Part shown: positions 1-58,302 of the stretch, piece by piece
How the letters are laid out: each line of letters opens with the position of its first letter
How positions within the stretch are numbered: the first letter of the stretch is position 1
Source of the DNA: a virus
IMG/VR virus record: IMGVR_UViG_3300024999_000119
Location: 1 to 58,302 of that record
Length of the DNA: 58,302 nt
Reading direction: 5' to 3' (one strand)
Notes under the pieces: model-generated
Told to the model about the DNA's origin: nothing
The model's input: only the letters and a program-made list of their open reading frames with translations
Databases searched by the model: none
Made by a program: the position numbers and the translations under genes

Positions 1-175
1 AATCTAATTTCTCTAAGAAATCTTGGAATTGTTTTTCTGTATAATTAACTTTGAGTAATATAGTTTTCTTATTGATATAGTTACCATCTGTATAGTAACT
101 AATATATGCACATTTGATTGTGCTTTTAATTCTTTTATCATTTACAAATAAAAGGAATTCTTCTTTTGCATTCAT
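1..175 (-). CDS. hypothetical protein, N-terminal part (runs off the left edge)
   Basis: A leftward gene starts at 175 behind a good AAGGAG site (about 182-187) and runs off the window after 58 codons, leaving one base over. I do not recognise the protein; it begins MNAKEEFLLFVNDKRIK and is rich in charged and aromatic residues. The last 160 bases of the window hold a leftward reading frame without a start (58142-58302), and its phase matches this gene if the ends are joined. The two are therefore probably the N- and C-terminal parts of one protein of about 110 residues. The join as given would create a TAA. Confidence 0.6.
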   Translation of the reverse strand, partial: MNAKEEFLLFVNDKRIKSTIKCAYISYYTDGNYINKKTILLKVNYTEKQFQDFLEKLD

Positions 176-190
176 TTCTTTCTCCTTAAA

Positions 191-222
191 ATAAAAAGAG
201 CCAATATTCTCATATTGACTCT
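191..222 (-). terminator. rho-independent terminator, leftward
   Basis: The stem is CAATAT (202-207) with ATATTG (212-217), extended by AGAG/CTCT after one mismatch, with a 4-base loop. On the minus strand it is followed by a T-rich run. It sits just past the stop of the gene at 228-644, so it ends that unit and separates it from the next leftward gene. Confidence 0.6.
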
Positions 223-227
223 CTATG

Positions 228-644
228 TTAAATTGTAATTCTAATTGTTTCATTTGTTGGGATGTTATCTTTAGCAAAGTTATCTAAAGCTATGAATTCT
301 TCAACTAACTTTATAATATTTTGTATCTCTGCCATTGCATTACTTTTTACTTTAGAAGATATTTCTTCTGGGTTGATTGTTAATACTGCAATTTTGTTAT
401 CTTCATAATATTTCTCTTCAGAATAATCTTTGTTTTCATCACTTCGAACCCAAATCTTTTCATTTCTAGAAACTAGAAATGCTAATAATTCATCATTAGG
501 CTCTTTAAACCAAAATATAACAGTAGCATAAAACATTGGTATATATTGGTTACTGTTATCATATACCCATTTATAGGTATATTCTATTTTAGCATTCAAT
601 ATCACATTAAACTTTTCTGCTGTTTCCTTTATCTTCTTTCCCAT
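228..644 (-). CDS. hypothetical protein, 138 aa
   Basis: I do not recognise a family. The frame is open up to 668, but the ATG at 644 has a GGAG seven bases ahead, while the ATG at 668 has none, so I place the start at 644. The product is mixed alpha/beta with many aromatic residues (YKWVYDNSN, VIFWFKEPNDE) and no membrane segment. The stop of the upstream gene (646) lies two bases from this start, so the two are probably cotranslated. It is probably expressed early, from the leftward unit at this end of the genome. Confidence 0.6.
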   Translation of the reverse strand: MGKKIKETAEKFNVILNAKIEYTYKWVYDNSNQYIPMFYATVIFWFKEPNDELLAFLVSRNEKIWVRSDENKDYSEEKYYEDNKIAVLTINPEEISSKVKSNAMAEIQNIIKLVEEFIALDNFAKDNIPTNETIRITI

Positions 645-645
645 T

Positions 646-831
646 TCATTTCTCCATTTTAAATCCAAAGTGTTCTAACTCTAATTCTGCTTCTTTAGCT
701 AAAAGAGTTCTATAACTATTATTTGGATTAGATTGATTGAATGTTATTATTCTATTCTCTATAGAATTTAAATCTTTCTTTATTCTATTAAGATTGAATT
801 TAATCTTATTAATTCTATTCTTATTTTTCAT
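646..831 (-). CDS. small basic coiled-coil protein, 61 aa
   Basis: The protein is short, basic and helical (begins MKNKNRINKIKFNLNRIKKD), with heptad-like spacing of I and L in the first 40 residues. No family is recognised. The start at 831 has an AAAGG-type site upstream. It lies directly before the 138-residue gene with almost no spacer. Function unknown. Confidence 0.5.
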   Translation of the reverse strand: MKNKNRINKIKFNLNRIKKDLNSIENRIITFNQSNPNNSYRTLLAKEAELELEHFGFKMEK

Positions 832-873
832 TTTTTTAACCTTTATGATTAGATTAAGTGAGGATAAAATAAA

Positions 874-909
874 AAAGCTATATCGTAATTTTATTCACAA
901 TATAGCTTT
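874..909 (-). terminator. rho-independent terminator, leftward
   Basis: A perfect 10-bp inverted repeat, AAAGCTATAT (874-883) and ATATAGCTTT (900-909), encloses a 16-base loop. Reading leftward the stem is followed by a run of T (complement of the A-run at 871-876). It lies 25 bases past the stop of the 132-residue gene. Confidence 0.65.
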
Positions 910-933
910 CATTATTTATTATTTAGGAATCTT

Positions 934-1332
934 TTATTTCATTAGACTCAATAAACTATCTAATGTACTAGCATCAATAGCATTATCTACATCAACTCTT
1001 TCACTTATTTTCACTAAATTGATATAGCTTTTCATTTCACTACCATCTGCATTAAACTTTCCAGAATTATTCTTTCCACTAATAACTTGATAACCTTTTG
1101 CTGTTACATAATCACCAGTTCCAGTAAGATCCTTTGTCAATATTTCAATAGCATCTGTTAATTCATGCACATTACTGGCAAGTCTATATCTTGGTTGACT
1201 CAATTGCACAACCTCTCCAGTTTCTTTATTAACATATTCTGACTGAAATTTTAACTTTCTATTTCCTTTTTCTGCTTCTGTTATCATTGCTGATAAAATA
1301 CTCTCAACTTTTGTTTTTAATTCTTGATTCAT
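934..1332 (-). CDS. paralogous early protein A, 132 aa, unknown function
   Basis: The start at 1332 has an AGGAG site. The protein is clearly related to the one at 2479-2865: both have KVES-L-AMI near the start, a QPRY-LA motif in the middle, then YQVI, NNS-KFN-DGSEMKS and INL-KISERV towards the end. I do not recognise the family. Each copy has the same 21-base element 48-55 bases upstream. With its own promoter region and terminator it forms a single-gene unit. The position and shared control suggest an early host-takeover or regulatory role; this is inference only. Confidence 0.65.
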   Translation of the reverse strand: MNQELKTKVESILSAMITEAEKGNRKLKFQSEYVNKETGEVVQLSQPRYRLASNVHELTDAIEILTKDLTGTGDYVTAKGYQVISGKNNSGKFNADGSEMKSYINLVKISERVDVDNAIDASTLDSLLSLMK

Positions 1333-1386
1333 GACTATTTCTCCTATAGATATTATATAAAATTATTTAAGATGCTTGAATCCCAA

Positions 1387-1459
1387 ACACCAAAAAAGGA
1401 CATACCCAAACCAAAAGGAAAAGAAATACCTGAAAGAGGACAACACCAAAAGACAAGAG
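1387..1459 (-). promoter_or_regulatory. shared early control element, copy A
   Basis: Read towards the 934-1332 gene, this has a TTGGTGT box (rc of 1435-1459 region) and then a 21-base box (1387-1407) whose core is GGGTATGT followed by a T-run and GGTGT. The 21-base box matches copy B (2913-2933) at 19 of 21 positions and copy C (3206-3226) at 17 of 21. A TATAAT-like sequence (rc of 1352-1357) lies between the element and the gene. It may be a promoter or operator, possibly for the phage-encoded polymerase. The rest of 1333-1856 holds no gene that I can support. Confidence 0.65.
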
Positions 1460-1776
1460 AAAAAGATAAGTCTGTGTTGTATTGTTTATAATGTCAACTA
1501 ATTTTGATGTGTATGAATAGGTATATGTGTGTGTATGGATAGATGAGAAAGATGAGCTAAATGAGAATATTCGATGTAAAATATCAAATACAATGTATCA
1601 AATACTATATATAGGGAAGAGATAAAAGAGATGTTCTCAGAACCTTAAAGGAAGGGTAAAAAAGATTAGAATATGAGCTAAAAATAAATCTTTTTTTAGG
1701 GTAAAATTAAATTAACTGCACTCTAGGAGAAAGTTATTTTGTAAATACTGCTAATTATGGATAGTTATATCTTAAC

Positions 1777-1805
1777 TTGACTATGTTTATAGTTATTCTT
1801 ATATT
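1777..1805 (+). promoter_or_regulatory. sigma70-type promoter for the RepL-like gene
   Basis: TTGACT (1777-1782) and TATATT (1800-1805) are separated by exactly 17 bases, each 5 of 6 to consensus. The predicted start is near 1812, leaving a short leader before the AAAGGAG site and the ATG at 1857. Confidence 0.6.
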
Positions 1806-1856
1806 ACTGTATAAAAATTGAAATTAAATGTAAACAACTATAAAAGGAGTAAAGTT

Positions 1857-2195
1857 ATGTTAGAATATGCAGGGAAGAAAGGAATGCTAATATATCCAGA
1901 GAATTTATTGAATATTATTGGAGCTAATTTAGATAGTAAGATTACAGCTTTAATGATAATCTTATTGAATTGCGATTCAGATGGTAAAGTTAAAACTAGT
2001 AAAATAAATAGAATTATAAGTGAAACTTTGAGTGTCGATATTGATTATGTATCTAGAATAATTATGACTTTGAATAAAGAAGGTTATTTAGAAAGATTAG
2101 GAAGAGGAAGTTACATAGTTAATCCTTATCTATTTTCTAATAGGAAAAAGAGTATGGAGAACAGATATAACTTTAATGAATTGTTTGAAGAATGA
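1857..2195 (+). CDS. RepL-like replication initiator / winged-helix protein, 112 aa
   Basis: The ATG at 1857 follows AAAAGGAG at a good distance; the frame is open upstream but without a site. The protein ends in a winged-helix region (about residues 55-100) with the pattern VDIDYVSRIIMTLNKEGYLE then LGRGSYIVNPYLF. This is the signature of the RepL family of plasmid initiator and maintenance proteins. A second protein with the same C-terminal motif is at 19589-20047. In RepL plasmids the protein acts at an origin within or near its own gene. The alternative is a transcription regulator of the same fold. It stands alone behind its own promoter and ends at a hairpin. Confidence 0.65.
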   Translation: MLEYAGKKGMLIYPENLLNIIGANLDSKITALMIILLNCDSDGKVKTSKINRIISETLSVDIDYVSRIIMTLNKEGYLERLGRGSYIVNPYLFSNRKKSMENRYNFNELFEE

Positions 2196-2270
2196 TTAGA
2201 TTGAATAGAGTCATATCTAGATGATTAGAGTGGATAGAGTTTGTACAATATATAACTGTAATAAATAAAA

Positions 2271-2294
2271 AAAGAGAATATTTCTATTCTCTTT
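2271..2294. terminator. bidirectional hairpin terminator
   Basis: Perfect 10-bp stem AAAGAGAATA/TATTCTCTTT with a 4-base loop. An A-run on the left gives a T-run leftward. It separates the rightward RepL-like gene from the leftward paralogue B. The 183 bases between 2295 and 2478 hold no convincing gene. Confidence 0.6.
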
Positions 2295-2478
2295 AATATT
2301 ATTCTATAGTACAATCACATCCCTTATTAGCATATTTCTTTGCCAATGTTAATGCAGTCCATTCTGATATACCTATCATTCTCATAATAAGCATACCTTT
2401 AAAGTATATTTTAATACTCATTTTAGTATTCCTTAGTTTGATTAAATGAATATGCTCCCAATTAAGGGAGCATTATAA

Positions 2479-2865
2479 TTATTGCATTAGTTTAGCTAAT
2501 TCATCTAAATCAGTATCACTAACAACAGAATCTGCATTAACTCTTTCGCTAATCTTTATTAGATTAATAAAAGACTTCATTTCAGACCCATCTTCATTAA
2601 ATTTAGCTGAATTGTTTACTGCTTTAATTACTTGGTAATCACCAGCAGTAATGTATATATTAGTACCAGATAATGAATCTGTTAACATACTAATAGCATC
2701 AACCAATATAGCTTGTCTAGTAGCTAAGCCATATCTTGGTTGATTTAAGATTACTTCTTTGCCATTATCATCTATATAAGATAATTGTGGCTTTAATGAT
2801 TTAATCTTTGTTGCTTCAGCTATCATCGCTACTAACAATGACTCAACTTTTTCTTTAAGTTCCAT
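2479..2865 (-). CDS. paralogous early protein B, 128 aa, unknown function
   Basis: Start at 2865 with a GGAG site. It is the paralogue of the 132-residue protein at 934-1332: same length class, same order of motifs (KVES, NQPRYGLA, YQVI, NNSAKFNEDGSEMKS, KISERV), with the N-terminal third and the last 15 residues most divergent. No known family is recognised and there is no signal peptide or membrane segment. The shared control element upstream (2913-2981) implies co-expression. Two diverged copies kept side by side suggest either dosage or two targets. Confidence 0.65.
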   Translation of the reverse strand: MELKEKVESLLVAMIAEATKIKSLKPQLSYIDDNGKEVILNQPRYGLATRQAILVDAISMLTDSLSGTNIYITAGDYQVIKAVNNSAKFNEDGSEMKSFINLIKISERVNADSVVSDTDLDELAKLMQ

Positions 2866-2912
2866 ATCGAAACTCTCCTATAATAATAAATAATAATGTG
2901 TATGCCTTTCAT

Positions 2913-2981
2913 ACACTAAAAAAGAACATACCCAATTAGATATAAACTACATAATTAAAAGAGGACACCATAAAAGAAGAG
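2913..2981 (-). promoter_or_regulatory. shared early control element, copy B
   Basis: The 21-base box is at 2913-2933 (ACATACCC core on the plus strand) and the upstream GAGGACACCA-type box at 2961-2981. Oriented towards the 2479-2865 gene it reads TGGTGTCCTCTTT, then GGGTATGT plus a T-run, with TATTAT sequences nearer the gene. Nothing coding is seen in 2866-3257, which holds this element, a direct repeat and copy C. Confidence 0.65.
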
Positions 2982-3023
2982 GGGGGATAGGGAAGATGAT
3001 GATGATGAGGATATGGAGAACTA

Positions 3024-3084
3024 CTTCCTCATATTTTGACAATTTTTTTGAAACTATTCTATCTCCTTACATTTTGACAATTTT
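3024..3084. repeat. two-copy direct repeat, period 38
   Basis: ATTTTGACAATTTT occurs at 3033-3046 and again at 3071-3084, and the similarity extends about nine bases upstream of each copy (CTCAT / CTTAC). Each holds a TTGACA-like hexamer, but no good -10 box follows at 17 bases. They may be paired binding sites in the control region between copies B and C. Confidence 0.45.
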
Positions 3085-3171
3085 CTATAAACATTTGCCT
3101 TAAATCATAAAATTTTTTTATAAATTTTTTACAAATATTTAGGGATATACTTCGGTTTTGCCTTCGGGTTT

Positions 3172-3226
3172 CTTGTTTCTTTTTGGTGTCTTTGCTCTCC
3201 GGTATGGGTATGTTTTTTCTTGCTGT
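3172..3226 (+). promoter_or_regulatory. shared early control element, copy C
   Basis: TTTTTGGTGTC (about 3180-3190) is followed by the 21-base box at 3206-3226 (GGGTATGT, T-run, GCTGT). It points rightward at the RadC-like gene, the first gene of the long early operon. The two boxes are about 20 bases closer together than in copy A. Confidence 0.6.
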
Positions 3227-3257
3227 TTTAAATGAATAATAATTAATATGGAGATCT

Positions 3258-3686
3258 ATGAGAGAAATTATTTTTAAGTATCGGAACAAAAAGGAGGGGA
3301 ATGTTAAAGCAAATGAGGAAATGGTATTAAAGAAGTTCGGTTATATATTTAATGGTTCTTTGAAAGAGATATTATTAGTGTTATATGTTAATAGTAAAGG
3401 AGAGATATTTGAATATGAGACTATTGCTACTGGAGGGAGTGGTGAATTAAGTGTATATGTTAGTGATATATTTAGAGGAGCTATATTTAATGGTGCTGAT
3501 GGTATTATATTGGTACATAATCATCCTGCAGGATATTTAGAATTTAGTGAAACTGATTTAAGATTTATGAAATTGTTAATAGAACAGTCTAGTTTATTAG
3601 GTATTACTATAATAGATTCTATGGTAATAGCAGATAATAAGATTATTAGTATAACAGATAGTGCTAAAAAGAAAAAGGAAGAGTAA
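3258..3686 (+). CDS. RadC-like JAB-domain protein, 142 aa
   Basis: The JAB/MPN metal site is visible: VHNHPAGYLEFSETD (H-x-H-P-x-G then S-x-x-D), preceded by a glutamate in the EYETIATGG strand. It matches the C-terminal domain of RadC-family proteins and lacks the helix-hairpin-helix N-terminus of chromosomal RadC. The role of the family is poorly understood; stand-alone JAB proteins are common in phages and mobile elements. The start at 3258 has GGAG six bases ahead. It is the first gene of the rightward operon and lies under control element C. Confidence 0.75.
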   Translation: MREIIFKYRNKKEGNVKANEEMVLKKFGYIFNGSLKEILLVLYVNSKGEIFEYETIATGGSGELSVYVSDIFRGAIFNGADGIILVHNHPAGYLEFSETDLRFMKLLIEQSSLLGITIIDSMVIADNKIISITDSAKKKKEE

Positions 3687-3687
3687 A

Positions 3688-3948
3688 ATGAGTGATTCTG
3701 GATATTATCCAATAGGAGCAGAGAATGATGAACATGCTCCATATAATAAAGAAGATAAAGTGGCAATAAAATGCCCACATTGTTCAAACGATGATTTAGA
3801 AACAATACAAATTAGATGTAGAGTTGAATTGAAAGGTAAATCAGTCAAATTATGGGTTATATTATATAGCTATTTAGATGTTATTGGAGAAGATGAACTT
3901 TATGATGCTGATGAACTGTATTGTTCTAAATGTAATAATTTCTTTTAA
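3688..3948 (+). CDS. zinc-ribbon protein, 86 aa
   Basis: The start at 3688 is one base past the RadC-like stop and has an AAGGAAGAG site. A CPHC pair near residue 29 and a CSKC pair near the C-terminus would bind one zinc. The spacing and surrounding residues (IKCP-C, KLWV-L, Y-DV, CxxC, F) match the 61-residue protein at 4281-4466, so the two are paralogues. No specific function is recognised. Confidence 0.6.
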   Translation: MSDSGYYPIGAENDEHAPYNKEDKVAIKCPHCSNDDLETIQIRCRVELKGKSVKLWVILYSYLDVIGEDELYDADELYCSKCNNFF

Positions 3949-3958
3949 GGAGAATAGA

Positions 3959-4279
3959 ATGGAAAACTTAACAGATAGAATTAGAATTAAGAAAGAGGAA
4001 ATTGAAGCTAAACAAAAAGAACTTGATAGCTTCCAACCTGATAATATTGATTATGAAGACCAATTTGATGAAATGCTGAATTACTCTTATCCTAAATTAT
4101 TTGGTATGCTACCTTCTCGTATTTTATATGATTGTGATCGTCAAAAATATTATAAGGATCTCAATAATTTTGTTTATTCAATGGATATTAGAGAACATAA
4201 AATGTATATACAACTTGAGAAAGAGTTGGATGATTTAGAAAACGAACTATTTCAATTAGAACTTGAAGGGTTAGGATAA
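3959..4279 (+). CDS. coiled-coil hypothetical protein, 106 aa
   Basis: Start at 3959 with AAGGAG. Two helical, charged stretches (residues 1-25 and about 80-104) flank an aromatic middle section. It is probably a coiled-coil or helical-hairpin protein. It sits between the two zinc-ribbon paralogues. Function unknown. Confidence 0.55.
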   Translation: MENLTDRIRIKKEEIEAKQKELDSFQPDNIDYEDQFDEMLNYSYPKLFGMLPSRILYDCDRQKYYKDLNNFVYSMDIREHKMYIQLEKELDDLENELFQLELEGLG

Positions 4280-4280
4280 T

Positions 4281-4466
4281 ATGGAAGATATAAAATGTCC
4301 TTATTGTGGGAATAGCAGATTATCAAATATGGAAGCTAAGTTATGGGTCAATTTAGGGACATATTCTGCTGATGTTGAAAATTATTTAGATGAAGAAGAA
4401 GAAATATTTTGTATGGAATGTGGTCAAATATTCAAATTAAGAGAAGGAAAACAAAATGAAAATTAA
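4281..4466 (+). CDS. zinc-ribbon protein, 61 aa
   Basis: CPYC at residue 6 and CMEC near residue 46 form a probable zinc ribbon. It is a shorter paralogue of the protein at 3688-3948, sharing IKCP-C, KLWVNLGTYS-DV and the acidic stretch before the second CxxC. The start is two bases past the previous stop. The 3' end overlaps the next gene by 11 bases. Confidence 0.55.
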   Translation: MEDIKCPYCGNSRLSNMEAKLWVNLGTYSADVENYLDEEEEIFCMECGQIFKLREGKQNEN

Positions 4467-4977
4467 AAAGATTCATAACCTAAAAGCATATAAGAATATA
4501 GATAAGAACCAAATGCTATTAAAAAGATATAATTATATGCATAAACATGATGAAAATACTGTAGAGATAACTAATGGATTTATAATAGCAAGAATACCAG
4601 CTATTGATGTAGAAGATGAGTTCTATTCACCTAAGGTTAATCATATTGATGTTAGTGATAAAAATGTTATGATATATCCTAAAGTAGATGTAGAAGCTAA
4701 AGAAGTTATGTACCCAAAAACAGATATTGTATTTAAAGATGCTGAAAAAGAACAATTCTTTAGTGTTGGAATAAATGCTAAATATCTATATGAATTAGCT
4801 AATATTTTAGGAGACAATCAAGTTATCTTAACTTTCAATAATGCTGATAATCATATTATTGATGTTAAACCAAAAAGTAATAATGGAGCTTATGGATTAT
4901 TAATGCAATTTAAAATACAAGATCCATTAAATAAATATAAAGAATTGTTAATGGAGAAAAAGGATGGAAAAGTTTAA
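4456..4977 (+). CDS. sliding-clamp-like protein, 173 aa (tentative)
   Basis: The C-terminal half reads FFSVGINAKYLYELANIL, then a strand VILTFNNADNHIIDVKP, then GLLMQFKI. This is the order seen in domain 3 of bacterial beta clamps (S-I-ka-YL--al, strand, sP-li-p, -lMP-rl). The middle TNGFIIARIPA recalls the clamp aTDGhrLA strand. A full clamp monomer has about 370 residues, so this would be roughly one and a half domains and would need to multimerise or cap the host clamp. It lies in the replication operon, overlapping its neighbours by 11 and 14 bases. Identification rests on motif resemblance only. Confidence 0.4.
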   Translation: MKIKKIHNLKAYKNIDKNQMLLKRYNYMHKHDENTVEITNGFIIARIPAIDVEDEFYSPKVNHIDVSDKNVMIYPKVDVEAKEVMYPKTDIVFKDAEKEQFFSVGINAKYLYELANILGDNQVILTFNNADNHIIDVKPKSNNGAYGLLMQFKIQDPLNKYKELLMEKKDGKV

Positions 4978-5161
4978 AGTAACATTCTTAGAAGAAACAT
5001 TAACACTAAAAAGCGTTATTATTAATGCTGATGATCCAAGAGTAGCTGCGAAAATAGTTAAAGATGGTGTCAGAGAACTGACAAGAGAAGAATTAGAAAC
5101 AATGAAAAGTGAACATTTAGTTTATGTTGGTAGAATTATTAAAAGTATAGAAGGAGAATAA
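4964..5161 (+). CDS. hypothetical protein, 65 aa
   Basis: Small, charged alpha/beta protein beginning MEKFKVTFLEETLTLKSV. The start at 4964 lies inside the end of the clamp-like gene and has an upstream GAG-rich site. No family recognised. Its position between replication genes suggests a helper role, which is not proven. Confidence 0.5.
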   Translation: MEKFKVTFLEETLTLKSVIINADDPRVAAKIVKDGVRELTREELETMKSEHLVYVGRIIKSIEGE

Positions 5162-5162
5162 A

Positions 5163-5909
5163 ATGAATAATGTAGTAGTAGAGAATTTAGTAAATTCTAA
5201 AATTTATGTAAGAAATAATATTAGTTATATGCAACCTAGTAGTATTATAAATCCATTCTTAGATATTCTAGGTTATGGTAAAGAATTTGGTGGTGAAGTA
5301 TTTATTCAAACACAAAATGAAGTAGTTAATCAAAATATTGGTGGAGATGAGAATATTGCATATCCAAGATTCTTGGTTGAGTTAAGAAAAAGTGAAGTTC
5401 TATTTGGAGATGTTCAATATCAAAATACTTTTGGATTATTAGTTGCAATGGATCAACAAAATCCTTTAGTTAAAGTATATACCGGAATGAATGTAAGTGC
5501 ATGTACTAATCTTTGTATATTCAATGCAGAGCATGTATTCCAACAGAATCTAATGGAATCTTTAGATAATACTTTTAATGCTGTTAAAATGTATGCCAAT
5601 AATGAACAGCAAAAAATTGATGATTATAGAAAAACTCATGAAAGATTAGTTAATACTGTAATGAATCAAGAACAATTAAATGAGAGATTAGGCTATCTTC
5701 TAAGAATGGCTAATACTACTAAATTAGGTACTAGTCCAATAGTAGGTGCTGCTAAGTTATTAAGTGATAGAAAATCTGTTTATTTTACTGATAAAGAATC
5801 AACTCTTTATAACCTTTATAATGCTGTTACTCAAGGGATTACAGATAGTGCTGATTTGTTTTATAAGACAGATAAAACATTAGGATTGACTAGATTATTG
5901 CTAAATTAA
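5163..5909 (+). CDS. DUF932-like protein, 248 aa
   Basis: The N-terminal half has strands with the pattern PLVKVYTGMNVSACTNLCIF, similar to the conserved central region of DUF932 (a phage and plasmid family of unknown function). The C-terminal TLYNLYNAVTQGITDS matches that family's conserved NAVT helix. Between them is a helical section. The start follows GGAGAATAAA and is two bases past the previous stop. The reaction is unknown; the family is usually found with replication and recombination genes, as here. Confidence 0.5.
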   Translation: MNNVVVENLVNSKIYVRNNISYMQPSSIINPFLDILGYGKEFGGEVFIQTQNEVVNQNIGGDENIAYPRFLVELRKSEVLFGDVQYQNTFGLLVAMDQQNPLVKVYTGMNVSACTNLCIFNAEHVFQQNLMESLDNTFNAVKMYANNEQQKIDDYRKTHERLVNTVMNQEQLNERLGYLLRMANTTKLGTSPIVGAAKLLSDRKSVYFTDKESTLYNLYNAVTQGITDSADLFYKTDKTLGLTRLLLN

Positions 5910-5921
5910 AAGGAGAATAAT

Positions 5922-6155
5922 GTGAAATATAGATTAAGAGTAACAAAAAGAAAGAGTGGCAAATATCTATATGAAGTTTTAGATAATGAAGATAATATCA
6001 TAAGCAAAAGAGAAAGTGAACGTAAATATGTAGCTTGTACGATTGATGGTATAGAGTATTTTGGAAGACTTGATCTAATTGCTAAAAGTAAACATGCATT
6101 AAAAACACCAATAGCTTTTGTTAGAGTAGGAGAATGGAATGAAATTGAAGACTAA
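5922..6155 (+). CDS. hypothetical protein, 77 aa
   Basis: GTG start at 5922 behind AAAAGGAG; the adjacent ATG is followed at once by a stop. The protein is a small basic beta-rich domain (YRLRVTKRKSGKYLYEVLD). No family recognised. Its last 17 bases overlap the start of the next gene. Confidence 0.5.
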   Translation: MKYRLRVTKRKSGKYLYEVLDNEDNIISKRESERKYVACTIDGIEYFGRLDLIAKSKHALKTPIAFVRVGEWNEIED

Positions 6156-6549
6156 AAAACAAGTATTAGAAGAAAATCCTGATTATAAAGTTCTTATTAA
6201 TGCTGTTATAAGTAGAGTAGGGTTAGATTCAATACAAAATATTATAAGTTATGGTATCGAAGGTGGATACAATGGATTTGTTTATTATTCTGATACGCAT
6301 TAATTTGCTATGAGATACAGAAAATATATTGTTCCAATGTTAGAAGAAATGGCAGATTCTCTTGGAGAAGATGTAGTAGGAATGATTAAAGGGTTTGGAG
6401 TGTGTAGACATTCTAGAATGGATAAAAATGAATTAAGAAACCTTTATAAATATTTAGGTTATGCTAAATGCGAACAAGATTCTGTTACAAATGTAATGGC
6501 TTGGTTTGCAGCAGAAGAAGTATGTAGAATGTTTGAAAATTGGGATTAA
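6139..6549 (+). pseudogene. phage protein interrupted by an in-frame TAA (54 + 82 codons)
   Basis: From the ATG at 6139 (AGGAG site upstream) the frame runs 54 codons to a TAA at 6301-6303 and stays open in the same frame to 6549. The second half has an ATG at 6310 but no ribosome binding site. The pieces read YYSDTH-stop-FAMRYRKY, which looks like one continuous acidic helical protein of about 136 residues with a C-terminal MAWFAAEEVCRMF. One A-to-T change from AAA would explain the stop. From memory, a phage family has a lysine there (YSDTHKF); I could not check this. It is a nonsense mutation, a sequencing error or readthrough. Confidence 0.6.
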
Positions 6550-6568
6550 AATAATTGGAAACAGATAA

Positions 6569-6590
6569 ATTTTATGTTGGTTCATAAAAT
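6569..6590. other. inverted repeat after the interrupted gene
   Basis: Perfect 8-bp stem ATTTTATG/CATAAAAT with a 6-base loop, 20 bases past the stop. No clear T-run follows, so it is more likely an mRNA 3'-end stabiliser or weak terminator than a strong one. Confidence 0.35.
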
Positions 6591-6616
6591 AAAATTGTTT
6601 AATTTAAGGAGATAAA

Positions 6617-6835
6617 ATGAAAGATAATGAAGATATTCGTGAATTAAATTTTAAAATGGAAGAGTTAGTTCTTAATACTTATTCGGTAAAATTACCAAAA
6701 AGCAAATTAGAAATAGCAAAGAAAGCAATAAAAGAAGATCCAGAATCAGTATTTGCATTAGATGAAATAGAATTTGAAATTGAAACAACAGATTATATTG
6801 AGTCTTATTATAACACATTAAAAATAATAGAATAG
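6617..6835 (+). CDS. hypothetical acidic protein, 72 aa
   Basis: Start at 6617 behind AAGGAG. Acidic, mostly helical; no family recognised. It ends eight bases before the Sak4-like ATPase gene and is probably translated with it. Confidence 0.5.
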   Translation: MKDNEDIRELNFKMEELVLNTYSVKLPKSKLEIAKKAIKEDPESVFALDEIEFEIETTDYIESYYNTLKIIE

Positions 6836-6843
6836 GAGAAGAT

Positions 6844-7623
6844 ATGGCATTGCCAGTATTTGAAGAAGCTGGAAGTGGTAATCCAGAAAGAATATTTTTG
6901 TATTCTCATCCAAAAGTAGGGAAGACTACATTATTAAGTGGATTACCTAATAATTTAATTGTAGATACAGAAAATGGAAGTAATTCTATTCCTGGTATAA
7001 GATATAATTTAATTAAAGAATCTAAAAAGAAAAACAAAACACCACTCATTATGTTCAGAGCATTAGCAAAAGCAATAGCAGCTAAAAATGAAGAGATTAA
7101 TGATTATGCTTATGATTATATATCTATTGATACTGTAACTGGTATGGAAGATTTAGCATTAGAATTAGCAACAGAAAACTTCAAGAAATCAGTCATTGGG
7201 AAACAATATAAAGGCAATAATGTTATTGCTGATATTCCTTCTGGTGGAGGGTATATGTGGTTTAGAGATGCATTTGAAGAATTATATAAACTATATGATG
7301 GATTAAGTCGTTATGGTTTGATATTAACTGGACATGTTAAGCTTACTAGTGTCCCAAGAGAAGGTATTGATGTTGCTGTTACTGATATTAATTTAACCGG
7401 AAAACTAAAAGATTTTATCACTAGAGAAGTTGATGCTATTGGTACATTAGAAAGAAATAAAGATAATCTTAAACAAGTTATGGTTAGCTTTATAACAGAT
7501 ACAAGAAGTTTAGCAATGGGAGCAAGACAAGCCCATATAGCTAATAAGAAATTCGTAATAAGTGAATTACAGGAAGATGGAACTTTCAAATTCTTTTGGG
7601 ATAAGATATATCTTAAAAAATAA
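6844..7623 (+). CDS. Sak4-like RecA-fold recombination ATPase, 259 aa
   Basis: Walker A is HPKVGKTTLL (residues about 22-31) and Walker B is YDYISIDTVTG (about 93-103), with a following GHVK strand (about 165). Length and order match phage AAA_24 / Sak4-type RadA-like ATPases, which promote single-strand annealing and work with a phage SSB. The next gene is an SSB-like protein, the usual partner. Start at 6844 with AGGAGA. Confident as a RecA-fold ATPase, less so on the Sak4 subtype. Confidence 0.75.
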   Translation: MALPVFEEAGSGNPERIFLYSHPKVGKTTLLSGLPNNLIVDTENGSNSIPGIRYNLIKESKKKNKTPLIMFRALAKAIAAKNEEINDYAYDYISIDTVTGMEDLALELATENFKKSVIGKQYKGNNVIADIPSGGGYMWFRDAFEELYKLYDGLSRYGLILTGHVKLTSVPREGIDVAVTDINLTGKLKDFITREVDAIGTLERNKDNLKQVMVSFITDTRSLAMGARQAHIANKKFVISELQEDGTFKFFWDKIYLKK

Positions 7624-7663
7624 GTTCTATTTATAATTAAATAACAAAAAAAAGGAGAAACAA

Positions 7664-8287
7664 ATGGCTCAATTAATGGATCCAAATGCAACATCATTTG
7701 AAAGTGATGGAATTTTTATTCAAGAAGCAAAAATAACAAATGTAACAAAAGGGAAAGAAGATCCACAATATCCAAAACAAATGAATTATGTATTGGAATT
7801 GGAATTTGAAAAGAAAGCAAAAGAAGGTAGTATAGCAGAAACATATAAAAAGAATATGTATTTAACTGGTAATTTGTTAAAGAATGGTAATATCCCATTA
7901 AATCTAACTAATTTTCTTTATGCTGTTGGAATAGCGAATACAGAGAATTTAGATAAATTAGTAGAAGATTTTAGTACATCTAATATTTCTAAAGAATTGA
8001 AAGAATTATTAATTGGTAAAAAGATTATGACTCTTCAATTTGTAAGTGGTACTTATACATCAGAAAAAGATGGAACAGAAAAACCTTCTTATAAATTCTG
8101 GAATATGCAATGTGAAGGATTTAAATATCCTAATCTATTTTCTACTGAAATAGATAATAAGATTATTAGAGAAGAATTCAAAAAGAAATGTGAAAGTAGT
8201 TACCCACCAAAATATACACCAGAAGTCTTAACTGCTAATACAGAAACAAAGCAAGAAGATACAACCGAAGAAGAAGATTTAATATAA
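7664..8287 (+). CDS. SSB-like protein with acidic tail, 207 aa
   Basis: The first ~150 residues alternate beta-strand and loop with aromatic residues (KMNYVLELEFEKK, SYKFWNMQCEGF), consistent with an OB-type ssDNA-binding domain. The last 20 residues are acidic and end in EEEDLI, resembling the acidic, hydrophobic-tipped tails by which SSBs recruit partners. It directly follows the Sak4-like ATPase and is followed by a terminator. Family assignment is by context and architecture, not by a diagnostic motif. Confidence 0.55.
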   Translation: MAQLMDPNATSFESDGIFIQEAKITNVTKGKEDPQYPKQMNYVLELEFEKKAKEGSIAETYKKNMYLTGNLLKNGNIPLNLTNFLYAVGIANTENLDKLVEDFSTSNISKELKELLIGKKIMTLQFVSGTYTSEKDGTEKPSYKFWNMQCEGFKYPNLFSTEIDNKIIREEFKKKCESSYPPKYTPEVLTANTETKQEDTTEEEDLI

Positions 8288-8294
8288 CAATCTT

Positions 8295-8330
8295 AAAGTC
8301 CTTAATTATTGATTTAGTTAAGGACTTTTT
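8295..8330 (+). terminator. rho-independent terminator
   Basis: Perfect 11-bp stem AAAGTCCTTAA (8295-8305) and TTAAGGACTTT (8318-8328), 12-base loop, then a T-run. It ends or attenuates transcription after the SSB-like gene, within the long operon. Confidence 0.8.
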
Positions 8331-8345
8331 ATTTAAGGAAATTAT

Positions 8346-8540
8346 ATGAAACAATTAGAAATCCAAGAAGCAATACAAGAAGCTGGGTATAATGTAGTAA
8401 CTTGTGGTGATTGTGGGTGTGTATTCTTCCATGAAATTGGTGAAAAGATATTAGTTTGTCCTCATTGTGATGAAGAACAGGAATGTTCTGATGCTCCCGA
8501 TTTATTTTACCCACAATGGAGTTCAGACATAAATAAATAG
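8346..8540 (+). CDS. zinc-finger protein, 64 aa
   Basis: CGDCGC near residue 20 and CPHC near residue 38 form a four-cysteine zinc site; the C-terminus is aromatic. Start at 8346 behind AAGGA. It and the following gene are small cysteine-rich proteins just upstream of the primase-helicase and may be DNA- or protein-binding accessories. Confidence 0.5.
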   Translation: MKQLEIQEAIQEAGYNVVTCGDCGCVFFHEIGEKILVCPHCDEEQECSDAPDLFYPQWSSDINK

Positions 8541-8549
8541 AGGAATAAT

Positions 8550-8711
8550 ATGAAAATGCAAGAATGCGATAAATGTGAATTTAAGTATTATCAAGCTAAT
8601 AAATTAATTTGCAGAAAAAAATATAAACCAAGATTTTATTTACCTAAACATCCTTATGATGCTAACTTTGGATATAAATGTAAATGTGATGATTTTAAAG
8701 CGAAGGAATGA
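8550..8711 (+). CDS. cysteine-rich small protein, 53 aa
   Basis: Start at 8550 behind AGGAATA. Basic protein with an ECDKCEF pair near the N-terminus, one central Cys and KCKC near the end: a probable zinc-binding mini-domain. The stop at 8711 overlaps the candidate starts of the primase-helicase, indicating coupled translation. No family recognised. Confidence 0.5.
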   Translation: MKMQECDKCEFKYYQANKLICRKKYKPRFYLPKHPYDANFGYKCKCDDFKAKE

Positions 8712-8713
8712 TG

Positions 8714-10519
8714 ATGGAACAATATATAGAAATTACAAACTTTTTAGATGTTAGAGGAAAGTTTTATCCTACAACTGCATTAAAGAAGTTCATAAAACCT
8801 AATATGGAGACTTATAGAAGTTATTTTATATATGATGAAGTTATAGTACAAAAGATAAAAGAAGGAAAAGAAATAGGTGGAAAAGGTACTACTGGAAAGT
8901 TTTATCTTAATCAAATAGTATTTGATATAGATAGAGGAGATAAAGATTTTATTACTTTATTAAATCAAGTTAAAGATGTTGTTAATATATTGATTAAAGA
9001 ATATGATTTAGAGTCTCAATTTCAGATATGGTTTAGTGGAAGAGGATTTCATATTCATTTGCCTAATATATTTGATTTTCAACCTTCTAATAACCTTCCA
9101 GACATCGTTAGAGCTACTATAGGAGAGATATTTCCTATGGTTGATACTAAACCTATACATAAGAGAGGTCTTATTCGTGTAGGTGGTTCTATGAACGTTA
9201 AATCGAGTCTTTATAAAGTAGCAATAACAGAAGATGAGTTATGGGACTTAACAGAAGAGCAAGTTATAGATTGGAGTAGCAAAAATAGACAAATAGAACT
9301 AATCAAACCAAAAGATTATCCTATATATCCAGATTTAATAATCTATCCTAAAGAGAAAGAAACTATTGGAGTAGAACCATTAGCTTTGACTATGAAGATC
9401 AAACCTAACGATGATGTAACATGTATGCAACGAATATTAGAAAGAGGAGCAGTTGAAGGACATAGACATGATGATGTGCTGTTATTAACATCTTGGATTA
9501 GAAGAAAGAATCTTCCTATCCAAATAGCAATGAGTACAGTAGAATCTTTCGTGAAGGAAAAATCTTCTGAATGGACTAGATTAGTTTATGGTGGATATAA
9601 AAATGAATATTCTTATGGATGTGATAATCCTACATTAAAGAAATATTGTTCACCAAGTTGCATTCATTATCAGCATAAAAACTATTTACCTAAGATATTT
9701 GGGATGCAAAAGATGCAAGAATTGTATTCTGAATCATTAAGAAGTGGATGGAAAGAAAATGCTATAAATATGGCTAATTTCTTTGGTATAACAGATGAAA
9801 AAGGTATGTGGTTAAGACCTGGTCATGTTATTGGTATAGTTGCCGACACAGGAAATTCAAAAAGCGCTCTGATGCAAAACCTTTGTTTAGCTTATAGAGA
9901 TTTTGGAAAGATATTCTATATAAATACAGAAATGCCAGATGATGAATTATGGGAAAGATTCTTGACTATTGATTTAATGATAAATAATGAAGAAGTTAGA
10001 GAAAGAACAATGAATGGAGAAGTATTAGGAGAAGGAATGAACCATATTCAATACTTAGCTATAATACCAAAATATGAAGATTTAAGAAAGAGTATAAGAA
10101 CAATAGCACCAAAGATATTGATAATTGATGTTATTGATGATATTAATTTAAAAGGTGGGAGAGATATTCATAATCAAGAAGATATGTTTGCTGATATTAA
10201 ACAATTATCAAAAGAGTTAAAGATGATTACATTTATGGTACATCACGTGACTAAATCGTCTGTAATGAATGATAATGGTTCTTCTAAGAATGTAACAAAA
10301 CATAGTGGGAAAGGCAGTTCAGCTTTTGAACAGAAATGTGATTTAATGCTTGGTATAAATGGGGATCCAAAAACACCATTTAGAAAAGTAGAGCATTTAA
10401 AAGGAAGAAGTACAAAACCATTTGTTACAAATTATTATGTTGATCCAGATACATTCAAATATGTTATAATTAAAGATAGTCCACCATCAACAAACAATAA
10501 AGCTAAATTAGCTAGATAA
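8714..10519 (+). CDS. primase-helicase (AEP-type primase fused to a DnaB-type helicase), 601 aa
   Basis: The N-terminal half has archaeo-eukaryotic primase motifs: IVFDIDRGD (metal-binding D-x-D, about residue 75), WFSGRGFHIHLP (about 110) and RVGGSMNVKSSLYK (about 160). A cysteine cluster CDNPTLKKYCSPSC near 300 looks like the primase-linked zinc site. The C-terminal half is a RecA-fold helicase with Walker A IVADTGNSKSAL (about 375), Walker B KILIIDVIDD and a VHHVTKS strand. Three ATGs lie in a row; 8714 has the best spacing from AAGGA. It should unwind and prime the phage origin for the host replisome, since no DNA polymerase is seen here. Confidence 0.8.
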   Translation: MEQYIEITNFLDVRGKFYPTTALKKFIKPNMETYRSYFIYDEVIVQKIKEGKEIGGKGTTGKFYLNQIVFDIDRGDKDFITLLNQVKDVVNILIKEYDLESQFQIWFSGRGFHIHLPNIFDFQPSNNLPDIVRATIGEIFPMVDTKPIHKRGLIRVGGSMNVKSSLYKVAITEDELWDLTEEQVIDWSSKNRQIELIKPKDYPIYPDLIIYPKEKETIGVEPLALTMKIKPNDDVTCMQRILERGAVEGHRHDDVLLLTSWIRRKNLPIQIAMSTVESFVKEKSSEWTRLVYGGYKNEYSYGCDNPTLKKYCSPSCIHYQHKNYLPKIFGMQKMQELYSESLRSGWKENAINMANFFGITDEKGMWLRPGHVIGIVADTGNSKSALMQNLCLAYRDFGKIFYINTEMPDDELWERFLTIDLMINNEEVRERTMNGEVLGEGMNHIQYLAIIPKYEDLRKSIRTIAPKILIIDVIDDINLKGGRDIHNQEDMFADIKQLSKELKMITFMVHHVTKSSVMNDNGSSKNVTKHSGKGSSAFEQKCDLMLGINGDPKTPFRKVEHLKGRSTKPFVTNYYVDPDTFKYVIIKDSPPSTNNKAKLAR

Positions 10520-10529
10520 AAGGAGAAAA

Positions 10530-10748
10530 ATGAAAAATAAAACATTAACTGTAACAGAAAGAATAGGGAACAAAGAATTAAAGTTTGTTATTATGATAAA
10601 TCCTTCAGATGATTTTCCTTGTGAAGTTTATGAAGCAGAAGCAATAGGTGATAAATTCAGTTTTAACTTTATTGAAGGCTTTTCTCATTTAACAGATGCA
10701 TTCTCTTTTGCTGGTAAAATGAAAATGGATAATAAAAAGAATGGATAA
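10530..10748 (+). CDS. hypothetical protein, 72 aa
   Basis: Start at 10530 behind AAAAGGAG. Small alpha/beta protein (KELKFVIMINPSDDFPCEVYE); no family recognised. Its end overlaps the resolvase start by eight bases. Confidence 0.5.
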   Translation: MKNKTLTVTERIGNKELKFVIMINPSDDFPCEVYEAEAIGDKFSFNFIEGFSHLTDAFSFAGKMKMDNKKNG

Positions 10749-11193
10749 TATTGTTGCTGGTATTGATATAGGATTACATGGTAGTTGCTGTATATATCTT
10801 AATGGTAAATATTATGCTTATAAACCTATGGAGTATGTGCAGTTATTTAAACGTTTTGATGGAATACCAATTTCAGTATATATAGAACAAATACATGCAT
10901 TTCCTGGAATGGCTAGTAAAACATTATGGTCAATGGCAGAAGAGTATGGGAGAGTTCTAGGTATAATGGAAACATTAGATATTCCTATTACTTTTGTAAC
11001 TGCACAGAAATGGCAAAGGGATTTAGATTTGCCAAAAAAACAAGATTATACACAGAGAAAAGAAAATCTATTCTTAAAAGCAAAAGAACTATTTCCAAAT
11101 GAACCAGTATTCAAATATAATGCAGATTCTTATCTTATTTGTAGATATGGAATAAAGGATATGGACAATGAAGCTGAAAAGACAAGAAGTTGA
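10741..11193 (+). CDS. RuvC-like Holliday-junction resolvase, 150 aa
   Basis: The RNase H-fold acidic residues can be followed: GIDIGLHGS (first Asp, residue ~9), YIEQIHAFPG (Glu, ~45) and KYNADSYLICRYG (Asp, ~130). This is the RuvC / phage resolvase pattern. It resolves branched recombination or packaging intermediates before terminase cuts. It lies just after the primase-helicase and overlaps both neighbours. Confidence 0.75.
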   Translation: MDNIVAGIDIGLHGSCCIYLNGKYYAYKPMEYVQLFKRFDGIPISVYIEQIHAFPGMASKTLWSMAEEYGRVLGIMETLDIPITFVTAQKWQRDLDLPKKQDYTQRKENLFLKAKELFPNEPVFKYNADSYLICRYGIKDMDNEAEKTRS

Positions 11194-11323
11194 ATATCTT
11201 CAAAGATTAGTTATGAAAGAAATTAATAGTGATAAAATTAAGAGAGGTGATAATGCTTCTCTTAATTATGCTATTGGATTAATAATATTAAATAAGTTGA
11301 AAGGAGAGAATAATGGAAAATAA
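11168..11323 (+). CDS. small hypothetical protein, 51 aa
   Basis: This short frame starts at 11168 inside the end of the resolvase gene with an AAAGGA site about seven bases ahead. It overlaps the next gene by 11 bases. The product is helical (MKLKRQEVEYLQRLVMKEIN). It fills what would otherwise be a 120-base gap in a tightly packed operon. Confidence 0.5.
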   Translation: MKLKRQEVEYLQRLVMKEINSDKIKRGDNASLNYAIGLIILNKLKGENNGK

Positions 11324-11579
11324 AATTGGAAAATTATTAGATTGGATCAAAGAAGAAAAGAAAGATATTATTTCTTGTATTATTGAAAGAGCAATTATGT
11401 ACAATAAAGATGCTTGTGGTCGTGATGCTTGGTTATTTGATAGTTCAATATTAGATGATAATTTTATAGATTGGGGAGAAGAAGATTTAGAGAATCACAA
11501 TTGGGATTTAAGTAGATTAAAAACATTAGAAGAAATACAAATAAAATTATTAAGAACAATATTATTGGAGGATATGTGA
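11313..11579 (+). CDS. hypothetical protein, 88 aa
   Basis: Start at 11313 behind AAAGGAGAG. Acidic helical protein with a tryptophan-rich centre; no family recognised. The stop overlaps the GTG start of the next gene (GTGA). Confidence 0.5.
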   Translation: MENKIGKLLDWIKEEKKDIISCIIERAIMYNKDACGRDAWLFDSSILDDNFIDWGEEDLENHNWDLSRLKTLEEIQIKLLRTILLEDM

Positions 11580-12130
11580 ACCTATTAAGAAATCAAAGCA
11601 AGAAAGATAGAATATTATCTTTGATAGAATACAATTATGGTGAAATAAGTGAAAATGAAGAAAAACAAATATTAGATTTAGATTCTTTGATTAAAGAAGA
11701 TGTTCAAACTTATGGTTTAATGATAGTTGAAAAAGATTTTGAATCAAGAATGGATAATCTTAAACAGATTAAAAAAGAAATAGATAATCAAATAAAGTAT
11801 TTGGAATCTGAAAAGAATAAGATTAAATATACATTAGCTAAATATTTAGAAGAGTTTGGTTCACAAGAAGTAGAAACTGCAAGTGGTACTAAATTATTAA
11901 AAGTAGGTTATACAGAAAGAAGAAGTATTAATATTGATTTAGTAGAACCTAAGTATGGAAAGTATATCGTTGAATTAGATGCTAGTATATTTAATGAAAT
12001 AATTGATATTCTAAATTCTATGACAACAGATTATGATTTTGAAAGAAAAGTATTGTTAGCTGATTTGCCAGATGATCATAAAGCTATTAGCAAAGAGATG
12101 AATCCACAAATCAAATTAGTTAAAAAATAA
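11576..12130 (+). CDS. Gp157-like coiled-coil protein, 184 aa
   Basis: GTG start at 11576 (TTGGAGG site, GTGA overlap). A long coiled coil (about residues 45-85, EKDFESRMDNLKQIKKEID) is followed by a beta segment SGTKLLKVGYTERRSINID and an acidic region. This order matches the siphophage Gp157 family, which is found next to SSB and recombination genes in many phages and whose function is unclear. The context fits. Confidence 0.55.
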   Translation: MNLLRNQSKKDRILSLIEYNYGEISENEEKQILDLDSLIKEDVQTYGLMIVEKDFESRMDNLKQIKKEIDNQIKYLESEKNKIKYTLAKYLEEFGSQEVETASGTKLLKVGYTERRSINIDLVEPKYGKYIVELDASIFNEIIDILNSMTTDYDFERKVLLADLPDDHKAISKEMNPQIKLVKK

Positions 12131-12140
12131 GGAGTGAGAT

Positions 12141-12350
12141 ATGGTAATTGAATTGCCAGTAGTCTATGATGAAGTTGAAGAAAATACAAAAACATTATTT
12201 AGAATACCAGATAATAATTTAGTTAGGATTAATGAAAATGATGAATATCCACAAAAGACTAATTTGTTTATAGGTACAGAAGAGTTTATGTATTTAATAG
12301 ACTTACCTTATGAATTAGTTAGAGAGTTGATAATACAAAGTGACAAATAA
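12141..12350 (+). CDS. hypothetical protein, 69 aa
   Basis: Start at 12141 with GGAGTGAG. Small acidic protein, no family recognised. A long perfect inverted repeat begins nine bases after its stop. Confidence 0.5.
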   Translation: MVIELPVVYDEVEENTKTLFRIPDNNLVRINENDEYPQKTNLFIGTEEFMYLIDLPYELVRELIIQSDK

Positions 12351-12358
12351 GCTCTATA

Positions 12359-12432
12359 AAGCTCTACAATCAATTATAATGTTAAACCTATCTAAATGTA
12401 TATGTAATAGATATTATTTGATTGTAGAGCTT
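12359..12432. other. long hairpin (15-bp perfect stem), candidate structured RNA
   Basis: AAGCTCTACAATCAA (12359-12373) and TTGATTGTAGAGCTT (12418-12432) are perfectly complementary. The 44-base loop holds further pairable sequence (ATAAT/ATTAT, TATCT/AGATA). It sits alone between two genes. It has no T-run and is longer than a typical terminator. Candidates are an mRNA-processing site, a small RNA or a mobile hairpin. Confidence 0.6.
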
Positions 12433-12458
12433 GTTAGACAGCTTAAATAGGAGGATAT

Positions 12459-12782
12459 ATGAAAGATAAAAGAATAAAAAGTTTTATTGGATATTTAATG
12501 GCTATTACCGGATTAGTAATAGCAATATTAACAAATTACACTCAAAGATTTAATAATCCAGATTTATCAGAAACAAGAATATTTTTAGAGAATTTCTTTT
12601 CTTATACTATTGGTATAGTGATGTTCATTGTAGGTATGTGGCTTACAAGAGATGAGAAAACAGACAAGAACAAAACACAATGTAAACATTTGCATACTGT
12701 AGAAATTAGAAGAAGTTATGAGGATAGATATATTAAATTAGTATGCCTGGATTGTGATAAAATAATTTATAAAGATATTTAG
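12459..12782 (+). CDS. two-helix membrane protein with zinc tail, 107 aa
   Basis: Two membrane segments (about residues 8-25 and 48-65) are followed by a cytoplasmic tail with CKHLH and CLDC, a likely zinc site. Start at 12459 behind AGGAGG. The N-terminal topology resembles small phage membrane proteins, including holin-like ones, but it lies far from the lysis cassette. Role unknown. Confidence 0.55.
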   Translation: MKDKRIKSFIGYLMAITGLVIAILTNYTQRFNNPDLSETRIFLENFFSYTIGIVMFIVGMWLTRDEKTDKNKTQCKHLHTVEIRRSYEDRYIKLVCLDCDKIIYKDI

Positions 12783-12791
12783 GAGTAATCA

Positions 12792-13061
12792 ATGGCACTA
12801 AAAATAACAATAAATGTATTTGATGAAACAGTAAACAATTACACTAATGTTCCTATGGGAGCATATAGTGAAGAAACAAGAAAAGCTAATGTAAGAGCAA
12901 ATAACAAAAGAAAAGAAGAAAATGAAGCTAAAAGATTTCACTATCCAACAGATGGTGATTTCTTTATTCCAAATAAATCATCTTCATATAGAAATGGTGC
13001 ATTTTGGATGACACAAGATTTGAAACCTAATGGAATTTATCCATTAAATAATGAGATGTAA
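12792..13061 (+). CDS. hypothetical protein, 89 aa
   Basis: Start at 12792 with AGGAG. Basic central helix (TRKANVRANNKRKEENEAKR) and an aromatic C-terminus. No family recognised. Confidence 0.5.
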   Translation: MALKITINVFDETVNNYTNVPMGAYSEETRKANVRANNKRKEENEAKRFHYPTDGDFFIPNKSSSYRNGAFWMTQDLKPNGIYPLNNEM

Positions 13062-13089
13062 TATAATCATAAGAATGAAAGGAGTACAA

Positions 13090-13314
13090 ATGGATGGTAA
13101 GAAATTTGATAGTGCAAAAAGTTTTATAAATACAATGATGGATAATGAGGGTGTAATATTCTATGATAATTATGGCAGACAATGGAAATATGAAAATTAT
13201 AAATTCTATTTTAAGGACATCCCCGAATATGCTATTATGAAAGAAGGATTAGAATGTTTACACTTATTTGGGACGTATATTAACTATGAAGGAGAATTAA
13301 AATGCAAGATTTAA
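13090..13314 (+). CDS. hypothetical protein, 74 aa
   Basis: The frame is open from 13051, but the AAAGGAG site is directly before the ATG at 13090, so I start there. Aromatic, probably globular domain (NYGRQWKYENYKFYFKDIPE). It overlaps the next gene by 13 bases. Confidence 0.5.
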   Translation: MDGKKFDSAKSFINTMMDNEGVIFYDNYGRQWKYENYKFYFKDIPEYAIMKEGLECLHLFGTYINYEGELKCKI

Positions 13315-13720
13315 CTAAAATATTAAAAATAGGTGATATAGTGTTTATAGGATTTCTTCAAAAATGGGGTATAGTGGAAAGTATAAATTCAAATAGATTA
13401 GAATATCCTATAATGGTTAGAGTATCAGACTCAGAAATATATACATTTACAATAGAGGGGTATGTCCACCCAATGTCTAAAATTTGCCAACTATACCTAA
13501 AAGAACTAATTTATCCAATATTACATTTCCCAGAACCAAAACCAGAAATTGCAGTTGATACAAAAATGTTGGTTTGGGATTGGGACAAAAAAAGAAAAGA
13601 CATTTTTCACACTTTAATGGAAAGGGAAGATGTTGCTGTTTTGAAAATGGTGGTACATCATTTATCAGTGAAGGTGCTACATATCCTTGGGAATTTTATG
13701 AAATATATGAGGAAAAATAA
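13302..13720 (+). pseudogene. frameshifted phage protein (would be 139 aa)
   Basis: The frame from 13302 reads sensibly to about residue 95 (TKMLVWDWDKK) and then becomes unlike a protein. Adding one A to the A7 run at 13587-13593 shifts into a frame reading RHFSHFNGKGRC, then FENGGTSFISEG and YPWEFYEIYEEK, ending at TAA 13718-13720. That stop overlaps the next ATG (13720) as TAATG, the usual junction in this operon. The unshifted frame would run over the next gene to 13745. The restored protein looks like a small beta-barrel phage protein; function unknown. Confidence 0.7.
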
Positions 13721-13998
13721 TGACAACACAAGAAAAAGCATATAAACATTTCGGAAGAGAATACCAATTAGACAAATTAGAAGAAGAACTAACAGAACTT
13801 CTATTGGCAATAAAATATTATCGAATAAGAAAGATTAAATATAAAGAACTAATATCAGAATTTGCTGATATGTTAATAACAAAAGATTATTTATTTATGG
13901 TTTTAACTGAAGATTTAGGCTATGACTCAAAAGAAGTTGTTGAAGAAGAAATTAAATTTAAGTTAAACAGAACAGAAAAAATATTGGAAAGGAAATAA
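13720..13998 (+). CDS. MazG-like protein, 92 aa
   Basis: The motif LDKLEEELTELLLAIKYY followed by ELISEFADMLI matches the metal-binding helices (E-x-x-E ... E-x-x-D) of MazG-type NTP pyrophosphohydrolases. The length fits a single small domain. Such enzymes clear abnormal nucleotides or lower ppGpp, and phages use them to manage the host starvation response. Start at 13720 in a TAATG overlap. Confidence 0.6.
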   Translation: MTTQEKAYKHFGREYQLDKLEEELTELLLAIKYYRIRKIKYKELISEFADMLITKDYLFMVLTEDLGYDSKEVVEEEIKFKLNRTEKILERK

Positions 13999-13999
13999 A

Positions 14000-14224
14000 A
14001 TGGAAACTCAAGATTGCATTTATTTCATCAATGGTTATTGTGAAGATGATAATTATATTAAGAATCTTCCAAGTCATAGGACAATGGATGTTCAATGCAG
14101 TTGCAATGGAACTGACGCTTGTAGCAATTACACTACTTTTTTGGAAGAACCACCAACGGAAAAACAAATTGTTGAAGATATTTATAATTCGTTAAGAAAT
14201 TTAAGATTTAAGGAGTTGGAATGA
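14000..14224 (+). CDS. cysteine-rich small protein, 74 aa
   Basis: Five cysteines (CIYFINGYC, CSC, C) suggest a zinc-bound mini-domain. Start at 14000 behind AAGGAAAT. No family recognised. Overlaps the next gene by 4 bases. Confidence 0.5.
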   Translation: METQDCIYFINGYCEDDNYIKNLPSHRTMDVQCSCNGTDACSNYTTFLEEPPTEKQIVEDIYNSLRNLRFKELE

Positions 14225-14544
14225 GTATAACAGAACAAACAGAGTATGAGATTAGAATAAAGAATTTTATTGCTAAAAGTGCAATGGAAGCCTTTAGAAG
14301 CAAAACAAAATTATCTGAATTGCCATTAAGATTAGAGCAAGGTAGCAGCACACACCATCCAGATAAAAAAGGTGGAATGACTACGCATAACATTGTTTTA
14401 TGGTGCAAGTTTTTAGATAATGATTGGTTTAGACCTTTTGGGAATTTCAGCAAAACACAAATAATTGGAATGATAGAAATTTGCAGCAATGATAATCAAA
14501 TTGTTTCGTTAATGCGATTATTATCTGCTAAGGAGTTAAAATGA
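14221..14544 (+). CDS. hypothetical protein, 107 aa
   Basis: Start at 14221 after AGGAGTTGGA. No family recognised; contains STHHPDKKGGMTTHN and a hydrophobic helix near the end. The leader AAGGAGTT and first residues MSIT are repeated at the next gene, perhaps a local duplication of the translation start. Confidence 0.5.
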   Translation: MSITEQTEYEIRIKNFIAKSAMEAFRSKTKLSELPLRLEQGSSTHHPDKKGGMTTHNIVLWCKFLDNDWFRPFGNFSKTQIIGMIEICSNDNQIVSLMRLLSAKELK

Positions 14545-14963
14545 GCATAACTGATAGAAAACAAATATCCTTTTTAAGTATGATAGCTGGATTTGCTCAA
14601 TTAAGTTATTTTGGAGCTTTATCTGACGAGATAGTTAACATTGCAAGTAAAGGAATAGATACTTACGCTGAATTAACAGTAATGAGCAAAAATGATTTCA
14701 AAAGGATTAAAAAGTTCTTCCAATATGCTGAATCCGAAATAACAAAGTTGCATTACAATACAAGTAATATTATGATGCTAAGTATTGTTTTAGCTATCTG
14801 TTCGGACTTTTTAGATGTTGTTCAAAACAAAACAAAACAAAAGGTTTGGCAAGAATTAGAAACAACTTGCAGAACAAATTTAAGCAAGAATTACAGCAAC
14901 TTTACTGATGAAATAGACAAAGCAGTTAGAGTTGTGGAATTATTAAATAATTGGAGTGAATGA
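14541..14963 (+). CDS. hypothetical helical protein, 140 aa
   Basis: All-helical protein with hydrophobic stretches but no clear membrane segment. Start at 14541 with AAGGAG and a four-base overlap with the gene before. Function unknown. Confidence 0.5.
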   Translation: MSITDRKQISFLSMIAGFAQLSYFGALSDEIVNIASKGIDTYAELTVMSKNDFKRIKKFFQYAESEITKLHYNTSNIMMLSIVLAICSDFLDVVQNKTKQKVWQELETTCRTNLSKNYSNFTDEIDKAVRVVELLNNWSE

Positions 14964-15280
14964 TGGAATTAGAAAAATTAGAAAAATTAGTGGCTATTAG
15001 AGATAAAGCCGAAGCAAAGAAGAATAAGATTGACAACTTATTACAAAAATATAAAAAGTTACAGCAGATAATTTTAGATATAAAGTATTTAATGGGAAAC
15101 GCTGGTGAAATGATATTTACAGGCAGAACTGGAAGGCTATCCGAACCAGAGTTTTTACTAATGGTAAGAATAAATGATGTTGGTGGGTGTGTAGCAATAC
15201 CAGAGTTAATGTTACAATTAGCAGATAAGCGATTGAAAGAACTTGAGGGTGAATTAAATGGTGAGTTACAAAGCAAATAA
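14963..15280 (+). CDS. coiled-coil hypothetical protein, 105 aa
   Basis: Tandem ATGs at 14960 and 14963; GGAG at 14953-14956 favours 14963. Coiled-coil N-terminus (MELEKLEKLVAIRDKAEAKK), a glycine-rich middle (FTGRTGRLSEPEF) and a helical end. No family recognised. Confidence 0.5.
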   Translation: MELEKLEKLVAIRDKAEAKKNKIDNLLQKYKKLQQIILDIKYLMGNAGEMIFTGRTGRLSEPEFLLMVRINDVGGCVAIPELMLQLADKRLKELEGELNGELQSK

Positions 15281-15294
15281 TTGGAGTGAGTGAA

Positions 15295-16098
15295 ATGGAG
15301 AGGAAAGAATTTTTTAAGGCTTTTATTCGAGTTGTAAAATCTATTGCTATTCACAGCGATTATTACGGATTTGACACAGTAGAAGTTATTAGAGAGCCGC
15401 TAATTGAAGCAAAAGATAAAAATGAGGTAAAACAGATATTATTAAAAAAATATCCTCAATTTTTCCAAAATGGGAAGGTTTATGAAAAAGAGACCAAAGA
15501 CCAAGCACAATTTTTTTATGTTGTTATTTTCCCTTTATATCAACACGAAATCGAACTTATAAAAGAAGGCGAATGGAAATGTGATTATTGCGGACATGTC
15601 CACGAAAACAAATATTTATCAAGACCGTTAGCAAGTAGAAAGTTTGTTGGTAAAATATTTTGTGGTAGTGATTACAAAACTGGAAATAATATTGTTTCCG
15701 CACCTGACTGTTATGAACGATGGAAAAAAGAAGTTGCTTTTAAAGATGTTGATTTGCCTGATGATTTGAATTACATAAATGTTGATAGTTTAAATTATAT
15801 ATACAAAATAACTGAAAAATCTACAGATAAAAGCTATATTGGTAAAACGAGAAATGCACCATTTTTTAGGTGGTGGAATCATCTAACTCATTCCAGTAGT
15901 CCTTTTGGAATATATTTAAGACAAACAAAATTAAGTGATTGGACTTTTGAAGTATTAAAAGAGCTTCCAGCAGATATTGCAAATAGCGAAGTATTTAAAA
16001 TTGAATCAGAATACATACAAAAGTTTGATAGTATTAATAATGGCTTTAATTCTTTGATCAGCTATAAAGCTGTTTATGAAATTGTAACTATTGATTAA
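15295..16098 (+). CDS. GIY-YIG endonuclease with zinc finger, 267 aa
   Basis: Residues about 160-250 carry the GIY-YIG pattern: NYIYKITEKSTDKSYIGKT, then an Arg (FFRWWNHL) and a Glu before a conserved Asn (ESEYIQKFDSINNGFN). N-terminal to it is a zinc-finger-like WKCDYCGHVH and a second cysteine pair. Such proteins are free-standing homing or nicking endonucleases. GTG at 15286 is an alternative start; ATG 15295 has better spacing from GGAG. It lies among accessory genes, in keeping with a mobile origin. Confidence 0.7.
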   Translation: MERKEFFKAFIRVVKSIAIHSDYYGFDTVEVIREPLIEAKDKNEVKQILLKKYPQFFQNGKVYEKETKDQAQFFYVVIFPLYQHEIELIKEGEWKCDYCGHVHENKYLSRPLASRKFVGKIFCGSDYKTGNNIVSAPDCYERWKKEVAFKDVDLPDDLNYINVDSLNYIYKITEKSTDKSYIGKTRNAPFFRWWNHLTHSSSPFGIYLRQTKLSDWTFEVLKELPADIANSEVFKIESEYIQKFDSINNGFNSLISYKAVYEIVTID

Positions 16099-16124
16099 CC
16101 GATTAAATTTGAAGTGAATAAAAA

Positions 16125-16496
16125 ATGGAAGAAATTAGAATAAAAATACCAATTGGTTTGACAGAAACCCAAGAATTTATAATGATAGCAAACCAATTGG
16201 GGAAACGTCTTTTGCCAGCAAATAATCAAAAACTATTAAATGGTTATGAGATAAAAGAGGCAGAGACAAAAATCACAATTATAAGAGAACACATTGAAAA
16301 GCCAATTGTATTATATGAATGTTTTTGTGGAATTCAATTTGGGAAAAGGGTTGGGAAAATATTATATGTTAATTATGGTGGGGTTAAGAAACAAAAAAGA
16401 TATTGTTCCGAGAAATGTAGGCAAGATGTTATAGATATAGCTGGTAAAAGATGTTCTATTAAACCAAATAAATTGAAACCAGCAATATGTTATTAA
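16125..16496 (+). CDS. zinc-binding hypothetical protein, 123 aa
   Basis: The C-terminal half has ECFCG, then YCSEKC, which is TRASH-like zinc-finger spacing. The N-terminal half is alpha/beta. No specific family. The ribosome site is weak (GAAGTG). Confidence 0.5.
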   Translation: MEEIRIKIPIGLTETQEFIMIANQLGKRLLPANNQKLLNGYEIKEAETKITIIREHIEKPIVLYECFCGIQFGKRVGKILYVNYGGVKKQKRYCSEKCRQDVIDIAGKRCSIKPNKLKPAICY

Positions 16497-16566
16497 AAAT
16501 GTATAAAGTGTGGTTTTTAACCCGCAAGCGGTAATTGGATTATAAACTTAAATGAAAGGTAAAGCT

Positions 16567-16812
16567 ATGAAAAAAGAAAAAACTCCCAAGCCGACAAGCG
16601 ACAGCGAAGTCGGTGTTGAAAAACTTGTTAGGTTGCGCTGCGAAAATTGTGGGAAAGATTATGAGATACCAGCAATACCGCAAGAGTGGAGAGATAAAAT
16701 CAGCCATTACAGAAATAAGTATAAATATTGCCCAGAGTGCTTACACAAGAAAATAGAAGAATCATTAAACCATTTACCAGAAATTATAAAAACATTAGCA
16801 GCGTCAACCTAA
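16567..16812 (+). CDS. zinc-finger protein, 81 aa
   Basis: RCENCGKDYEIP and YCPECLHKK form a four-cysteine zinc site. The ATG at 16567 has AAAGG at proper distance; an upstream ATG at 16552 has none. The first part (16580-16615) is clearly richer in G and C than its surroundings, and a small CCGCAAGCGG palindrome lies upstream (16522-16531). Recent acquisition is possible. Confidence 0.5.
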   Translation: MKKEKTPKPTSDSEVGVEKLVRLRCENCGKDYEIPAIPQEWRDKISHYRNKYKYCPECLHKKIEESLNHLPEIIKTLAAST

Positions 16813-16846
16813 CTACCCACTAAGCTGAATTAAAAGGAGAAATAAA

Positions 16847-17044
16847 ATGAAAGACAATAAATTAAGAGAATTACTTAATGAGATTGGTATAATTAAAATA
16901 GATTGGTCTGCATTTAGTACACCAATTCAAAAAGGTAATTATTATGAATTAAAGGTTTTAGAAAGAAAAATAGACTTGATTTTAGAACACTTGAACTTAG
17001 ATGTTCAGACTGGTATGACATTAAAAAAGAAAAGGAGTAAATAA
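16847..17044 (+). CDS. hypothetical protein, 65 aa
   Basis: Start at 16847 with AAAAGGAG. Small helical protein; no family recognised. It abuts the next start. Confidence 0.45.
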   Translation: MKDNKLRELLNEIGIIKIDWSAFSTPIQKGNYYELKVLERKIDLILEHLNLDVQTGMTLKKKRSK

Positions 17045-17305
17045 ATGAGTATCAAAAAACCAATAATAGTTAAAGTAGATTGGATAGATTCTGCCACCAA
17101 CAATAGTTGGTTAAGCCGACAAGCAATAGATAATTTATTAGAGGATGGTTTAGCTGAATGCCAAACAGTTGGGTTTTTAGTTCATAAAACTAAAAAAATG
17201 GTTAGCATTGCACTTAGTAGAGCAACATCCGATAAATTTGTTCCTTATGCAGATGTTATGTCAATACCAAGAGTATCAATAACAAAAATAAAAGTGTTAA
17301 AATGA
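17045..17305 (+). CDS. hypothetical protein, 86 aa
   Basis: Start at 17045 behind AAAGGAGTAAATA. Beta-rich small domain with VKVDWIDSAT and ECQTVGFLVHKTKK. I have the impression of a widespread phage domain that begins with a V-x-W-x-D-(S/A) motif, but I cannot name it. Overlaps the next gene by four bases. Confidence 0.5.
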   Translation: MSIKKPIIVKVDWIDSATNNSWLSRQAIDNLLEDGLAECQTVGFLVHKTKKMVSIALSRATSDKFVPYADVMSIPRVSITKIKVLK

Positions 17306-17538
17306 AACAAAGGAAAAGTGGATTAGCCTACAAAAAGCATATAGATATTGAACTAATAATAACTGATGCTCAAACAATGAAAATTAAAGATGTTGCTATT
17401 AAGCATAATTGTTCTATTCAGCATGTTTATTGGGTATTAAGAAAAGCTAATATTGATTTAAGAAAGCAGAATGTTGATGTTAAACATTTAGCACCAACAG
17501 AAGAAGAAATTGAAAGATTTTTAGCAGAAAGGAGATAA
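17302..17538 (+). CDS. helix-turn-helix protein, 78 aa
   Basis: Residues about 28-52 (MKIKDVAIKHNCSIQHVYWV) have the spacing of a helix-turn-helix, with a basic N-terminus. It is a probable DNA-binding regulator or a small terminase-like HTH. It sits just ahead of the Dam methylase in a four-base overlap with the gene before. Confidence 0.5.
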   Translation: MKQRKSGLAYKKHIDIELIITDAQTMKIKDVAIKHNCSIQHVYWVLRKANIDLRKQNVDVKHLAPTEEEIERFLAERR

Positions 17539-17540
17539 GT

Positions 17541-17969
17541 TTGAAGAATAGAAATTTAGATAATGTAGATGATTGGGGCACACCTAATAAATTTTATGAT
17601 GAACTTAAAAAAGAATTTAATTTTGATTTTGATCCTTGCCCACTCCAGCATAATTTAGCATTATGGGATGGATTAGAAATTGAATGGACGGAACGTAACT
17701 TTATAAATCCACCATATTCAAGAATATTAAAAGAAAAGTTTATCAATAAAGCAGTAGAAGAAAGCAAAAAAGGTAAGCTATGTGTAATGCTATTGCCTGT
17801 TAGCAATAGTACTAAAATATTTCATGAAGTAATTATGCCAAATGCAAATGAGATTAGGTTTGTTAGGGGTAGATTAAAATTCAAAGGTTTTAATACTTTT
17901 GGTCAATTTGTTACCGACAAAGTTGGCATGCATGATAGTATGGTAGTTATTTTTGATGGTCGTATTTAA
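17541..17969 (+). CDS. phage Dam-type DNA adenine methyltransferase, 142 aa
   Basis: DDWGTPNKFYDEL at the start and NFINPPYSR (motif IV, NPPY) near residue 55, ending in HDSMVVIFDGR, match the short phage family of DNA N6-adenine methylases. The start is a TTG at 17541 after GGAGATAAGT; no in-frame ATG precedes the conserved N-terminus. It probably protects phage DNA from restriction or marks packaging. A second NPPF methylase is at 33746-34270. No restriction partner is seen. Confidence 0.7.
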   Translation: MKNRNLDNVDDWGTPNKFYDELKKEFNFDFDPCPLQHNLALWDGLEIEWTERNFINPPYSRILKEKFINKAVEESKKGKLCVMLLPVSNSTKIFHEVIMPNANEIRFVRGRLKFKGFNTFGQFVTDKVGMHDSMVVIFDGRI

Positions 17970-17995
17970 ATTATATATTTGAAGGAGATAGATTT

Positions 17996-18284
17996 ATGGA
18001 AATAATAGTAACAACAACAAATTGTAGTAGGGAAGAGCAAGCTGAATTGGCAGAATACTTAGAAGAAAACTGTTGGAGCTGGAAGTTTAAAGAGCCAAAA
18101 AAAAGAAGAAGAAAAAGATTTTAGTGTATTATCAAAAGAAATGAGTATTAAAGTAGTTGATACAATAGTAGAAAATAATGATGATTTAAATTATATTTAT
18201 GAATCATTATTACAAAGTTGGGAAGAGTATTTTATTAATAAAATAAATAAGTTTATAAATACAAAAGGAGAATATAATGTATAA
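17996..18284 (+). pseudogene. probable frameshifted small gene (42 + 47 codons)
   Basis: A 42-codon frame from 17996 (GAAGGAGA site) ends at TAG 18122-18124 just after an A8 run (18097-18104). The +1 frame continues from that run as EEEKDFSVLSKEMSIKVVD and stays open to 18284, overlapping the endolysin start. Removing one A gives one acidic protein of about 95 residues. An alternative is two separate genes, the second starting at ATG 18141, but that ATG has only a poor ribosome site. No family recognised. Confidence 0.5.
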
Positions 18285-18693
18285 TCCAAAATATTTTGAT
18301 GTAAAAGAATTAGTTGACGAAGAAGTATATAATTTATTAGGTGAAAATGCTATTAGGTTATTCGATGAAGATTTGTTAATTGCTGTTGATACTTTAAGAG
18401 AAACATATGGGACTGCTATTATAATAAATAATTGGCATTTAGGAGGTAATTATTCACAAAGAGGATTCAGAAGTAAGAAATCAAAAGTAGGTTCAGAGAA
18501 ATCACAACATAGATTTGGTAGAGCTTTTGATTTAACTATTGTAGGAGTTAGTGCAGATACTGCTAGACAACATATCTTATCTAATAAAGATAAATATTAT
18601 GGTGTTAATAGAATGGAAGATAAAGTAAACTGGTTACATATTGATTCTAAACCAATAGAGCAATCAGAAAGAATACAATTATTTAATCCATAA
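18277..18693 (+). CDS. endolysin, M15-type peptidase, 138 aa
   Basis: SQHRFGRAFDLTI (H and D ligands, residues about 74-86) and VNWLHIDSK (about 117-125) are the zinc motifs of the peptidase M15 family (D-Ala-D-Ala carboxypeptidase-like / VanY-like phage endolysins). There is no signal peptide, so a holin is needed for release; candidates are at 33226-33749 and the small membrane protein at 19084. It cleaves the peptide part of peptidoglycan. Start at 18277 behind AAAGGAG. Confidence 0.8.
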   Translation: MYNPKYFDVKELVDEEVYNLLGENAIRLFDEDLLIAVDTLRETYGTAIIINNWHLGGNYSQRGFRSKKSKVGSEKSQHRFGRAFDLTIVGVSADTARQHILSNKDKYYGVNRMEDKVNWLHIDSKPIEQSERIQLFNP

Positions 18694-18702
18694 GAGAACA
18701 AA

Positions 18703-18971
18703 ATGGATATTAAAGAATTACCTATTAAATTTGAACAGGATTCTTATGTTTTTATGCTGATGATGAAAGGAGACTCTTCTTATATATATATTCTAAAGAA
18801 TCTAAAGAATCTAAGTGTCCTATCTATGAGATATTTGAAAGAGTAGTAAACAATTCTATTGTAGAATATCCAAGAACAAAAGACTTTGGTAATTCTGCTT
18901 GGACTACAAAAGAATGGGTTAATGCTGTTGATATTTTATATAGAATAGAAAAAGAGATAAAAGAAAGATAA
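18703..18971 (+). pseudogene. frameshifted small gene (would be 89 aa)
   Basis: From ATG 18703 the frame reads MDIKELPIKFEQDSYVF and then loses sense, with a TAG after 47 codons. Adding one T to the T5 run at 18749-18753 continues as YADDERRLLLYIYSKESKES and later SAWTTKEWVNAVDILYRIEK, ending at 18971. The second half is clearly protein-like. It is a sequencing error in a homopolymer or a real one-base deletion. Function unknown. Confidence 0.6.
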
Positions 18972-18989
18972 GGATATGCTTTATTTTTA

Positions 18990-19067
18990 GTTTTAAGGTA
19001 TCTACAATTAATTATTATTTAAAAGACATATAAACTTATAGGTTAAGTATTAAAGTGTCTTAGAAAC
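18990..19067 (+). repeat. conserved hairpin element, copy 1 (inverted copy at 57111-57174)
   Basis: GTTTTAAGGTAT (18990-19001) pairs with GTGTCTTAGAAAC (19055-19067) through 12 pairs with one bulge and GU pairs. TATTAAAGTGTCTTAGAA (19048-19065) is repeated exactly at 57157-57174. The reverse complement of the 57-kb copy also aligns without gaps over CATATAAACTTAT (19027-19039), 12 spacer bases and AAAGTGTCTTA. The substitutions keep the stem. It lies in a gene-free stretch before a small membrane-protein gene. Confidence 0.6.
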
Positions 19068-19083
19068 GATTATAAGGAGAATT

Positions 19084-19257
19084 ATGGAAGATTTATTAAT
19101 TGCTGGAATAGCATTAGTTTCTGTTGTTGTTATTGTAGCATTTATTACGGTAGTAGTAGCTGTAGCATTTGTGTTAAATGATAGCAAAGAAATACAGATT
19201 ACAGATAAGGAGTTAGCAGAAAAAGGATATAATATTTTACATAAAGAAGAATTATAA
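19084..19257 (+). CDS. small single-span membrane protein, 57 aa
   Basis: One long hydrophobic segment (residues 4-33, IAGIALVSVVVIVAFITVV) with a short charged tail. Start at 19084 behind AAGGAGA. It is near the endolysin, so a pinholin or antiholin role is possible, but other small membrane roles cannot be excluded. It is the last gene before the strong terminator. Confidence 0.6.
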   Translation: MEDLLIAGIALVSVVVIVAFITVVVAVAFVLNDSKEIQITDKELAEKGYNILHKEEL

Positions 19258-19274
19258 CTCCTCCTATAGATAAG

Positions 19275-19310
19275 AAAGAGATGATAGCTTAGGCTGTTGT
19301 CTCTTTTTTT
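19275..19310 (+). terminator. strong rho-independent terminator
   Basis: A 14-bp stem from AAAGAGATGATAGC (19275-19288) with GCTGTTGTCTCTTT (19293-19306), a TTAG loop and a T7 run. It ends the long early/middle operon. Confidence 0.85.
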
Positions 19311-19449
19311 ATTTGGAAGTTATAGTTTTTGTATGATAATTGGGATAATAATTAAATAAGGAATCAATAATAAAATTTTATATTAAATGTTTAGAATATA
19401 GCTTATATTCACAATAAACAAAGCAAAAAGTCTTAAATTTTAGAATACC

Positions 19450-19482
19450 TATAGCTATATAGCTATATATGCCGGCATATAT
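19450..19482. repeat. two overlapping perfect palindromes, possible origin or operator
   Basis: TATAGCTATATAGCTATA (19450-19467) and ATATATGCCGGCATATAT (19465-19482) are each perfect 18-base palindromes and share three bases. The GCCGGC core is unusual in such AT-rich DNA. They lie in the 331-base gene-free region before the second RepL-like gene, where an initiator could bind. Confidence 0.55.
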
Positions 19483-19528
19483 GATATACCATACATAAGT
19501 GTTCTAAATATTTTTCTATATAATTTAT

Positions 19529-19557
19529 TTGTATTATTAAATACTATATAGTATATT
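19529..19557 (+). promoter_or_regulatory. promoter with embedded palindrome for RepL-like gene 2
   Basis: TTGTAT (19529-19534) and TATATT (19552-19557) are 17 bases apart. The spacer contains the perfect palindrome ATACTATATAGTAT (19541-19554), which would place a dimeric repressor between the boxes. This suggests autoregulation by the winged-helix protein that follows. Confidence 0.45.
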
Positions 19558-19588
19558 TACATATACAAAATTACTATATGGAGAAATA

Positions 19589-20047
19589 ATGGATAATTTA
19601 AGCATAATCAATACTTCTAGTGGAGAAATTATAGGAAGCTATACACCCAAATTTAGCATGTCGCATATGGAGTTTGTTTTATTTTTTGGTAAAAATTTAG
19701 CTATGCTTGGGAAAGCAAATCCTTCAAAGAAAGAAATTATTCTTGCTAGCATAATTTCAAAAATGGATGGCGATAATGTTGTTTATATTCTTAAAAATTT
19801 TAGAATGGAATTATCGAAAAAACTGGAGATAAATCCTTCTTATGTTGGTCGTGTAGTTGATGAATTAATAGAAAAACAAATTTTATATAAGATAGGGAGA
19901 GGAGTCTATATTGTTAATCCTTATATTTATGGGAAAGGTAATGTCAAAAATATTGCTAAATTGAGATGGGAATTTGAAGCTATATTTAAAAATGATACTG
20001 TCGAAATGACTCATTCTGTAAAACGAACATATAAAGAAAAAGTATAA
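19589..20047 (+). CDS. RepL-like replication initiator / winged-helix protein, 152 aa
   Basis: Residues about 75-120 hold NPSYVGRVVDELIEKQILYK then IGRGVYIVNPYIYG, the same winged-helix plus NPY ending as in the gene at 1857-2195. The N-terminal ~60 residues differ and have a strand-turn-helix start. RepL proteins initiate plasmid replication; in a phage the protein may start replication or act as a switch regulator. It has its own promoter and palindromes upstream and leads the second rightward unit. Start at 19589 with GGAGAAAT. Confidence 0.65.
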   Translation: MDNLSIINTSSGEIIGSYTPKFSMSHMEFVLFFGKNLAMLGKANPSKKEIILASIISKMDGDNVVYILKNFRMELSKKLEINPSYVGRVVDELIEKQILYKIGRGVYIVNPYIYGKGNVKNIAKLRWEFEAIFKNDTVEMTHSVKRTYKEKV

Positions 20048-20337
20048 TGGCTAAACTTTTCAGATATATCAAACTAAAGAAGAAAAAGAAAGTATTCAGA
20101 TATTGGGATTCTCAATCTCATCGAGGTAATTATAAAAGGTATTTGAAGAGTGAAGATTGGGAAGTGATAAGAAATAAAGTTCTTATAAGAGATAAAAGAA
20201 AGTGTTGTTTTTGTCTTTCTAATAAGAATTTAGAAGTACATCATGAAACTTATAAGAATGTGTTTTATGAAGATTTGGATGATTTAATAACATTATGCCA
20301 TGATTGTCATAGAGCAATACATAAAAAGGAGAAATAG
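20047..20337 (+). CDS. HNH endonuclease, 96 aa
   Basis: Motif CCFCLSNKNLEVHHETYKN followed by DLITLCHDCHRAIH is a full HNH domain with both zinc CxxC pairs. Length and position (a small stand-alone HNH gene ahead of portal genes) match phage HNH proteins that assist terminase in packaging. Start overlaps the previous stop (TAATG). Confidence 0.75.
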   Translation: MAKLFRYIKLKKKKKVFRYWDSQSHRGNYKRYLKSEDWEVIRNKVLIRDKRKCCFCLSNKNLEVHHETYKNVFYEDLDDLITLCHDCHRAIHKKEK

Positions 20338-20338
20338 A

Positions 20339-20494
20339 ATGGAAAAAAGCAAAGTAAAAATATGGATGATTTGGGACAGTAAGTTTAACAGATCAGTAGC
20401 AGAATCACATAAAGTTATAATGTTAAATCGAATGCTAAAGAATCTACAAGAAAATTCTACAGAAGAAAGATATGAATTAAAGGAGAGAAAGTGA
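20339..20494 (+). CDS. small basic protein, 51 aa
   Basis: Start at 20339 behind AAAAGGAG. Basic helical product (KSKVKIWMIWDSKFNRS). No family. Overlaps the next gene in GTGA. Confidence 0.45.
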   Translation: MEKSKVKIWMIWDSKFNRSVAESHKVIMLNRMLKNLQENSTEERYELKERK

Positions 20495-20649
20495 TACAAT
20501 TTTGTGAAATAATCGTACATGCACCAGAACCATATAAAGGATTCTGTTTTCTTGACACTATTAGTGATGAGATTTGCCACTTTAATGATGAATGGATATT
20601 TGAGAATTTAGGGGATTTCCTTTTGTGGGCTAAGGATAAGCATACATGA
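20491..20649 (+). CDS. small hypothetical protein, 52 aa
   Basis: GTG start in a GTGA overlap, with AAGGAGAG five to ten bases ahead. Contains cysteines and many aromatic residues (CEIIVHAPEPYKGFCFLD). No family recognised. Confidence 0.5.
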   Translation: MIQFCEIIVHAPEPYKGFCFLDTISDEICHFNDEWIFENLGDFLLWAKDKHT

Positions 20650-20737
20650 CTAGATGGTTTAGAGAGATACACTAGTAAAATTACTGAAGAATTTAGATAG
20701 AGAAGATAATATTAAAATTTAACCTAAAAGGAAAGAT

Positions 20738-20986
20738 ATGAAACCAATTAAAAGTAATAGAACAGCAATAGCAGATTCAATGAATAATCTTGTGCTATTG
20801 CATACTAAACTAATTGATGCAACTAATTTATTGGAAGCATTAAAGTATTATAAAGCAGATGATGAAGTTATTAAGTTTGTTGCTGGTAATGTAGCAAGTT
20901 TATGGAGTACATTTAAATCTGTAACTGGTTCTAAAGATTTAGAAGATGAAATTAAAGAAGAAGTTAAAGATAAGGTAGAGTTGTAA
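20738..20986 (+). CDS. hypothetical protein, 82 aa
   Basis: Start at 20738 with AAAAGGAAAG. Helical with an acidic/lysine-rich C-terminal tail. No family recognised; the location just before the portal gene is typical for a small head or packaging accessory. Confidence 0.5.
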   Translation: MKPIKSNRTAIADSMNNLVLLHTKLIDATNLLEALKYYKADDEVIKFVAGNVASLWSTFKSVTGSKDLEDEIKEEVKDKVEL

Positions 20987-21150
20987 TGACAGATAAAGTA
21001 TTAGAAGTATTAGAGATATATGAGAAAATGAAAAGGATTAAGTCTCTTATGGATGAGTTATATGATAGAAGGGCTAATGAAGAATTAAGAGAATATTATG
21101 CAGATATGTATGCAGAATTAGATAAAAGATTTAATACTCTTATAAAATAA
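20986..21150 (+). CDS. coiled-coil small protein, 54 aa
   Basis: Starts at 20986 in a TAATG overlap. A single long charged helix (KVLEVLEIYEKMKRIKSLMD). Possibly a scaffold-like or assembly accessory; not identifiable. Confidence 0.5.
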   Translation: MTDKVLEVLEIYEKMKRIKSLMDELYDRRANEELREYYADMYAELDKRFNTLIK

Positions 21151-21151
21151 T

Positions 21152-21180
21152 TTGCATTATATTATATTTAAATATATGTT
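21152..21180 (+). promoter_or_regulatory. candidate promoter of the virion operon
   Basis: TTGCAT (21152-21157) and TATGTT (21175-21180) with a 17-base spacer, just ahead of the portal leader. It is a moderate match to sigma70 consensus and the only good candidate before the structural genes. Confidence 0.4.
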
Positions 21181-21203
21181 TGCGATAACATAGGAGAATT
21201 AAT

Positions 21204-23189
21204 ATGCCAGTAATTTATAAAGAGATACCAGAAGAGTTGATAGCTAAACGTACTACATGGGGTAGTAATAGAGATAATTGGCTAAATAAAGTAACTTTAG
21301 AAGAAGAATATTATTATAATGATGTTGACAATACAGGAACTAACTTTACCCAAAAACAACTTGACGTTATCATGACAGAGGGGTCTGGTGTTCCTGTCAG
21401 CATCAATCACATATATCCAGCAGTTAATCAAAAATTAGCAATTCTAACACAAACCAAACCAACATTCAAAGTAGTAGCATTAGATGGAAGATCTAAACAG
21501 TATGCAAACATATTAGATAAAGCTGTTAAGAGTATTATGTATCGTTCTGAAGCTGTTGGAGAAGAAGAAGAAACTATTAAGAATATGATGGTTCTTGGGA
21601 TGGGAATAAGTTCTATTTCAGAAACAGATTATCATCAGTTTGGTACATTCGGTATTCAATATGAGAACATTCATCCTTCAATGGTAATCTTAGATTCTAA
21701 TTCTAAGAAGAGAAGTTTGAATGATATGGAAGGGTATTTCATAGAAAAAGAAATAACTCTTTCAGAAGCAGAAGTTAGATATGGCGATATAATAGCTAAA
21801 TTAAATGAGAAGAGAGCATTAGAAGGAGATAATCCATTAGAGATTAAAGACTTTATATCTTCCACATATTTTGGTGCTGTTGGTCAAGGGAAGATTGAAG
21901 AAACAGATTTATATTCTAAAATAGTAGTTTCTGAATATTATGATAAAGTATTTTCTACAATGTATTTTGTTGAAGATATTGAAACTGGAAATATTTTAAG
22001 ATTATTTAAAGAGAATTTAGAGGAAGACCAAGACTTTATTTTAGAAGGAGCAAAGGACAAAGAGAACAATAGATTCATAAGAAGAACTATTATGTTAGGG
22101 AATTATATTGTTGCTGTTGAAATAAAACCAATTAAGGATTTCCAAATTAAAGTTAAATTCTTTGAATGGGGAGGAAGACCTTATCGTTCTTATGGTATGG
22201 TACACTTCACTAAGTCTATGCAAGAAACATTTGATAAAGCTATCCAGACTATGATTGTTAATGGAATGCTAACAAATAATGCAGGTTATATTGGTCCTAA
22301 AGGCTCTATAGCTCCACAGGATGTTCCTAAATGGGAAATGCAAGGTAATAGACCAGGAATATTCAAAGAATATACATTACAGTTAGATGGTAGTGGTCAT
22401 GTAGTTAAACCGGAAAGAGAGCAAATACAGCAACTTTCTAATTTCTATCCTACAATATTACAGATGATGGAGATGGGTATTCAAAAATCAACCGGTATAA
22501 ATGCAGTTGTTACTGGTGATGCTTCAGAAGCTAATGTGGATGTATTCAGTTCTTTGCAGCAATATCAGAATTCAGCTATGCAAAGAATTCAATTAGCTAT
22601 GTCACATATCAATTTAGCTAATCAGCAATTAGGTAATGTTATGATTGATATGTTAATAAATAATTTAGATATAGGACAAAATTATATCTTCTTTGATGAA
22701 AAAGATGTTGTTAATGAATTACAAATATTAAAAGAATCAGCATCAGATTTCAAATTAGGAAGATATGGAGTTCTATCAATAGCATCAGAAGCTATGCCTA
22801 CACAAAGAATGGCTATGAGTACAGAATTAATGAAAATATCTCAAACTACAGCAGATCCAAATGAAAGAAATATATATGTTCAGAAAGCATTTGAATTAGC
22901 AGATATGAGAGGATTTGATGATGTGCAAGAAAAAGTAGATGGTGTTAAGAAGTTGCAATCTCAATTGAATCAAATGCAAGAACAATTAGACAGAGATGCA
23001 GAGTTAATGAAATTATACGAGAATAGAGCAATTAATGCAGAGTATAATGCTAAGTTAGCAGCTAAGCTTGCATGCATAGAATCTAGTATAGATCAAGCAG
23101 AAATAGAAACAAAGAAGGATATTGTTATAGAAAAATTGCAAGAACAGATAAAAGAACTTAAAAATCCCAAGAAAGTTCTTGACAAATAA
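21204..23189 (+). CDS. portal protein, 661 aa
   Basis: Long protein with the podovirus portal pattern: N-terminal region with the start of the wing domain (VPVSINHIYPAVNQKLAIL, then TKPTFKV), a central stem region, and a long helical C-terminus (residues about 590-655, coiled coil) corresponding to the barrel. It is followed directly by scaffold and capsid genes, the T7-type order. It forms the dodecameric ring through which DNA enters and leaves the head. Start at 21204 with AGGAG. Confidence 0.8.
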   Translation: MPVIYKEIPEELIAKRTTWGSNRDNWLNKVTLEEEYYYNDVDNTGTNFTQKQLDVIMTEGSGVPVSINHIYPAVNQKLAILTQTKPTFKVVALDGRSKQYANILDKAVKSIMYRSEAVGEEEETIKNMMVLGMGISSISETDYHQFGTFGIQYENIHPSMVILDSNSKKRSLNDMEGYFIEKEITLSEAEVRYGDIIAKLNEKRALEGDNPLEIKDFISSTYFGAVGQGKIEETDLYSKIVVSEYYDKVFSTMYFVEDIETGNILRLFKENLEEDQDFILEGAKDKENNRFIRRTIMLGNYIVAVEIKPIKDFQIKVKFFEWGGRPYRSYGMVHFTKSMQETFDKAIQTMIVNGMLTNNAGYIGPKGSIAPQDVPKWEMQGNRPGIFKEYTLQLDGSGHVVKPEREQIQQLSNFYPTILQMMEMGIQKSTGINAVVTGDASEANVDVFSSLQQYQNSAMQRIQLAMSHINLANQQLGNVMIDMLINNLDIGQNYIFFDEKDVVNELQILKESASDFKLGRYGVLSIASEAMPTQRMAMSTELMKISQTTADPNERNIYVQKAFELADMRGFDDVQEKVDGVKKLQSQLNQMQEQLDRDAELMKLYENRAINAEYNAKLAAKLACIESSIDQAEIETKKDIVIEKLQEQIKELKNPKKVLDK

Positions 23190-23219
23190 AAAAATATAAA
23201 CTAAATTAAAGGTATCAAA

Positions 23220-24023
23220 ATGGAAGATGAAGAATTTTCTACCGAAACTAATGTATCAACTCCACAATCAAGAGAAGATTTTATGTCTGCTTTTGATGTT
23301 GTAGAAGGTACAAACCAACCAGTAGAGAGTCCAATCCAAGAGCAAGAAGAAAAATCTCTATACGAAGTAGATGAGAGATTTAAAGACTTGCCATATGGAG
23401 AAGCTGCTCTTAGGACTTTGAAATCAAAACACGATAAGTTGTTTTCTCTTAATGAGAAACTAGCCAAAGAACAGGAAGAAAACTCCAAAGCTATGATGTT
23501 CTTGAACGACTTGTTAGAAGATGATGCTACATTAGAAGCATTTTTGAATGAAAGAAAACCGGAACTAATTCAAAAGAAAGACTTCTCTCAAACATTACAA
23601 GAAAAATTAAACAATGAATTTCCAGAGTTTTTGGATTACAAACCATCTAGAGTAGATGCAGATAATAATCCTGGTGGAAAAGAATGGTTGTACTTTAAAA
23701 GATTGGATGAGCTTTATAGTGAACTTAAGACTGGTGGGAATAAACACGTTTCTACTGTAAAAGAGTTGAAAGAGCAAAGACTTAAAGCTAAAGCAGAACA
23801 AGATGCATTAATTGAAAGAGAAATGTTGACTGCACAAAAAGAAATGGGATATTCTGATGAAGATGTCAAATCTTTTTATAAATGGTCACAAAATCTTAAA
23901 TTGGTAGATATGATGAAGATGCATCGATTCGCTGCTAAGACTAATAGGATTCCTAATGTTGGGAACATTCCTGGAAGTCCAATTCAACAAAGTGCAAGAA
24001 GTCAATTCCTTAAAACTCTGTAA
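23220..24023 (+). CDS. capsid scaffolding protein, 267 aa
   Basis: Acidic N-terminus, a coiled coil around residues 65-95 (LKSKHDKLFSLNEKLAKEQE), further charged helices and a basic C-terminus: the usual make-up of a scaffolding protein. It sits between portal and major capsid. It guides procapsid assembly and leaves before maturation. Assignment is by position and composition. Confidence 0.7.
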   Translation: MEDEEFSTETNVSTPQSREDFMSAFDVVEGTNQPVESPIQEQEEKSLYEVDERFKDLPYGEAALRTLKSKHDKLFSLNEKLAKEQEENSKAMMFLNDLLEDDATLEAFLNERKPELIQKKDFSQTLQEKLNNEFPEFLDYKPSRVDADNNPGGKEWLYFKRLDELYSELKTGGNKHVSTVKELKEQRLKAKAEQDALIEREMLTAQKEMGYSDEDVKSFYKWSQNLKLVDMMKMHRFAAKTNRIPNVGNIPGSPIQQSARSQFLKTL

Positions 24024-24052
24024 CAACAACAGAAAATTAAAGGAGAAACACA

Positions 24053-25645
24053 ATGTCAGATTTATATAACACAACACCTGGAAGTTATGGTGGTTTCACA
24101 TCACCTGTACCTGGTGGTAGCTCTAGTGCTGGATTCTATCAGCAATCAATGAATTTACCTTATCATCAAGGTCGTTCTATTTTAGCAACAATTCCTGAAT
24201 ATCAAAGAAATCCACTATTATTGGAAAAAGATATTATGTTCAAAGTCTCAGAAGGTCGTCAAAACTTCATGAAAATTATCATGGAAGCTTCTGAATTAAG
24301 TGGGGGTAAAATTGTAAATGATGTACGTTATCGTTTACCTATTGAAATTGATCCATTACAAAGATTGTATATTGCTGCTGGTGCTTATACAGGTACAAGT
24401 AGTTTAACAAATCTTAAAATTAAAAGTAATACCACTAAAATATCTACAGCTATGCCTGGTGGTAATCCAAAACAAGTTGGTGATATTGCTCGTTTAGAAA
24501 AAGACCAATTTGTAATGTTAATGTTCTCTTGGGTTGATCCACGTAGAGGAAACAAACCAGTTGTAGCAACTAATGCAACTCCTTCTGCTCCAGTACCAGA
24601 AATTTGTAAGGTACTTGCAGTTGACTATACTAATGGTACTGTTAAATTATCTCGTAACTGGGCTGGAAGGCAAAGAACAACTACTCCAACTGCACCAGAT
24701 AGTTTTACTGTAACAACAACAGCAACTACTACAGCTAATCAAATTCAAGACAAATATGCTTTCTTGATTCCTATGGCTAAATCTATGAAAGAAGATGAGA
24801 TTGATGCTAAGATTAGAAATTATAGTGGTTCTTGGACTCATGGTGTATTACAACGTCATTTATTAGCTTGGGGAACACAAAAGTTTGCAGAAGTTATTGC
24901 TTCAAACTTAGGTATTCAATCTCCACTTGCTAAGAGCAAAACACAAGCATTAAAAGATTATTATGATCATTGGGAATGGATGGCATTATTCGGTGAAAAG
25001 TCAGAAGAATTTGATTCTGAAACTGGGTATTGGAGTGGTACAACAGATGGTATTTTAGCTAATATTCCTTTATCACATCATATTACAATTAAAGATATTG
25101 ATTGGTCAACAGCAACATTTGATGGTACTACATCTAAAATGGGTAGCTTCCATCCAATCGTATTCAATAAATTGTTGCAAGGAAAAGCATATCATGGTTC
25201 AGGACAAAAAGCATTAGTTTGTGGAGCTGACTTCTATACATCATTCACAACAATGTTAAATTCAATGACACAAGCTATTCCTTCAATCATTTCTGATTGG
25301 AAAGTAGAAGGTAAATCTTTCTCTACTGGTGATGGTCTAACTATCCAAGTTATTCCTTCTGATAAAATGTCTCTTAATGGTTTATCACGTTCTGCTGTAT
25401 TGTATGATAAATCTGCATTCTTGTCAATTGGTTTGAAAGGTTATCCTGGTGCTGATATTGTTGACCAAATCTCTAACGAAAATCCATTAAAGACTAATGG
25501 TTTTATTCATGGAGTTAAAGGTTTCATCGATCTAAATCCAGATGCTCATTGGATGTTTACTTTATTGTCAAGATATGATGCTGGTGGTGTTGATAACACA
25601 ACAGCTTATGATGCTCTTGACCCTTATGGTGAATATTTAGGATAA
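24053..25645 (+). CDS. major capsid protein, 530 aa
   Basis: Position after scaffold, strong AAAGGAG site, biased codon choice and a terminator directly behind it indicate a very highly expressed virion protein. The composition (few cysteines, many S/T/G) and length fit a large HK97-fold capsid protein as in N4- or crAss-like podoviruses. The first 40 residues are glycine/serine/proline rich, and residues about 165-225 look like an inserted beta domain. Confidence 0.75.
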   Translation: MSDLYNTTPGSYGGFTSPVPGGSSSAGFYQQSMNLPYHQGRSILATIPEYQRNPLLLEKDIMFKVSEGRQNFMKIIMEASELSGGKIVNDVRYRLPIEIDPLQRLYIAAGAYTGTSSLTNLKIKSNTTKISTAMPGGNPKQVGDIARLEKDQFVMLMFSWVDPRRGNKPVVATNATPSAPVPEICKVLAVDYTNGTVKLSRNWAGRQRTTTPTAPDSFTVTTTATTTANQIQDKYAFLIPMAKSMKEDEIDAKIRNYSGSWTHGVLQRHLLAWGTQKFAEVIASNLGIQSPLAKSKTQALKDYYDHWEWMALFGEKSEEFDSETGYWSGTTDGILANIPLSHHITIKDIDWSTATFDGTTSKMGSFHPIVFNKLLQGKAYHGSGQKALVCGADFYTSFTTMLNSMTQAIPSIISDWKVEGKSFSTGDGLTIQVIPSDKMSLNGLSRSAVLYDKSAFLSIGLKGYPGADIVDQISNENPLKTNGFIHGVKGFIDLNPDAHWMFTLLSRYDAGGVDNTTAYDALDPYGEYLG

Positions 25646-25658
25646 ATAAATAATTTAT

Positions 25659-25690
25659 AAGAGAGAGAATAAAGCTCTCTCTTTATTTTT
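25659..25690 (+). terminator. terminator after the capsid gene
   Basis: AAGAGAGAG/CTCTCTCTT (25659-25667 and 25675-25683), a 7-base loop, then a T-rich tail. Probably partial, to set a high capsid transcript level. Confidence 0.7.
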
Positions 25691-25713
25691 AACAAAATTT
25701 TAGGAGAAATAAA

Positions 25714-26220
25714 ATGGCTGATTTAATAGGCAAAGTAAAAAGATATATGAGTGAAGTGAATACTTCAGTAGAAGATTCAATTCTCTCTTATCAAGAAGGT
25801 TTAGCAGCAAGTAAAATAAATACTGCATATACCTTTATTCCTTGTGCAATCGAAGATCCAACAAATGTTGTTGTAACTCCAGTTGTATTAGGAACAGTTT
25901 CTGCAAATGCAGTTGCATTTCCACAAGTAGCAGAAGTAACATCTTTGACAGCTCTAAGTGCAGTTGCTGATTTAGATGCTCATGCAGCTTCTGTAGCTTA
26001 TAATGTTGGCACAGTAGTTAAAGCTACTCCAACTGGTGGTTCATTAGGTGCTTATGTATGCTCAACAGCACATACAAGTACAGCAGGACCAGATTTCGAT
26101 ACTGATATTGCTAATTGGAATTTACTTCCACATACAGCATTCTTGAAGATTGTTCATACTGCTGCTGGTTCAGCAAAAGTAGCTAATTTCCGATACAAAA
26201 TCGAAGGTTATAAAGATTAA
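25714..26220 (+). CDS. head decoration-like protein with carbohydrate-binding-type domain, 168 aa
   Basis: After a short helical N-terminus the protein is beta-rich and A/T/V rich. Residues about 92-150 contain AYNVGTVVKATPTGG, an aromatic strand and NWNLLPHTAFLKI, resembling the Y-x-G-x-x-V ... Y ... P-D ... N-W pattern of chitin/carbohydrate-binding modules (CBM5/12 type). Position between the capsid gene and neck genes, flanked by two terminators, suggests an abundant head decoration or fibre. Confidence 0.55.
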   Translation: MADLIGKVKRYMSEVNTSVEDSILSYQEGLAASKINTAYTFIPCAIEDPTNVVVTPVVLGTVSANAVAFPQVAEVTSLTALSAVADLDAHAASVAYNVGTVVKATPTGGSLGAYVCSTAHTSTAGPDFDTDIANWNLLPHTAFLKIVHTAAGSAKVANFRYKIEGYKD

Positions 26221-26227
26221 TTTATTT

Positions 26228-26247
26228 AGGGGAGATTATTCTCCCTT
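26228..26247 (+). terminator. short GC-rich terminator
   Basis: AGGGGAGA/TCTCCCTT stem (one GU pair) with a TTAT loop followed by an AT-rich tail, seven bases after the decoration-like gene. Confidence 0.6.
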
Positions 26248-26271
26248 AAATTTTATAGGAGATATAATAAA

Positions 26272-26997
26272 ATGATTGCAGTTAAAGATTTAGATATATC
26301 TTTATCATTAAAACTTGGGGATCCAGTTAGTGGGAATGATGATGGTGAACAATTCAAACAAGAAGGTAGATTAGGTTATCTAATTAGAGGATATGCAAGA
26401 TTAGTTAGAATGCTTTATAAACTTATGCGAAACAATGCCCCACTATTTGCAAAACAAAAAAAATATCATACTCAAATAATTACATCAAGTGTATTTGATT
26501 TAATTATAGATGATGCTATCGTAGTTATAGATACTGTAGATGAGTTATTTGTTAAAGTAGAAAAGAAAGGTTCACTTGTTTATAAAGGTTTAGCTACATA
26601 TATACAACCAGATGGATATATAGCAGTCAGAGAAGGAATCAATGACCATTACATACCTACAATTAATGGCAATGATAGTTCTATCTTTTATACAAAATTA
26701 GATAATAAGATTTATTTATTACCAGTATTAAATAATGTTGAAACTGAAAATCATTATACAGAAATATCTACTGTATTTAAATCTGATGCAGAAAATTTTA
26801 CAATTAATGATAGTCTTGCTATTCCAAATGAATATGTAGATTTGCTTATTTCTTTAGCAGCATCTGAAGGTATGCAAGATATTGCAAGAACTGATAAGGT
26901 CAATCTTTATGCTGGTGATGTAGCTAACCAAATGAGTATTCTCAAGAATTATTCTGATACAATAGAAGCAAAAAGAGGAAGTGACTTAAATGGATAA
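26272..26997 (+). CDS. neck / head-tail adaptor protein, 241 aa
   Basis: It lies immediately downstream of the capsid block. The C-terminal part has SLAIPNEYVDLLISLAASEG, a pattern (IP-x-x-Y/H-x-x-L-I) repeated in the proteins at 26990 and 29852, so the three look like relatives or share an adaptor fold. T7-type phages encode their tail tube/adaptor here. Start at 26272 with AGGAGAT. Confidence 0.5.
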   Translation: MIAVKDLDISLSLKLGDPVSGNDDGEQFKQEGRLGYLIRGYARLVRMLYKLMRNNAPLFAKQKKYHTQIITSSVFDLIIDDAIVVIDTVDELFVKVEKKGSLVYKGLATYIQPDGYIAVREGINDHYIPTINGNDSSIFYTKLDNKIYLLPVLNNVETENHYTEISTVFKSDAENFTINDSLAIPNEYVDLLISLAASEGMQDIARTDKVNLYAGDVANQMSILKNYSDTIEAKRGSDLNG

Positions 26998-27640
26998 GAG
27001 AATAATATCTGAAGTTGCTTTAAGATGTAATGACACTAAATTTACTGATTTTCAAAGTAGTGTTTATGAAAGAGCTTTATTAAGAGCTTCAAGGTCTGTA
27101 GCTAAAAGATACCATCTAATTCAAAGAGAGTCTAATTTTAATATTGATATTCCTATAGGAGAAAATGGAGACGAAGATTCTGTAGTAGAAGAAAAGTCTT
27201 TAATTGATGTTGTTATTAGCTTGCCATCTTTTACATCGGAGTATAAAGTTATTATAAATAATTTAGAATATACTAAAGTAAAAGATATTACAGACGATTA
27301 TCAATATACTCTTTATCGAGATCAGAACAGAATTTATTTTAATTATCAACCAAGAACTAAAAGTGATAGTGTTCATATTAGATATACATCAGATATAAAT
27401 GAAGAAGATTATGATATTGAAGAATTAGAACCTATTATTCCTTCACAATATGAAGAAGAATTAATAAAACTAACGTTAGTTGAAATAGCTAAGTTAGGTA
27501 TAGTTAAATTTAATGAATCTTCTGAAGGTGGTAAATATACAAATGTTCTTAAATTGTATTCTATTGATGAAAGAATATTAGAAAAAGATTTAATTAAAGA
27601 TACAACTTGGGCTGTTATAAGACCAAGATGGAGTGTATAA
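26990..27640 (+). CDS. neck / tail adaptor-like protein, 216 aa
   Basis: Overlaps the gene before by eight bases. Helical N-terminus (ERALLRASRSVAKRYHL), beta-rich centre and a helical IIPSQYEEELIKLTLVEIA segment similar to that of the preceding protein. Probable connector component. No diagnostic motif. Confidence 0.5.
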   Translation: MDKRIISEVALRCNDTKFTDFQSSVYERALLRASRSVAKRYHLIQRESNFNIDIPIGENGDEDSVVEEKSLIDVVISLPSFTSEYKVIINNLEYTKVKDITDDYQYTLYRDQNRIYFNYQPRTKSDSVHIRYTSDINEEDYDIEELEPIIPSQYEEELIKLTLVEIAKLGIVKFNESSEGGKYTNVLKLYSIDERILEKDLIKDTTWAVIRPRWSV

Positions 27641-28398
27641 TGGAAGCATCATTAATAAATAATCTATTATCTAAACATCCATATTATTCTAAGTTATCTG
27701 ATTCTGATAGACTAATAGTATTGAATTTAGCTCTATCTAATTATTGGAATGCCTTAGATGAAGTTATATACCCTTCTGTATTAACTGCTGGTAAAGTAGG
27801 TACAAGTGGTGCTATTATAGAATACCCTTCTATTTATAGAATGCCACAAAGATTTTCAGCATCTTTAAGTTTATCTACATATTCCAATATATTGAATCAA
27901 TTAAGCTCTAATGAATATGTAGGTCAATTAGATGATGATAGTAAGAAGATTGTTTTTTCTATTGCTGTTCAAAAGTTAGCTCAAAAGATTCCAAGTTATT
28001 ATTCTGTTGAAAATCATACTGGTGATATTGAATATGATACCGAGAAGTTGATTTCTCCTTTAGAAGTATTATGGTTTAAGTTGCCAATGATTAACCATTA
28101 TGCACCAAGTATTTCTTTATCTTCAACTATTGTGTATGCTTTTAGTAAATTTGTTGATACTATTGCTAACATCACATCTTCAATTGCTTATGTAATAACT
28201 GAAAATTTAGCGTATAATGCGGAAGGAAGCCTACAATCTTCTATCCTATACAATATGCCTATCTTCACTACAAATAGCTCTTACGCAGCTCCTAATAGCG
28301 AAATAAGGTACTTGGTGAGAACATCAGCAGATGAACCAACGGAAATTATAGAAACTTCTATAGCATTAGCAAAAACAACAATAATTTATAGTTTATAG
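27640..28398 (+). CDS. virion structural protein, 252 aa
   Basis: The ATG at 27640 (TAATG overlap, GGAG six bases ahead) is preferred over an in-frame ATG at 27628. Helical N-terminal half, then a region rich in serine with beta propensity. No family recognised; position puts it in the neck or tail. Confidence 0.5.
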   Translation: MEASLINNLLSKHPYYSKLSDSDRLIVLNLALSNYWNALDEVIYPSVLTAGKVGTSGAIIEYPSIYRMPQRFSASLSLSTYSNILNQLSSNEYVGQLDDDSKKIVFSIAVQKLAQKIPSYYSVENHTGDIEYDTEKLISPLEVLWFKLPMINHYAPSISLSSTIVYAFSKFVDTIANITSSIAYVITENLAYNAEGSLQSSILYNMPIFTTNSSYAAPNSEIRYLVRTSADEPTEIIETSIALAKTTIIYSL

Positions 28399-28422
28399 TT
28401 ATAAAAATTAAAGGAGTCAGAA

Positions 28423-29841
28423 ATGAACCATGCACCAACAATTAAAGTATCACATGAGATTCTAAAGAAAAATAAGGAAATTATTTCTGAATCTTCTGGA
28501 TATAAAGCAGAAATAGAATTAAAAATATCAGATAAAGATGGGAAAATAAAGCAAACAATTACAACTCCATTTAGAAGTTACGTTAGTAATTTCCCTAAGA
28601 TTTTACAATATAGTTTATTGGGAGTAGCTTCTCAACCTATGAATACTGCGAATACATTATTCACAGCTTCTCTTGCCCATACTTTTGTAGTAACCGAAAA
28701 AGATTTAACTGGACTTGCATCTACTCCTTCAAAAAGAGGTATTTGGATAGGTGATATAAATGATACTTCTGGAGTTGGAAATTCTCAAACATCTGGAATA
28801 CAAGATGAATTAAGTTTTAGTGATTTTAATCTTAGAAGACCTTATGAGCAAGGAGACTTGTCTGCAACAAAGGAAATAGATTTTGAAGCTACAACTGTTA
28901 ATATGTATTCAACTAATTCCGATATTCTAGAAGTAAAAAGAAGATTCACTAATGTTGGTCCAGGAAGCATCTATATTGATGAAGTTGGTTTAGTTGGCTC
29001 TGCACCTAGCTCTTCTACTGCGACTACTGCTGGAGCTTTTGTAACGAATACAGTATATCGAATAGCAAGTGCTGGCACTACCAATTTCACACTTATTGGT
29101 GCTACTGATAGCTTACCAGGCACTATTTTTATGGCTACTGGCGCTGGAACTGGAACTGGAACTGCAATTCCATTTGATTCTGTTATGATTGCGAGAGATG
29201 GAGTTTATGATAGTTCTGGTAACGGAGTAGAAGTACCTGAATCCAATATTATCGATTTAACTTATAGATTTGAAATAACTAACTCTTCTGGATTTACTAG
29301 AAACTTCCTTAGGTATCTTGCTGGTGAAATGAGTGGTTCTGCTCCTAGTGTATATTTAAAAGATACTCTTGGTACATCATATAGCTACAATTATAGCTTA
29401 TTAGCAGCGAACAAAAGTCTCATGGCATCTGCAACAGATGTTAATTATGGATTGCTTATTAGTGGTAGTATTACTTCTACTCCAAGTTCTGTACCAACAA
29501 TCAAAACATTGGACTACACTATTGAAAATCAAATTCTAGAAGCTTCTATGGAGCATAGTGCTGTTTCTACAATAGATTTGACTACTGAAGATGGAGCATC
29601 TACTTTTGGTGTTTATAGAGATTTTGAAAATGTTCTTACCACAAATGTTTATGTTAATGCAGTTAATTTAGTAGCACAAATAAACGATACTGTATCAACA
29701 ACAAAGAATTTCTTAATAGGAAAATCTTCTGTTTCTGGAGTTGGTACTGATTATATAACTGTTGCTCCTGGTGAAATATTAAGACTAAGATTTTATCTTT
29801 CATTTCCATTAGGTGATTTAAACCCATTAGCAGCAGAATAA
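28423..29841 (+). CDS. tail or fibre structural protein, 472 aa
   Basis: Beta-rich protein with S/T/G-rich repeats. Around residues 198-248 it carries an insert (NTVYRIASAGTTNFTLIGA, then ATGAGTGTGTA) that I recognise as a recurring module of phage fibre proteins; without it the flanking sequence reads through as one domain. A related module is in the fibre at 30929. Start at 28423 behind AAAGGAG. Confidence 0.55.
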   Translation: MNHAPTIKVSHEILKKNKEIISESSGYKAEIELKISDKDGKIKQTITTPFRSYVSNFPKILQYSLLGVASQPMNTANTLFTASLAHTFVVTEKDLTGLASTPSKRGIWIGDINDTSGVGNSQTSGIQDELSFSDFNLRRPYEQGDLSATKEIDFEATTVNMYSTNSDILEVKRRFTNVGPGSIYIDEVGLVGSAPSSSTATTAGAFVTNTVYRIASAGTTNFTLIGATDSLPGTIFMATGAGTGTGTAIPFDSVMIARDGVYDSSGNGVEVPESNIIDLTYRFEITNSSGFTRNFLRYLAGEMSGSAPSVYLKDTLGTSYSYNYSLLAANKSLMASATDVNYGLLISGSITSTPSSVPTIKTLDYTIENQILEASMEHSAVSTIDLTTEDGASTFGVYRDFENVLTTNVYVNAVNLVAQINDTVSTTKNFLIGKSSVSGVGTDYITVAPGEILRLRFYLSFPLGDLNPLAAE

Positions 29842-29851
29842 GGAGAATAAA

Positions 29852-30322
29852 ATGTTAGGAACAATAGTAACTCATTTACCGATATTTGCTCAAGGAGATA
29901 ATGGATATATCGTTGTTGTTGATATGGATGATCTATTTGTCGATAAAGTGAATTCAGTTGAGTTTATGAGAACAACAGATCCAACATTAACTAAAGTTGT
30001 TGAAGGTACTACAATAACATTATTAAATGATATGCTTAATACAACTGATGCAGTTGATGTAGCTTGGGCTTATAGTTCAAGTTTATTATATCTATTTTTT
30101 ACTAATTATTATCCTTATATTGACGAAACAATGTTTATTGCATTTGGAACAAGAACTGGTGTTCCTATAAATAGCTTTGATGATAAAATAGATATTCCAG
30201 AAAAACATTTAGAATTATTCATAAAATATGCTATTAAAGAATCTGCTCAATTATTAGGAAGACAAGTTCCACCTTCTATTGAAGTTGATATTAGAGAATT
30301 GGAGAGTAAGCTAAATGGATAA
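29852..30322 (+). CDS. virion protein, adaptor-like, 156 aa
   Basis: Start at 29852 behind AAGGAG. Beta-rich first half; helical second half with IPEKHLELFIKYAIKESAQ, parallel to the motif in the 26272 and 26990 genes. Likely a virion connector or fibre-attachment piece. Confidence 0.5.
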   Translation: MLGTIVTHLPIFAQGDNGYIVVVDMDDLFVDKVNSVEFMRTTDPTLTKVVEGTTITLLNDMLNTTDAVDVAWAYSSSLLYLFFTNYYPYIDETMFIAFGTRTGVPINSFDDKIDIPEKHLELFIKYAIKESAQLLGRQVPPSIEVDIRELESKLNG

Positions 30323-30431
30323 AATATTAAAGAAGTTTCGTTCATTTGTCAAGAATTATATAATTGCTTTAATATATGATTCTACATTTAAAACTTTTGA
30401 TAAAGAAACAACTACATTTGATGGTAAATAA
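30315..30431 (+). CDS. small protein, 38 aa
   Basis: ATG 30315 lies inside the end of the previous gene with GGAGAG eight bases upstream. The product is basic with a short amphipathic or hydrophobic stretch (NYIIALIYDS). It fills a 120-base gap in the operon. Function unknown. Confidence 0.45.
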   Translation: MDKILKKFRSFVKNYIIALIYDSTFKTFDKETTTFDGK

Positions 30432-30443
30432 AAGGAAATTGAA

Positions 30444-30713
30444 ATGGAAAATAAAACAATAACACAACCAGAAGCTAATAGCATAATGCTAGGTAGGGAA
30501 GACTTTGATGAAATCACTGGTGTTGGTACTCCTTCTGCTGGTAGAGTTTATAACGTTTTAGTAAGTGATGTTGATGCTGTATATTCTGCTACATCTGTTA
30601 GTGGAGATAATTTATCAGCAAGAACAAGGACTGCTAACAGTATAAGATTAGGAAGGTTTACAGAAGTTAATGTTACTTCTGGAGTAGTATTAGCATATTA
30701 TGGTGAATCATAA
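30444..30713 (+). CDS. hypothetical virion protein, 89 aa
   Basis: Start at 30444 with AAAGGAAA. Small S/T/V-rich beta protein. TAATG overlap with the next gene. Probably a fibre or decoration component. Confidence 0.5.
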   Translation: MENKTITQPEANSIMLGREDFDEITGVGTPSAGRVYNVLVSDVDAVYSATSVSGDNLSARTRTANSIRLGRFTEVNVTSGVVLAYYGES

Positions 30714-30919
30714 TGTGGGGATTCGGATTTGAGTTTCCTAAGCATTATGGAGTAGTTTCTGCTATGGGTGGTAATACACTTAATTGGCATGATTGGGCTT
30801 GTCCAGTATGGGAAGATGTGGAAATATTGTGGGAAGATGCTTCAATGACATCTTGTGATGTATTTGCTAATAACACAAATGTTTATGAAGATGTTACAAC
30901 TAATTGGGAATTAACTTAG
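30713..30919 (+). CDS. tryptophan-rich small protein, 68 aa
   Basis: Seven tryptophans in 68 residues (NWHDWACPVWEDVEILWED) and an acidic charge. No family recognised. Lies between structural genes, immediately before the LamG-like fibre, so it may be a fibre-assembly or attachment peptide. Confidence 0.5.
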   Translation: MWGFGFEFPKHYGVVSAMGGNTLNWHDWACPVWEDVEILWEDASMTSCDVFANNTNVYEDVTTNWELT

Positions 30920-30928
30920 GAGAATAAA

Positions 30929-32611
30929 ATGAGTACACCTTTAACAGGTCAAAGAATTGATCAAAGCTATGGAGACATAGTACAAGTTTCAAATGCTGGT
31001 TATGGTATAGATGCTACATCTAGAAAAGTATCTAGTGGTTTAGGGACAGATTCAGCATTAGCATTAGGAACAAATATTGTTACAATACAACCCAGTACAA
31101 CAAATGGTTCAGTATTAGAAGTTAAGAATTTAGCTGGTTCTGTATTATTCACAATCAATACATCTACAAATACAATAACTGCTAATAGTGGAGTTAAATT
31201 TGTTGGGGATGGTAGTTTATTAACTTCTGTACCAAGTGTTGGAAGTGGTGGTACTACATCAGAAGTAGCATTAACTTTACAGGCAGACTCAAATAATGGC
31301 GGTACTGCTGGTGAAGATATTATAATGAAAATTGGCACAAAAGTAGTTGGCAGAATACCAAACACTTATGCAGCATCATTACCAAGTGGAGTTGAAGGTA
31401 ATTACTTCTTAAAAACAGTGTCAGATAACTTTGCTCCTCCAGTCGGTGGTGCAATACTTAATGGTAGCACACAGTATTATTCACATGTAGATAATACCAA
31501 TTTGAATTTTGGTACTGGTGATTTTAGTTTGGGGGTGTATTTTAATGTGTATTCTACGTCTTCTGGATTTGGTATGATAGGTTCGTTAACTGATGGAGTT
31601 AGTTTTTATGATTTAAGACTAACATCATTAGGTATTCTATCACTTAATATATATAATTCTGGTACAAAATATACAATTAGTTGTGCATCGGCAATAGAAG
31701 CAAATAAGAATTATCATTTAGTAATAACAAGAGGTACTTCACCTAAATTATATCTAAATGGTGCAGAAATGGCTACTACATTAAATGAGATTAGTGGTAA
31801 AATCTTTACCTTTACGGGTGTTAAGCTATTTGGTGATTCCCCTCACTATGCTTCGTTTAATGGTAAATTCTATTTCTCAAACTTCTACAACTACGCTCTA
31901 ACACAAGCAGAAGTAACTGAAAGATGGAACAACGGACAACCACACTTGTATGTAGAGCCTTATGCTACGAGAGATGCGAGCAATACTGTTCTTACAAGTG
32001 GTACTTTGGTAATTGGTAAAAGATACATCCTAAAAACCTTTGTTTCTGGTGATGACTTTACAAATGTTGCAACTGTTTTAAGTGGTACAATAAATACAAC
32101 TGGTTGTGTATTCATAGCAAAAGCTACAACCCCAACAACTTGGACTAATTCAAGTGAAGTTATGAGCGAAGGCTTGACATTCTCCGCTAACTACCAAGAT
32201 GCTGGTACAAATGGTTGGAAAGTTAAAGTAGGTGGAGTTACAAGTATTATGAATAGTACTGCTTCTCCTATTGCTGCTGGTAAAGGTGCTTATGAAGTTT
32301 ATACAGATGCAAGAGCTTTGATAGCAACAGCAACTCCGACTACTATGTCAATTCCTAAAGGCTATGTAATTAGAGAAATTAGAGCTTTGGGTTCTGCTGG
32401 GTTAACTGCTATTAAAATAGGGACTTCAAGTAGTGGTGAGCAAATTGTTGCTTCAACAACTACAACTGGAACGACTCCTAAAATTCTTACTTTGGCAGCA
32501 ACAGCAAGAGATGCTTATTCAGAATCGGCAGACACTCCTATTTATGTCGAACACACAACTGCTGGTCAAACAATGAATGTAATCTTAATCTTTGAAAGGG
32601 TAGGTGCATAA
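30929..32611 (+). CDS. tail fibre with LamG/concanavalin-like domain, 560 aa
   Basis: Residues 1-120 are repetitive and beta-rich with GDGSLLTSVPS, a common phage-fibre linker. Residues about 172-340 form a LamG/concanavalin-like lectin domain (NFGTGDFSLGVYFNVYSTSS ... NKNYHLVITRG ... KLYLNGAEM ... FYNYALTQAEVTERWNNG). After it comes a module like the insert in the 28423 gene, then a beta C-terminus. It probably binds a surface glycan and sets host range. From about 31440 codon choice and style change, which suggests module exchange. Confidence 0.7.
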   Translation: MSTPLTGQRIDQSYGDIVQVSNAGYGIDATSRKVSSGLGTDSALALGTNIVTIQPSTTNGSVLEVKNLAGSVLFTINTSTNTITANSGVKFVGDGSLLTSVPSVGSGGTTSEVALTLQADSNNGGTAGEDIIMKIGTKVVGRIPNTYAASLPSGVEGNYFLKTVSDNFAPPVGGAILNGSTQYYSHVDNTNLNFGTGDFSLGVYFNVYSTSSGFGMIGSLTDGVSFYDLRLTSLGILSLNIYNSGTKYTISCASAIEANKNYHLVITRGTSPKLYLNGAEMATTLNEISGKIFTFTGVKLFGDSPHYASFNGKFYFSNFYNYALTQAEVTERWNNGQPHLYVEPYATRDASNTVLTSGTLVIGKRYILKTFVSGDDFTNVATVLSGTINTTGCVFIAKATTPTTWTNSSEVMSEGLTFSANYQDAGTNGWKVKVGGVTSIMNSTASPIAAGKGAYEVYTDARALIATATPTTMSIPKGYVIREIRALGSAGLTAIKIGTSSSGEQIVASTTTTGTTPKILTLAATARDAYSESADTPIYVEHTTAGQTMNVILIFERVGA

Positions 32612-32832
32612 TGGAAATAGTATTAGATAAAGCAATATTACTTGCTGGTGAATTAGCAACAAAAGTAATCATTAAAGAAGTTATGATTGATTCAATAAAT
32701 CAAAAGAACTTGATTTGTGATTTGGTCAAAGTAGATGAAGACGTAGAGTCTGTTTATTATGAAAATGCAGCTTATGTATTAGGTAAACAACCATTTGACT
32801 TAACAGACGAACAAATAGCTGGATTAAACTAA
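32611..32832 (+). CDS. hypothetical protein after fibre, 73 aa
   Basis: TAATG overlap with the fibre gene. Small acidic alpha/beta protein (LVKVDEDVESVYYENAAYVL); possibly a fibre chaperone or a fibre-associated small protein. No family recognised. Confidence 0.5.
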   Translation: MEIVLDKAILLAGELATKVIIKEVMIDSINQKNLICDLVKVDEDVESVYYENAAYVLGKQPFDLTDEQIAGLN

Positions 32833-32859
32833 TTATTATAACAAGATAAAGGAAATAAA

Positions 32860-33171
32860 ATGAAAGATTTAACTGGAACTGGACACAAATATGAACTTCA
32901 ATCGTTTGAAAATGGGAAACCACAAGTACTCCAATTTATAGAAAAAGCACATATTGCAGATGGCTCTATTGAACTAAGAACAGTAAATGATGGTACTACA
33001 AATGAAGAAGTTCTCAAAATGTTAATTGACAGAGCTACTAAATTAAACCAAAAATTTGCGAGTAGAGAAGGCTCTTTGGCTATAACAAAAATGGAAGAAG
33101 CCTTAATGTGGTTTAATAAAAGAACTGAAAATCGTATTGTGAGAAATGTAGAAGGTAAACACACCAATTAA
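32860..33171 (+). CDS. Acb2/Tad1-like helical-hairpin protein, 103 aa (candidate signal sponge)
   Basis: The C-terminal two thirds reads DGTTNEEVLKMLIDRATKLN, then SREGSLAITKMEEALMWFNK, then RTENRIVRNVEGKH. To my memory this is the pattern of the Acb2/Tad1-type hairpin family: a TNE-x-x-L helix, a turn with RE, then an EEALMW helix and an R-rich end. Members bind cyclic nucleotides or cyclic ADP-ribose and block CBASS or Thoeris defence. The first 35 residues are a small strand region. It opens the cassette with holins, methylase and spanin-like genes. The function is inferred. Confidence 0.55.
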   Translation: MKDLTGTGHKYELQSFENGKPQVLQFIEKAHIADGSIELRTVNDGTTNEEVLKMLIDRATKLNQKFASREGSLAITKMEEALMWFNKRTENRIVRNVEGKHTN

Positions 33172-33184
33172 CTATTATTGAATG

Positions 33185-33207
33185 CTCCCTATCTAACCAA
33201 TAGGGGG
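33185..33207 (+). terminator. weak hairpin before holin genes
   Basis: CTCCCTAT (33185-33192) pairs with ATAGGGGG (33200-33207) including one GU, loop of 7, followed by TTAATTTTA. A weak terminator or mRNA structure upstream of the AGGAG site of the next gene. Confidence 0.4.
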
Positions 33208-33225
33208 TTAATTTTAGGAGCAAAG

Positions 33226-33549
33226 ATGGAAAGTTGCAAAATACACGACAAACAAATTGAAATATTGGAAGAAAAAATGGAAACTGTACAAGAAGATTTG
33301 AAACACATAAGAGAAAATGTTCACACTCTTTTAGGAAGGAGTTCAGATTTTGTTGTAAAAGTTATCAATGGTAAAACAGAAGAAAGATTAGCAAGTGAGT
33401 TAATTGGCGAAATGTATGTTGAAATGAAAACTTTAAGGAAACAAACTCCTAAAAGTATAATGTCAACATTCAGTACATCAATATTACCATTTATAAACAT
33501 ATTAACTTTGATAGGTTTAATAATAACTTTGTTAGAGGTATTACAATGA
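33226..33549 (+). CDS. coiled-coil protein with C-terminal membrane segment (holin-associated), 107 aa
   Basis: The AGGAG site precedes ATG 33226. The N-terminus is a coiled coil (KQIEILEEKMETVQEDLKHI) and the last 22 residues are one membrane segment (ILPFINILTLIGLIITLLEV). This topology resembles XhlA-type lysis accessories. ATGA overlap with the two-span holin gene supports a lysis role. Confidence 0.55.
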   Translation: MESCKIHDKQIEILEEKMETVQEDLKHIRENVHTLLGRSSDFVVKVINGKTEERLASELIGEMYVEMKTLRKQTPKSIMSTFSTSILPFINILTLIGLIITLLEVLQ

Positions 33550-33749
33550 AACAATGGTTCAAAGATTTATTCTCCGAAAATTCAACAGTAAGTTGGATGA
33601 GAGTTATTGGTTTTATTGCAGTTGTATTTGCTATTGTATTTATGATAACTGATATAATTATCAATAATGATATTACATCAATGTGGACTACTTTATTATC
33701 TATTGCAGTTGGTGGTAAGTTAGTTCAAAAATTTGCAGAGAAACAATGA
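33546..33749 (+). CDS. holin, 67 aa
   Basis: Two hydrophobic segments (about residues 20-37 and 44-58), charged termini and the ending AVGGKLVQKFAEKQ, which I recognise as typical of small phage holins. ATGA overlaps at both ends place it tightly in the lysis cassette. It would permit release of the M15 endolysin encoded 15 kb upstream. Confidence 0.65.
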   Translation: MKQWFKDLFSENSTVSWMRVIGFIAVVFAIVFMITDIIINNDITSMWTTLLSIAVGGKLVQKFAEKQ

Positions 33750-34270
33750 AGATAGATAGTAAAAATATTTTATATAGTAAAGGAGGTAATGATGAATGTT
33801 ATACTCCAGAATATGCAATTACACCATTGCTTGAATTTTTACCTAAAGATAAACTTTATTGGTTACCTTTTGATAGGATAAATAGCAACTTCTTAAAAGT
33901 GTTAAATGAAAATGGTTATAATTTTATTTTCTCACATTTAGATTATGCTCAAAACTTTTATGAATTTGAACCAAAACAGTGGGATATTCTTTTAAGTAAT
34001 CCACCTTTTACTAATAAAAGAAAAATATTTGAACGAGCTTTATCGTTTAACAAACCATTTGCTTTGTTGATGAGTAATACTTGGTTAAACGATTCAGCTC
34101 CAAAACAATTATTTTATGAAAAAGATTTGCAATTGCTGATGTTTGATAAAAGGATTAAGTATGAAAATGATGGATATACAAACGACAAAATAACATTTAG
34201 TAGTTCATATTATTGTTGGAATTTATTACCAAAACAAATTATAATGAAAAAACTATTAGGTACAAAATGA
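33746..34270 (+). CDS. DNA adenine methyltransferase-like protein, 174 aa
   Basis: DECYTPEYAITPLLEFLP near the N-terminus, WLPFD, SHLDYAQNF and the catalytic LLSNPPFTNK (motif IV, residue ~85) place it in the widespread phage NPPF N6-adenine methylase-like family. It is distinct from the Dam-type enzyme at 17541. It lies between holin and spanin-like genes in four-base overlaps, so it is expressed late. Likely modifies phage DNA before packaging. Confidence 0.6.
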   Translation: MKIDSKNILYSKGGNDECYTPEYAITPLLEFLPKDKLYWLPFDRINSNFLKVLNENGYNFIFSHLDYAQNFYEFEPKQWDILLSNPPFTNKRKIFERALSFNKPFALLMSNTWLNDSAPKQLFYEKDLQLLMFDKRIKYENDGYTNDKITFSSSYYCWNLLPKQIIMKKLLGTK

Positions 34271-34761
34271 AAACAATTAACTACATAATAGGTATTATTG
34301 GAGTTATAGCAATAGCTGTTTCGATTTATTTACAAAAACCAATAAAGCCAATAGTTGAATATATTAAAGGTGATACTGTAACAACAGTTATAAATCAATC
34401 TGTATTTGACTCACTTAAATATAGCTATAAAGCTGAAATACAAAAGATTAAAAGAAGTAAAATATCTTTTGTGAAAGGTGATACCGATACACTTAAAGAT
34501 ACTGTTTATACAGAATATAAAGCAGGTTTCAATCTTGGCAATTCAGTTCTTGGTACAAGTGGAGATGTTGCTTTGGTTAATGGTAACTTTGAATTTAGTA
34601 ATACTGCTTATCGCTATCCTAAAATCACTAAAACAGTAGTTGATACGTTTATAATAAAAGAAAAAAAATTTAGTAGTGGAATACAAGTAGGTGCTGGATA
34701 TGGTTTGATAAATGGCAAGTTTGATGTGTTTATTGGGTATGGATTCCAGTTAAAATTTTAA
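34267..34761 (+). CDS. membrane-anchored spanin-like protein, 164 aa
   Basis: The ATG at 34267 overlaps the previous stop (ATGA); an earlier in-frame ATG has no site. One N-terminal membrane segment (residues 5-22), a helical charged stretch, then a beta-rich C-terminus ending GYGLINGKFDVFIGYGFQLK, which looks like outer-membrane beta strands. Its place after holin genes suggests a spanin-type role in the last lysis step. The family is not certain. Confidence 0.5.
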   Translation: MKTINYIIGIIGVIAIAVSIYLQKPIKPIVEYIKGDTVTTVINQSVFDSLKYSYKAEIQKIKRSKISFVKGDTDTLKDTVYTEYKAGFNLGNSVLGTSGDVALVNGNFEFSNTAYRYPKITKTVVDTFIIKEKKFSSGIQVGAGYGLINGKFDVFIGYGFQLKF

Positions 34762-34770
34762 GGGAATACA

Positions 34771-37281
34771 ATGAAAATTAAAATAAATAAATTTCCAGGA
34801 ATTTATTCTAACTTTAACGAAGTAATAAGCAATTCAGAATATGCCAAAATACTCTCTGCAACACCTTCTAAGACACAATTAGAAGCAAAAGGATATAAAG
34901 TATCACCTATCAAGTCTTTATCCGTTATACCTACAAATGCAAGTAATACAATCACGAATACTTCTTCGTTTCCTATTGCTACATCTAATAGTGGAGATTC
35001 TATTGAGGGAGATGCTGATAATCTTCTTTCTAGTAATTATAACAATATATTGTGGTTTTCTGAAATAGCTTTAGATAATGATAAATATGGAGTTTCTCGT
35101 ATTAGAGGAGAATCTTTAGGAGAATATGTTTCTAATTATATTTTCGATTATGAATACTTCTTTGCTATTATTTATATTGCTGATGACAATTACACATATA
35201 TTGATATTATCAATAGCAATGATTTCTCTATAAGAAAAAAGTATTGGTTATCTGGGGAATTTAGAAAAGCTATAAATGAAAAAGGTATATTGTATATCAC
35301 AACCAGCACTCAATCATACCAATTACAGAAAATAGATAGAACAACAAATAGACTTGTAGGACAAAGTTATTTCTATTCAGAGAATGGTATCTATTTAAAT
35401 CCTATCATTCCTTCAACAGATATAGATGCCACTACTTTTACATTAGAGAAAACATCTATTCAATTAGATGGCGAAACAGTTAATGTAACTTTTTCTAATT
35501 ATGAAGAAAAGTTAGCTGATAGAAGACTACAATATGTTTTTGGCAAATATATATATAAATTCAAAAAGTACATATACTCCAATATCAAAAATATTTCTAC
35601 AGATGAAACATATATTACTCTAAGATACACTACTATATATGATATTAAAGTAGCAATTGAAGCTAATAGAGATACTGTAACTGTATATTTTGGTGAAGAT
35701 GATGGCGATTTTAGTTCAGATGCTAAAACTTATAGTATGAAAACTGTACTTGCTGGTGAAACCTATGAAGATCCATTTGATGCTGCTATTGAATTTGCAA
35801 AGTTATTTTTAGCTGAAAGTAAAAATCTAACTACAGCTTTATATAGTTCTACTATTTTCGAAAATACTAATTCTGATATAGTTGTTGATGGTATTGATTA
35901 TGTTACAAAAGATGGTACTCATTTATCTTATCAAGAAATTTTAGATAGAACTATGAATACTTATGAATCTAACATAGCAAAAGAAATAGATGAAAATAAT
36001 ACATTTCCTACTGGTACAAACCAAACTTATTGGTTCTATTCTTATCTATTAGATGATGGTAGTGAAATAGTAATGGATTCTAAATTTGAGATACAACTAT
36101 CTTCTAGTTTATATTATGGGTATAACATTAAAGACTTAGTGTTTCCTACAGAATTATCTACAAGAATAATGTCTTTTAGATTGTATATTAAAAACAAACT
36201 ATTAGATCCATATCAATTAGTATTTGAACATAGTTTCTATGTAAATGATGCTAATAATCAATCTAGATTCTTAACTGGTTTATCTTTAAGTGGTATATAC
36301 TCTTTACAAACTATTGGGACTAATGATCCAATTAAAAATAAATCTTTTTATACACCAATACGAATATTTGAAGATTTTATATTCTCTAATGGTTTAATGA
36401 TTATTGTTAGTGGCACTAATGTACTATATCCTATAATTGCTAATGGTAAATTAACAAAGATATATTACCCAATAAATGTCATTCCAGAAGTAGAAGGTAA
36501 TAATCTTATGAGCATTAATGGTATTCTTGGAGTAAGAAAGAATGATAGAATATCTCTAGTCAATATTACTTCAGAAGATGGATTATTAATATTCAATATC
36601 AAAGATGAAATGGGATTAGTTACAAAAGATGTATATGATATAGTTGAAACTCCAGATGGAGTGATACTACATACTAATGCTGGTATCTATGCAACAGATG
36701 GTCAGAATTTATCATTACTTTCTGAACCAATAAACGACAAAGTTATTAAAGGATTTAATTATTCTAATATATTTCACGATGTATTAGCAAGAACTTTATG
36801 GTACATTAATGATTTAGAAAAGACTGTATTCATTTACTCTTTTGACAATAACTCTTGGTATTCTCCGATAGAATATGATAAATATTTATCTATGTTTGTT
36901 GCTAATGATAATACGAAATATCTATCAACAGCAAATCAGATATATGCAATAGAAGAACAACCTAAAGAGTCTATATTGGTATCTAATATGACTAACTTAG
37001 GAGACAGTGATTTATTGAAGAAAATTTTATATATTGATTTTGATTTTATTGGTGAAATAACCTGGAATAATCCTTTCATTGATGCTGATAAAAGGAAAAT
37101 AGATTCATACTATAGAACTTCTACTGGAGCAATTTCTTATATTGAGAGAATGACAAAAAGAATATATGTTCCTTTATCTGGAAGAAGATTAGGAAATTAC
37201 CATAGTTGGATATTTGAATTGTCTGCTGGTACAATACTATACAATTATGAAGTTACATTTGAAACAGAAGAGAAGAGATAA
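34771..37281 (+). CDS. large tail hub / tubular protein B-like, 836 aa
   Basis: Beta-rich throughout with propeller-like repeats. The N-terminus FPGIYSNFNEVISNSEYAK and the C-terminus RIYVPLSGRRLGNYHSWIFE recall podovirus tail nozzle or DNA-stabilisation proteins (T7 gp12, P22 gp10 type). Length is near T7 gp12 (about 800). It closes the tail channel after packaging. Assignment is by size, composition and end motifs. Confidence 0.55.
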   Translation: MKIKINKFPGIYSNFNEVISNSEYAKILSATPSKTQLEAKGYKVSPIKSLSVIPTNASNTITNTSSFPIATSNSGDSIEGDADNLLSSNYNNILWFSEIALDNDKYGVSRIRGESLGEYVSNYIFDYEYFFAIIYIADDNYTYIDIINSNDFSIRKKYWLSGEFRKAINEKGILYITTSTQSYQLQKIDRTTNRLVGQSYFYSENGIYLNPIIPSTDIDATTFTLEKTSIQLDGETVNVTFSNYEEKLADRRLQYVFGKYIYKFKKYIYSNIKNISTDETYITLRYTTIYDIKVAIEANRDTVTVYFGEDDGDFSSDAKTYSMKTVLAGETYEDPFDAAIEFAKLFLAESKNLTTALYSSTIFENTNSDIVVDGIDYVTKDGTHLSYQEILDRTMNTYESNIAKEIDENNTFPTGTNQTYWFYSYLLDDGSEIVMDSKFEIQLSSSLYYGYNIKDLVFPTELSTRIMSFRLYIKNKLLDPYQLVFEHSFYVNDANNQSRFLTGLSLSGIYSLQTIGTNDPIKNKSFYTPIRIFEDFIFSNGLMIIVSGTNVLYPIIANGKLTKIYYPINVIPEVEGNNLMSINGILGVRKNDRISLVNITSEDGLLIFNIKDEMGLVTKDVYDIVETPDGVILHTNAGIYATDGQNLSLLSEPINDKVIKGFNYSNIFHDVLARTLWYINDLEKTVFIYSFDNNSWYSPIEYDKYLSMFVANDNTKYLSTANQIYAIEEQPKESILVSNMTNLGDSDLLKKILYIDFDFIGEITWNNPFIDADKRKIDSYYRTSTGAISYIERMTKRIYVPLSGRRLGNYHSWIFELSAGTILYNYEVTFETEEKR

Positions 37282-37721
37282 TGCTATTATTTAAACATAA
37301 TGTAGCTAGCACAAAAGAATTTGAGAGATTAGAAAGAAAGATTGATAGAAAAATTAAAGTTATTGAATCTGTAACTGCTAATAGTTCTACAACCAATTCT
37401 ATATCTTCCAATTTAAGCACTCTAGGAAGCTCTACAAGCTCATCAAATGCCATAAGGGTATCAAACGTTAGCTCTTCACCTTATAGTGTCTTAGATAGCG
37501 ATAATGTGATATTATGCAATACAAATACAAAAGATATAACAATCAATTTACCTTTGATATTTGTAGTAAAAGAATTGGTTATAAAAAAGATAAGTGATAA
37601 TTATACTGTTATAGTTAAACCATATTATGGAAATAAAATAGATGAATTAGACTCAGTATCTATAACAGCAAAATCATCTATAAAAATAGTTTCTTATGGG
37701 ACTAATTGGTGGATAATATGA
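37281..37721 (+). CDS. tail appendage protein with fibre-tip domain, 146 aa
   Basis: An N-terminal basic coil (KEFERLERKIDRKIKVIE), a serine-rich linker (residues 35-60) and a C-terminal beta domain with YSVLDSDNVILCNTNTKDIT, INLP, LVIKKISDNYTVIVKP and GTNWWII. This is the well-known small phage fibre/appendage domain that ends in a W-x-I strand. Adjacent to tail hub and structural genes. Confidence 0.6.
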   Translation: MLLFKHNVASTKEFERLERKIDRKIKVIESVTANSSTTNSISSNLSTLGSSTSSSNAIRVSNVSSSPYSVLDSDNVILCNTNTKDITINLPLIFVVKELVIKKISDNYTVIVKPYYGNKIDELDSVSITAKSSIKIVSYGTNWWII

Positions 37722-39403
37722 GTTATATAGAAAGACTTCAAATAGGAGAAGTCTCAAATAAGAATTCTACATCTGCTTTATTGAAAGCTAATGGAGTTTT
37801 TACTGGTAAATGGGAAGATGTATCTAATTATAATTCTGTTATAATAGGAATTAAAGTAGATAAGAATAGTGCAACAGATGGACTATCTATCCAATGGAGT
37901 TCTAATGGTACTACTATGTGTGATTCTGATAGTTATACTATACTTGCTAATATAGGAAAAGTATTCACGTTTACACCAGCAAGAAAGTATATTAGAGTTG
38001 TATATACAAATGGTACTGTAGATTTAACTTCTTGTGGTATTCAAACTATATATAAACAAGGTGGTATTAAAGCATCATCACATAGAATTAATGATGCTAT
38101 TGTAGCAGAAGATGATGCAGAATTAGTTAAGTCTGTTTTAACTGGAATGAATGATAAAGGATATTTTGATAATGCAAAGATGTCTAATAAAGGTAATCTA
38201 AAAGTTAGTCTAGATGAATATGGAGATACTCCTTCGATAGATCCATTTGATAGATTAAGAGTATCAACACCATATACAATATTTGATTCTAAACAATTGC
38301 ATGATTCTCAACCTTTATTTTGGGATGAAGAAACAAGTGCAGGACCATCTACACATATTGCTGTTGATGCTTGTACAAGAATGGCAGTTAGTGCTACACC
38401 TGGAGAATATGCTGTTAGACAAACAAAACAAAGATTTAATTATCAACCTGGAAAAGGAAGTCTAATATTATTGACGTATTATGGTGAACAAGTAGATGGC
38501 ATTAGGAAAAGATTAGGTATTTTTGACGGTACAAGTGCAGACTATCTAATACCAAATAATGGGATATTCTTTGAAACAGATGGTACATTATCTTGGAATA
38601 TTTGCAAGAATGGGACTATAACAGAAAGTGTATCTCAATCTAATTGGAATGTAGATAAATTAGATGGTACTGGAGTTAGTGGAGTAACTTATAATGCTAA
38701 TTCAGCTCAAATAGCATTGATAGATTTTGAATGGTTAGGAGTTGGTAGAGTTAGAGTAGGATTTGTTATTGATGGTATAATTAGATATGTACATTATTTT
38801 AATCATGCTAATGATACATCATTTGACAGTGTTTATATGTCAACACCAAACTTACCATTAAGATATTCTATTGAAAATTTAACTGGAGAATATGACGATA
38901 CATTTGATCATATATGTTCAACTGTTATAAGCGAAGGTGGATTAGAAGAAACTGGTATATTGAGAAGTATAGATAATGGTTCAACTCATTTGAATGCTGA
39001 TGTTGTCGGGACTACTTATGCTTTATTAGGAATTAAGTTAAAAGCATTATATAACGATATTACAGTTACACCAAAGAAAATATCATTATTAAGTTTAACT
39101 AATGATGGATTTAAATGGTCATTGAAATTGAATCCTGTAGTTGCTGGTACATTCACATATTCTGATTTAACTTATAGTGCAGTACAATATGCTATTGGAG
39201 TTACTGCTAATACTGTTACTGGTGGATTAGATATAAGTAGTGGTTATGTTAGTGTTGCTAGTGGAGTTACAGAAGATTTAACAACAGCATTAAGAATGGG
39301 AAGTACAATAAGTGGTAGTATCGATAGTTTAGTATTATGTGTTACTCCACTTTCTGCTAATGCTGATATATTAGGAAGTTTAACTTTTAGAGAATTATTA
39401 TAA
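37718..39403 (+). CDS. virion structural protein, widespread tail family, 561 aa
   Basis: ATG 37718 overlaps the previous stop (ATGA). The central region with DPFDRLRVSTP, RQTKQRFNYQPGKGSLIL, IDFEWLGVGRVRVGFVIDG and MSTPNLPLRYSIEN belongs to a virion protein family found in many podoviruses and large phages. The C-terminal part is a beta-rich repeat domain. Probable tail or baseplate-like component with receptor or assembly role. Confidence 0.65.
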   Translation: MSYIERLQIGEVSNKNSTSALLKANGVFTGKWEDVSNYNSVIIGIKVDKNSATDGLSIQWSSNGTTMCDSDSYTILANIGKVFTFTPARKYIRVVYTNGTVDLTSCGIQTIYKQGGIKASSHRINDAIVAEDDAELVKSVLTGMNDKGYFDNAKMSNKGNLKVSLDEYGDTPSIDPFDRLRVSTPYTIFDSKQLHDSQPLFWDEETSAGPSTHIAVDACTRMAVSATPGEYAVRQTKQRFNYQPGKGSLILLTYYGEQVDGIRKRLGIFDGTSADYLIPNNGIFFETDGTLSWNICKNGTITESVSQSNWNVDKLDGTGVSGVTYNANSAQIALIDFEWLGVGRVRVGFVIDGIIRYVHYFNHANDTSFDSVYMSTPNLPLRYSIENLTGEYDDTFDHICSTVISEGGLEETGILRSIDNGSTHLNADVVGTTYALLGIKLKALYNDITVTPKKISLLSLTNDGFKWSLKLNPVVAGTFTYSDLTYSAVQYAIGVTANTVTGGLDISSGYVSVASGVTEDLTTALRMGSTISGSIDSLVLCVTPLSANADILGSLTFRELL

Positions 39404-39412
39404 GAGGAAATT

Positions 39413-40000
39413 ATGTTATCATTGATTGGTACTGGAATAGGATCTGCGTTATCCTATTGGGGTGAGAAGAATAGACAAGTAGAAGAAGAAAGAGCAATAG
39501 AAGCTCAAAGGAAAGCATTAAAAGAAGCTAAATATACTTCTGGTGAAAAAGCTAATATATTAGATAAAGTAGGCGACCAATATAATACTTCTAATCTAAA
39601 TATAATGAATGCTTCTGCATTAGGATTATCTGGTGTATTGAATTCTGATACTCTTAGAGGATTAACTGCATCAAGATTATTGGGCGAAAGAGCTAATAAG
39701 CTATCTGAAACTGAATTATCTATATTAGATGCTAATAAGAAGATAGATACACAAATTGCTGGTTTAGGTAGTGCATCTCCTGTTAATATTGGTAATATAA
39801 TAGGTGGTGGATTAGCTGGATTCCAAGCTGGAGAAGCATTAGATAAATCTGGAGTCTTTAAGAATCTATTCGGTGATTCAAATGCAAAAGTAGGTGCTGA
39901 TGCTATTACAACAGCAACAAATCCAAATCCTCCTTCTTTAACTGGAAATGAATTGGCTAAGTACCAAGAGCAAAAGAAACTATGGCAAGGATGGATATAA
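39413..40000 (+). CDS. internal core / ejection protein, gp14-like, 195 aa
   Basis: The N-terminus LIGTGIGSALSYWGEKNRQV with a long A/K/E helix, the glycine-rich IIGGGLAGFQAGEAL hydrophobic stretch and length of 195 parallel T7 gp14 (196). Followed by two more ejection-type proteins in the order gp14-gp15-gp16. It would leave the head first and form the outer-membrane part of the ejection channel. Confidence 0.55.
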   Translation: MLSLIGTGIGSALSYWGEKNRQVEEERAIEAQRKALKEAKYTSGEKANILDKVGDQYNTSNLNIMNASALGLSGVLNSDTLRGLTASRLLGERANKLSETELSILDANKKIDTQIAGLGSASPVNIGNIIGGGLAGFQAGEALDKSGVFKNLFGDSNAKVGADAITTATNPNPPSLTGNELAKYQEQKKLWQGWI

Positions 40001-41514
40001 TGGCACAATATACTAATACAGTCTTGCCGGCATTAGCTATGGTTGGAGACTTCTTAACACAAAGAGCTAAAAAGAAAGTAACTTCTGACTTATCCACTAA
40101 TCTTATAAATAGAATACAGGGAGCAATGAGTACAGAAGATTTAGCATTAGCTATGCAAGAAAGCCAACAAAAGTTATATGCTAATACATATATAGATCCT
40201 GAACAACAAGCTAGAGTTGGTCAAGTATTAAACCAAGCTGGTAATTATAAAGAAGTTGTTCTCAATAAAAAGAATATGCAAGATAAAGCTAATAAGCTAT
40301 ATCAAATTCAATATGATGCAGTTAAAGACTCAGAATTTGAATATAATGGTAAATTATTAACTGGTAAAGGAATAGCAGACCAATTAGCTAATATAGCAGA
40401 TCCAGAAATTAAAGTTGCAGCGTTTGTTAATTTAACTGATCCAAAGAATATTGCTAAAACTAATAGAAGCATTACTAATACAGATGGTAAGTACCAACTT
40501 AATGAATCTATTACTGGTAGTAGTGGGAAAGTATTCCAAACTAGTTCTTATGATATAAGCAATTATGGTAATAAACCTTATATTGAAATGAATAAAGAAG
40601 AAGGTTATCAAGAAGGAATAGATAGAAATTTAACAGCAGAAGAAGCTGGATATTTAACTACATCACAAAAAGCAGAAAGAGACAGACTTGCACAAGAAAG
40701 AAGATTAGATAACCAAGAGAGAAATGCTAATCTTCAAACACAAATTATGAGAATGCGAGAAATAAGAGACCAACGATCATTTGATAATGCTAATAAAAAA
40801 GAAGATATAATAAATGTTACTAATAATGAAACTGGCAAACAAGAGCAATTGCTTATTGTTAATAGTGGACAAGTAGATGGTAACTATCAAAGAAAGATTT
40901 ACAAATTTGGTAATGATGGAAGAGCAATAGAAGTAAATCAAAATGAAATTGAAAATAATTATACAGTTAGTTATATACCAACAGCAGATGACAAAGTATA
41001 TGTCCAAAAATACAGTAAAGATATAGACAAAGCATTGGCTAGTATTTCTAATAATGTTGATGTTATTGATTCAGATTGGAGTATGACTGATACAGATACA
41101 GAAAACAAATTCACTGAATTTAGAAAAAACTATCCTGCTCCTACAGCAGCAAATGCTATTCAAATTTATGATATGCTAACAGTTGATGGTACAATTGATA
41201 GAAAATATCTTGTTACAGAAGTAGAAAAGCAATATGAAGGTTTAAAAAAATATTTAATTGCAACAAATCAAATCAATAGAGATGGTAGTGTAAGAACTGT
41301 ATCAACTAAAAAAGAACAATCTAAACCACAACCAAATATTCCAGACTCTCCATTAAAACAAAATACTAATGGTAATAAAGAAATTGATTTAGGATATACT
41401 GTCAAAACTAATCCAGCAAATACTAGTAAAGAAGTTTCTAGTAGTCTTCTTGAATATTTTCCTAAAGCAAAGGATTCTGAATTAACTAAATTAGGTAATA
41501 ATTTTAACCAATAA
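40000..41514 (+). CDS. internal core / ejection protein, gp15-like, 504 aa
   Basis: ATG 40000 overlaps the previous stop (TAATG); in-frame ATGs at 39982 and 39991 are alternatives. The protein is largely helical, polar and glutamine rich (EQQARVGQVLNQAGNYKEV, RDRLAQERRLDNQERNANLQ). No enzymatic motif. Position and composition match T7 gp15-type ejection proteins, which line the periplasmic channel. Confidence 0.5.
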   Translation: MAQYTNTVLPALAMVGDFLTQRAKKKVTSDLSTNLINRIQGAMSTEDLALAMQESQQKLYANTYIDPEQQARVGQVLNQAGNYKEVVLNKKNMQDKANKLYQIQYDAVKDSEFEYNGKLLTGKGIADQLANIADPEIKVAAFVNLTDPKNIAKTNRSITNTDGKYQLNESITGSSGKVFQTSSYDISNYGNKPYIEMNKEEGYQEGIDRNLTAEEAGYLTTSQKAERDRLAQERRLDNQERNANLQTQIMRMREIRDQRSFDNANKKEDIINVTNNETGKQEQLLIVNSGQVDGNYQRKIYKFGNDGRAIEVNQNEIENNYTVSYIPTADDKVYVQKYSKDIDKALASISNNVDVIDSDWSMTDTDTENKFTEFRKNYPAPTAANAIQIYDMLTVDGTIDRKYLVTEVEKQYEGLKKYLIATNQINRDGSVRTVSTKKEQSKPQPNIPDSPLKQNTNGNKEIDLGYTVKTNPANTSKEVSSSLLEYFPKAKDSELTKLGNNFNQ

Positions 41515-41526
41515 GGACTAACTCAA

Positions 41527-44500
41527 ATGAGTGATTTAAGAAATGATATTTTTTCTTTATTAAAAGAAAAGAAAGTTTTGAAAAGTGATTATTCTATTGA
41601 TACATTTAAAGAGAAGTTATCTTCATCAGAGAATACTGATTTAATATATGATGTTTTGGGTGGTGGTACAATTCCTAAAGAAGAGTTTTATCATTTAGTT
41701 AATCCAGAATCTAGTCAAGATGCTATTGCACAAAGACACAATACTCCATTAGAAGGAATGAATTGGTTTCTTCAAGCTGCTACTTATATTGGTGATAATG
41801 TTGTTGCTGGTATAGAGAAGGTATCTGGTGCTTCAATTAATCCAGGTTCAGCAGATAGAGCTTCTGATATAAATCAACATTTTGCTATGGCAACTGAAGG
41901 AATGTTTAAGAACTCTTGGGATTATGCTAAAACTGTTGGTTTAACTGTAGTGCGAGATAGTTTTGATAGTCCCTTTACCATATTAGATAAAGCTTTAGGA
42001 ATAGAGAAAAAACAAACAGCTAATAAAGATGAATCAAAAATTATGGTTGAAAAAGAATTAGCTAATTCTTATGAAAACATACATAACACTAATACTAAAA
42101 TTAGAAATGAATATATTGCTACTGGAAAGATAGATCCTAAATCTACTAGTATAATGGCTAGTTTAATGGATTCTGCTCCTGCTACTGTAGCAAGTCTTGC
42201 ATTAAGTTACTTTACAAAGAGTCCTAAAGCTTCTATGGCAATGTTTATGGTTGAAAGTGGTGGTAGAACTGGTGCAGACTTTTATGCTGAAACTGCAAAG
42301 AGAAAAGAAGATGGTTCTTTGATACCAAATACTGGTAATGTTGAACATGGTATCTTTGGTACTCATATAGGTATTATTGCTGGTTTAGTAGAAGGTGGTA
42401 CTGGTTTTGAGCATTATGCTGCTAAATTAGGTACTAAACTTGCTGGTAAACAGATTGCTGAAGCTACTGCTGGTATTACAAAGAATGCAATGCTTAAGAA
42501 GATGGCTTATAATAACTTAAAAGATTATGCATTAAATTCTGTTGGTGAAGGTTTAGAAGAGGTAGTACAAGGTGGATTAGAGCAATGGGGAAAGAACTAT
42601 CTTGATTTAAGAAATGGGTATGATCTCAATCAATTAAAAGATGGGTTCTTACAGGGAGCATTTGGTGGTTTAATATTAGGTGGAGGAATGCAAACTGTAT
42701 CTTTTGCTAGTGACTACAAAAAAACAAAAGCAATACAAGAAACAGTAGAAAAAGTATTAGATAAAAAAGAAAAGTTAAAACAAGCATTAAAGACTGACAA
42801 AAATATATCTCCAGAAGAGAAAAAGAAATTAGAAGATAAACTTAAAGAAGAACAAAGACTCTTAAAGTTGTTATCAGAAGCTTCCCCAGAAGAGTTTGGA
42901 ATGCATGCTAGTAATTTAGTCCATACTGTTACGTCTTCAATGGAGATTATGAAAAGGAATTCTGAAGCATATACTGCTTTTATGCAACATAAAACTAATT
43001 TATATAATGCAGAGATAGAAAAAGGTTATAATGAAAATACTTATACTAATTTAATGGAATCAGAAGAGGAAGGTAGATTAGCAAAGTTATCTGCTGAAAG
43101 TAGCAAAAGATTTAGAACATTAACAGAAAAGTTTAGAGAAGAAAGAAAGAATGATGAAGAGTTTAAGAAACTTAGTGATAAAGAACAGAATGAAGTTATT
43201 AATGCATTAGCACATACACATTTATTAAATGGTACTGATTCTGCTGAATATAAAAAGTTATCTGAAAAAGCTAAAGAATTAAAATCAATTAAAGATAAGA
43301 AACAAGAGAAGAAAGATTTAACTCCAGATGATAAAATTGAGATAATGAAGTTAGGAAAAGAATTGACTAAAATTAGTCAAGAAGCATTTGATTTATTTAA
43401 TCCTATACATCACGAAATGTTATCACAAGGTTTAACAGATGCTAATATTCTTAAATATAGTACAAAAGAAGAGATAGATAATGCTCAACAGCAAATAGAT
43501 GTATATAATGAAAATCAGAAAAGAGTACCTACTATAAAAGAAGATATTAAACCAGAAGTGATGGTTAACAAAACTGTTGATTTATCAAAAGTTTTGGAAA
43601 GTTCTAATCCAAAAGTAAATAAGACTAAACCTGAACTTCAAAAAGAAGCTAAAGATTTAGGTATTGTACCAGAGAAGAAAAACAAAGTAGAATTACAAGA
43701 AGCTATAGATAATAAAAAGAATGAAATTCAATCTAATATTTATAATGCTGGTGATGAAGAACAAATAGTTAACCCAGAGGTTACATCTAATGAAGAAGGG
43801 ACTATTACATTAAGCGATGATCAATTAAACCAATTGCAGAGTTTAATGGATGCAGAAAAGAATAAATCTAATACTAAAATAGATGGTTCTGAATTTGGTG
43901 AAGATGGTGAAGGTAATAAACCTATATCTAAAACAGATAAACCACAAGATGTATTTGAAGAATCTGATTCTGAATTTATTGAAAGAAGAAGACAATATGC
44001 TAGGCAAGAAGTAATTGATGGTAAAGGTATTTATGCTGTTATAGGAGATAATACATACGTTTCTATTGATAATAGATTTACAGTTAACTCTAAGACTGGT
44101 GAATTGATAAAAGATAAAAAGTTATTAGAAGAAATAAAAGCCAAGGGAAAGAGATATGAAGCTAAAGATAAATCAGTAGATACTCAAAATACTTCTTCTG
44201 ATGCTGTTGAAATTATAACAAATATTTTGTCAAAAGAAACATGGAATGAAGCTGCTACTTGTAGTGGAACAGCATGTTATGATGTTAGTGATAAAATTAT
44301 AAGCGTTTTATCTAATAATAACATTAAAGCTGTTAAAATGGATGTTAATGCTCAACAGTTAGATAAAAATGGAAATCCTGCATCTAAAACTGGTGATCAT
44401 AGATTAACAGTTATCGAATATAATGGTGAATTTTATATAGCAGAAATACCACAACCAGCATATTTAACATATGATACTAAAAATGGAACTATTGCTTTTA

Positions 44501-47500
44501 AAAAAGGAATAGAACTGAAATCTCTTAAACCAATAGTTTATCCTTTTTCTGAATGGATAAATAGGAATAAACCTGACAATGTATATTATCCTGAAATAGA
44601 AGGAATAGAAAGAAATATTGAGAACATAAAACAATATATTCCATTGTTAGAAAGAAGAGTGTCCGAAAGATTAGCAGAAGTTCAAAATTCAAATGGGAAA
44701 CTTCCTTTTATAGTTAAAAAATATAATAAAGCTAAAGATGAGCTAGATAGAGCTTTAAATGCTCTACAATCGGATAATACTTCTAACCTTATACAAAGTA
44801 TGGGTAAGGAGGAGAAAGTGTCACTACAAGGCTCTATGGACGTTATATATACTTCTGTAGGTGGTCATTTGATGGAGATTCAAAGTAATCTACATGAATT
44901 GAAAGATGGTGATGTTTTAACAGCAGAAAAACTACCAAATGATATAGGTGCAACAAATATAAAGACTGGACTTGTTTATCCTTATTTTCTAAGAATTGTA
45001 GGACAGAATGGTAAAAATTATGGTGGTATTCCTTTTGGTTCTGTTGCAGATAAAGAAATATCAGATATGATTGACAATGGAAAAGAAGTACAGATACATG
45101 TTGTTAAATCTAAACTTAGTTCTTTTGATTTTACTTATAGTGCTAAAGAATCTATAGTTCCAATAGAAAATCCAATTAGTGATTTGAATTTTAAGACTAT
45201 TGCTGATTATGCTTCATCTTTAGCTGAACTTCAAGATGTCAATCCTAATTTAGTGAATTTAATTAAAACTTCTTTAGGTAATGTTCAAGTTGTTTCTGCT
45301 ACTCCAGAAACTGTTATCAACAGCAATGGTGATTTAATGGGTACTAGAAAAGCATTATTAAGCAAAGATAATGGAGTTTATACTATATATGTTAATATGG
45401 AAAAGACTAATGGCAGAGAAGGTAATTCCATTATACACGAAGGATTACATAAATTCTTGAGAGATTCTTTAGATATAAAAGGGGTAGATAATAAAGGTAA
45501 TAGCACATACAATAAAGAATTTGATTTAGATTTAAGAGCAATGGTTAAAGAGATTGAAAAACAAATATCTAATACTGAATTTTATAGAAAGAATAAAAGT
45601 GATTTAGATAGAATATTTGATTTAAATTCTTTTAGAAGATTAGGGTTAAAAGAAGATCAGATTGCTAATAGACAAGCTGAAGAGTTCTTAGCTCATGTAT
45701 TTTCCGGTACATCTTCTCTTAGAGGTTGGATGGAAAGAACTAGTGTTAATGTTGGAGAGGATTCAGATACATGGTTTGGAGCATTCAAGAGAATATTGTT
45801 AAAGATATTTAAGAAAAGAACAGATAGCTTTACTTATTTGAATTATTTAGAATCTATATTTGATTATAGATTAAATACTAATATAAGTGAAATTATGGGT
45901 GAAGTTAATGAGTCTTTAATGGAAGAAAGTAATGATGATTCTTTAACTGATATAGAAAAGATAAATAAGTCTGCTGAAACATTAGATAATCCACATGTTA
46001 TAGTAGATGCTGTTGGTATGATAGCTCCAAATGAATTAGATGCTATTGCTTATGTACAAACATTATCACAAGGTGAATTTGAATCTCAATTGTTTTCAAA
46101 TGAAGATTGGTTAAAATCATCTTCTTTTAGTTTTGAAAGTGAAATAGAAAATAATCCTGGAAAGAGCCATATAACATTAGATAAGTTTAGAAAACACTTA
46201 GCTGTTAATATGTGGAGAAGAGCTAATTCAATGATGAGAGTTCCTACTATAAGACTTAAAATGCATGGTAAAGGAGAGAAGAGATTCTTAACTGTACAAG
46301 AATTAGGTGTTATACATAAAGATAAGAATAATGTTATTAATTATGGATGGACTGAAAAGAATAAGTTACAAGAAAGAAATAAACAAATAGGTAGAATATT
46401 AGGTCAGAATACTGAATTAGTTTATATAGATGCAGTGGAGTTTTATAATGGTAGTTTTGGTGATGTATCTAAACAAGATAATAAATTATTAGCAGAGAAT
46501 TTATATAATAAAGGATATTTATATCTAGGTAGATTTGCTGATAAGAATACATTTGCTGCTATTAAATTAGAAAACCTAGAAGAAGCTAAAGTTAAATTAG
46601 CACAATTAAATTTATTATATACACAAAAAGCATCACAATGTTTTCAACAATTATTTCAAGAATTCCAAGAAGGTAAAAGCAAATACCCAATTAGTTTAGA
46701 GGAAGTTCAGAAAGTAACTAATACTGCTGGTGATATTACAAATGTTGCTAGAGCTTTAGTTGAAGATTTTAAATTAGGTGCTACTATTGATGAAGATGGT
46801 AATCTTAATTCTGTATTATATAATCCTAATTTTTCTGATACTTTTGATTTAATTAAGATATTCAAAAGAACATTAGATGTTGTTGAACAAACTGCAACTC
46901 CTACAGAAATAGATGAAGCTATAGATAAATTAGATGAAAAGAGTGGCATAGTAGTTAATGGTAAAGGAGAAGTTGATGTTAGAACTGCAATATTTGATGC
47001 CAAGAATAGTAGTGCAAAACAAACTGTTACTATTGGTGATAGAGAGATAGAATTTAATTTAATGGATATATTGATAAATGAATTAGGTACTGAAACTACA
47101 GATGGTGTTGTTATATCAAGAAGAGATGGATTCAATAAGTTTTATAGAGAAATACATGCAGAACTATATGATACTCCAGTTAAAGCTATAATAACTAATA
47201 ATAGTAAAGGAGATTTTTCTACTCCATTTTTAGGTAAGATGGCTATTCATACAACTAATTCAGATGCATTAGAAGCTTGGATGAGAGAAAACAATATAGC
47301 TTTGCTTATGTCTTCTTCTGCTGTTAAAGTCAACTTAGATTTAAACAAGATAAATGATAATGGAGAGAAAGGTTCAATAGGGTATGCTAATAGTGACTTG
47401 TTAGGAATAGCACAAACATTTAATATACCATTAAACAATATTTATCGTCAAGGACAAAAGAAAGGTGTAAAAGATAATGCTAAAGGATTGGCTCAATCAT

Positions 47501-50500
47501 TTACATCTAATTTAACTGTAGGAGAGAATGAGATATTCTTTGATAATGGTGGTATTAAACAATTCATTGATGAATTGCTCTCTTCTTTAGTTGAAAGTTT
47601 TGAAAAGGATATGGGCAATTTAGATGAAACTAAACTAATTAAAGAACTAATTAGACTATCTAGAGAGTCAACTAATCCACTGACTTCATCTCTTGCTAAT
47701 ATTGCTGTTCAATCTGTATTACTTGAAGGAGATATTAATTTAATAAATAAATTAAATGATATTAAAGATGTTGATAATGTTGTTAAACAAGATAACTATT
47801 TAGAAATAACCAAACTATTGAAAAAAAGGGGGATGGAAACATCTGGTATATTCTATTCACCAATGTTTTCTGATTTTGTATCTTCTTATATTAAAGAAAG
47901 TTTATCTAAAATATATACATTCAAAGCTCCAGCTTCTTGGGTTGTATTGTCTCCAGATTTAGGTTTCTTAGAAGAAACTAATATTCAAGGAATATTTGAT
48001 CATATTCAAAAAGAAAAATTTCCATTAAGAAAGTCTATTGATAAATTAAATAATACTATCAAAGAATTAAATGATGAAAAAGAGAAGTTAGCTAGTTATT
48101 TAGATGGTAGTAAATCTGATAAATTCATTTTAGATGCTATAGATGATATAAATGAATCTATTAAGAAGAATGAAGGATGGTTAGAAAAAACTTCCAAAGT
48201 TGAAGATGTTGATAAAATGAATAAAGAAACTTGGAAAGAATTAGAAAAGATTATAGATGTTAAAAATGGTAGATTAAAAGAAGGTTATGGTTTAATATCT
48301 AAAGAATATTATGAGAAGTTTCCAATTCTAAAAAGAATGAATAAAGCGATAGTTACTGCTGTTCCTTCGGATGGTATATCAGCACAACAAGGTGTATATC
48401 TATTTCCTATTGAGACTGGAGATGAAAATATAATTAAATTGAATTCAGAACATACACAATCAAAAGTAGGAAAAGATTTTGATATTGATGTTATGAATAT
48501 ATTGTTTCCAGATGCAAGATATTTTTCTAATGATGCTTTTAATAAATATTTTGATTCTATAAATGGTTCTAATAAGAATTTAGATAAAGTATCAGCAAAG
48601 GTATATGGCAAAGTATTAGGTAAAAAGTTTAAGAATGAAGATGGTAGCATAGATCTAAAAGATTTATATTCTATGAAGACTAGATTAGAGTTTATGCAAA
48701 AGTTATTTGGAGAGAAGAAACAATCAAAAGAAGTTGAAGATTTATTGTTTGGAAGAAAAGTATTCTCTTTGATACATGATTCTTCTCCACTTCTTGATAA
48801 GTTTCAGAAATTGATTGGTATTGCAATCAATATGAGAAAAGTATTAACTATTAAAAGTGAATTAGGAATGCAATCTCAAATTGGTGGTGTAGATGTAGGA
48901 ACTGGTGATATAACACTAGCATATCTTGCATTAATGGTTTACACTAATGATATGGTTGATATTCCTACTAATACTAATGGATTATTCTATTCTTTGACTC
49001 CAGCTAAACTATATGCAAAGATTTATGGTATCTCTAAAGAATCTGCTGAAATAGCTTATGCTGTTGATAATGCGTTATTTAGATATGCTTATCAAATATC
49101 TTCTCAAAGGAATGTAGATTCTTTTACTGATGATTATTCTTTAAGTGATACTATCAAATACATTAAAAATCAAAAGAAGATTAATACTGCAATTAGCAAT
49201 AGTGATTTATCTACTCTTACTTCTTTTGTAATGAAAGAAGTAGCAGAAAGTTTAGATGAAAAACTAACTGCAGAACAAGAGAATTTGGTATATGAATATT
49301 TAGATAATGCTAGATTTTCTAATAGTGTTATGGATTCTGCTGCTCTTAAATCTGTCGAATTAATAGATACATCTATAATAAGAAACTTTGATGTTTCTCC
49401 TAAGCAAAATCAATCTTGGAATAGAGATATTATGTATGCATTCGCTAATAACTCAAAACATATTCCAATAGAAGTTAGAGAAATGATTGCTCTTATTAAT
49501 GAAAAAACTAAGAAATTAGTTGATGAGAAGAGTCCTTATTTAGAAGGATATAATTTCCTTGCATCTGAATTAGTGAAGACTACAGACCAAGAGTATAATG
49601 CTAAAATAGATAGAGCTAAAGCAATAAACACAAAGGTTGAATTAGCTATGCTAACTAGTATAGATGATACATTGGATTGGGCTAGATGGGTAGTAGCAGC
49701 ATATCTTAATCCAGTATCTATGACCAATAATCAATATGCCAATAATAAAGATGGTAAGATAAATGTAATCAAATTGAATATGAAAGCTAATAGATTTGGT
49801 ATTCAACAAGCTCTTCCTGGATTAATGTTAAAAGCTATTAATAGAGAATTAGTACCAAATGAGAATGCTAAAGTAGGACAATCAGTTTCTGTTAGAATTG
49901 ATGGTGTTACTATAAAATTTGAATTAACTAAATACAATAAGATTTCAATAACTTATGAAGGTAAAGCAGTAAAGCATTATTATAGAAATACATTGGAATT
50001 ACAAGAATCTGCTAGAAAAGGTGATAGAATAGCTAATCTTTTATTGACTAAAGCTGATACAGTAGCATTAAAGAATGAATATGCTTTAAGTAATCTAATA
50101 GATTTTAAGAAATCAACTTCTGGTGAAGATAAGTTTGAATTAGCTTCTAATTATTTAAATAAATTGATTAAAGAACGTGCTATCGACAGAGATGGTGCTA
50201 CTTTATTGTTCATATCTTTAGTTGGTGGTACTTCTGAAGGTAGTTCCTTTATGTTCAATTTAGACCATGAAAAAATAAATGAGAATGATTCTCCTACAAA
50301 CAAAACTTTATTGAGATTAGCAGCGAATACAAGATATGGAAGAGACTTCTTACAAGCATTTGCATCTATTTCTACTGAATCATTTAATGATAGTGGAATA
50401 GGAACTTCTACAAGAGTATCTAGGTCAATACAAGAAAGTAATGATATAGAAGTATGGGAAGAAGATGGCAAAATAGATGAAGGTAATAAATATATTGCTG

Positions 50501-53500
50501 ATAATATTACAGTAAATAATTATGAAGATTTAGGAAGTTTTCTTAGAGAAGATTATATATATAATATTATCAGAGATTCAAAAGTATTTATTGATGATGA
50601 TAATCCTTTGTTTTCTGTATTTAATTTTAATACTGGTAATGAAGATGTTCTGACTGCTAATTCTGTATATAACAGCACAATATTTAGACCTATTAAATTT
50701 CCTAAAAATAGAGATAAAGTTAAATTGGAGAATTTGTATCTAACTAAGATGGAAGAAATCAATAAACTTCATAAGAGTATGGAAACAAACCAAATTGTTA
50801 TCAATAGAAACATATCTCTTAGATTAGATGCTGTTATGGATCATCCTAGTGGACTTGTAGCTAAAGCAGTCAACTTTATTACAAAGAGAAGACAACAGAA
50901 AATAGAGAAAGAAACTTTTACAAAGAATGTAATAAGATTAGTGGAAGAGAATCCTTTGAATATTTCTGTTAAAACTACATATAAAAATGGAATGTACAGT
51001 TACACATTTGCTCTAACTAACAGCAAAAAAGAAAGAGTATCTGACATAAATGAATCTGAATTAGAAAATGTTATTGGTAATGAAATAAATAAACTTAAAA
51101 ATCCTAAAGAGTACCATACAATGTTAGCTTCTATTGAATTTATGAAAATGAATGCATTAGAAGTCAGATATAAAACAAATTTATCTGGATTCATTGATAG
51201 GTATGTTAATTCTTATAGGAATTTCTCTCATAGTGAAATAGTAGAATCTATTGCTGAAAAGTATAGAAGAATAGTTTCTGCTAAACCATATAGTTATCCA
51301 CATTATTATACGAAAGAAGCAATATTAGAAGTTCTTAAAAAGAATGTTGATTCTAAGTATAAAAAGAATACTGAAGAAGAGAAAGCTAATTTAGTTAAGA
51401 AATTATTTGATAAATTAACTAGAGTTGGTGAATATTATAATGGTAATGATGTATTTGATAAAGATAAATTGTATATCCAAGATTCATTTGTACCACATCA
51501 ATTAGCATCAAATAAACTGTTTACTTCACTTAAAAGTGATTTAACTTCTTTATATTGGTTAGAATATGAAACAGAAGCTATAAATAGAGGACAAGATAAA
51601 ATAATTGTCAATAGAATGAAACAGCATTTTGCTATGAATGCTGGTTATACTATGTTATCAAAAGAGAATAAATCTATTTCTAAAGTTAAGAAAGATGATA
51701 TGATTAGCTTCTATACTTATGGTCAGAAATCAGATGAAAAAATAAACTTAATAGTAGAAAAGAAAACTGATAATGGAATTTTTGGTAAGATAGATAAAGA
51801 AGTATATCTCAATACTCTTAATATGAAAATCAAATATTATGATATGCTATTAGATAAAGGATATGATGTTATAGTAACTGAAGAATTATTATATTATTAC
51901 AAAGAGTTATATGCTAAAGGAATAATAAACATTCCAAATCCACCAAAATCTGGAAAAGATTTATTATATGCAGTCTCGTCAGGATTAAAGATTGAAGTAT
52001 CAGATGAACAATTATTAGGTAGTTATTTAACATCAAGAATATTTATAAAACAAAGAGATAGCAAAGGTAACTTTATAAATATTAAAGGTGTAGAATCAAC
52101 TAAAAAGAATACTATATGGGATAAATTAGCTACAATATGGTTAACTGCTATGAGTGGTAGTATATTGGGTACAATAGTACCTGCAATAAGCAATTACATT
52201 GATGGTTATTGGTCATTGATGAATACTTTAGGTAAAACTACTATGTTGAAAGCATCATTATATGGTGGTAAGTTATCTGATGTTAATTTAGTTAAAGCTG
52301 CAAAGAATATTATAAATGAACCTACATCTCAAGGTGGATTCAAAGAATATATGGAATTAGCTGATACTCCTATCAATAGTGTGAATATAGAAGATAGAAT
52401 GGAAGTTAAGAAGCTAATTAAAGCTCATGTTATTAGATATGCTCTTCAAGAAGGATTAGTATCTTTATCTTCATTAGAAAGTAAAGATAGAAGAGTGATG
52501 CAACAAATATTAGAGAATGGTGTACAGAGTGCTGATTTTGAAAAAGCATTAGCTATTCTAACTAAGATTACTGGTGTATTAACTAGTCCTTTTGCTAAAG
52601 CTGAACAAACTATAAGATTAAAAGCTGCATATTCATTTGCATTCAAAGCTATTGTATTGGATGGTAAAACTAATTCAAATCAAATTAGAACAGAGATAGA
52701 GAATGGTGTAGCATTGACTCAAGGTTTATATGGTCAATTATATCGTAGAACTCAAGAAAGACATTCTGCTGGTAAAGTTGCAATGCAATTCCATCAATAT
52801 ACAGCATTCCAAAAGATTGTGTTTAAGTCTGATAAAGAGTTAATGAAAGAATTGAATCAAACTTGGGCTAATATATGGAGAGTAGATGGTAAGAGTCCAA
52901 TAGCAGCATTCTTTAAAGGTGGTACAGTCAATGGTGAAATTAATATGGCTAGAACTAGAGCAAGAAGATATGCTTATGATTATACTATAGGTGTTGGATT
53001 GATGACATTGTTTCCAGGAATGAGAGTAGGTAATCCTTTAATAAGAGTATCTATAATGGCATTAAGAATGTTATTAACAGCATTAGTTAATGGTAACGAT
53101 CCAGAGCCTAAAGAAGTTAAATCTTTGTTATTTGCTTTTGTTTCTTTGTTTGCTGGTTTAGGAATTTCTCTTCCTACATTTATGGTTTATAATATTATAA
53201 ATGATGAAGATAATATTGTAGATTTACATCCTAGAGCAACATCAATAATGATGAATATATGGGATATGATTGATAGAGATACAGCTAAAAATAATAGAAG
53301 TGAAATATTGCAATCTAATAAAGATTGGGCTAAAGTTGAGAAATCATTTATATTTGGGTTCAATCTATTTGCAGCCAACTATTTCACTTATGGAACAAAA
53401 GAACAAGAAGATTGGGCTAGAAGGAACATAGTATCTAAAATTACATATCAATTTGAAGATATGCCTAAGAATACTATTTCAACTGTAGGAGAATTTGTTC

Positions 53501-53553
53501 CTATATTGAATCTAATAAATGAAAAAAGAATTGAGAAATATAAAGGATATTAA
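41527..53553 (+). CDS. giant ejection protein with predicted virion RNA polymerase, 4008 aa
   Basis: It occupies the gp16 place of a T7-type core. Residues ~200-400 have glycine-rich hydrophobic segments; ~400-760 are coiled coil with a SAP-like stretch. A papain-like segment has Cys near 914 (AATCSGTACYDVS) and His near 957 (GDHRLTVIEYNG). A zincin motif HEGLH lies at ~1304 with AEEFLAHVF ~1390. Residues ~2130-2440 resemble crAss-type polymerases: TFKAPASWVVLSPD, RLKEGYGLISKEY, AVPSDGISA, KVGKDFDIDVMNILFPD (D2317, D2319, D2321) and LIGIAINMRK. Membrane-like segments follow at ~3530 and ~3815-3890. It should be packaged, injected and transcribe early genes. The polymerase call rests on motif order; the whole is one uninterrupted frame. 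Confidence 0.65.
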   Translation: MSDLRNDIFSLLKEKKVLKSDYSIDTFKEKLSSSENTDLIYDVLGGGTIPKEEFYHLVNPESSQDAIAQRHNTPLEGMNWFLQAATYIGDNVVAGIEKVSGASINPGSADRASDINQHFAMATEGMFKNSWDYAKTVGLTVVRDSFDSPFTILDKALGIEKKQTANKDESKIMVEKELANSYENIHNTNTKIRNEYIATGKIDPKSTSIMASLMDSAPATVASLALSYFTKSPKASMAMFMVESGGRTGADFYAETAKRKEDGSLIPNTGNVEHGIFGTHIGIIAGLVEGGTGFEHYAAKLGTKLAGKQIAEATAGITKNAMLKKMAYNNLKDYALNSVGEGLEEVVQGGLEQWGKNYLDLRNGYDLNQLKDGFLQGAFGGLILGGGMQTVSFASDYKKTKAIQETVEKVLDKKEKLKQALKTDKNISPEEKKKLEDKLKEEQRLLKLLSEASPEEFGMHASNLVHTVTSSMEIMKRNSEAYTAFMQHKTNLYNAEIEKGYNENTYTNLMESEEEGRLAKLSAESSKRFRTLTEKFREERKNDEEFKKLSDKEQNEVINALAHTHLLNGTDSAEYKKLSEKAKELKSIKDKKQEKKDLTPDDKIEIMKLGKELTKISQEAFDLFNPIHHEMLSQGLTDANILKYSTKEEIDNAQQQIDVYNENQKRVPTIKEDIKPEVMVNKTVDLSKVLESSNPKVNKTKPELQKEAKDLGIVPEKKNKVELQEAIDNKKNEIQSNIYNAGDEEQIVNPEVTSNEEGTITLSDDQLNQLQSLMDAEKNKSNTKIDGSEFGEDGEGNKPISKTDKPQDVFEESDSEFIERRRQYARQEVIDGKGIYAVIGDNTYVSIDNRFTVNSKTGELIKDKKLLEEIKAKGKRYEAKDKSVDTQNTSSDAVEIITNILSKETWNEAATCSGTACYDVSDKIISVLSNNNIKAVKMDVNAQQLDKNGNPASKTGDHRLTVIEYNGEFYIAEIPQPAYLTYDTKNGTIAFKKGIELKSLKPIVYPFSEWINRNKPDNVYYPEIEGIERNIENIKQYIPLLERRVSERLAEVQNSNGKLPFIVKKYNKAKDELDRALNALQSDNTSNLIQSMGKEEKVSLQGSMDVIYTSVGGHLMEIQSNLHELKDGDVLTAEKLPNDIGATNIKTGLVYPYFLRIVGQNGKNYGGIPFGSVADKEISDMIDNGKEVQIHVVKSKLSSFDFTYSAKESIVPIENPISDLNFKTIADYASSLAELQDVNPNLVNLIKTSLGNVQVVSATPETVINSNGDLMGTRKALLSKDNGVYTIYVNMEKTNGREGNSIIHEGLHKFLRDSLDIKGVDNKGNSTYNKEFDLDLRAMVKEIEKQISNTEFYRKNKSDLDRIFDLNSFRRLGLKEDQIANRQAEEFLAHVFSGTSSLRGWMERTSVNVGEDSDTWFGAFKRILLKIFKKRTDSFTYLNYLESIFDYRLNTNISEIMGEVNESLMEESNDDSLTDIEKINKSAETLDNPHVIVDAVGMIAPNELDAIAYVQTLSQGEFESQLFSNEDWLKSSSFSFESEIENNPGKSHITLDKFRKHLAVNMWRRANSMMRVPTIRLKMHGKGEKRFLTVQELGVIHKDKNNVINYGWTEKNKLQERNKQIGRILGQNTELVYIDAVEFYNGSFGDVSKQDNKLLAENLYNKGYLYLGRFADKNTFAAIKLENLEEAKVKLAQLNLLYTQKASQCFQQLFQEFQEGKSKYPISLEEVQKVTNTAGDITNVARALVEDFKLGATIDEDGNLNSVLYNPNFSDTFDLIKIFKRTLDVVEQTATPTEIDEAIDKLDEKSGIVVNGKGEVDVRTAIFDAKNSSAKQTVTIGDREIEFNLMDILINELGTETTDGVVISRRDGFNKFYREIHAELYDTPVKAIITNNSKGDFSTPFLGKMAIHTTNSDALEAWMRENNIALLMSSSAVKVNLDLNKINDNGEKGSIGYANSDLLGIAQTFNIPLNNIYRQGQKKGVKDNAKGLAQSFTSNLTVGENEIFFDNGGIKQFIDELLSSLVESFEKDMGNLDETKLIKELIRLSRESTNPLTSSLANIAVQSVLLEGDINLINKLNDIKDVDNVVKQDNYLEITKLLKKRGMETSGIFYSPMFSDFVSSYIKESLSKIYTFKAPASWVVLSPDLGFLEETNIQGIFDHIQKEKFPLRKSIDKLNNTIKELNDEKEKLASYLDGSKSDKFILDAIDDINESIKKNEGWLEKTSKVEDVDKMNKETWKELEKIIDVKNGRLKEGYGLISKEYYEKFPILKRMNKAIVTAVPSDGISAQQGVYLFPIETGDENIIKLNSEHTQSKVGKDFDIDVMNILFPDARYFSNDAFNKYFDSINGSNKNLDKVSAKVYGKVLGKKFKNEDGSIDLKDLYSMKTRLEFMQKLFGEKKQSKEVEDLLFGRKVFSLIHDSSPLLDKFQKLIGIAINMRKVLTIKSELGMQSQIGGVDVGTGDITLAYLALMVYTNDMVDIPTNTNGLFYSLTPAKLYAKIYGISKESAEIAYAVDNALFRYAYQISSQRNVDSFTDDYSLSDTIKYIKNQKKINTAISNSDLSTLTSFVMKEVAESLDEKLTAEQENLVYEYLDNARFSNSVMDSAALKSVELIDTSIIRNFDVSPKQNQSWNRDIMYAFANNSKHIPIEVREMIALINEKTKKLVDEKSPYLEGYNFLASELVKTTDQEYNAKIDRAKAINTKVELAMLTSIDDTLDWARWVVAAYLNPVSMTNNQYANNKDGKINVIKLNMKANRFGIQQALPGLMLKAINRELVPNENAKVGQSVSVRIDGVTIKFELTKYNKISITYEGKAVKHYYRNTLELQESARKGDRIANLLLTKADTVALKNEYALSNLIDFKKSTSGEDKFELASNYLNKLIKERAIDRDGATLLFISLVGGTSEGSSFMFNLDHEKINENDSPTNKTLLRLAANTRYGRDFLQAFASISTESFNDSGIGTSTRVSRSIQESNDIEVWEEDGKIDEGNKYIADNITVNNYEDLGSFLREDYIYNIIRDSKVFIDDDNPLFSVFNFNTGNEDVLTANSVYNSTIFRPIKFPKNRDKVKLENLYLTKMEEINKLHKSMETNQIVINRNISLRLDAVMDHPSGLVAKAVNFITKRRQQKIEKETFTKNVIRLVEENPLNISVKTTYKNGMYSYTFALTNSKKERVSDINESELENVIGNEINKLKNPKEYHTMLASIEFMKMNALEVRYKTNLSGFIDRYVNSYRNFSHSEIVESIAEKYRRIVSAKPYSYPHYYTKEAILEVLKKNVDSKYKKNTEEEKANLVKKLFDKLTRVGEYYNGNDVFDKDKLYIQDSFVPHQLASNKLFTSLKSDLTSLYWLEYETEAINRGQDKIIVNRMKQHFAMNAGYTMLSKENKSISKVKKDDMISFYTYGQKSDEKINLIVEKKTDNGIFGKIDKEVYLNTLNMKIKYYDMLLDKGYDVIVTEELLYYYKELYAKGIINIPNPPKSGKDLLYAVSSGLKIEVSDEQLLGSYLTSRIFIKQRDSKGNFINIKGVESTKKNTIWDKLATIWLTAMSGSILGTIVPAISNYIDGYWSLMNTLGKTTMLKASLYGGKLSDVNLVKAAKNIINEPTSQGGFKEYMELADTPINSVNIEDRMEVKKLIKAHVIRYALQEGLVSLSSLESKDRRVMQQILENGVQSADFEKALAILTKITGVLTSPFAKAEQTIRLKAAYSFAFKAIVLDGKTNSNQIRTEIENGVALTQGLYGQLYRRTQERHSAGKVAMQFHQYTAFQKIVFKSDKELMKELNQTWANIWRVDGKSPIAAFFKGGTVNGEINMARTRARRYAYDYTIGVGLMTLFPGMRVGNPLIRVSIMALRMLLTALVNGNDPEPKEVKSLLFAFVSLFAGLGISLPTFMVYNIINDEDNIVDLHPRATSIMMNIWDMIDRDTAKNNRSEILQSNKDWAKVEKSFIFGFNLFAANYFTYGTKEQEDWARRNIVSKITYQFEDMPKNTISTVGEFVPILNLINEKRIEKYKGY

Positions 53554-53558
53554 AATAT

Positions 53559-55499
53559 ATGCATTGTTTAAAATGTAATGAAGAAGAAGTTCAAGAAGGT
53601 TTATGCAGAACACATTGGATAGAATCTAAAGAGATAGAGTTTACAGATAATACAGATTGGGATAATCTAGGTATGATTAAATGGTTAGCCTTTATGTTCC
53701 CTGTTCATTTTAGAAATAACTTCTCTAAAGAGCATATAGAAGTATATAAAACATTATTAGAATTATATGATCCAAGATATACGAATAAATTACATAGATT
53801 GAGAGAATTGATTGCTTTCCGTTCATTTGCTAAAAGTAAGATAATTTTTGGATTTATTCTGTATGTATTAGCACATAATAATGTTAAAGTTAAAATTAAA
53901 TCTACAGATGGAATGATTTCAGAAGTAAAAATAGAAGAGAAAACTATTATTATCTTTTCTGAAACTGGTTCTATGGCAGAAGATTTTGTTGTTAATATTA
54001 GAGATGAAATATCTACAAATAAAATGTTCAAATACTTTTATCATTTTGTTGTACAGAATGCAAAAGATTCTGATACCGGTCAATGGACTAGAACAGCATT
54101 TAAGATAAATGGATTGTTTGTATTAGGATTAGGTGCTGGTATGCAAGCTAGAGGTAAAATAAAGGGTGCTTATAGACCAACATTAGTGTTCCACGATGAT
54201 ATTTATTCCGAGAATAACGTATTAACAGAAGATAGAAGATTAAAGATTAAGAATTGGTTTTATAATTCTGCTAATAACTCTGTTGATGATTTGTTGGGTA
54301 AAATATTCTTAGTAGGAACAATAGTTCATGACGATACTGTATTAGTAGAGTGTGAAAAGAGTAGCTCTTGGAAGACTCTTAAATTTTATCCTATGCCTAT
54401 ACATAAATTTAGAGAATTCATTAAACTATATCTAAAAGTCAATTTAGACAAATCTGAATGTATATTACCTTTTGAAGATGAAGAAGAATTTATAAAGATT
54501 AGAAAACAAATAGATTTCTTTAATAAATTAGAAGAAGATCCATCTTGGGAAATAACTTGGAAAGAAAGAGTTGGTTTATATTTATTAGCATCAAAATATA
54601 AAGAAGCAGTTGAAAATCAAGCAATAGCTGGATTCTATCAAGAATATTTCCATTTAACGATACCATCAGAATTAAGAAAGTTTAATGTAGAATATTTTCA
54701 AAAGATTCCTGGTGATTGGCAAATAAAGAATGAATTTGGTTATAATTGGTTTGTATGTGATAAGATGTTTGATCAACCACAAATGATTAATATAGAATTA
54801 GGTGTTGACTTAGCTTCCGGTAAAAAAGAAGGTGATAATGTAGTCATTGCCGTTATAGGTAAAACTTCTAATGGCAAGATATTCATATTAGATATTAAAT
54901 CTGGTAAATTTGCAATGAGAGATAATATGGAGAATGATTCTCCTAATTATGATAGAGTTGATAGGATATTAGAAGATATAACAATGGTTAGAAAGATAGG
55001 ATGGATAGATGAATTATTTAGATTATCTTTAGAATATAATCCAAGAGTTATCAAGATAGGTACTGGTGGAGGATTAGAACCTACAGTAGTTATTGAAACT
55101 AGAAGAGTATTTAATGCTAATGGTAATTATACAAATATTATTCCAAGAGTTCAGACTACAAGTGATGGCAATAAATTTGAAAGAATAGAAAATACATTAT
55201 TACCATTATATGAGACTATGTCTGTATATCATAGAAAAGGGTTAGATTCTTTAGAATATGAATTAGAGTTTTTAAGAAAAGCTAAGAATGATGACCATCC
55301 AGATGCAGTTGAAGTAGCAGTACATAACATTCAAAGACCTTCTCATGTACCGTATACATTATTTACTACTACAAAAGAAACAGTTAAATTACCTACATTA
55401 GGTAAGTATGCAGTTAAAGCAGGAGGAACGTATGATTGGAGAACGAATATGATTGCATGTATGATTAGTTATTCATATCTTTATAATGTATTTTTTTAA
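53559..55499 (+). CDS. terminase large subunit, 646 aa
   Basis: N-terminal zinc-like knuckle (CLKCNEEEVQEGLCRTHW), then ATPase with a T7-type Walker A (AFRSFAKSKIIFG, ~residue 86) and Walker B TLVFHDDIYSE (~210), a coupling motif (VGTIVHDD) and the RNase H-fold nuclease with IELGVDLASGKKEGDN (~420) and DHPDAVEVAVHN (~605). It pumps and cuts DNA. Its place behind the ejection proteins, rather than before the portal, is the T7 order. The start at 53559 is five bases after the giant gene. Confidence 0.85.
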   Translation: MHCLKCNEEEVQEGLCRTHWIESKEIEFTDNTDWDNLGMIKWLAFMFPVHFRNNFSKEHIEVYKTLLELYDPRYTNKLHRLRELIAFRSFAKSKIIFGFILYVLAHNNVKVKIKSTDGMISEVKIEEKTIIIFSETGSMAEDFVVNIRDEISTNKMFKYFYHFVVQNAKDSDTGQWTRTAFKINGLFVLGLGAGMQARGKIKGAYRPTLVFHDDIYSENNVLTEDRRLKIKNWFYNSANNSVDDLLGKIFLVGTIVHDDTVLVECEKSSSWKTLKFYPMPIHKFREFIKLYLKVNLDKSECILPFEDEEEFIKIRKQIDFFNKLEEDPSWEITWKERVGLYLLASKYKEAVENQAIAGFYQEYFHLTIPSELRKFNVEYFQKIPGDWQIKNEFGYNWFVCDKMFDQPQMINIELGVDLASGKKEGDNVVIAVIGKTSNGKIFILDIKSGKFAMRDNMENDSPNYDRVDRILEDITMVRKIGWIDELFRLSLEYNPRVIKIGTGGGLEPTVVIETRRVFNANGNYTNIIPRVQTTSDGNKFERIENTLLPLYETMSVYHRKGLDSLEYELEFLRKAKNDDHPDAVEVAVHNIQRPSHVPYTLFTTTKETVKLPTLGKYAVKAGGTYDWRTNMIACMISYSYLYNVFF

Positions 55500-55513
55500 T
55501 TTATGAGGATGTT

Positions 55514-56035
55514 ATGGATACAGTAGATATACCAGGTTATGAAGGTTATTATAAGATTACTCCAGATGGTTCAGTACATAGTGTTAGAAAAAATAGATGG
55601 TTAAAACCTGGTTTCCGTAACAGAATAAGTAGAAATGGCAAGAAAGGTAATACCGTAAAGCAAGTTCATCTAAGTGTAAAACCTGAAGGTATGAAATGTT
55701 ATAACATAGGAAGATTAGTAGCTCTTTCTTTTATACCAAATCCCAATAATTATCCACAAATAAATCATATAGACGGAGACTCATCTAATAATACGATTGA
55801 GAATATTGAATGGTGTACTCAAAGCCAAAATATTAAACATGCTTATGACAATGAACTTATGACTCCAAATAGAGGTAGAAGAAAGAACTCAAAAAGAGAA
55901 CAAAATATACATTTAACTAAAAATAACAAATATACAGTTGCTGTTACCCATAAATATAAAGTATATTCTCTTGGAACTTACGAAAATATTGGAGATGCAG
56001 TAAAAGCAAGAGATAATTTTATTAATAGTTTATAA
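55514..56035 (+). CDS. HNH homing endonuclease (NUMOD4-HNH-AP2-like), 173 aa
   Basis: Domains in order: NUMOD4 (DIPGYEGYYKITPDGSVHS, residues 4-22), HNH_3 (INHIDGDSSNNTIENIEWCT, ~88-107) and a C-terminal AP2-like DNA-binding strand region (KYTVAVTHKYKVYSLGTYEN). This is the SPO1-type free-standing homing endonuclease. It sits directly after the terminase gene, a common target site. Start at 55514 with GAGG. Confidence 0.8.
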   Translation: MDTVDIPGYEGYYKITPDGSVHSVRKNRWLKPGFRNRISRNGKKGNTVKQVHLSVKPEGMKCYNIGRLVALSFIPNPNNYPQINHIDGDSSNNTIENIEWCTQSQNIKHAYDNELMTPNRGRRKNSKREQNIHLTKNNKYTVAVTHKYKVYSLGTYENIGDAVKARDNFINSL

Positions 56036-56037
56036 AA

Positions 56038-56211
56038 CTAACTCTTCCAACCATGAGTATAATTCACTTTCCAACTTTCACTTTTAGCAAAAGAAGAATA
56101 TAATTCTTTTAATTCTTTTGATTTGCAATTAGGACAAATCTTGTCATCTTTTGGTAACAATAATGTAAACTTATTATCACATTTAATACATTTGAATTCT
56201 TTTAATGGCAT
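56038..56211 (-). CDS. FmdB-like zinc-ribbon protein, 57 aa
   Basis: Leftward gene. The frame is open to 56268, but ATG 56211 has AGGAA ahead and gives the family start MPLKEFKCIKCDNKF, with CPNC following: the FmdB-type regulatory zinc ribbon (MP-x-Y/F ... C-x-x-C ... C-x-x-C). It converges with the HNH gene and diverges from the putative small terminase. Role unknown; an isolated minus-strand gene in the late region. Confidence 0.6.
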   Translation of the reverse strand: MPLKEFKCIKCDNKFTLLLPKDDKICPNCKSKELKELYSSFAKSESWKVNYTHGWKS

Positions 56212-56239
56212 TCTATTTCCTATTTTTATTGGTAATATA

Positions 56240-57061
56240 ATGTTTTTTTTGTATTTTACCAAAAACAATAATGGAGTTAATATCAGATACTTTAAATTAA
56301 ATGGTCAATATGAAGGTGATTGGGAAATCTTTGATTCTAGAGAAGAGTTTATAGAAAAGAAAGGTAATTTACCAACATTTATGTGGGAAAGAGAATCTTG
56401 GAAAAGATGTATGGAATTTGAAACTGGTATGTGGATAGAAGCTTCTGACGGTTATATTGTACCGAGTTTAAGGAAATTCTATTCAGAAAAGAAACCATTA
56501 CAAATGATGATAAGAGTTCCTATGGGAACATTTTTCGTTTATGTTAAAAAGAATGGGACATTAGGATGGCAGAAGTTATATGCTCAATATGCTCAACAAG
56601 ATCTATATTCTTTATCACATAAACAAGCTATTCATAGAGACCCACATATTAATAAGAAGAAGGTATTATTTGCTAGTCTAATAAATCAAGGTTTAACTCC
56701 ACACGTTGCTCTTAGAGCTGCTGGTGCTATAACAAATGAAAATAATAAGACTTCAATTAATATACAATTAATGGATTGGTTAACAGATGAAAAGGTGATT
56801 CAAATGATAGTAAAAAATAATACATTCATTGATAAGATAAGAAATGATGAAGAATTCAGTGATGAAGTTATGATTAAATATGTTAAAGAATATATGAATA
56901 ATGTTAGATTAGGATCTAAGAATCATTTAGATTCTATTCCTATTCTTTTAACATTATTAGGGAAGACTCCAGTTAATGTCATCAGCACAAACAATAAGTT
57001 TGAAGGTAATATATCTGAAGCATCATATAATGATATTAAACCACCTTTGTTAGAAGAATAA
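56240..57061 (+). CDS. probable terminase small subunit, 273 aa
   Basis: The start at 56240 is the first ATG outside the divergent gene; its ribosome site is weak. The N-terminal ~100 residues form an aromatic domain of unknown type. The middle (VLFASLINQGLTPHVALRAA) resembles the helix-turn-helix of small terminases (S/T-x-x-x-A-L-R-A-A-G), followed by helices (DEKVIQMIVKNN, KYVKEYMNNVRLGSK) and a flexible tail. It is separated from the large terminase only by the inserted HNH and a zinc-ribbon gene. Function inferred from context and HTH pattern. Confidence 0.5.
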   Translation: MFFLYFTKNNNGVNIRYFKLNGQYEGDWEIFDSREEFIEKKGNLPTFMWERESWKRCMEFETGMWIEASDGYIVPSLRKFYSEKKPLQMMIRVPMGTFFVYVKKNGTLGWQKLYAQYAQQDLYSLSHKQAIHRDPHINKKKVLFASLINQGLTPHVALRAAGAITNENNKTSINIQLMDWLTDEKVIQMIVKNNTFIDKIRNDEEFSDEVMIKYVKEYMNNVRLGSKNHLDSIPILLTLLGKTPVNVISTNNKFEGNISEASYNDIKPPLLEE

Positions 57062-57110
57062 CTTCGTTAGAAGAATAAATACAATATCCTTAAATTCTTC
57101 ATTAGATGAG

Positions 57111-57174
57111 TTTTAAGACACTTTCTCTTTCTACCCATAAGTTTATATGGATTTTATATTAAAGTGTCTTAGAA
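57111..57174 (-). repeat. conserved hairpin element, copy 2 (inverted relative to 18990-19067)
   Basis: TTTTAAGACACTTT (57111-57124) pairs with AAAGTGTCTTAGAA (57161-57174) over 14 bp with one GU. Its loop contains ATAAGTTTATATG (57137-57149), the reverse complement of the segment in copy 1, at the same distance from the arm. It follows the last virion gene. The 313-base gap 57062-57374 holds this element, a terminator and no gene. Confidence 0.6.
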
Positions 57175-57242
57175 GTGAAGATAGATGCCTTAAATGTGAT
57201 TCTGTAATACATATATAGATAAGATATGTTAAAGAATAAAAA

Positions 57243-57270
57243 AAAAGAAGAGAAATCAATCTCTTCTTTT
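57243..57270. terminator. bidirectional rho-independent terminator
   Basis: Perfect 11-bp stem AAAAGAAGAGA/TCTCTTCTTTT with a 6-base loop. A long A-run to its left gives a strong T-run leftward and TTTT follows rightward. It ends the virion operon and the leftward endonuclease gene. Confidence 0.8.
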
Positions 57271-57374
57271 CACTAAGATAAGGTTAAATAAGCGTGGATG
57301 TTATATTTATAGATGCACTACCCACTTTTCCCAACTACGAAAATAATTAATCATTATCAAATTATCGAAATAAT

Positions 57375-57995
57375 TTATATATCTTTCCAAGTTTTATTAT
57401 TTAATACATCAGAAATAATACGTGGTGAGATAGAATAAGCTATTGCTAATTCTTTTTGTTTAATTTCCGGTATAAGTAGTTTTATATTTCTAATTTCATT
57501 AACAAAATCCCAGTTTAATTTTGTGGTTCTTCGGTTTTGACTATTTGTAGCAATAGTAACCCATCTACAATTATCTGGTGTATAATTTTTGTTGTTATCA
57601 ATTCTATCAATTTGTAAACCTTTTTCCCATCCATTTGCTATACTCCAGTTCAAAAAAGTATTTATCGACATATTCCATTCTTCGCAAACCGAAATTCCAC
57701 GTTCACCATAATATTTGTAGTTCTTACTATTTGAATTATTACATCTATCTTTCATCTTGATCCATGTATCATATAATGCATGTTGACGAAAGCCATGTTT
57801 TATACGATTACATCCACAACTGTTTGCTTTCCTAGTTTTGGCATCCGCTATTATAGTTTCAAATTCTTTTCCACAATGACATTTAAATCTTGCTTTTCTT
57901 ACTATCTTGCCAGAATAGATATATGGTTCAATTTCACATAAAAAAGTTAAATTATTGATAATTTGATTTGGTTGGTATTCAATTTTTGCAGGCAT
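57375..57995 (-). CDS. AP2/HNH-type homing endonuclease, 206 aa
   Basis: ATG 57995 has GGAG seven bases upstream and starts MPAKIEYQPNQI; the frame is open further up without a site. A zinc-ribbon-like region (FKCHCGKEF ... CGC) is followed by the core seen in phage and prophage AP2-domain homing endonucleases: YDTWIKMKDRCNN, YYGERGISVCEEW, DRIDNNKNYTPDNCRWVT and NSQNRR. The last 40 residues look like a helix-turn-helix (KQKELAIAYSISPRIISDVL). A mobile gene in the space between the late and left-end units, with its own promoter. Confidence 0.7.
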   Translation of the reverse strand: MPAKIEYQPNQIINNLTFLCEIEPYIYSGKIVRKARFKCHCGKEFETIIADAKTRKANSCGCNRIKHGFRQHALYDTWIKMKDRCNNSNSKNYKYYGERGISVCEEWNMSINTFLNWSIANGWEKGLQIDRIDNNKNYTPDNCRWVTIATNSQNRRTTKLNWDFVNEIRNIKLLIPEIKQKELAIAYSISPRIISDVLNNKTWKDI

Positions 57996-58006
57996 GATAA
58001 ACTCCG

Positions 58007-58035
58007 TATTTATTTGTTCCGTAATATTAAAGCAA
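58007..58035 (-). promoter_or_regulatory. sigma70-type promoter of the leftward endonuclease
   Basis: Leftward TTGCTT (rc of 58030-58035) and TAAATA (rc of 58007-58012), 17 bases apart, ending about 12 bases before the endonuclease start. A 9-bp inverted repeat (AAAGCAAGA/TCTTGCTTT, near 58029 and 58077) overlaps the -35 box and may bind a regulator. Confidence 0.5.
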
Positions 58036-58141
58036 GAAACGGATTCGGAATATCCGCTTATCGAGTTGCAATCTCTATCTTGCTTTGTAAATATACTAAA
58101 TACATTAACTAATTTCAATTTTATGCTTTTAGCTTACCATC

Positions 58142-58302
58142 TTAAATTAAATCAAATGGAATAACTGGAGTTCTTTTGAACTCCCACCATTCTTTTCCTT
58201 CGGAGAATTCTCTTTCTCCCCAACTTCCATCCCTAAACCATATTATACCTGTAATATGATTAGTAGTATCATAATTATCATAATTATCATATTCATCAAT
58301 TT
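58142..58302 (-). CDS. hypothetical protein, C-terminal part (runs off the right edge)
   Basis: An open leftward frame enters from the right edge without a start and ends at TAA (58142-58144). It reads IDEYDNYDNYDTTNHITGII, then WFRDGSWGEREF and EWWEFKRTPVIPFDLI. The G-T/I-W-x-x-DGSW and EWWE motifs recall a common small phage protein. Its phase fits the partial gene at 1-175 when the ends are joined. Confidence 0.6.
   Translation of the reverse strand, partial: IDEYDNYDNYDTTNHITGIIWFRDGSWGEREFSEGKEWWEFKRTPVIPFDLI

Follow-up and report, generated by a model that had tools for sequence, protein, structure and literature searches.

The virion RNA polymerase of phage N4 is a T7-like enzyme, and a DNA hairpin is an essential element of its promoters. 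In Cellulophaga phage phi14:2 the early genes are reportedly transcribed by gp66, a crAss-like virion RNA polymerase (PDB 6VR4). Several groups of phages inject a two-barrel RNA polymerase, and among the published cases that we surveyed promoters have been assigned for P23-45 only. The virion polymerase of P23-45, gp96, is a two-barrel enzyme fused to a giant tape measure protein; the pre-early promoters assigned to it are AT-rich and share a conserved motif, with which 14 start sites have been mapped, and there are ChIP data (PMC10770324). Two-barrel polymerase families are often alike only around the DxDxD motif (PMC10770324). The early promoters of the N4 enzyme combine conserved bases with a small DNA hairpin (PMC4496689).

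Here we analysed the whole of IMG/VR record IMGVR_UViG_3300024999_000119, a linear fragment of 58,302 bases (the window). We found that a 21-base element, box B, stands upstream of three genes and is itself preceded each time by a shorter box A (Table 1). The box set is a real regulatory element; the motif is new and the kind of element is already known. The reading that we prefer, with a confidence somewhat short of even, is that the boxes are early promoters read by an RNA polymerase of the phage itself, probably one carried in the virion.

Results

The window has a GC content of 29% and no tRNA genes were found in its 58,302 bases. It encodes a P22-like portal (gene 21204), an SU10-like major capsid protein, a large terminase and a virion structural protein, along with a primase/helicase, a Sak4-like annealing protein and a Holliday junction resolvase. 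This suggests a bacterial virus that appears to be lytic and short-tailed. Genes run mainly leftward to the left of about 2.9 kb and almost all of them run rightward to the right of 3.26 kb. We call the three genes behind the boxes early by virtue of their position and the gene content, and the word is to be taken as presumptive throughout.

Table 1. Features of the window that bear on the boxes.
Feature	Position	Strand	Description
Box B copy a	1387-1407	-	GGGTATGTCCTTTTTTGGTGT, upstream of gene 934-1332
Box B copy b	2913-2933	-	GGGTATGTTCTTTTTTAGTGT, upstream of gene 2479-2865
Box B copy c	3206-3226	+	GGGTATGTTTTTTCTTGCTGT, upstream of gene 3258-3686
Box A copy a	1443-1448	-	TGGTGT, extended TGGTGTTGTCCTCTTT; 41 nt upstream of box B, start to start
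Box A copy b	2965-2970	-	TGGTGT, extended TGGTGTCCTCTTTT; 37 nt upstream of box B, start to start
Box A copy c	3184-3189	+	TGGTGT; 22 nt upstream of box B, start to start
Gene behind copy a	934-1332	-	132 aa, no assigned function; paralogue of 2479-2865
Gene behind copy b	2479-2865	-	128 aa, no assigned function; 56% protein identity to 934-1332 product
Gene behind copy c	3258-3686	+	RadC-like JAB domain protein (PF04002, 4e-24)
Hairpin after T-run of box B copy a	1371-1391	-	GGTGTTTG-GGATT-CAAGCATC, 8 bp, includes G-U pairs
Hairpin/dyad at box B copy b	2898-2916	-	GTGTATG-AAAGG-CATACAC, perfect 7 bp
Terminator-like hairpin	873-910	-	behind gene 934-1332
Bidirectional terminator-like hairpin	2452-2473	.	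behind gene 2479-2865
RepL-like wHTH protein	1857-2195	+	PF05732 0.0076, below cut-off; between elements; candidate regulator
Giant ORF	41527-53553	+	4008 aa; KVGKDFDID at aa about 2314-2322; candidate virion two-barrel RNA polymerase

An earlier sequence-only reading of this DNA had reported the three 21-mers, and on recomputation their positions and matches were as claimed, with 19 of 21 bases shared by copies a and b and 17 of 21 by a and c as well as by b and c. All three copies face their gene, the genes being divergently oriented and provided with strong ribosome-binding sites. From box B to the ATG we measured 54 nt (gene 934-1332), 47 nt (2479-2865) and 31 nt (3258-3686), so that the 32-55 bases given before were right within one base. 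The leaders end in AGGAG or GGAG and then the ATG of the three transcription units. When the best three-way 21-mer was sought in dinucleotide shuffles of the three 150-nt leaders (n = 1000), the sum of pairs was 41.5±1.5 with a maximum of 48, compared to 53 for the box B triple. A single 17/21 match is unexceptional, being reached in 65/1000 leader shuffles for a/c and in 22/1000 for b/c, and the signal therefore sits in the triple and in a/b. The case for box B is made by the triple together with the common orientation, the place before start codons and the upstream TGGTGT.

A weight matrix built from the three copies gives them scores of 31.5-35.2. The next-best site in the window scores 17.0, which is within the range of best scores from shuffled windows (up to 20.4). 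The proposed scan with the three-copy motif thus revealed no fourth copy in the 58-kb window and none in its coding sequence. Box B is also absent from the middle and structural genes, indicating that it is not a general promoter of the phage. Only 1.8% of strand-specific positions are intergenic, upstream and co-oriented, and all of the copies fall among these (6e-6 if random).

The second, TGGTGTC-type box that had been described ahead of each 21-mer is likewise present all three times, always oriented as its box B. It is longer in a and b, which share GGTGT(TG)TCCTCTTT, and in c only TGGTGTC is clear. We found that the pattern TGGTGT-N10..40-GGGTATGT has exactly three matches in the window, all at these sites, where 0.01 are expected. 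TGGTGT taken alone is weaker evidence, as 43% of local shuffles yield some common 6-mer.

Copies a and b stand before paralogous genes and might be alike through duplication of gene and leader, with c a chance match; singly, the a/c and b/c matches are found in 2-7% of leader shuffles. We regard this as very improbable, and the shuffle, identity and A+B pair counts have already largely refuted it. The two boxes are 90% identical, more than the coding DNA (67.5%) and more than the flanks (57-65%, with about 59% for random sequence). Moreover the A+B pair recurs at c with its order unchanged, c leads the sites in the window other than a and b by 14 bits, and it precedes the unrelated RadC-like gene on the other strand. 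Since box B is 90% conserved while coding DNA stands at 67.5% and the remaining leader is near-random, the simplest account is that the box is held by selection.

With a terminator-like hairpin behind both of their minus-strand genes, copies a and b each seem to serve a unit of one gene. The RadC-like gene heads a long rightward gene block, and two small zinc-ribbon-like proteins are encoded directly behind it (3688-3948, CPHC...CSKC, and 4281-4466, CPYC...CMEC). Further hairpins overlap the end of the 21-mer in copy a (-8.1 kcal/mol, z -3.4) and the end of box B in copy b (-8.1 kcal/mol, z -5.0), and they may be part of a promoter, an attenuator or an operator. No stable hairpin was found at copy c (-0.3 kcal/mol), which indicates that the hairpin cannot be essential to a common mechanism. 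It is conceivable that each box acts in the RNA, where it and the hairpin after it would form a leader element controlling how the early messages are translated or attenuated. In a and b the T-run is followed by a hairpin of 7-8 bp, and although there are G-U pairs and an A-T to T-A exchange, pairing on the sense strand is retained, as this reading would have it. However, besides the lack of a stable hairpin at copy c, whole leaders fold no better than their shuffles (z -0.4, -0.7 and +1.5), the leaders have no Rfam match and box B is conserved in sequence, not in pairing. We therefore consider control at the RNA level improbable.

The three leaders were also examined for promoters of host type. 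None contains a sigma-70-type promoter (TTGACA-N16..18-TATAAT) above chance (p 0.39-0.62), in agreement with the earlier statement that no clear sigma70 boxes coincide with the elements. A Bacteroidota-type promoter (TTTG-N19..21-TAnnTTTG) is not above chance in them either (p 0.25, 0.995 and 0.90 for a, b and c). In the leader of portal gene 21204 we found TTTG-N20-TATGTTTG at 21151-21182, a 10/10 match to the Bacteroidota type (p 0.0018 from 4000 shuffles, before correction for the 18 regions examined). A 9/10 match is present in the leader of gene 19589. Presumed early genes that lack a host-type promoter and structural genes that have one make a pattern that resembles the phages with injected polymerases.

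The hints as to the host conflict. The near-perfect promoter before the portal gene points to Bacteroidota. In contrast, a Shine-Dalgarno-like sequence precedes 47 of 62 genes of the window, and such heavy use speaks against that phylum, members of which are reported to be without Shine-Dalgarno sequences (PMC6847099).

The same leaders bear on whether the boxes are instead operator or activator sites, at which a DNA-binding protein of the phage would switch three host-polymerase promoters on or off. Two wHTH genes, 1857-2195 and 19589-20047 (PF05732 1.8e-5), encode RepL/MarR-like paralogues that are 32% identical; one lies between the elements, and both are candidate stage regulators. The second is located after a 331-nt gap with a Bacteroidota-like promoter, ahead of the structural block. 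Gene 1857 has no box and has a 10/12 sigma-70-like promoter. The distance between box A and box B varies, as it does for regulator sites, and the words GTGTATG and GGGTATG (GKGTATG) are enriched in two intergenic regions, with 7 found and 0.22 expected. The tight dyad GTGTATG-N5-CATACAC beside box b could belong to the same operator. Box B, however, is not a dyad and wHTH dimer sites usually are, a host-type promoter beside boxes b and c is not above chance, and the further, degenerate copies that seem to lie upstream of a and c are not significant, being accounted for by local composition. The operator reading is close because of the two paralogous wHTH proteins and the GKGTATG enrichment in both intergenic regions; we hold it to be unlikely but second only to early promoters.

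A role in replication or genome handling was also considered, in which the RepL-like protein would bind the boxes as iterons of an origin around 2866-3257 and their placement before divergent genes would be incidental. Between the divergent genes, a 34-nt unit holding TTGACAATTTT occurs twice in tandem at 3021-3092, the copies being 79% alike, and an AT-rich tract (3093-3150) comes next; among the 2-kb steps only 1-2000 has a negative GC skew, all others being positive, and the RepL-like gene is nearby. The region 3021-3150 is a possible origin of replication. However, copy a lies 1.5 kb away in another intergenic region, and the copies face genes at short distance and are not clustered as iterons would be. 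That the boxes themselves serve replication is quite improbable.

If the boxes are promoters of a phage polymerase, the giant ORF is the candidate to encode it. This ORF is placed in the structural block, between structural genes and the terminase, and contains HTQSKVGKDFDIDVMNILFPDAR. A scan of viral contigs for KxGxDFDIDxMN yielded 14 loci, all of the form RIPTQ/RIPNQ...K.GxDFDIDKMN in long open frames, and an alignment of 6 of the 14 matches phi14:2 gp66 (PDB 6vr4) at 1.5e-78. We found that the giant ORF aligns with this six-locus family over 60 columns around the motif, at 32% identity and E 0.0012 with an hhalign probability of 19.6%. There AVPSDGISAQQGV...SKVGKDFDIDVMN is matched to RIPTQGMNSIE...GKAGSDFDIDKMN of the family. 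The lysine after DFDID, invariant in the six aligned relatives, is a valine in the giant ORF. The protein itself has no Pfam, PHROG or PDB match, and AlphaFold applied without an alignment to its polymerase region gave an unusable model (pLDDT 36). The motif and its context suggest that the giant ORF probably holds a two-barrel polymerase domain. The injected polymerase of the earlier proposal has thus gained a candidate, and its link to known enzymes consists of about 60 aligned residues at an hhalign probability of 20%.

We then looked for relatives, mostly by scans with short exact or near-exact peptide patterns, by which remoter relatives would be overlooked. IMG/VR, GTDB genomes, a phage collection and individual records yielded no relative of the early region. 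Scans of viral contigs with one protein at a time (RadC, the early protein of 128 aa, the terminase and the giant ORF) revealed no relative, an alignment of the two early paralogues had no match in viral or genome contigs, and the terminase had none in genome contigs. A scan of all IMG/VR viral contigs with the box motif gave 46 single, chance-like matches, many of them in coding-looking or high-GC DNA, with no second exact copy in the stretches examined; among 21 other records examined there was no close match. The structural protein 37706-39403 has many relatives, 54-58% identical, in otherwise unrelated viral contigs and is about 35% identical to proteins of cyanophage and HMO-2011. These contigs were rejected as relatives of the phage, as no other window gene of weight matches, which suggests that the protein is probably a horizontally exchanged module. 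The Dam-like methyltransferase at 17541-17969 (PF05869) is 64% identical to a product of one locus, L103, where the 17-mer box pattern also occurs once exactly, in what looks like a chance match.

Other repeats were observed in the window. A 38-nt repeat (76%) with ATTAAAGTGTCTTAGAA is present in two intergenic regions (19037-19074 and 57146-57183) and has no Rfam match; at about 57111-57174 it closes a 14-bp hairpin (-18.9 kcal/mol, z -3.8). A long inverted repeat, AAGCTCTACAATCAA...TTGATTGTAGAGCTT, occupies a gap between rightward genes at 12353-12438.

Discussion

The sequence-only reading had proposed promoters or operators of immediate-early genes. The intergenic, oriented sites, the short leaders with Shine-Dalgarno sequences and the terminator-like hairpins fit that proposal; the choice between its two halves is less clear, as operators explain the data nearly as well. 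Under the promoter reading, the most likely reader of the boxes would be the two-barrel (DFDID-type) domain in the 41527-53553 protein. This giant protein would be packaged and would enter with the phage DNA. Its polymerase domain may recognise box B, GGGTATGTYYTTTYTT, perhaps aided by the upstream TGGTGT of box A, and transcription may start within or just after the T-run to give leaders of about 30-55 nt. Two leftward transcription units of one gene each would be expected, and a rightward one headed by the RadC-like gene. That the genes are early, that the giant protein is in the virion and acts as a polymerase, and that it recognises the boxes directly are all inferred. A box A spacing of 22-41 nt would be unusual for a polymerase promoter, and the known box copies are three, in a record that is a fragment.

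A more specific form of the promoter reading would combine a two-box promoter of variable spacing (TGGTGT ... GGGTATGTYYTTTYTT) with a two-barrel virion RNA polymerase that reads it and has diverged very strongly, both belonging to an otherwise orphan lineage of short-tailed phages. Although we think this form doubtful, it would, if true, provide the first candidate promoter sequence for that branch of polymerases. Because the three-copy motif and the candidate polymerase occur in one record, recognition by the polymerase can be tested in vitro. Such a motif-polymerase pair would give a tool for annotating the early genes of comparable uncultured phages.

Comparison with known systems

N4 also has three early promoters, and in the window copies a and b have a small hairpin beside the conserved bases. 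An N4-type promoter was nevertheless rejected: a hairpin does not occur at every site, copy c being without a stable one, the loops of a and b are 5 nt long, and the motif of the giant ORF is of two-barrel type.

With phi14:2 this phage shares an early module apart from the structural module, and around DFDID its giant protein is similar to the family with a profile match to gp66. This similarity extends over about 60 residues of the giant ORF and no further. No copy of the box was found in the first half (first 50 kb) of the phi14:2 genome, and Shine-Dalgarno sequences were found for 3 of 30 sampled phi14:2 genes versus 47/62 in this phage.

P23-45 differs in its motif, which here is GGGTATGTYYTTTYTT with an upstream TGGTGT, and the three sites of this phage are known from sequence alone; the polymerase assignment is also much weaker here. 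As in P23-45, one conserved motif stands upstream of genes at the end presumed to be expressed first, a giant protein of the structural region carries a DxDxD-type polymerase motif, and host-type promoters are found only elsewhere.

Follow-up and report, generated by a model that had tools for sequence, protein, structure and literature searches.

The giant gene and its setting

The window, the whole stretch of DNA analyzed here, is a linear 58,302-bp IMG/VR record with a GC content of 29%. It encodes a protein of 4008 amino acids, referred to below as the giant, together with the following features.

39413..40000, + strand: 195-aa first protein of the ejection cassette, in a T7 gp14 / N4 gp52-like position; 26% identity (E 1e-10) to a 204-aa protein in the same place in relative L025
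39982..41514, + strand: 510-aa second protein of the ejection cassette, in a T7 gp15 / N4 gp51-like position; assigned by position only
41527..53553, + strand: giant 4008-aa protein, carrier of the predicted virion RNA polymerase; open reading frame with collinear homologues in three IMG/VR viruses
42418..42672, + strand: N-terminal module, giant residues 298-382, aligning with N4 vRNAP residues 343-430
45436..45450, + strand: HExxH zinc-peptidase motif HEGLH, giant residues 1304-1308
47089..47346, + strand: candidate second barrel DPBB-B, giant residues 1855-1940; suggested by invariance and a weak collinear crAss match
47869..48582, + strand: catalytic double-psi barrel region DPBB-A, giant residues 2115-2352, with a ~100-residue helical insertion; AlphaFold and Foldseek
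48442..48489, + strand: extended signature NSEHTQSKVGKDFDID, giant residues 2306-2321; its spacing, NSE-x6-G-x-DFD-x-D, is that of the phrog_4291 polymerase family
48475..48489, + strand: catalytic triad motif DFDID, giant residues 2317-2321, with predicted Mg2+ ligands D2317, D2319, and D2321; invariant in four homologues and in register with known RNA polymerases
53125..53181, + strand: lone strongly hydrophobic segment, giant residues 3867-3885, a possible membrane helix by hydropathy
53559..55499, + strand: large terminase TerL, directly downstream of the giant; phrog_38, E 1.7e-58

The order of a ~200-aa protein, a ~470-aa protein, the giant, and TerL is also found in L025/L048. In L048, the genes before the giant encode proteins of 228, 709, 137, 204, and 466 aa, and TerL follows. 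The 510-aa protein of the window has no significant similarity to the 486- and 466-aa proteins at its place in the relatives. The portal is P22-type (E 3.6e-41), and the capsid protein is SU10-type. Because of these two types, and because a long-tail cluster would find little space in L048, the virus is likely a short-tailed phage. From the cassette beside TerL and from analogous systems, we infer that the giant is packaged in the virion and injected.

In all four members of the family, the HExxH motif precedes the polymerase motif by 1011-1118 residues, and E1386 is likewise invariant in their alignment. The strongly hydrophobic segment at residues 3867-3885 is not seen as such in the relatives. 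Upstream of the HExxH domain, residues 912-965 (window 44260-44421) read CSGTACYDVSD ... GDHRLTVIEY, which resembles the active site of a Cys-His (papain-like) hydrolase. As a single query, the whole giant has no useful match in Pfam, PHROGs, NCBIfam, or the PDB, and neither Pfam nor a PDB sequence search returned a match for this polymerase-bearing protein.

Shine-Dalgarno-like sequences (AGGA, GGAG, or GAGG) precede 23 of 29 checked genes in the window. Such sequences upstream of most genes are unusual for Bacteroidota phages, and thus the host may not be a bacteroidote. A search for an early promoter motif found none; the recurring intergenic sequences were mainly Shine-Dalgarno. The intergenic regions at 18847-19083 and 57062-57374 share TATTAAAGTGTCTTAGAA near similar flanks and are possibly a homing or intron-related element, since HNH-like genes are nearby. 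The largest intergenic region contains two near-identical tandem 34-nt copies with TTTTGACAATTTT (3021-3054 and 3059-3092). At the left end, on the strand opposite to most of the genome, two small genes (934-1332 and 2479-2865, - strand) are paralogous, with the sequences MNQELKTKVESIL... and MELKEKVESLL....

The DFDID motif and the relatives of the giant

The first-pass annotation described a crAss-type virion RNA polymerase within the giant at 48359-48850, which corresponds to residues ~2278-2441. The strings on which it was based are all present and in the order claimed: ASWVVLSPD at 2136-2144, GYGLISKEYYEKF at 2253-2265, AVPSDGISA within 2274-2295, DFDID at the residues listed above, and LIGIAINMRK at 2429-2438. 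The IGIA-type segment in the last of these exists, yet it does not serve as evidence for a polymerase because its score against a model of the crAss block does not exceed that of shuffled sequence. A DxDxD pattern by itself also carries no meaning in a protein of this size, since about one is expected by chance (1.06 expected, one seen). The specific form DFDID is expected 0.003 times.

The significance of DFDID lies in its conservation among divergent giants. A search for related loci with the window alone found no relatives. They were found by scanning IMG/VR with the degenerate pattern GKDFDID and were then confirmed by tblastn. Three uncultured relatives have contigs encoding giants of 4349, 4433, and 5174 aa. 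Over the polymerase region, tblastn gives E-values of 2e-11 to 7e-14 for two of them and 4e-8 for the third. The four giants are collinear over their whole length at about 20-25% identity, and nowhere in the alignment are invariant positions as dense as at residues 2306-2321. Twelve residues are invariant there: N2306, S2307, E2308, Q2311, V2314, G2315, K2316, D2317, F2318, D2319, I2320, and D2321.

The TerL of the window is 42-44% identical to the TerL that follows the giant gene in L047, L048, and L049, and the four viruses are therefore one lineage. Searches of 50,697 phage records by tblastn returned nothing for the C-terminal 2850 aa of the giant, for the portal, or for the giant of a relative. 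TerL had only distant matches in these records, at less than about 27% identity. No relatives were found among the scanned bacterial and archaeal genomes.

Relation to two-barrel RNA polymerases

A profile of the polymerase regions of the four giants was compared with 220 targets, composed of the ORFs of phi14:2 and P23-45, the members of phrog_4291, and reversed versions of all of these. The top 12 ranked targets are all polymerase segments, with P23-45 gp96 first, phrog_4291 next, and then crAss-like phi14:2 gp66. The score of gp96 is 40.4, compared with 30.0 for the best non-polymerase and 26.8 for the best reversed decoy. In profile-profile comparison, the E-values are 7.8e-5 for P23-45 gp96 (score 50.0), 8.4e-4 for crAss gp66 (score 42.9), and 3.5e-3 for phrog_4291. 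All three unconstrained alignments place the invariant DFDID in register with the DxDxD metal motif of the known enzymes. Pairs of known families fall in the same range (P23-45 and crAss, 6.8e-3; P23-45 and phrog_4291, 7.6e-5).

Searched in the opposite direction, over 365 ORFs of the four viruses, the P23-45, crAss, and phrog_4291 models give weak matches only (E 0.018 to 0.84); in L024 and L023, those within the giant coincide with the polymerase site. Neither E. coli beta nor beta' matches the polymerase region, and neither matches the crAss profile. The cellular beta' subunit is too remote for detection.

These comparisons bear on whether DFDID and its polymerase resemblance are a coincidence in a long and divergent phage protein. 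One DxDxD is expected in the giant, and library searches with the giant alone find nothing, but the motif is kept in four divergent viruses, and the fold search described below also returns polymerases. Coincidence was largely refuted by the decoy-controlled ranking together with the profile-profile comparison, and we regard it as very improbable.

An AlphaFold model of residues 1640-2760 made from the four family members alone was not usable (pLDDT 32.8). The model of residues 2115-2352 (pLDDT 78.1, pTM 0.61) used an alignment that included 31 phrog_4291 rows, and the structural result is partly circular because of these polymerase sequences. The core of this model is barrel-like, and the DFDID loop sits between its last strand and a helix. 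The first-pass annotation had proposed Foldseek as a check, and among the top 50 PDB matches to this partly circular model, 47 are RNA polymerases and three are kiwellins. The phi14:2 structure 6VR4 is second (probability 0.99) and is the best phage match; the non-virion RNA polymerases of P23-45 and P74-26 are also included. No E-value in this search reached 0.001. A search of a viral structure library agrees with the PDB outcome. The model and the fold search confirm compatibility with an RNA polymerase rather than providing an independent discovery.

By computation, a catalytic double-psi barrel with a metal-binding DFDID loop is kept in four uncultured phages and is related to the polymerases of P23-45, phrog_4291, and crAss-like phages. 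The catalytic barrel of the giant is well supported by sequence profiles and modeling. The second barrel is only suggested. In the candidate region, K1886, K1904, and K1934 are invariant in the four homologues, and the match to the crAss RNAP profile is collinear, with an E-value of 0.016 that is not above decoys. No secure match was found for the bridge helix or the trigger loop.

Another reading is that the giant is injected as a large polyvalent protein and that its polymerase-like barrel either is degenerate or serves a purpose other than early transcription, such as priming. The secure placement of the catalytic barrel but not of the second barrel and trigger loop, and the extreme sequence divergence among relatives, are consistent with this reading. 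Against it, the four homologues keep all three catalytic aspartates and most of the residues around them unchanged, which argues for a working active site. In addition, no other two-barrel RNA polymerase is visible in the window. The earlier statement that the genome has no second RNA polymerase thus holds for two-barrel enzymes, as judged from the profiles of three two-barrel families and a DxDxD listing of the ORFs. The early region contains fewer sigma-70-like matches than expected (106, compared with 141 +/- 12.6 in shuffles), a weak signal that is compatible with an injected polymerase and is not evidence for one. A degenerate or repurposed barrel is, on balance, an unlikely account of the giant.

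Comparison with injected polymerases and proposed role

Giant-protein injected transcription is known in detail from N4, with a T7-type polymerase, and from P23-45, with a two-barrel polymerase on a tape measure. In crAss-like phages, the two-barrel subunits are separate or fused.

P23-45 gp96 is a 5002-aa virion RNA polymerase fused to a tape measure, with a metallopeptidase domain (PMC10770324). Like the giant, it is a single-polypeptide two-barrel RNA polymerase inside a giant virion protein with such a domain, shares the motif order N-x-E ... G-x-DFD-x-D, and is the best profile match. It differs in that its polymerase is N-terminal rather than in the middle, its motif is DFDGD rather than DFDID, and it serves a long-tailed phage as tape measure. 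Whole-protein homology between the two was not detected. As deposited (L045 13288-28296), gp96 is without an HExxH motif despite its metallopeptidase-domain annotation.

The closeness of gp96 in sequence profile, its similar length, and its metallopeptidase domain (PMC10770324) would fit a giant that is itself a tail tape measure fused to a two-barrel polymerase, in a long-tailed phage, and not a short-tailed ejection protein. However, the L048 genes around the giant leave little space for a long-tail set, the portal and capsid protein are of the P22 and SU10 types, the N-terminal module is like that of the N4 ejection polymerase, and the polymerase sits in the middle of the protein. A tape measure is therefore an unlikely identity for the giant, which is better read as an ejection protein.

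The crAss-like phi14:2 gp66 (PDB 6VR4) shares the DFDID form of the motif. It is reportedly packaged in the virion and injected. Unlike the giant, it is a separate 2180-aa protein with partner proteins, in a ~100-kb genome, and it scores below gp96 against the giant profile. The portal, capsid protein, TerL, and cassette proteins of the window have no match in phi14:2 at E 0.1; with no structural gene convincingly matching, nothing ties the window phage to Crassvirales. Of the first-pass reading, a two-barrel catalytic barrel inside the giant of an ejection-type cassette is supported, while the label "crAss-type" is at most tentative, gp96 being ahead by profile and gp66 the best phage structure match.

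The phrog_4291 family is made up of phage proteins of about 900-1050 aa annotated as RNA-dependent RNA polymerase. Its members possess the NSE-x6-G-x-DFD-x-D signature with spacing identical to that of the giant. They differ from it as stand-alone proteins with the DFDGD form and without ejection modules.

Flavobacterium phage Fpv2 (NC_031931) is an 89-kb phage outside Crassvirales that, like the window, encodes a giant virion structural protein (4401 aa) with a polymerase motif and HExxH. In this protein (L141 14344-27549, + strand), DYDID is at residue 3222 and HExxH at 4179. The Fpv2 polymerase, unlike that of the window, is clearly crAss-like (tblastn from gp66), and the tested window proteins have no match in the Fpv2 genome. 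Giant fused two-barrel RNA polymerases thus also occur outside Crassvirales.

N4 gp50 combines a membrane domain at its N-terminus with a central RNA polymerase, an HExxH domain, and a large helical part; gp51 and gp52 form the channel for its ejection (PMC12633501). The giant resembles it in size (3500 aa in N4), in its polymerase in the middle, in its HExxH domain, and in its helical remainder. The N4 gp52/gp51/gp50 set corresponds to the ~200/~500/giant cassette of the window, where the giant ends the cassette beside TerL. An N-terminal stretch of the L024 giant matches phrog_2206, the N4-type virion RNA polymerase (E 2e-10), and N4 gp50 residues 343-432 (E 4.9e-5); the window also aligns best to N4 gp50 in this stretch, but with an E-value of only 0.19. 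The polymerase itself is different. That of N4 is T7-type, its HExxH (residue 2228) follows the polymerase rather than preceding it, and the polymerase region of the giant has no match to N4 gp50 residues 900-2110 (E 0.39). T7 gp16 had been the first analogue proposed for the ejection functions; by analogy of anatomy, N4 gp50 appears to fit better. Through its catalytic barrel, the giant belongs to the two-barrel RNA polymerase superfamily, an assignment that reaches neither the crAss clade nor, for the polymerase, the N4 family.

We consider it probable that the giant is a virion-packaged ejection protein whose middle third contains a two-barrel DNA-dependent RNA polymerase on a single polypeptide. 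An injected early-transcription polymerase, its activity predicted, is the best reading. The mechanism is proposed by analogy with N4 and P23-45 (PMC10770324). The giant would share the head with the cassette proteins of ~200 and ~500 aa and would exit ahead of the DNA or together with it. The N-terminal module of the giant may act as an anchor at an inner-membrane channel, and its HExxH domain may act on the cell wall or on processing. The polymerase would refold in the cytoplasm, bind the first-entering end of the genome, and transcribe the earliest genes, possibly helping to pull the DNA in.

The arrangement may reflect a polymerase swap on a common ejection chassis. This lineage, probably short-tailed, would have an N4-style giant with the membrane module, zinc peptidase, helical body, and three-gene cassette, in which the T7-type polymerase has been replaced by an unrelated, cellular-type two-barrel one. 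The chances of such a swap seem about even. If it is true, injected early transcription is a modular function filled by unrelated enzymes. A 58-kb phage with a two-barrel RNA polymerase embedded in its N4-like ejection protein would represent a third arrangement and would show that chassis and enzyme are exchangeable. The enzyme would also be a divergent polymerase lying between the branch of P23-45 and that of crAss, two branches whose relationship is based on few sequences. Virion-carried transcription would extend to a lineage without a close cultured member, as judged from the giant, portal, and terminase queries of the 50,697 phage records.
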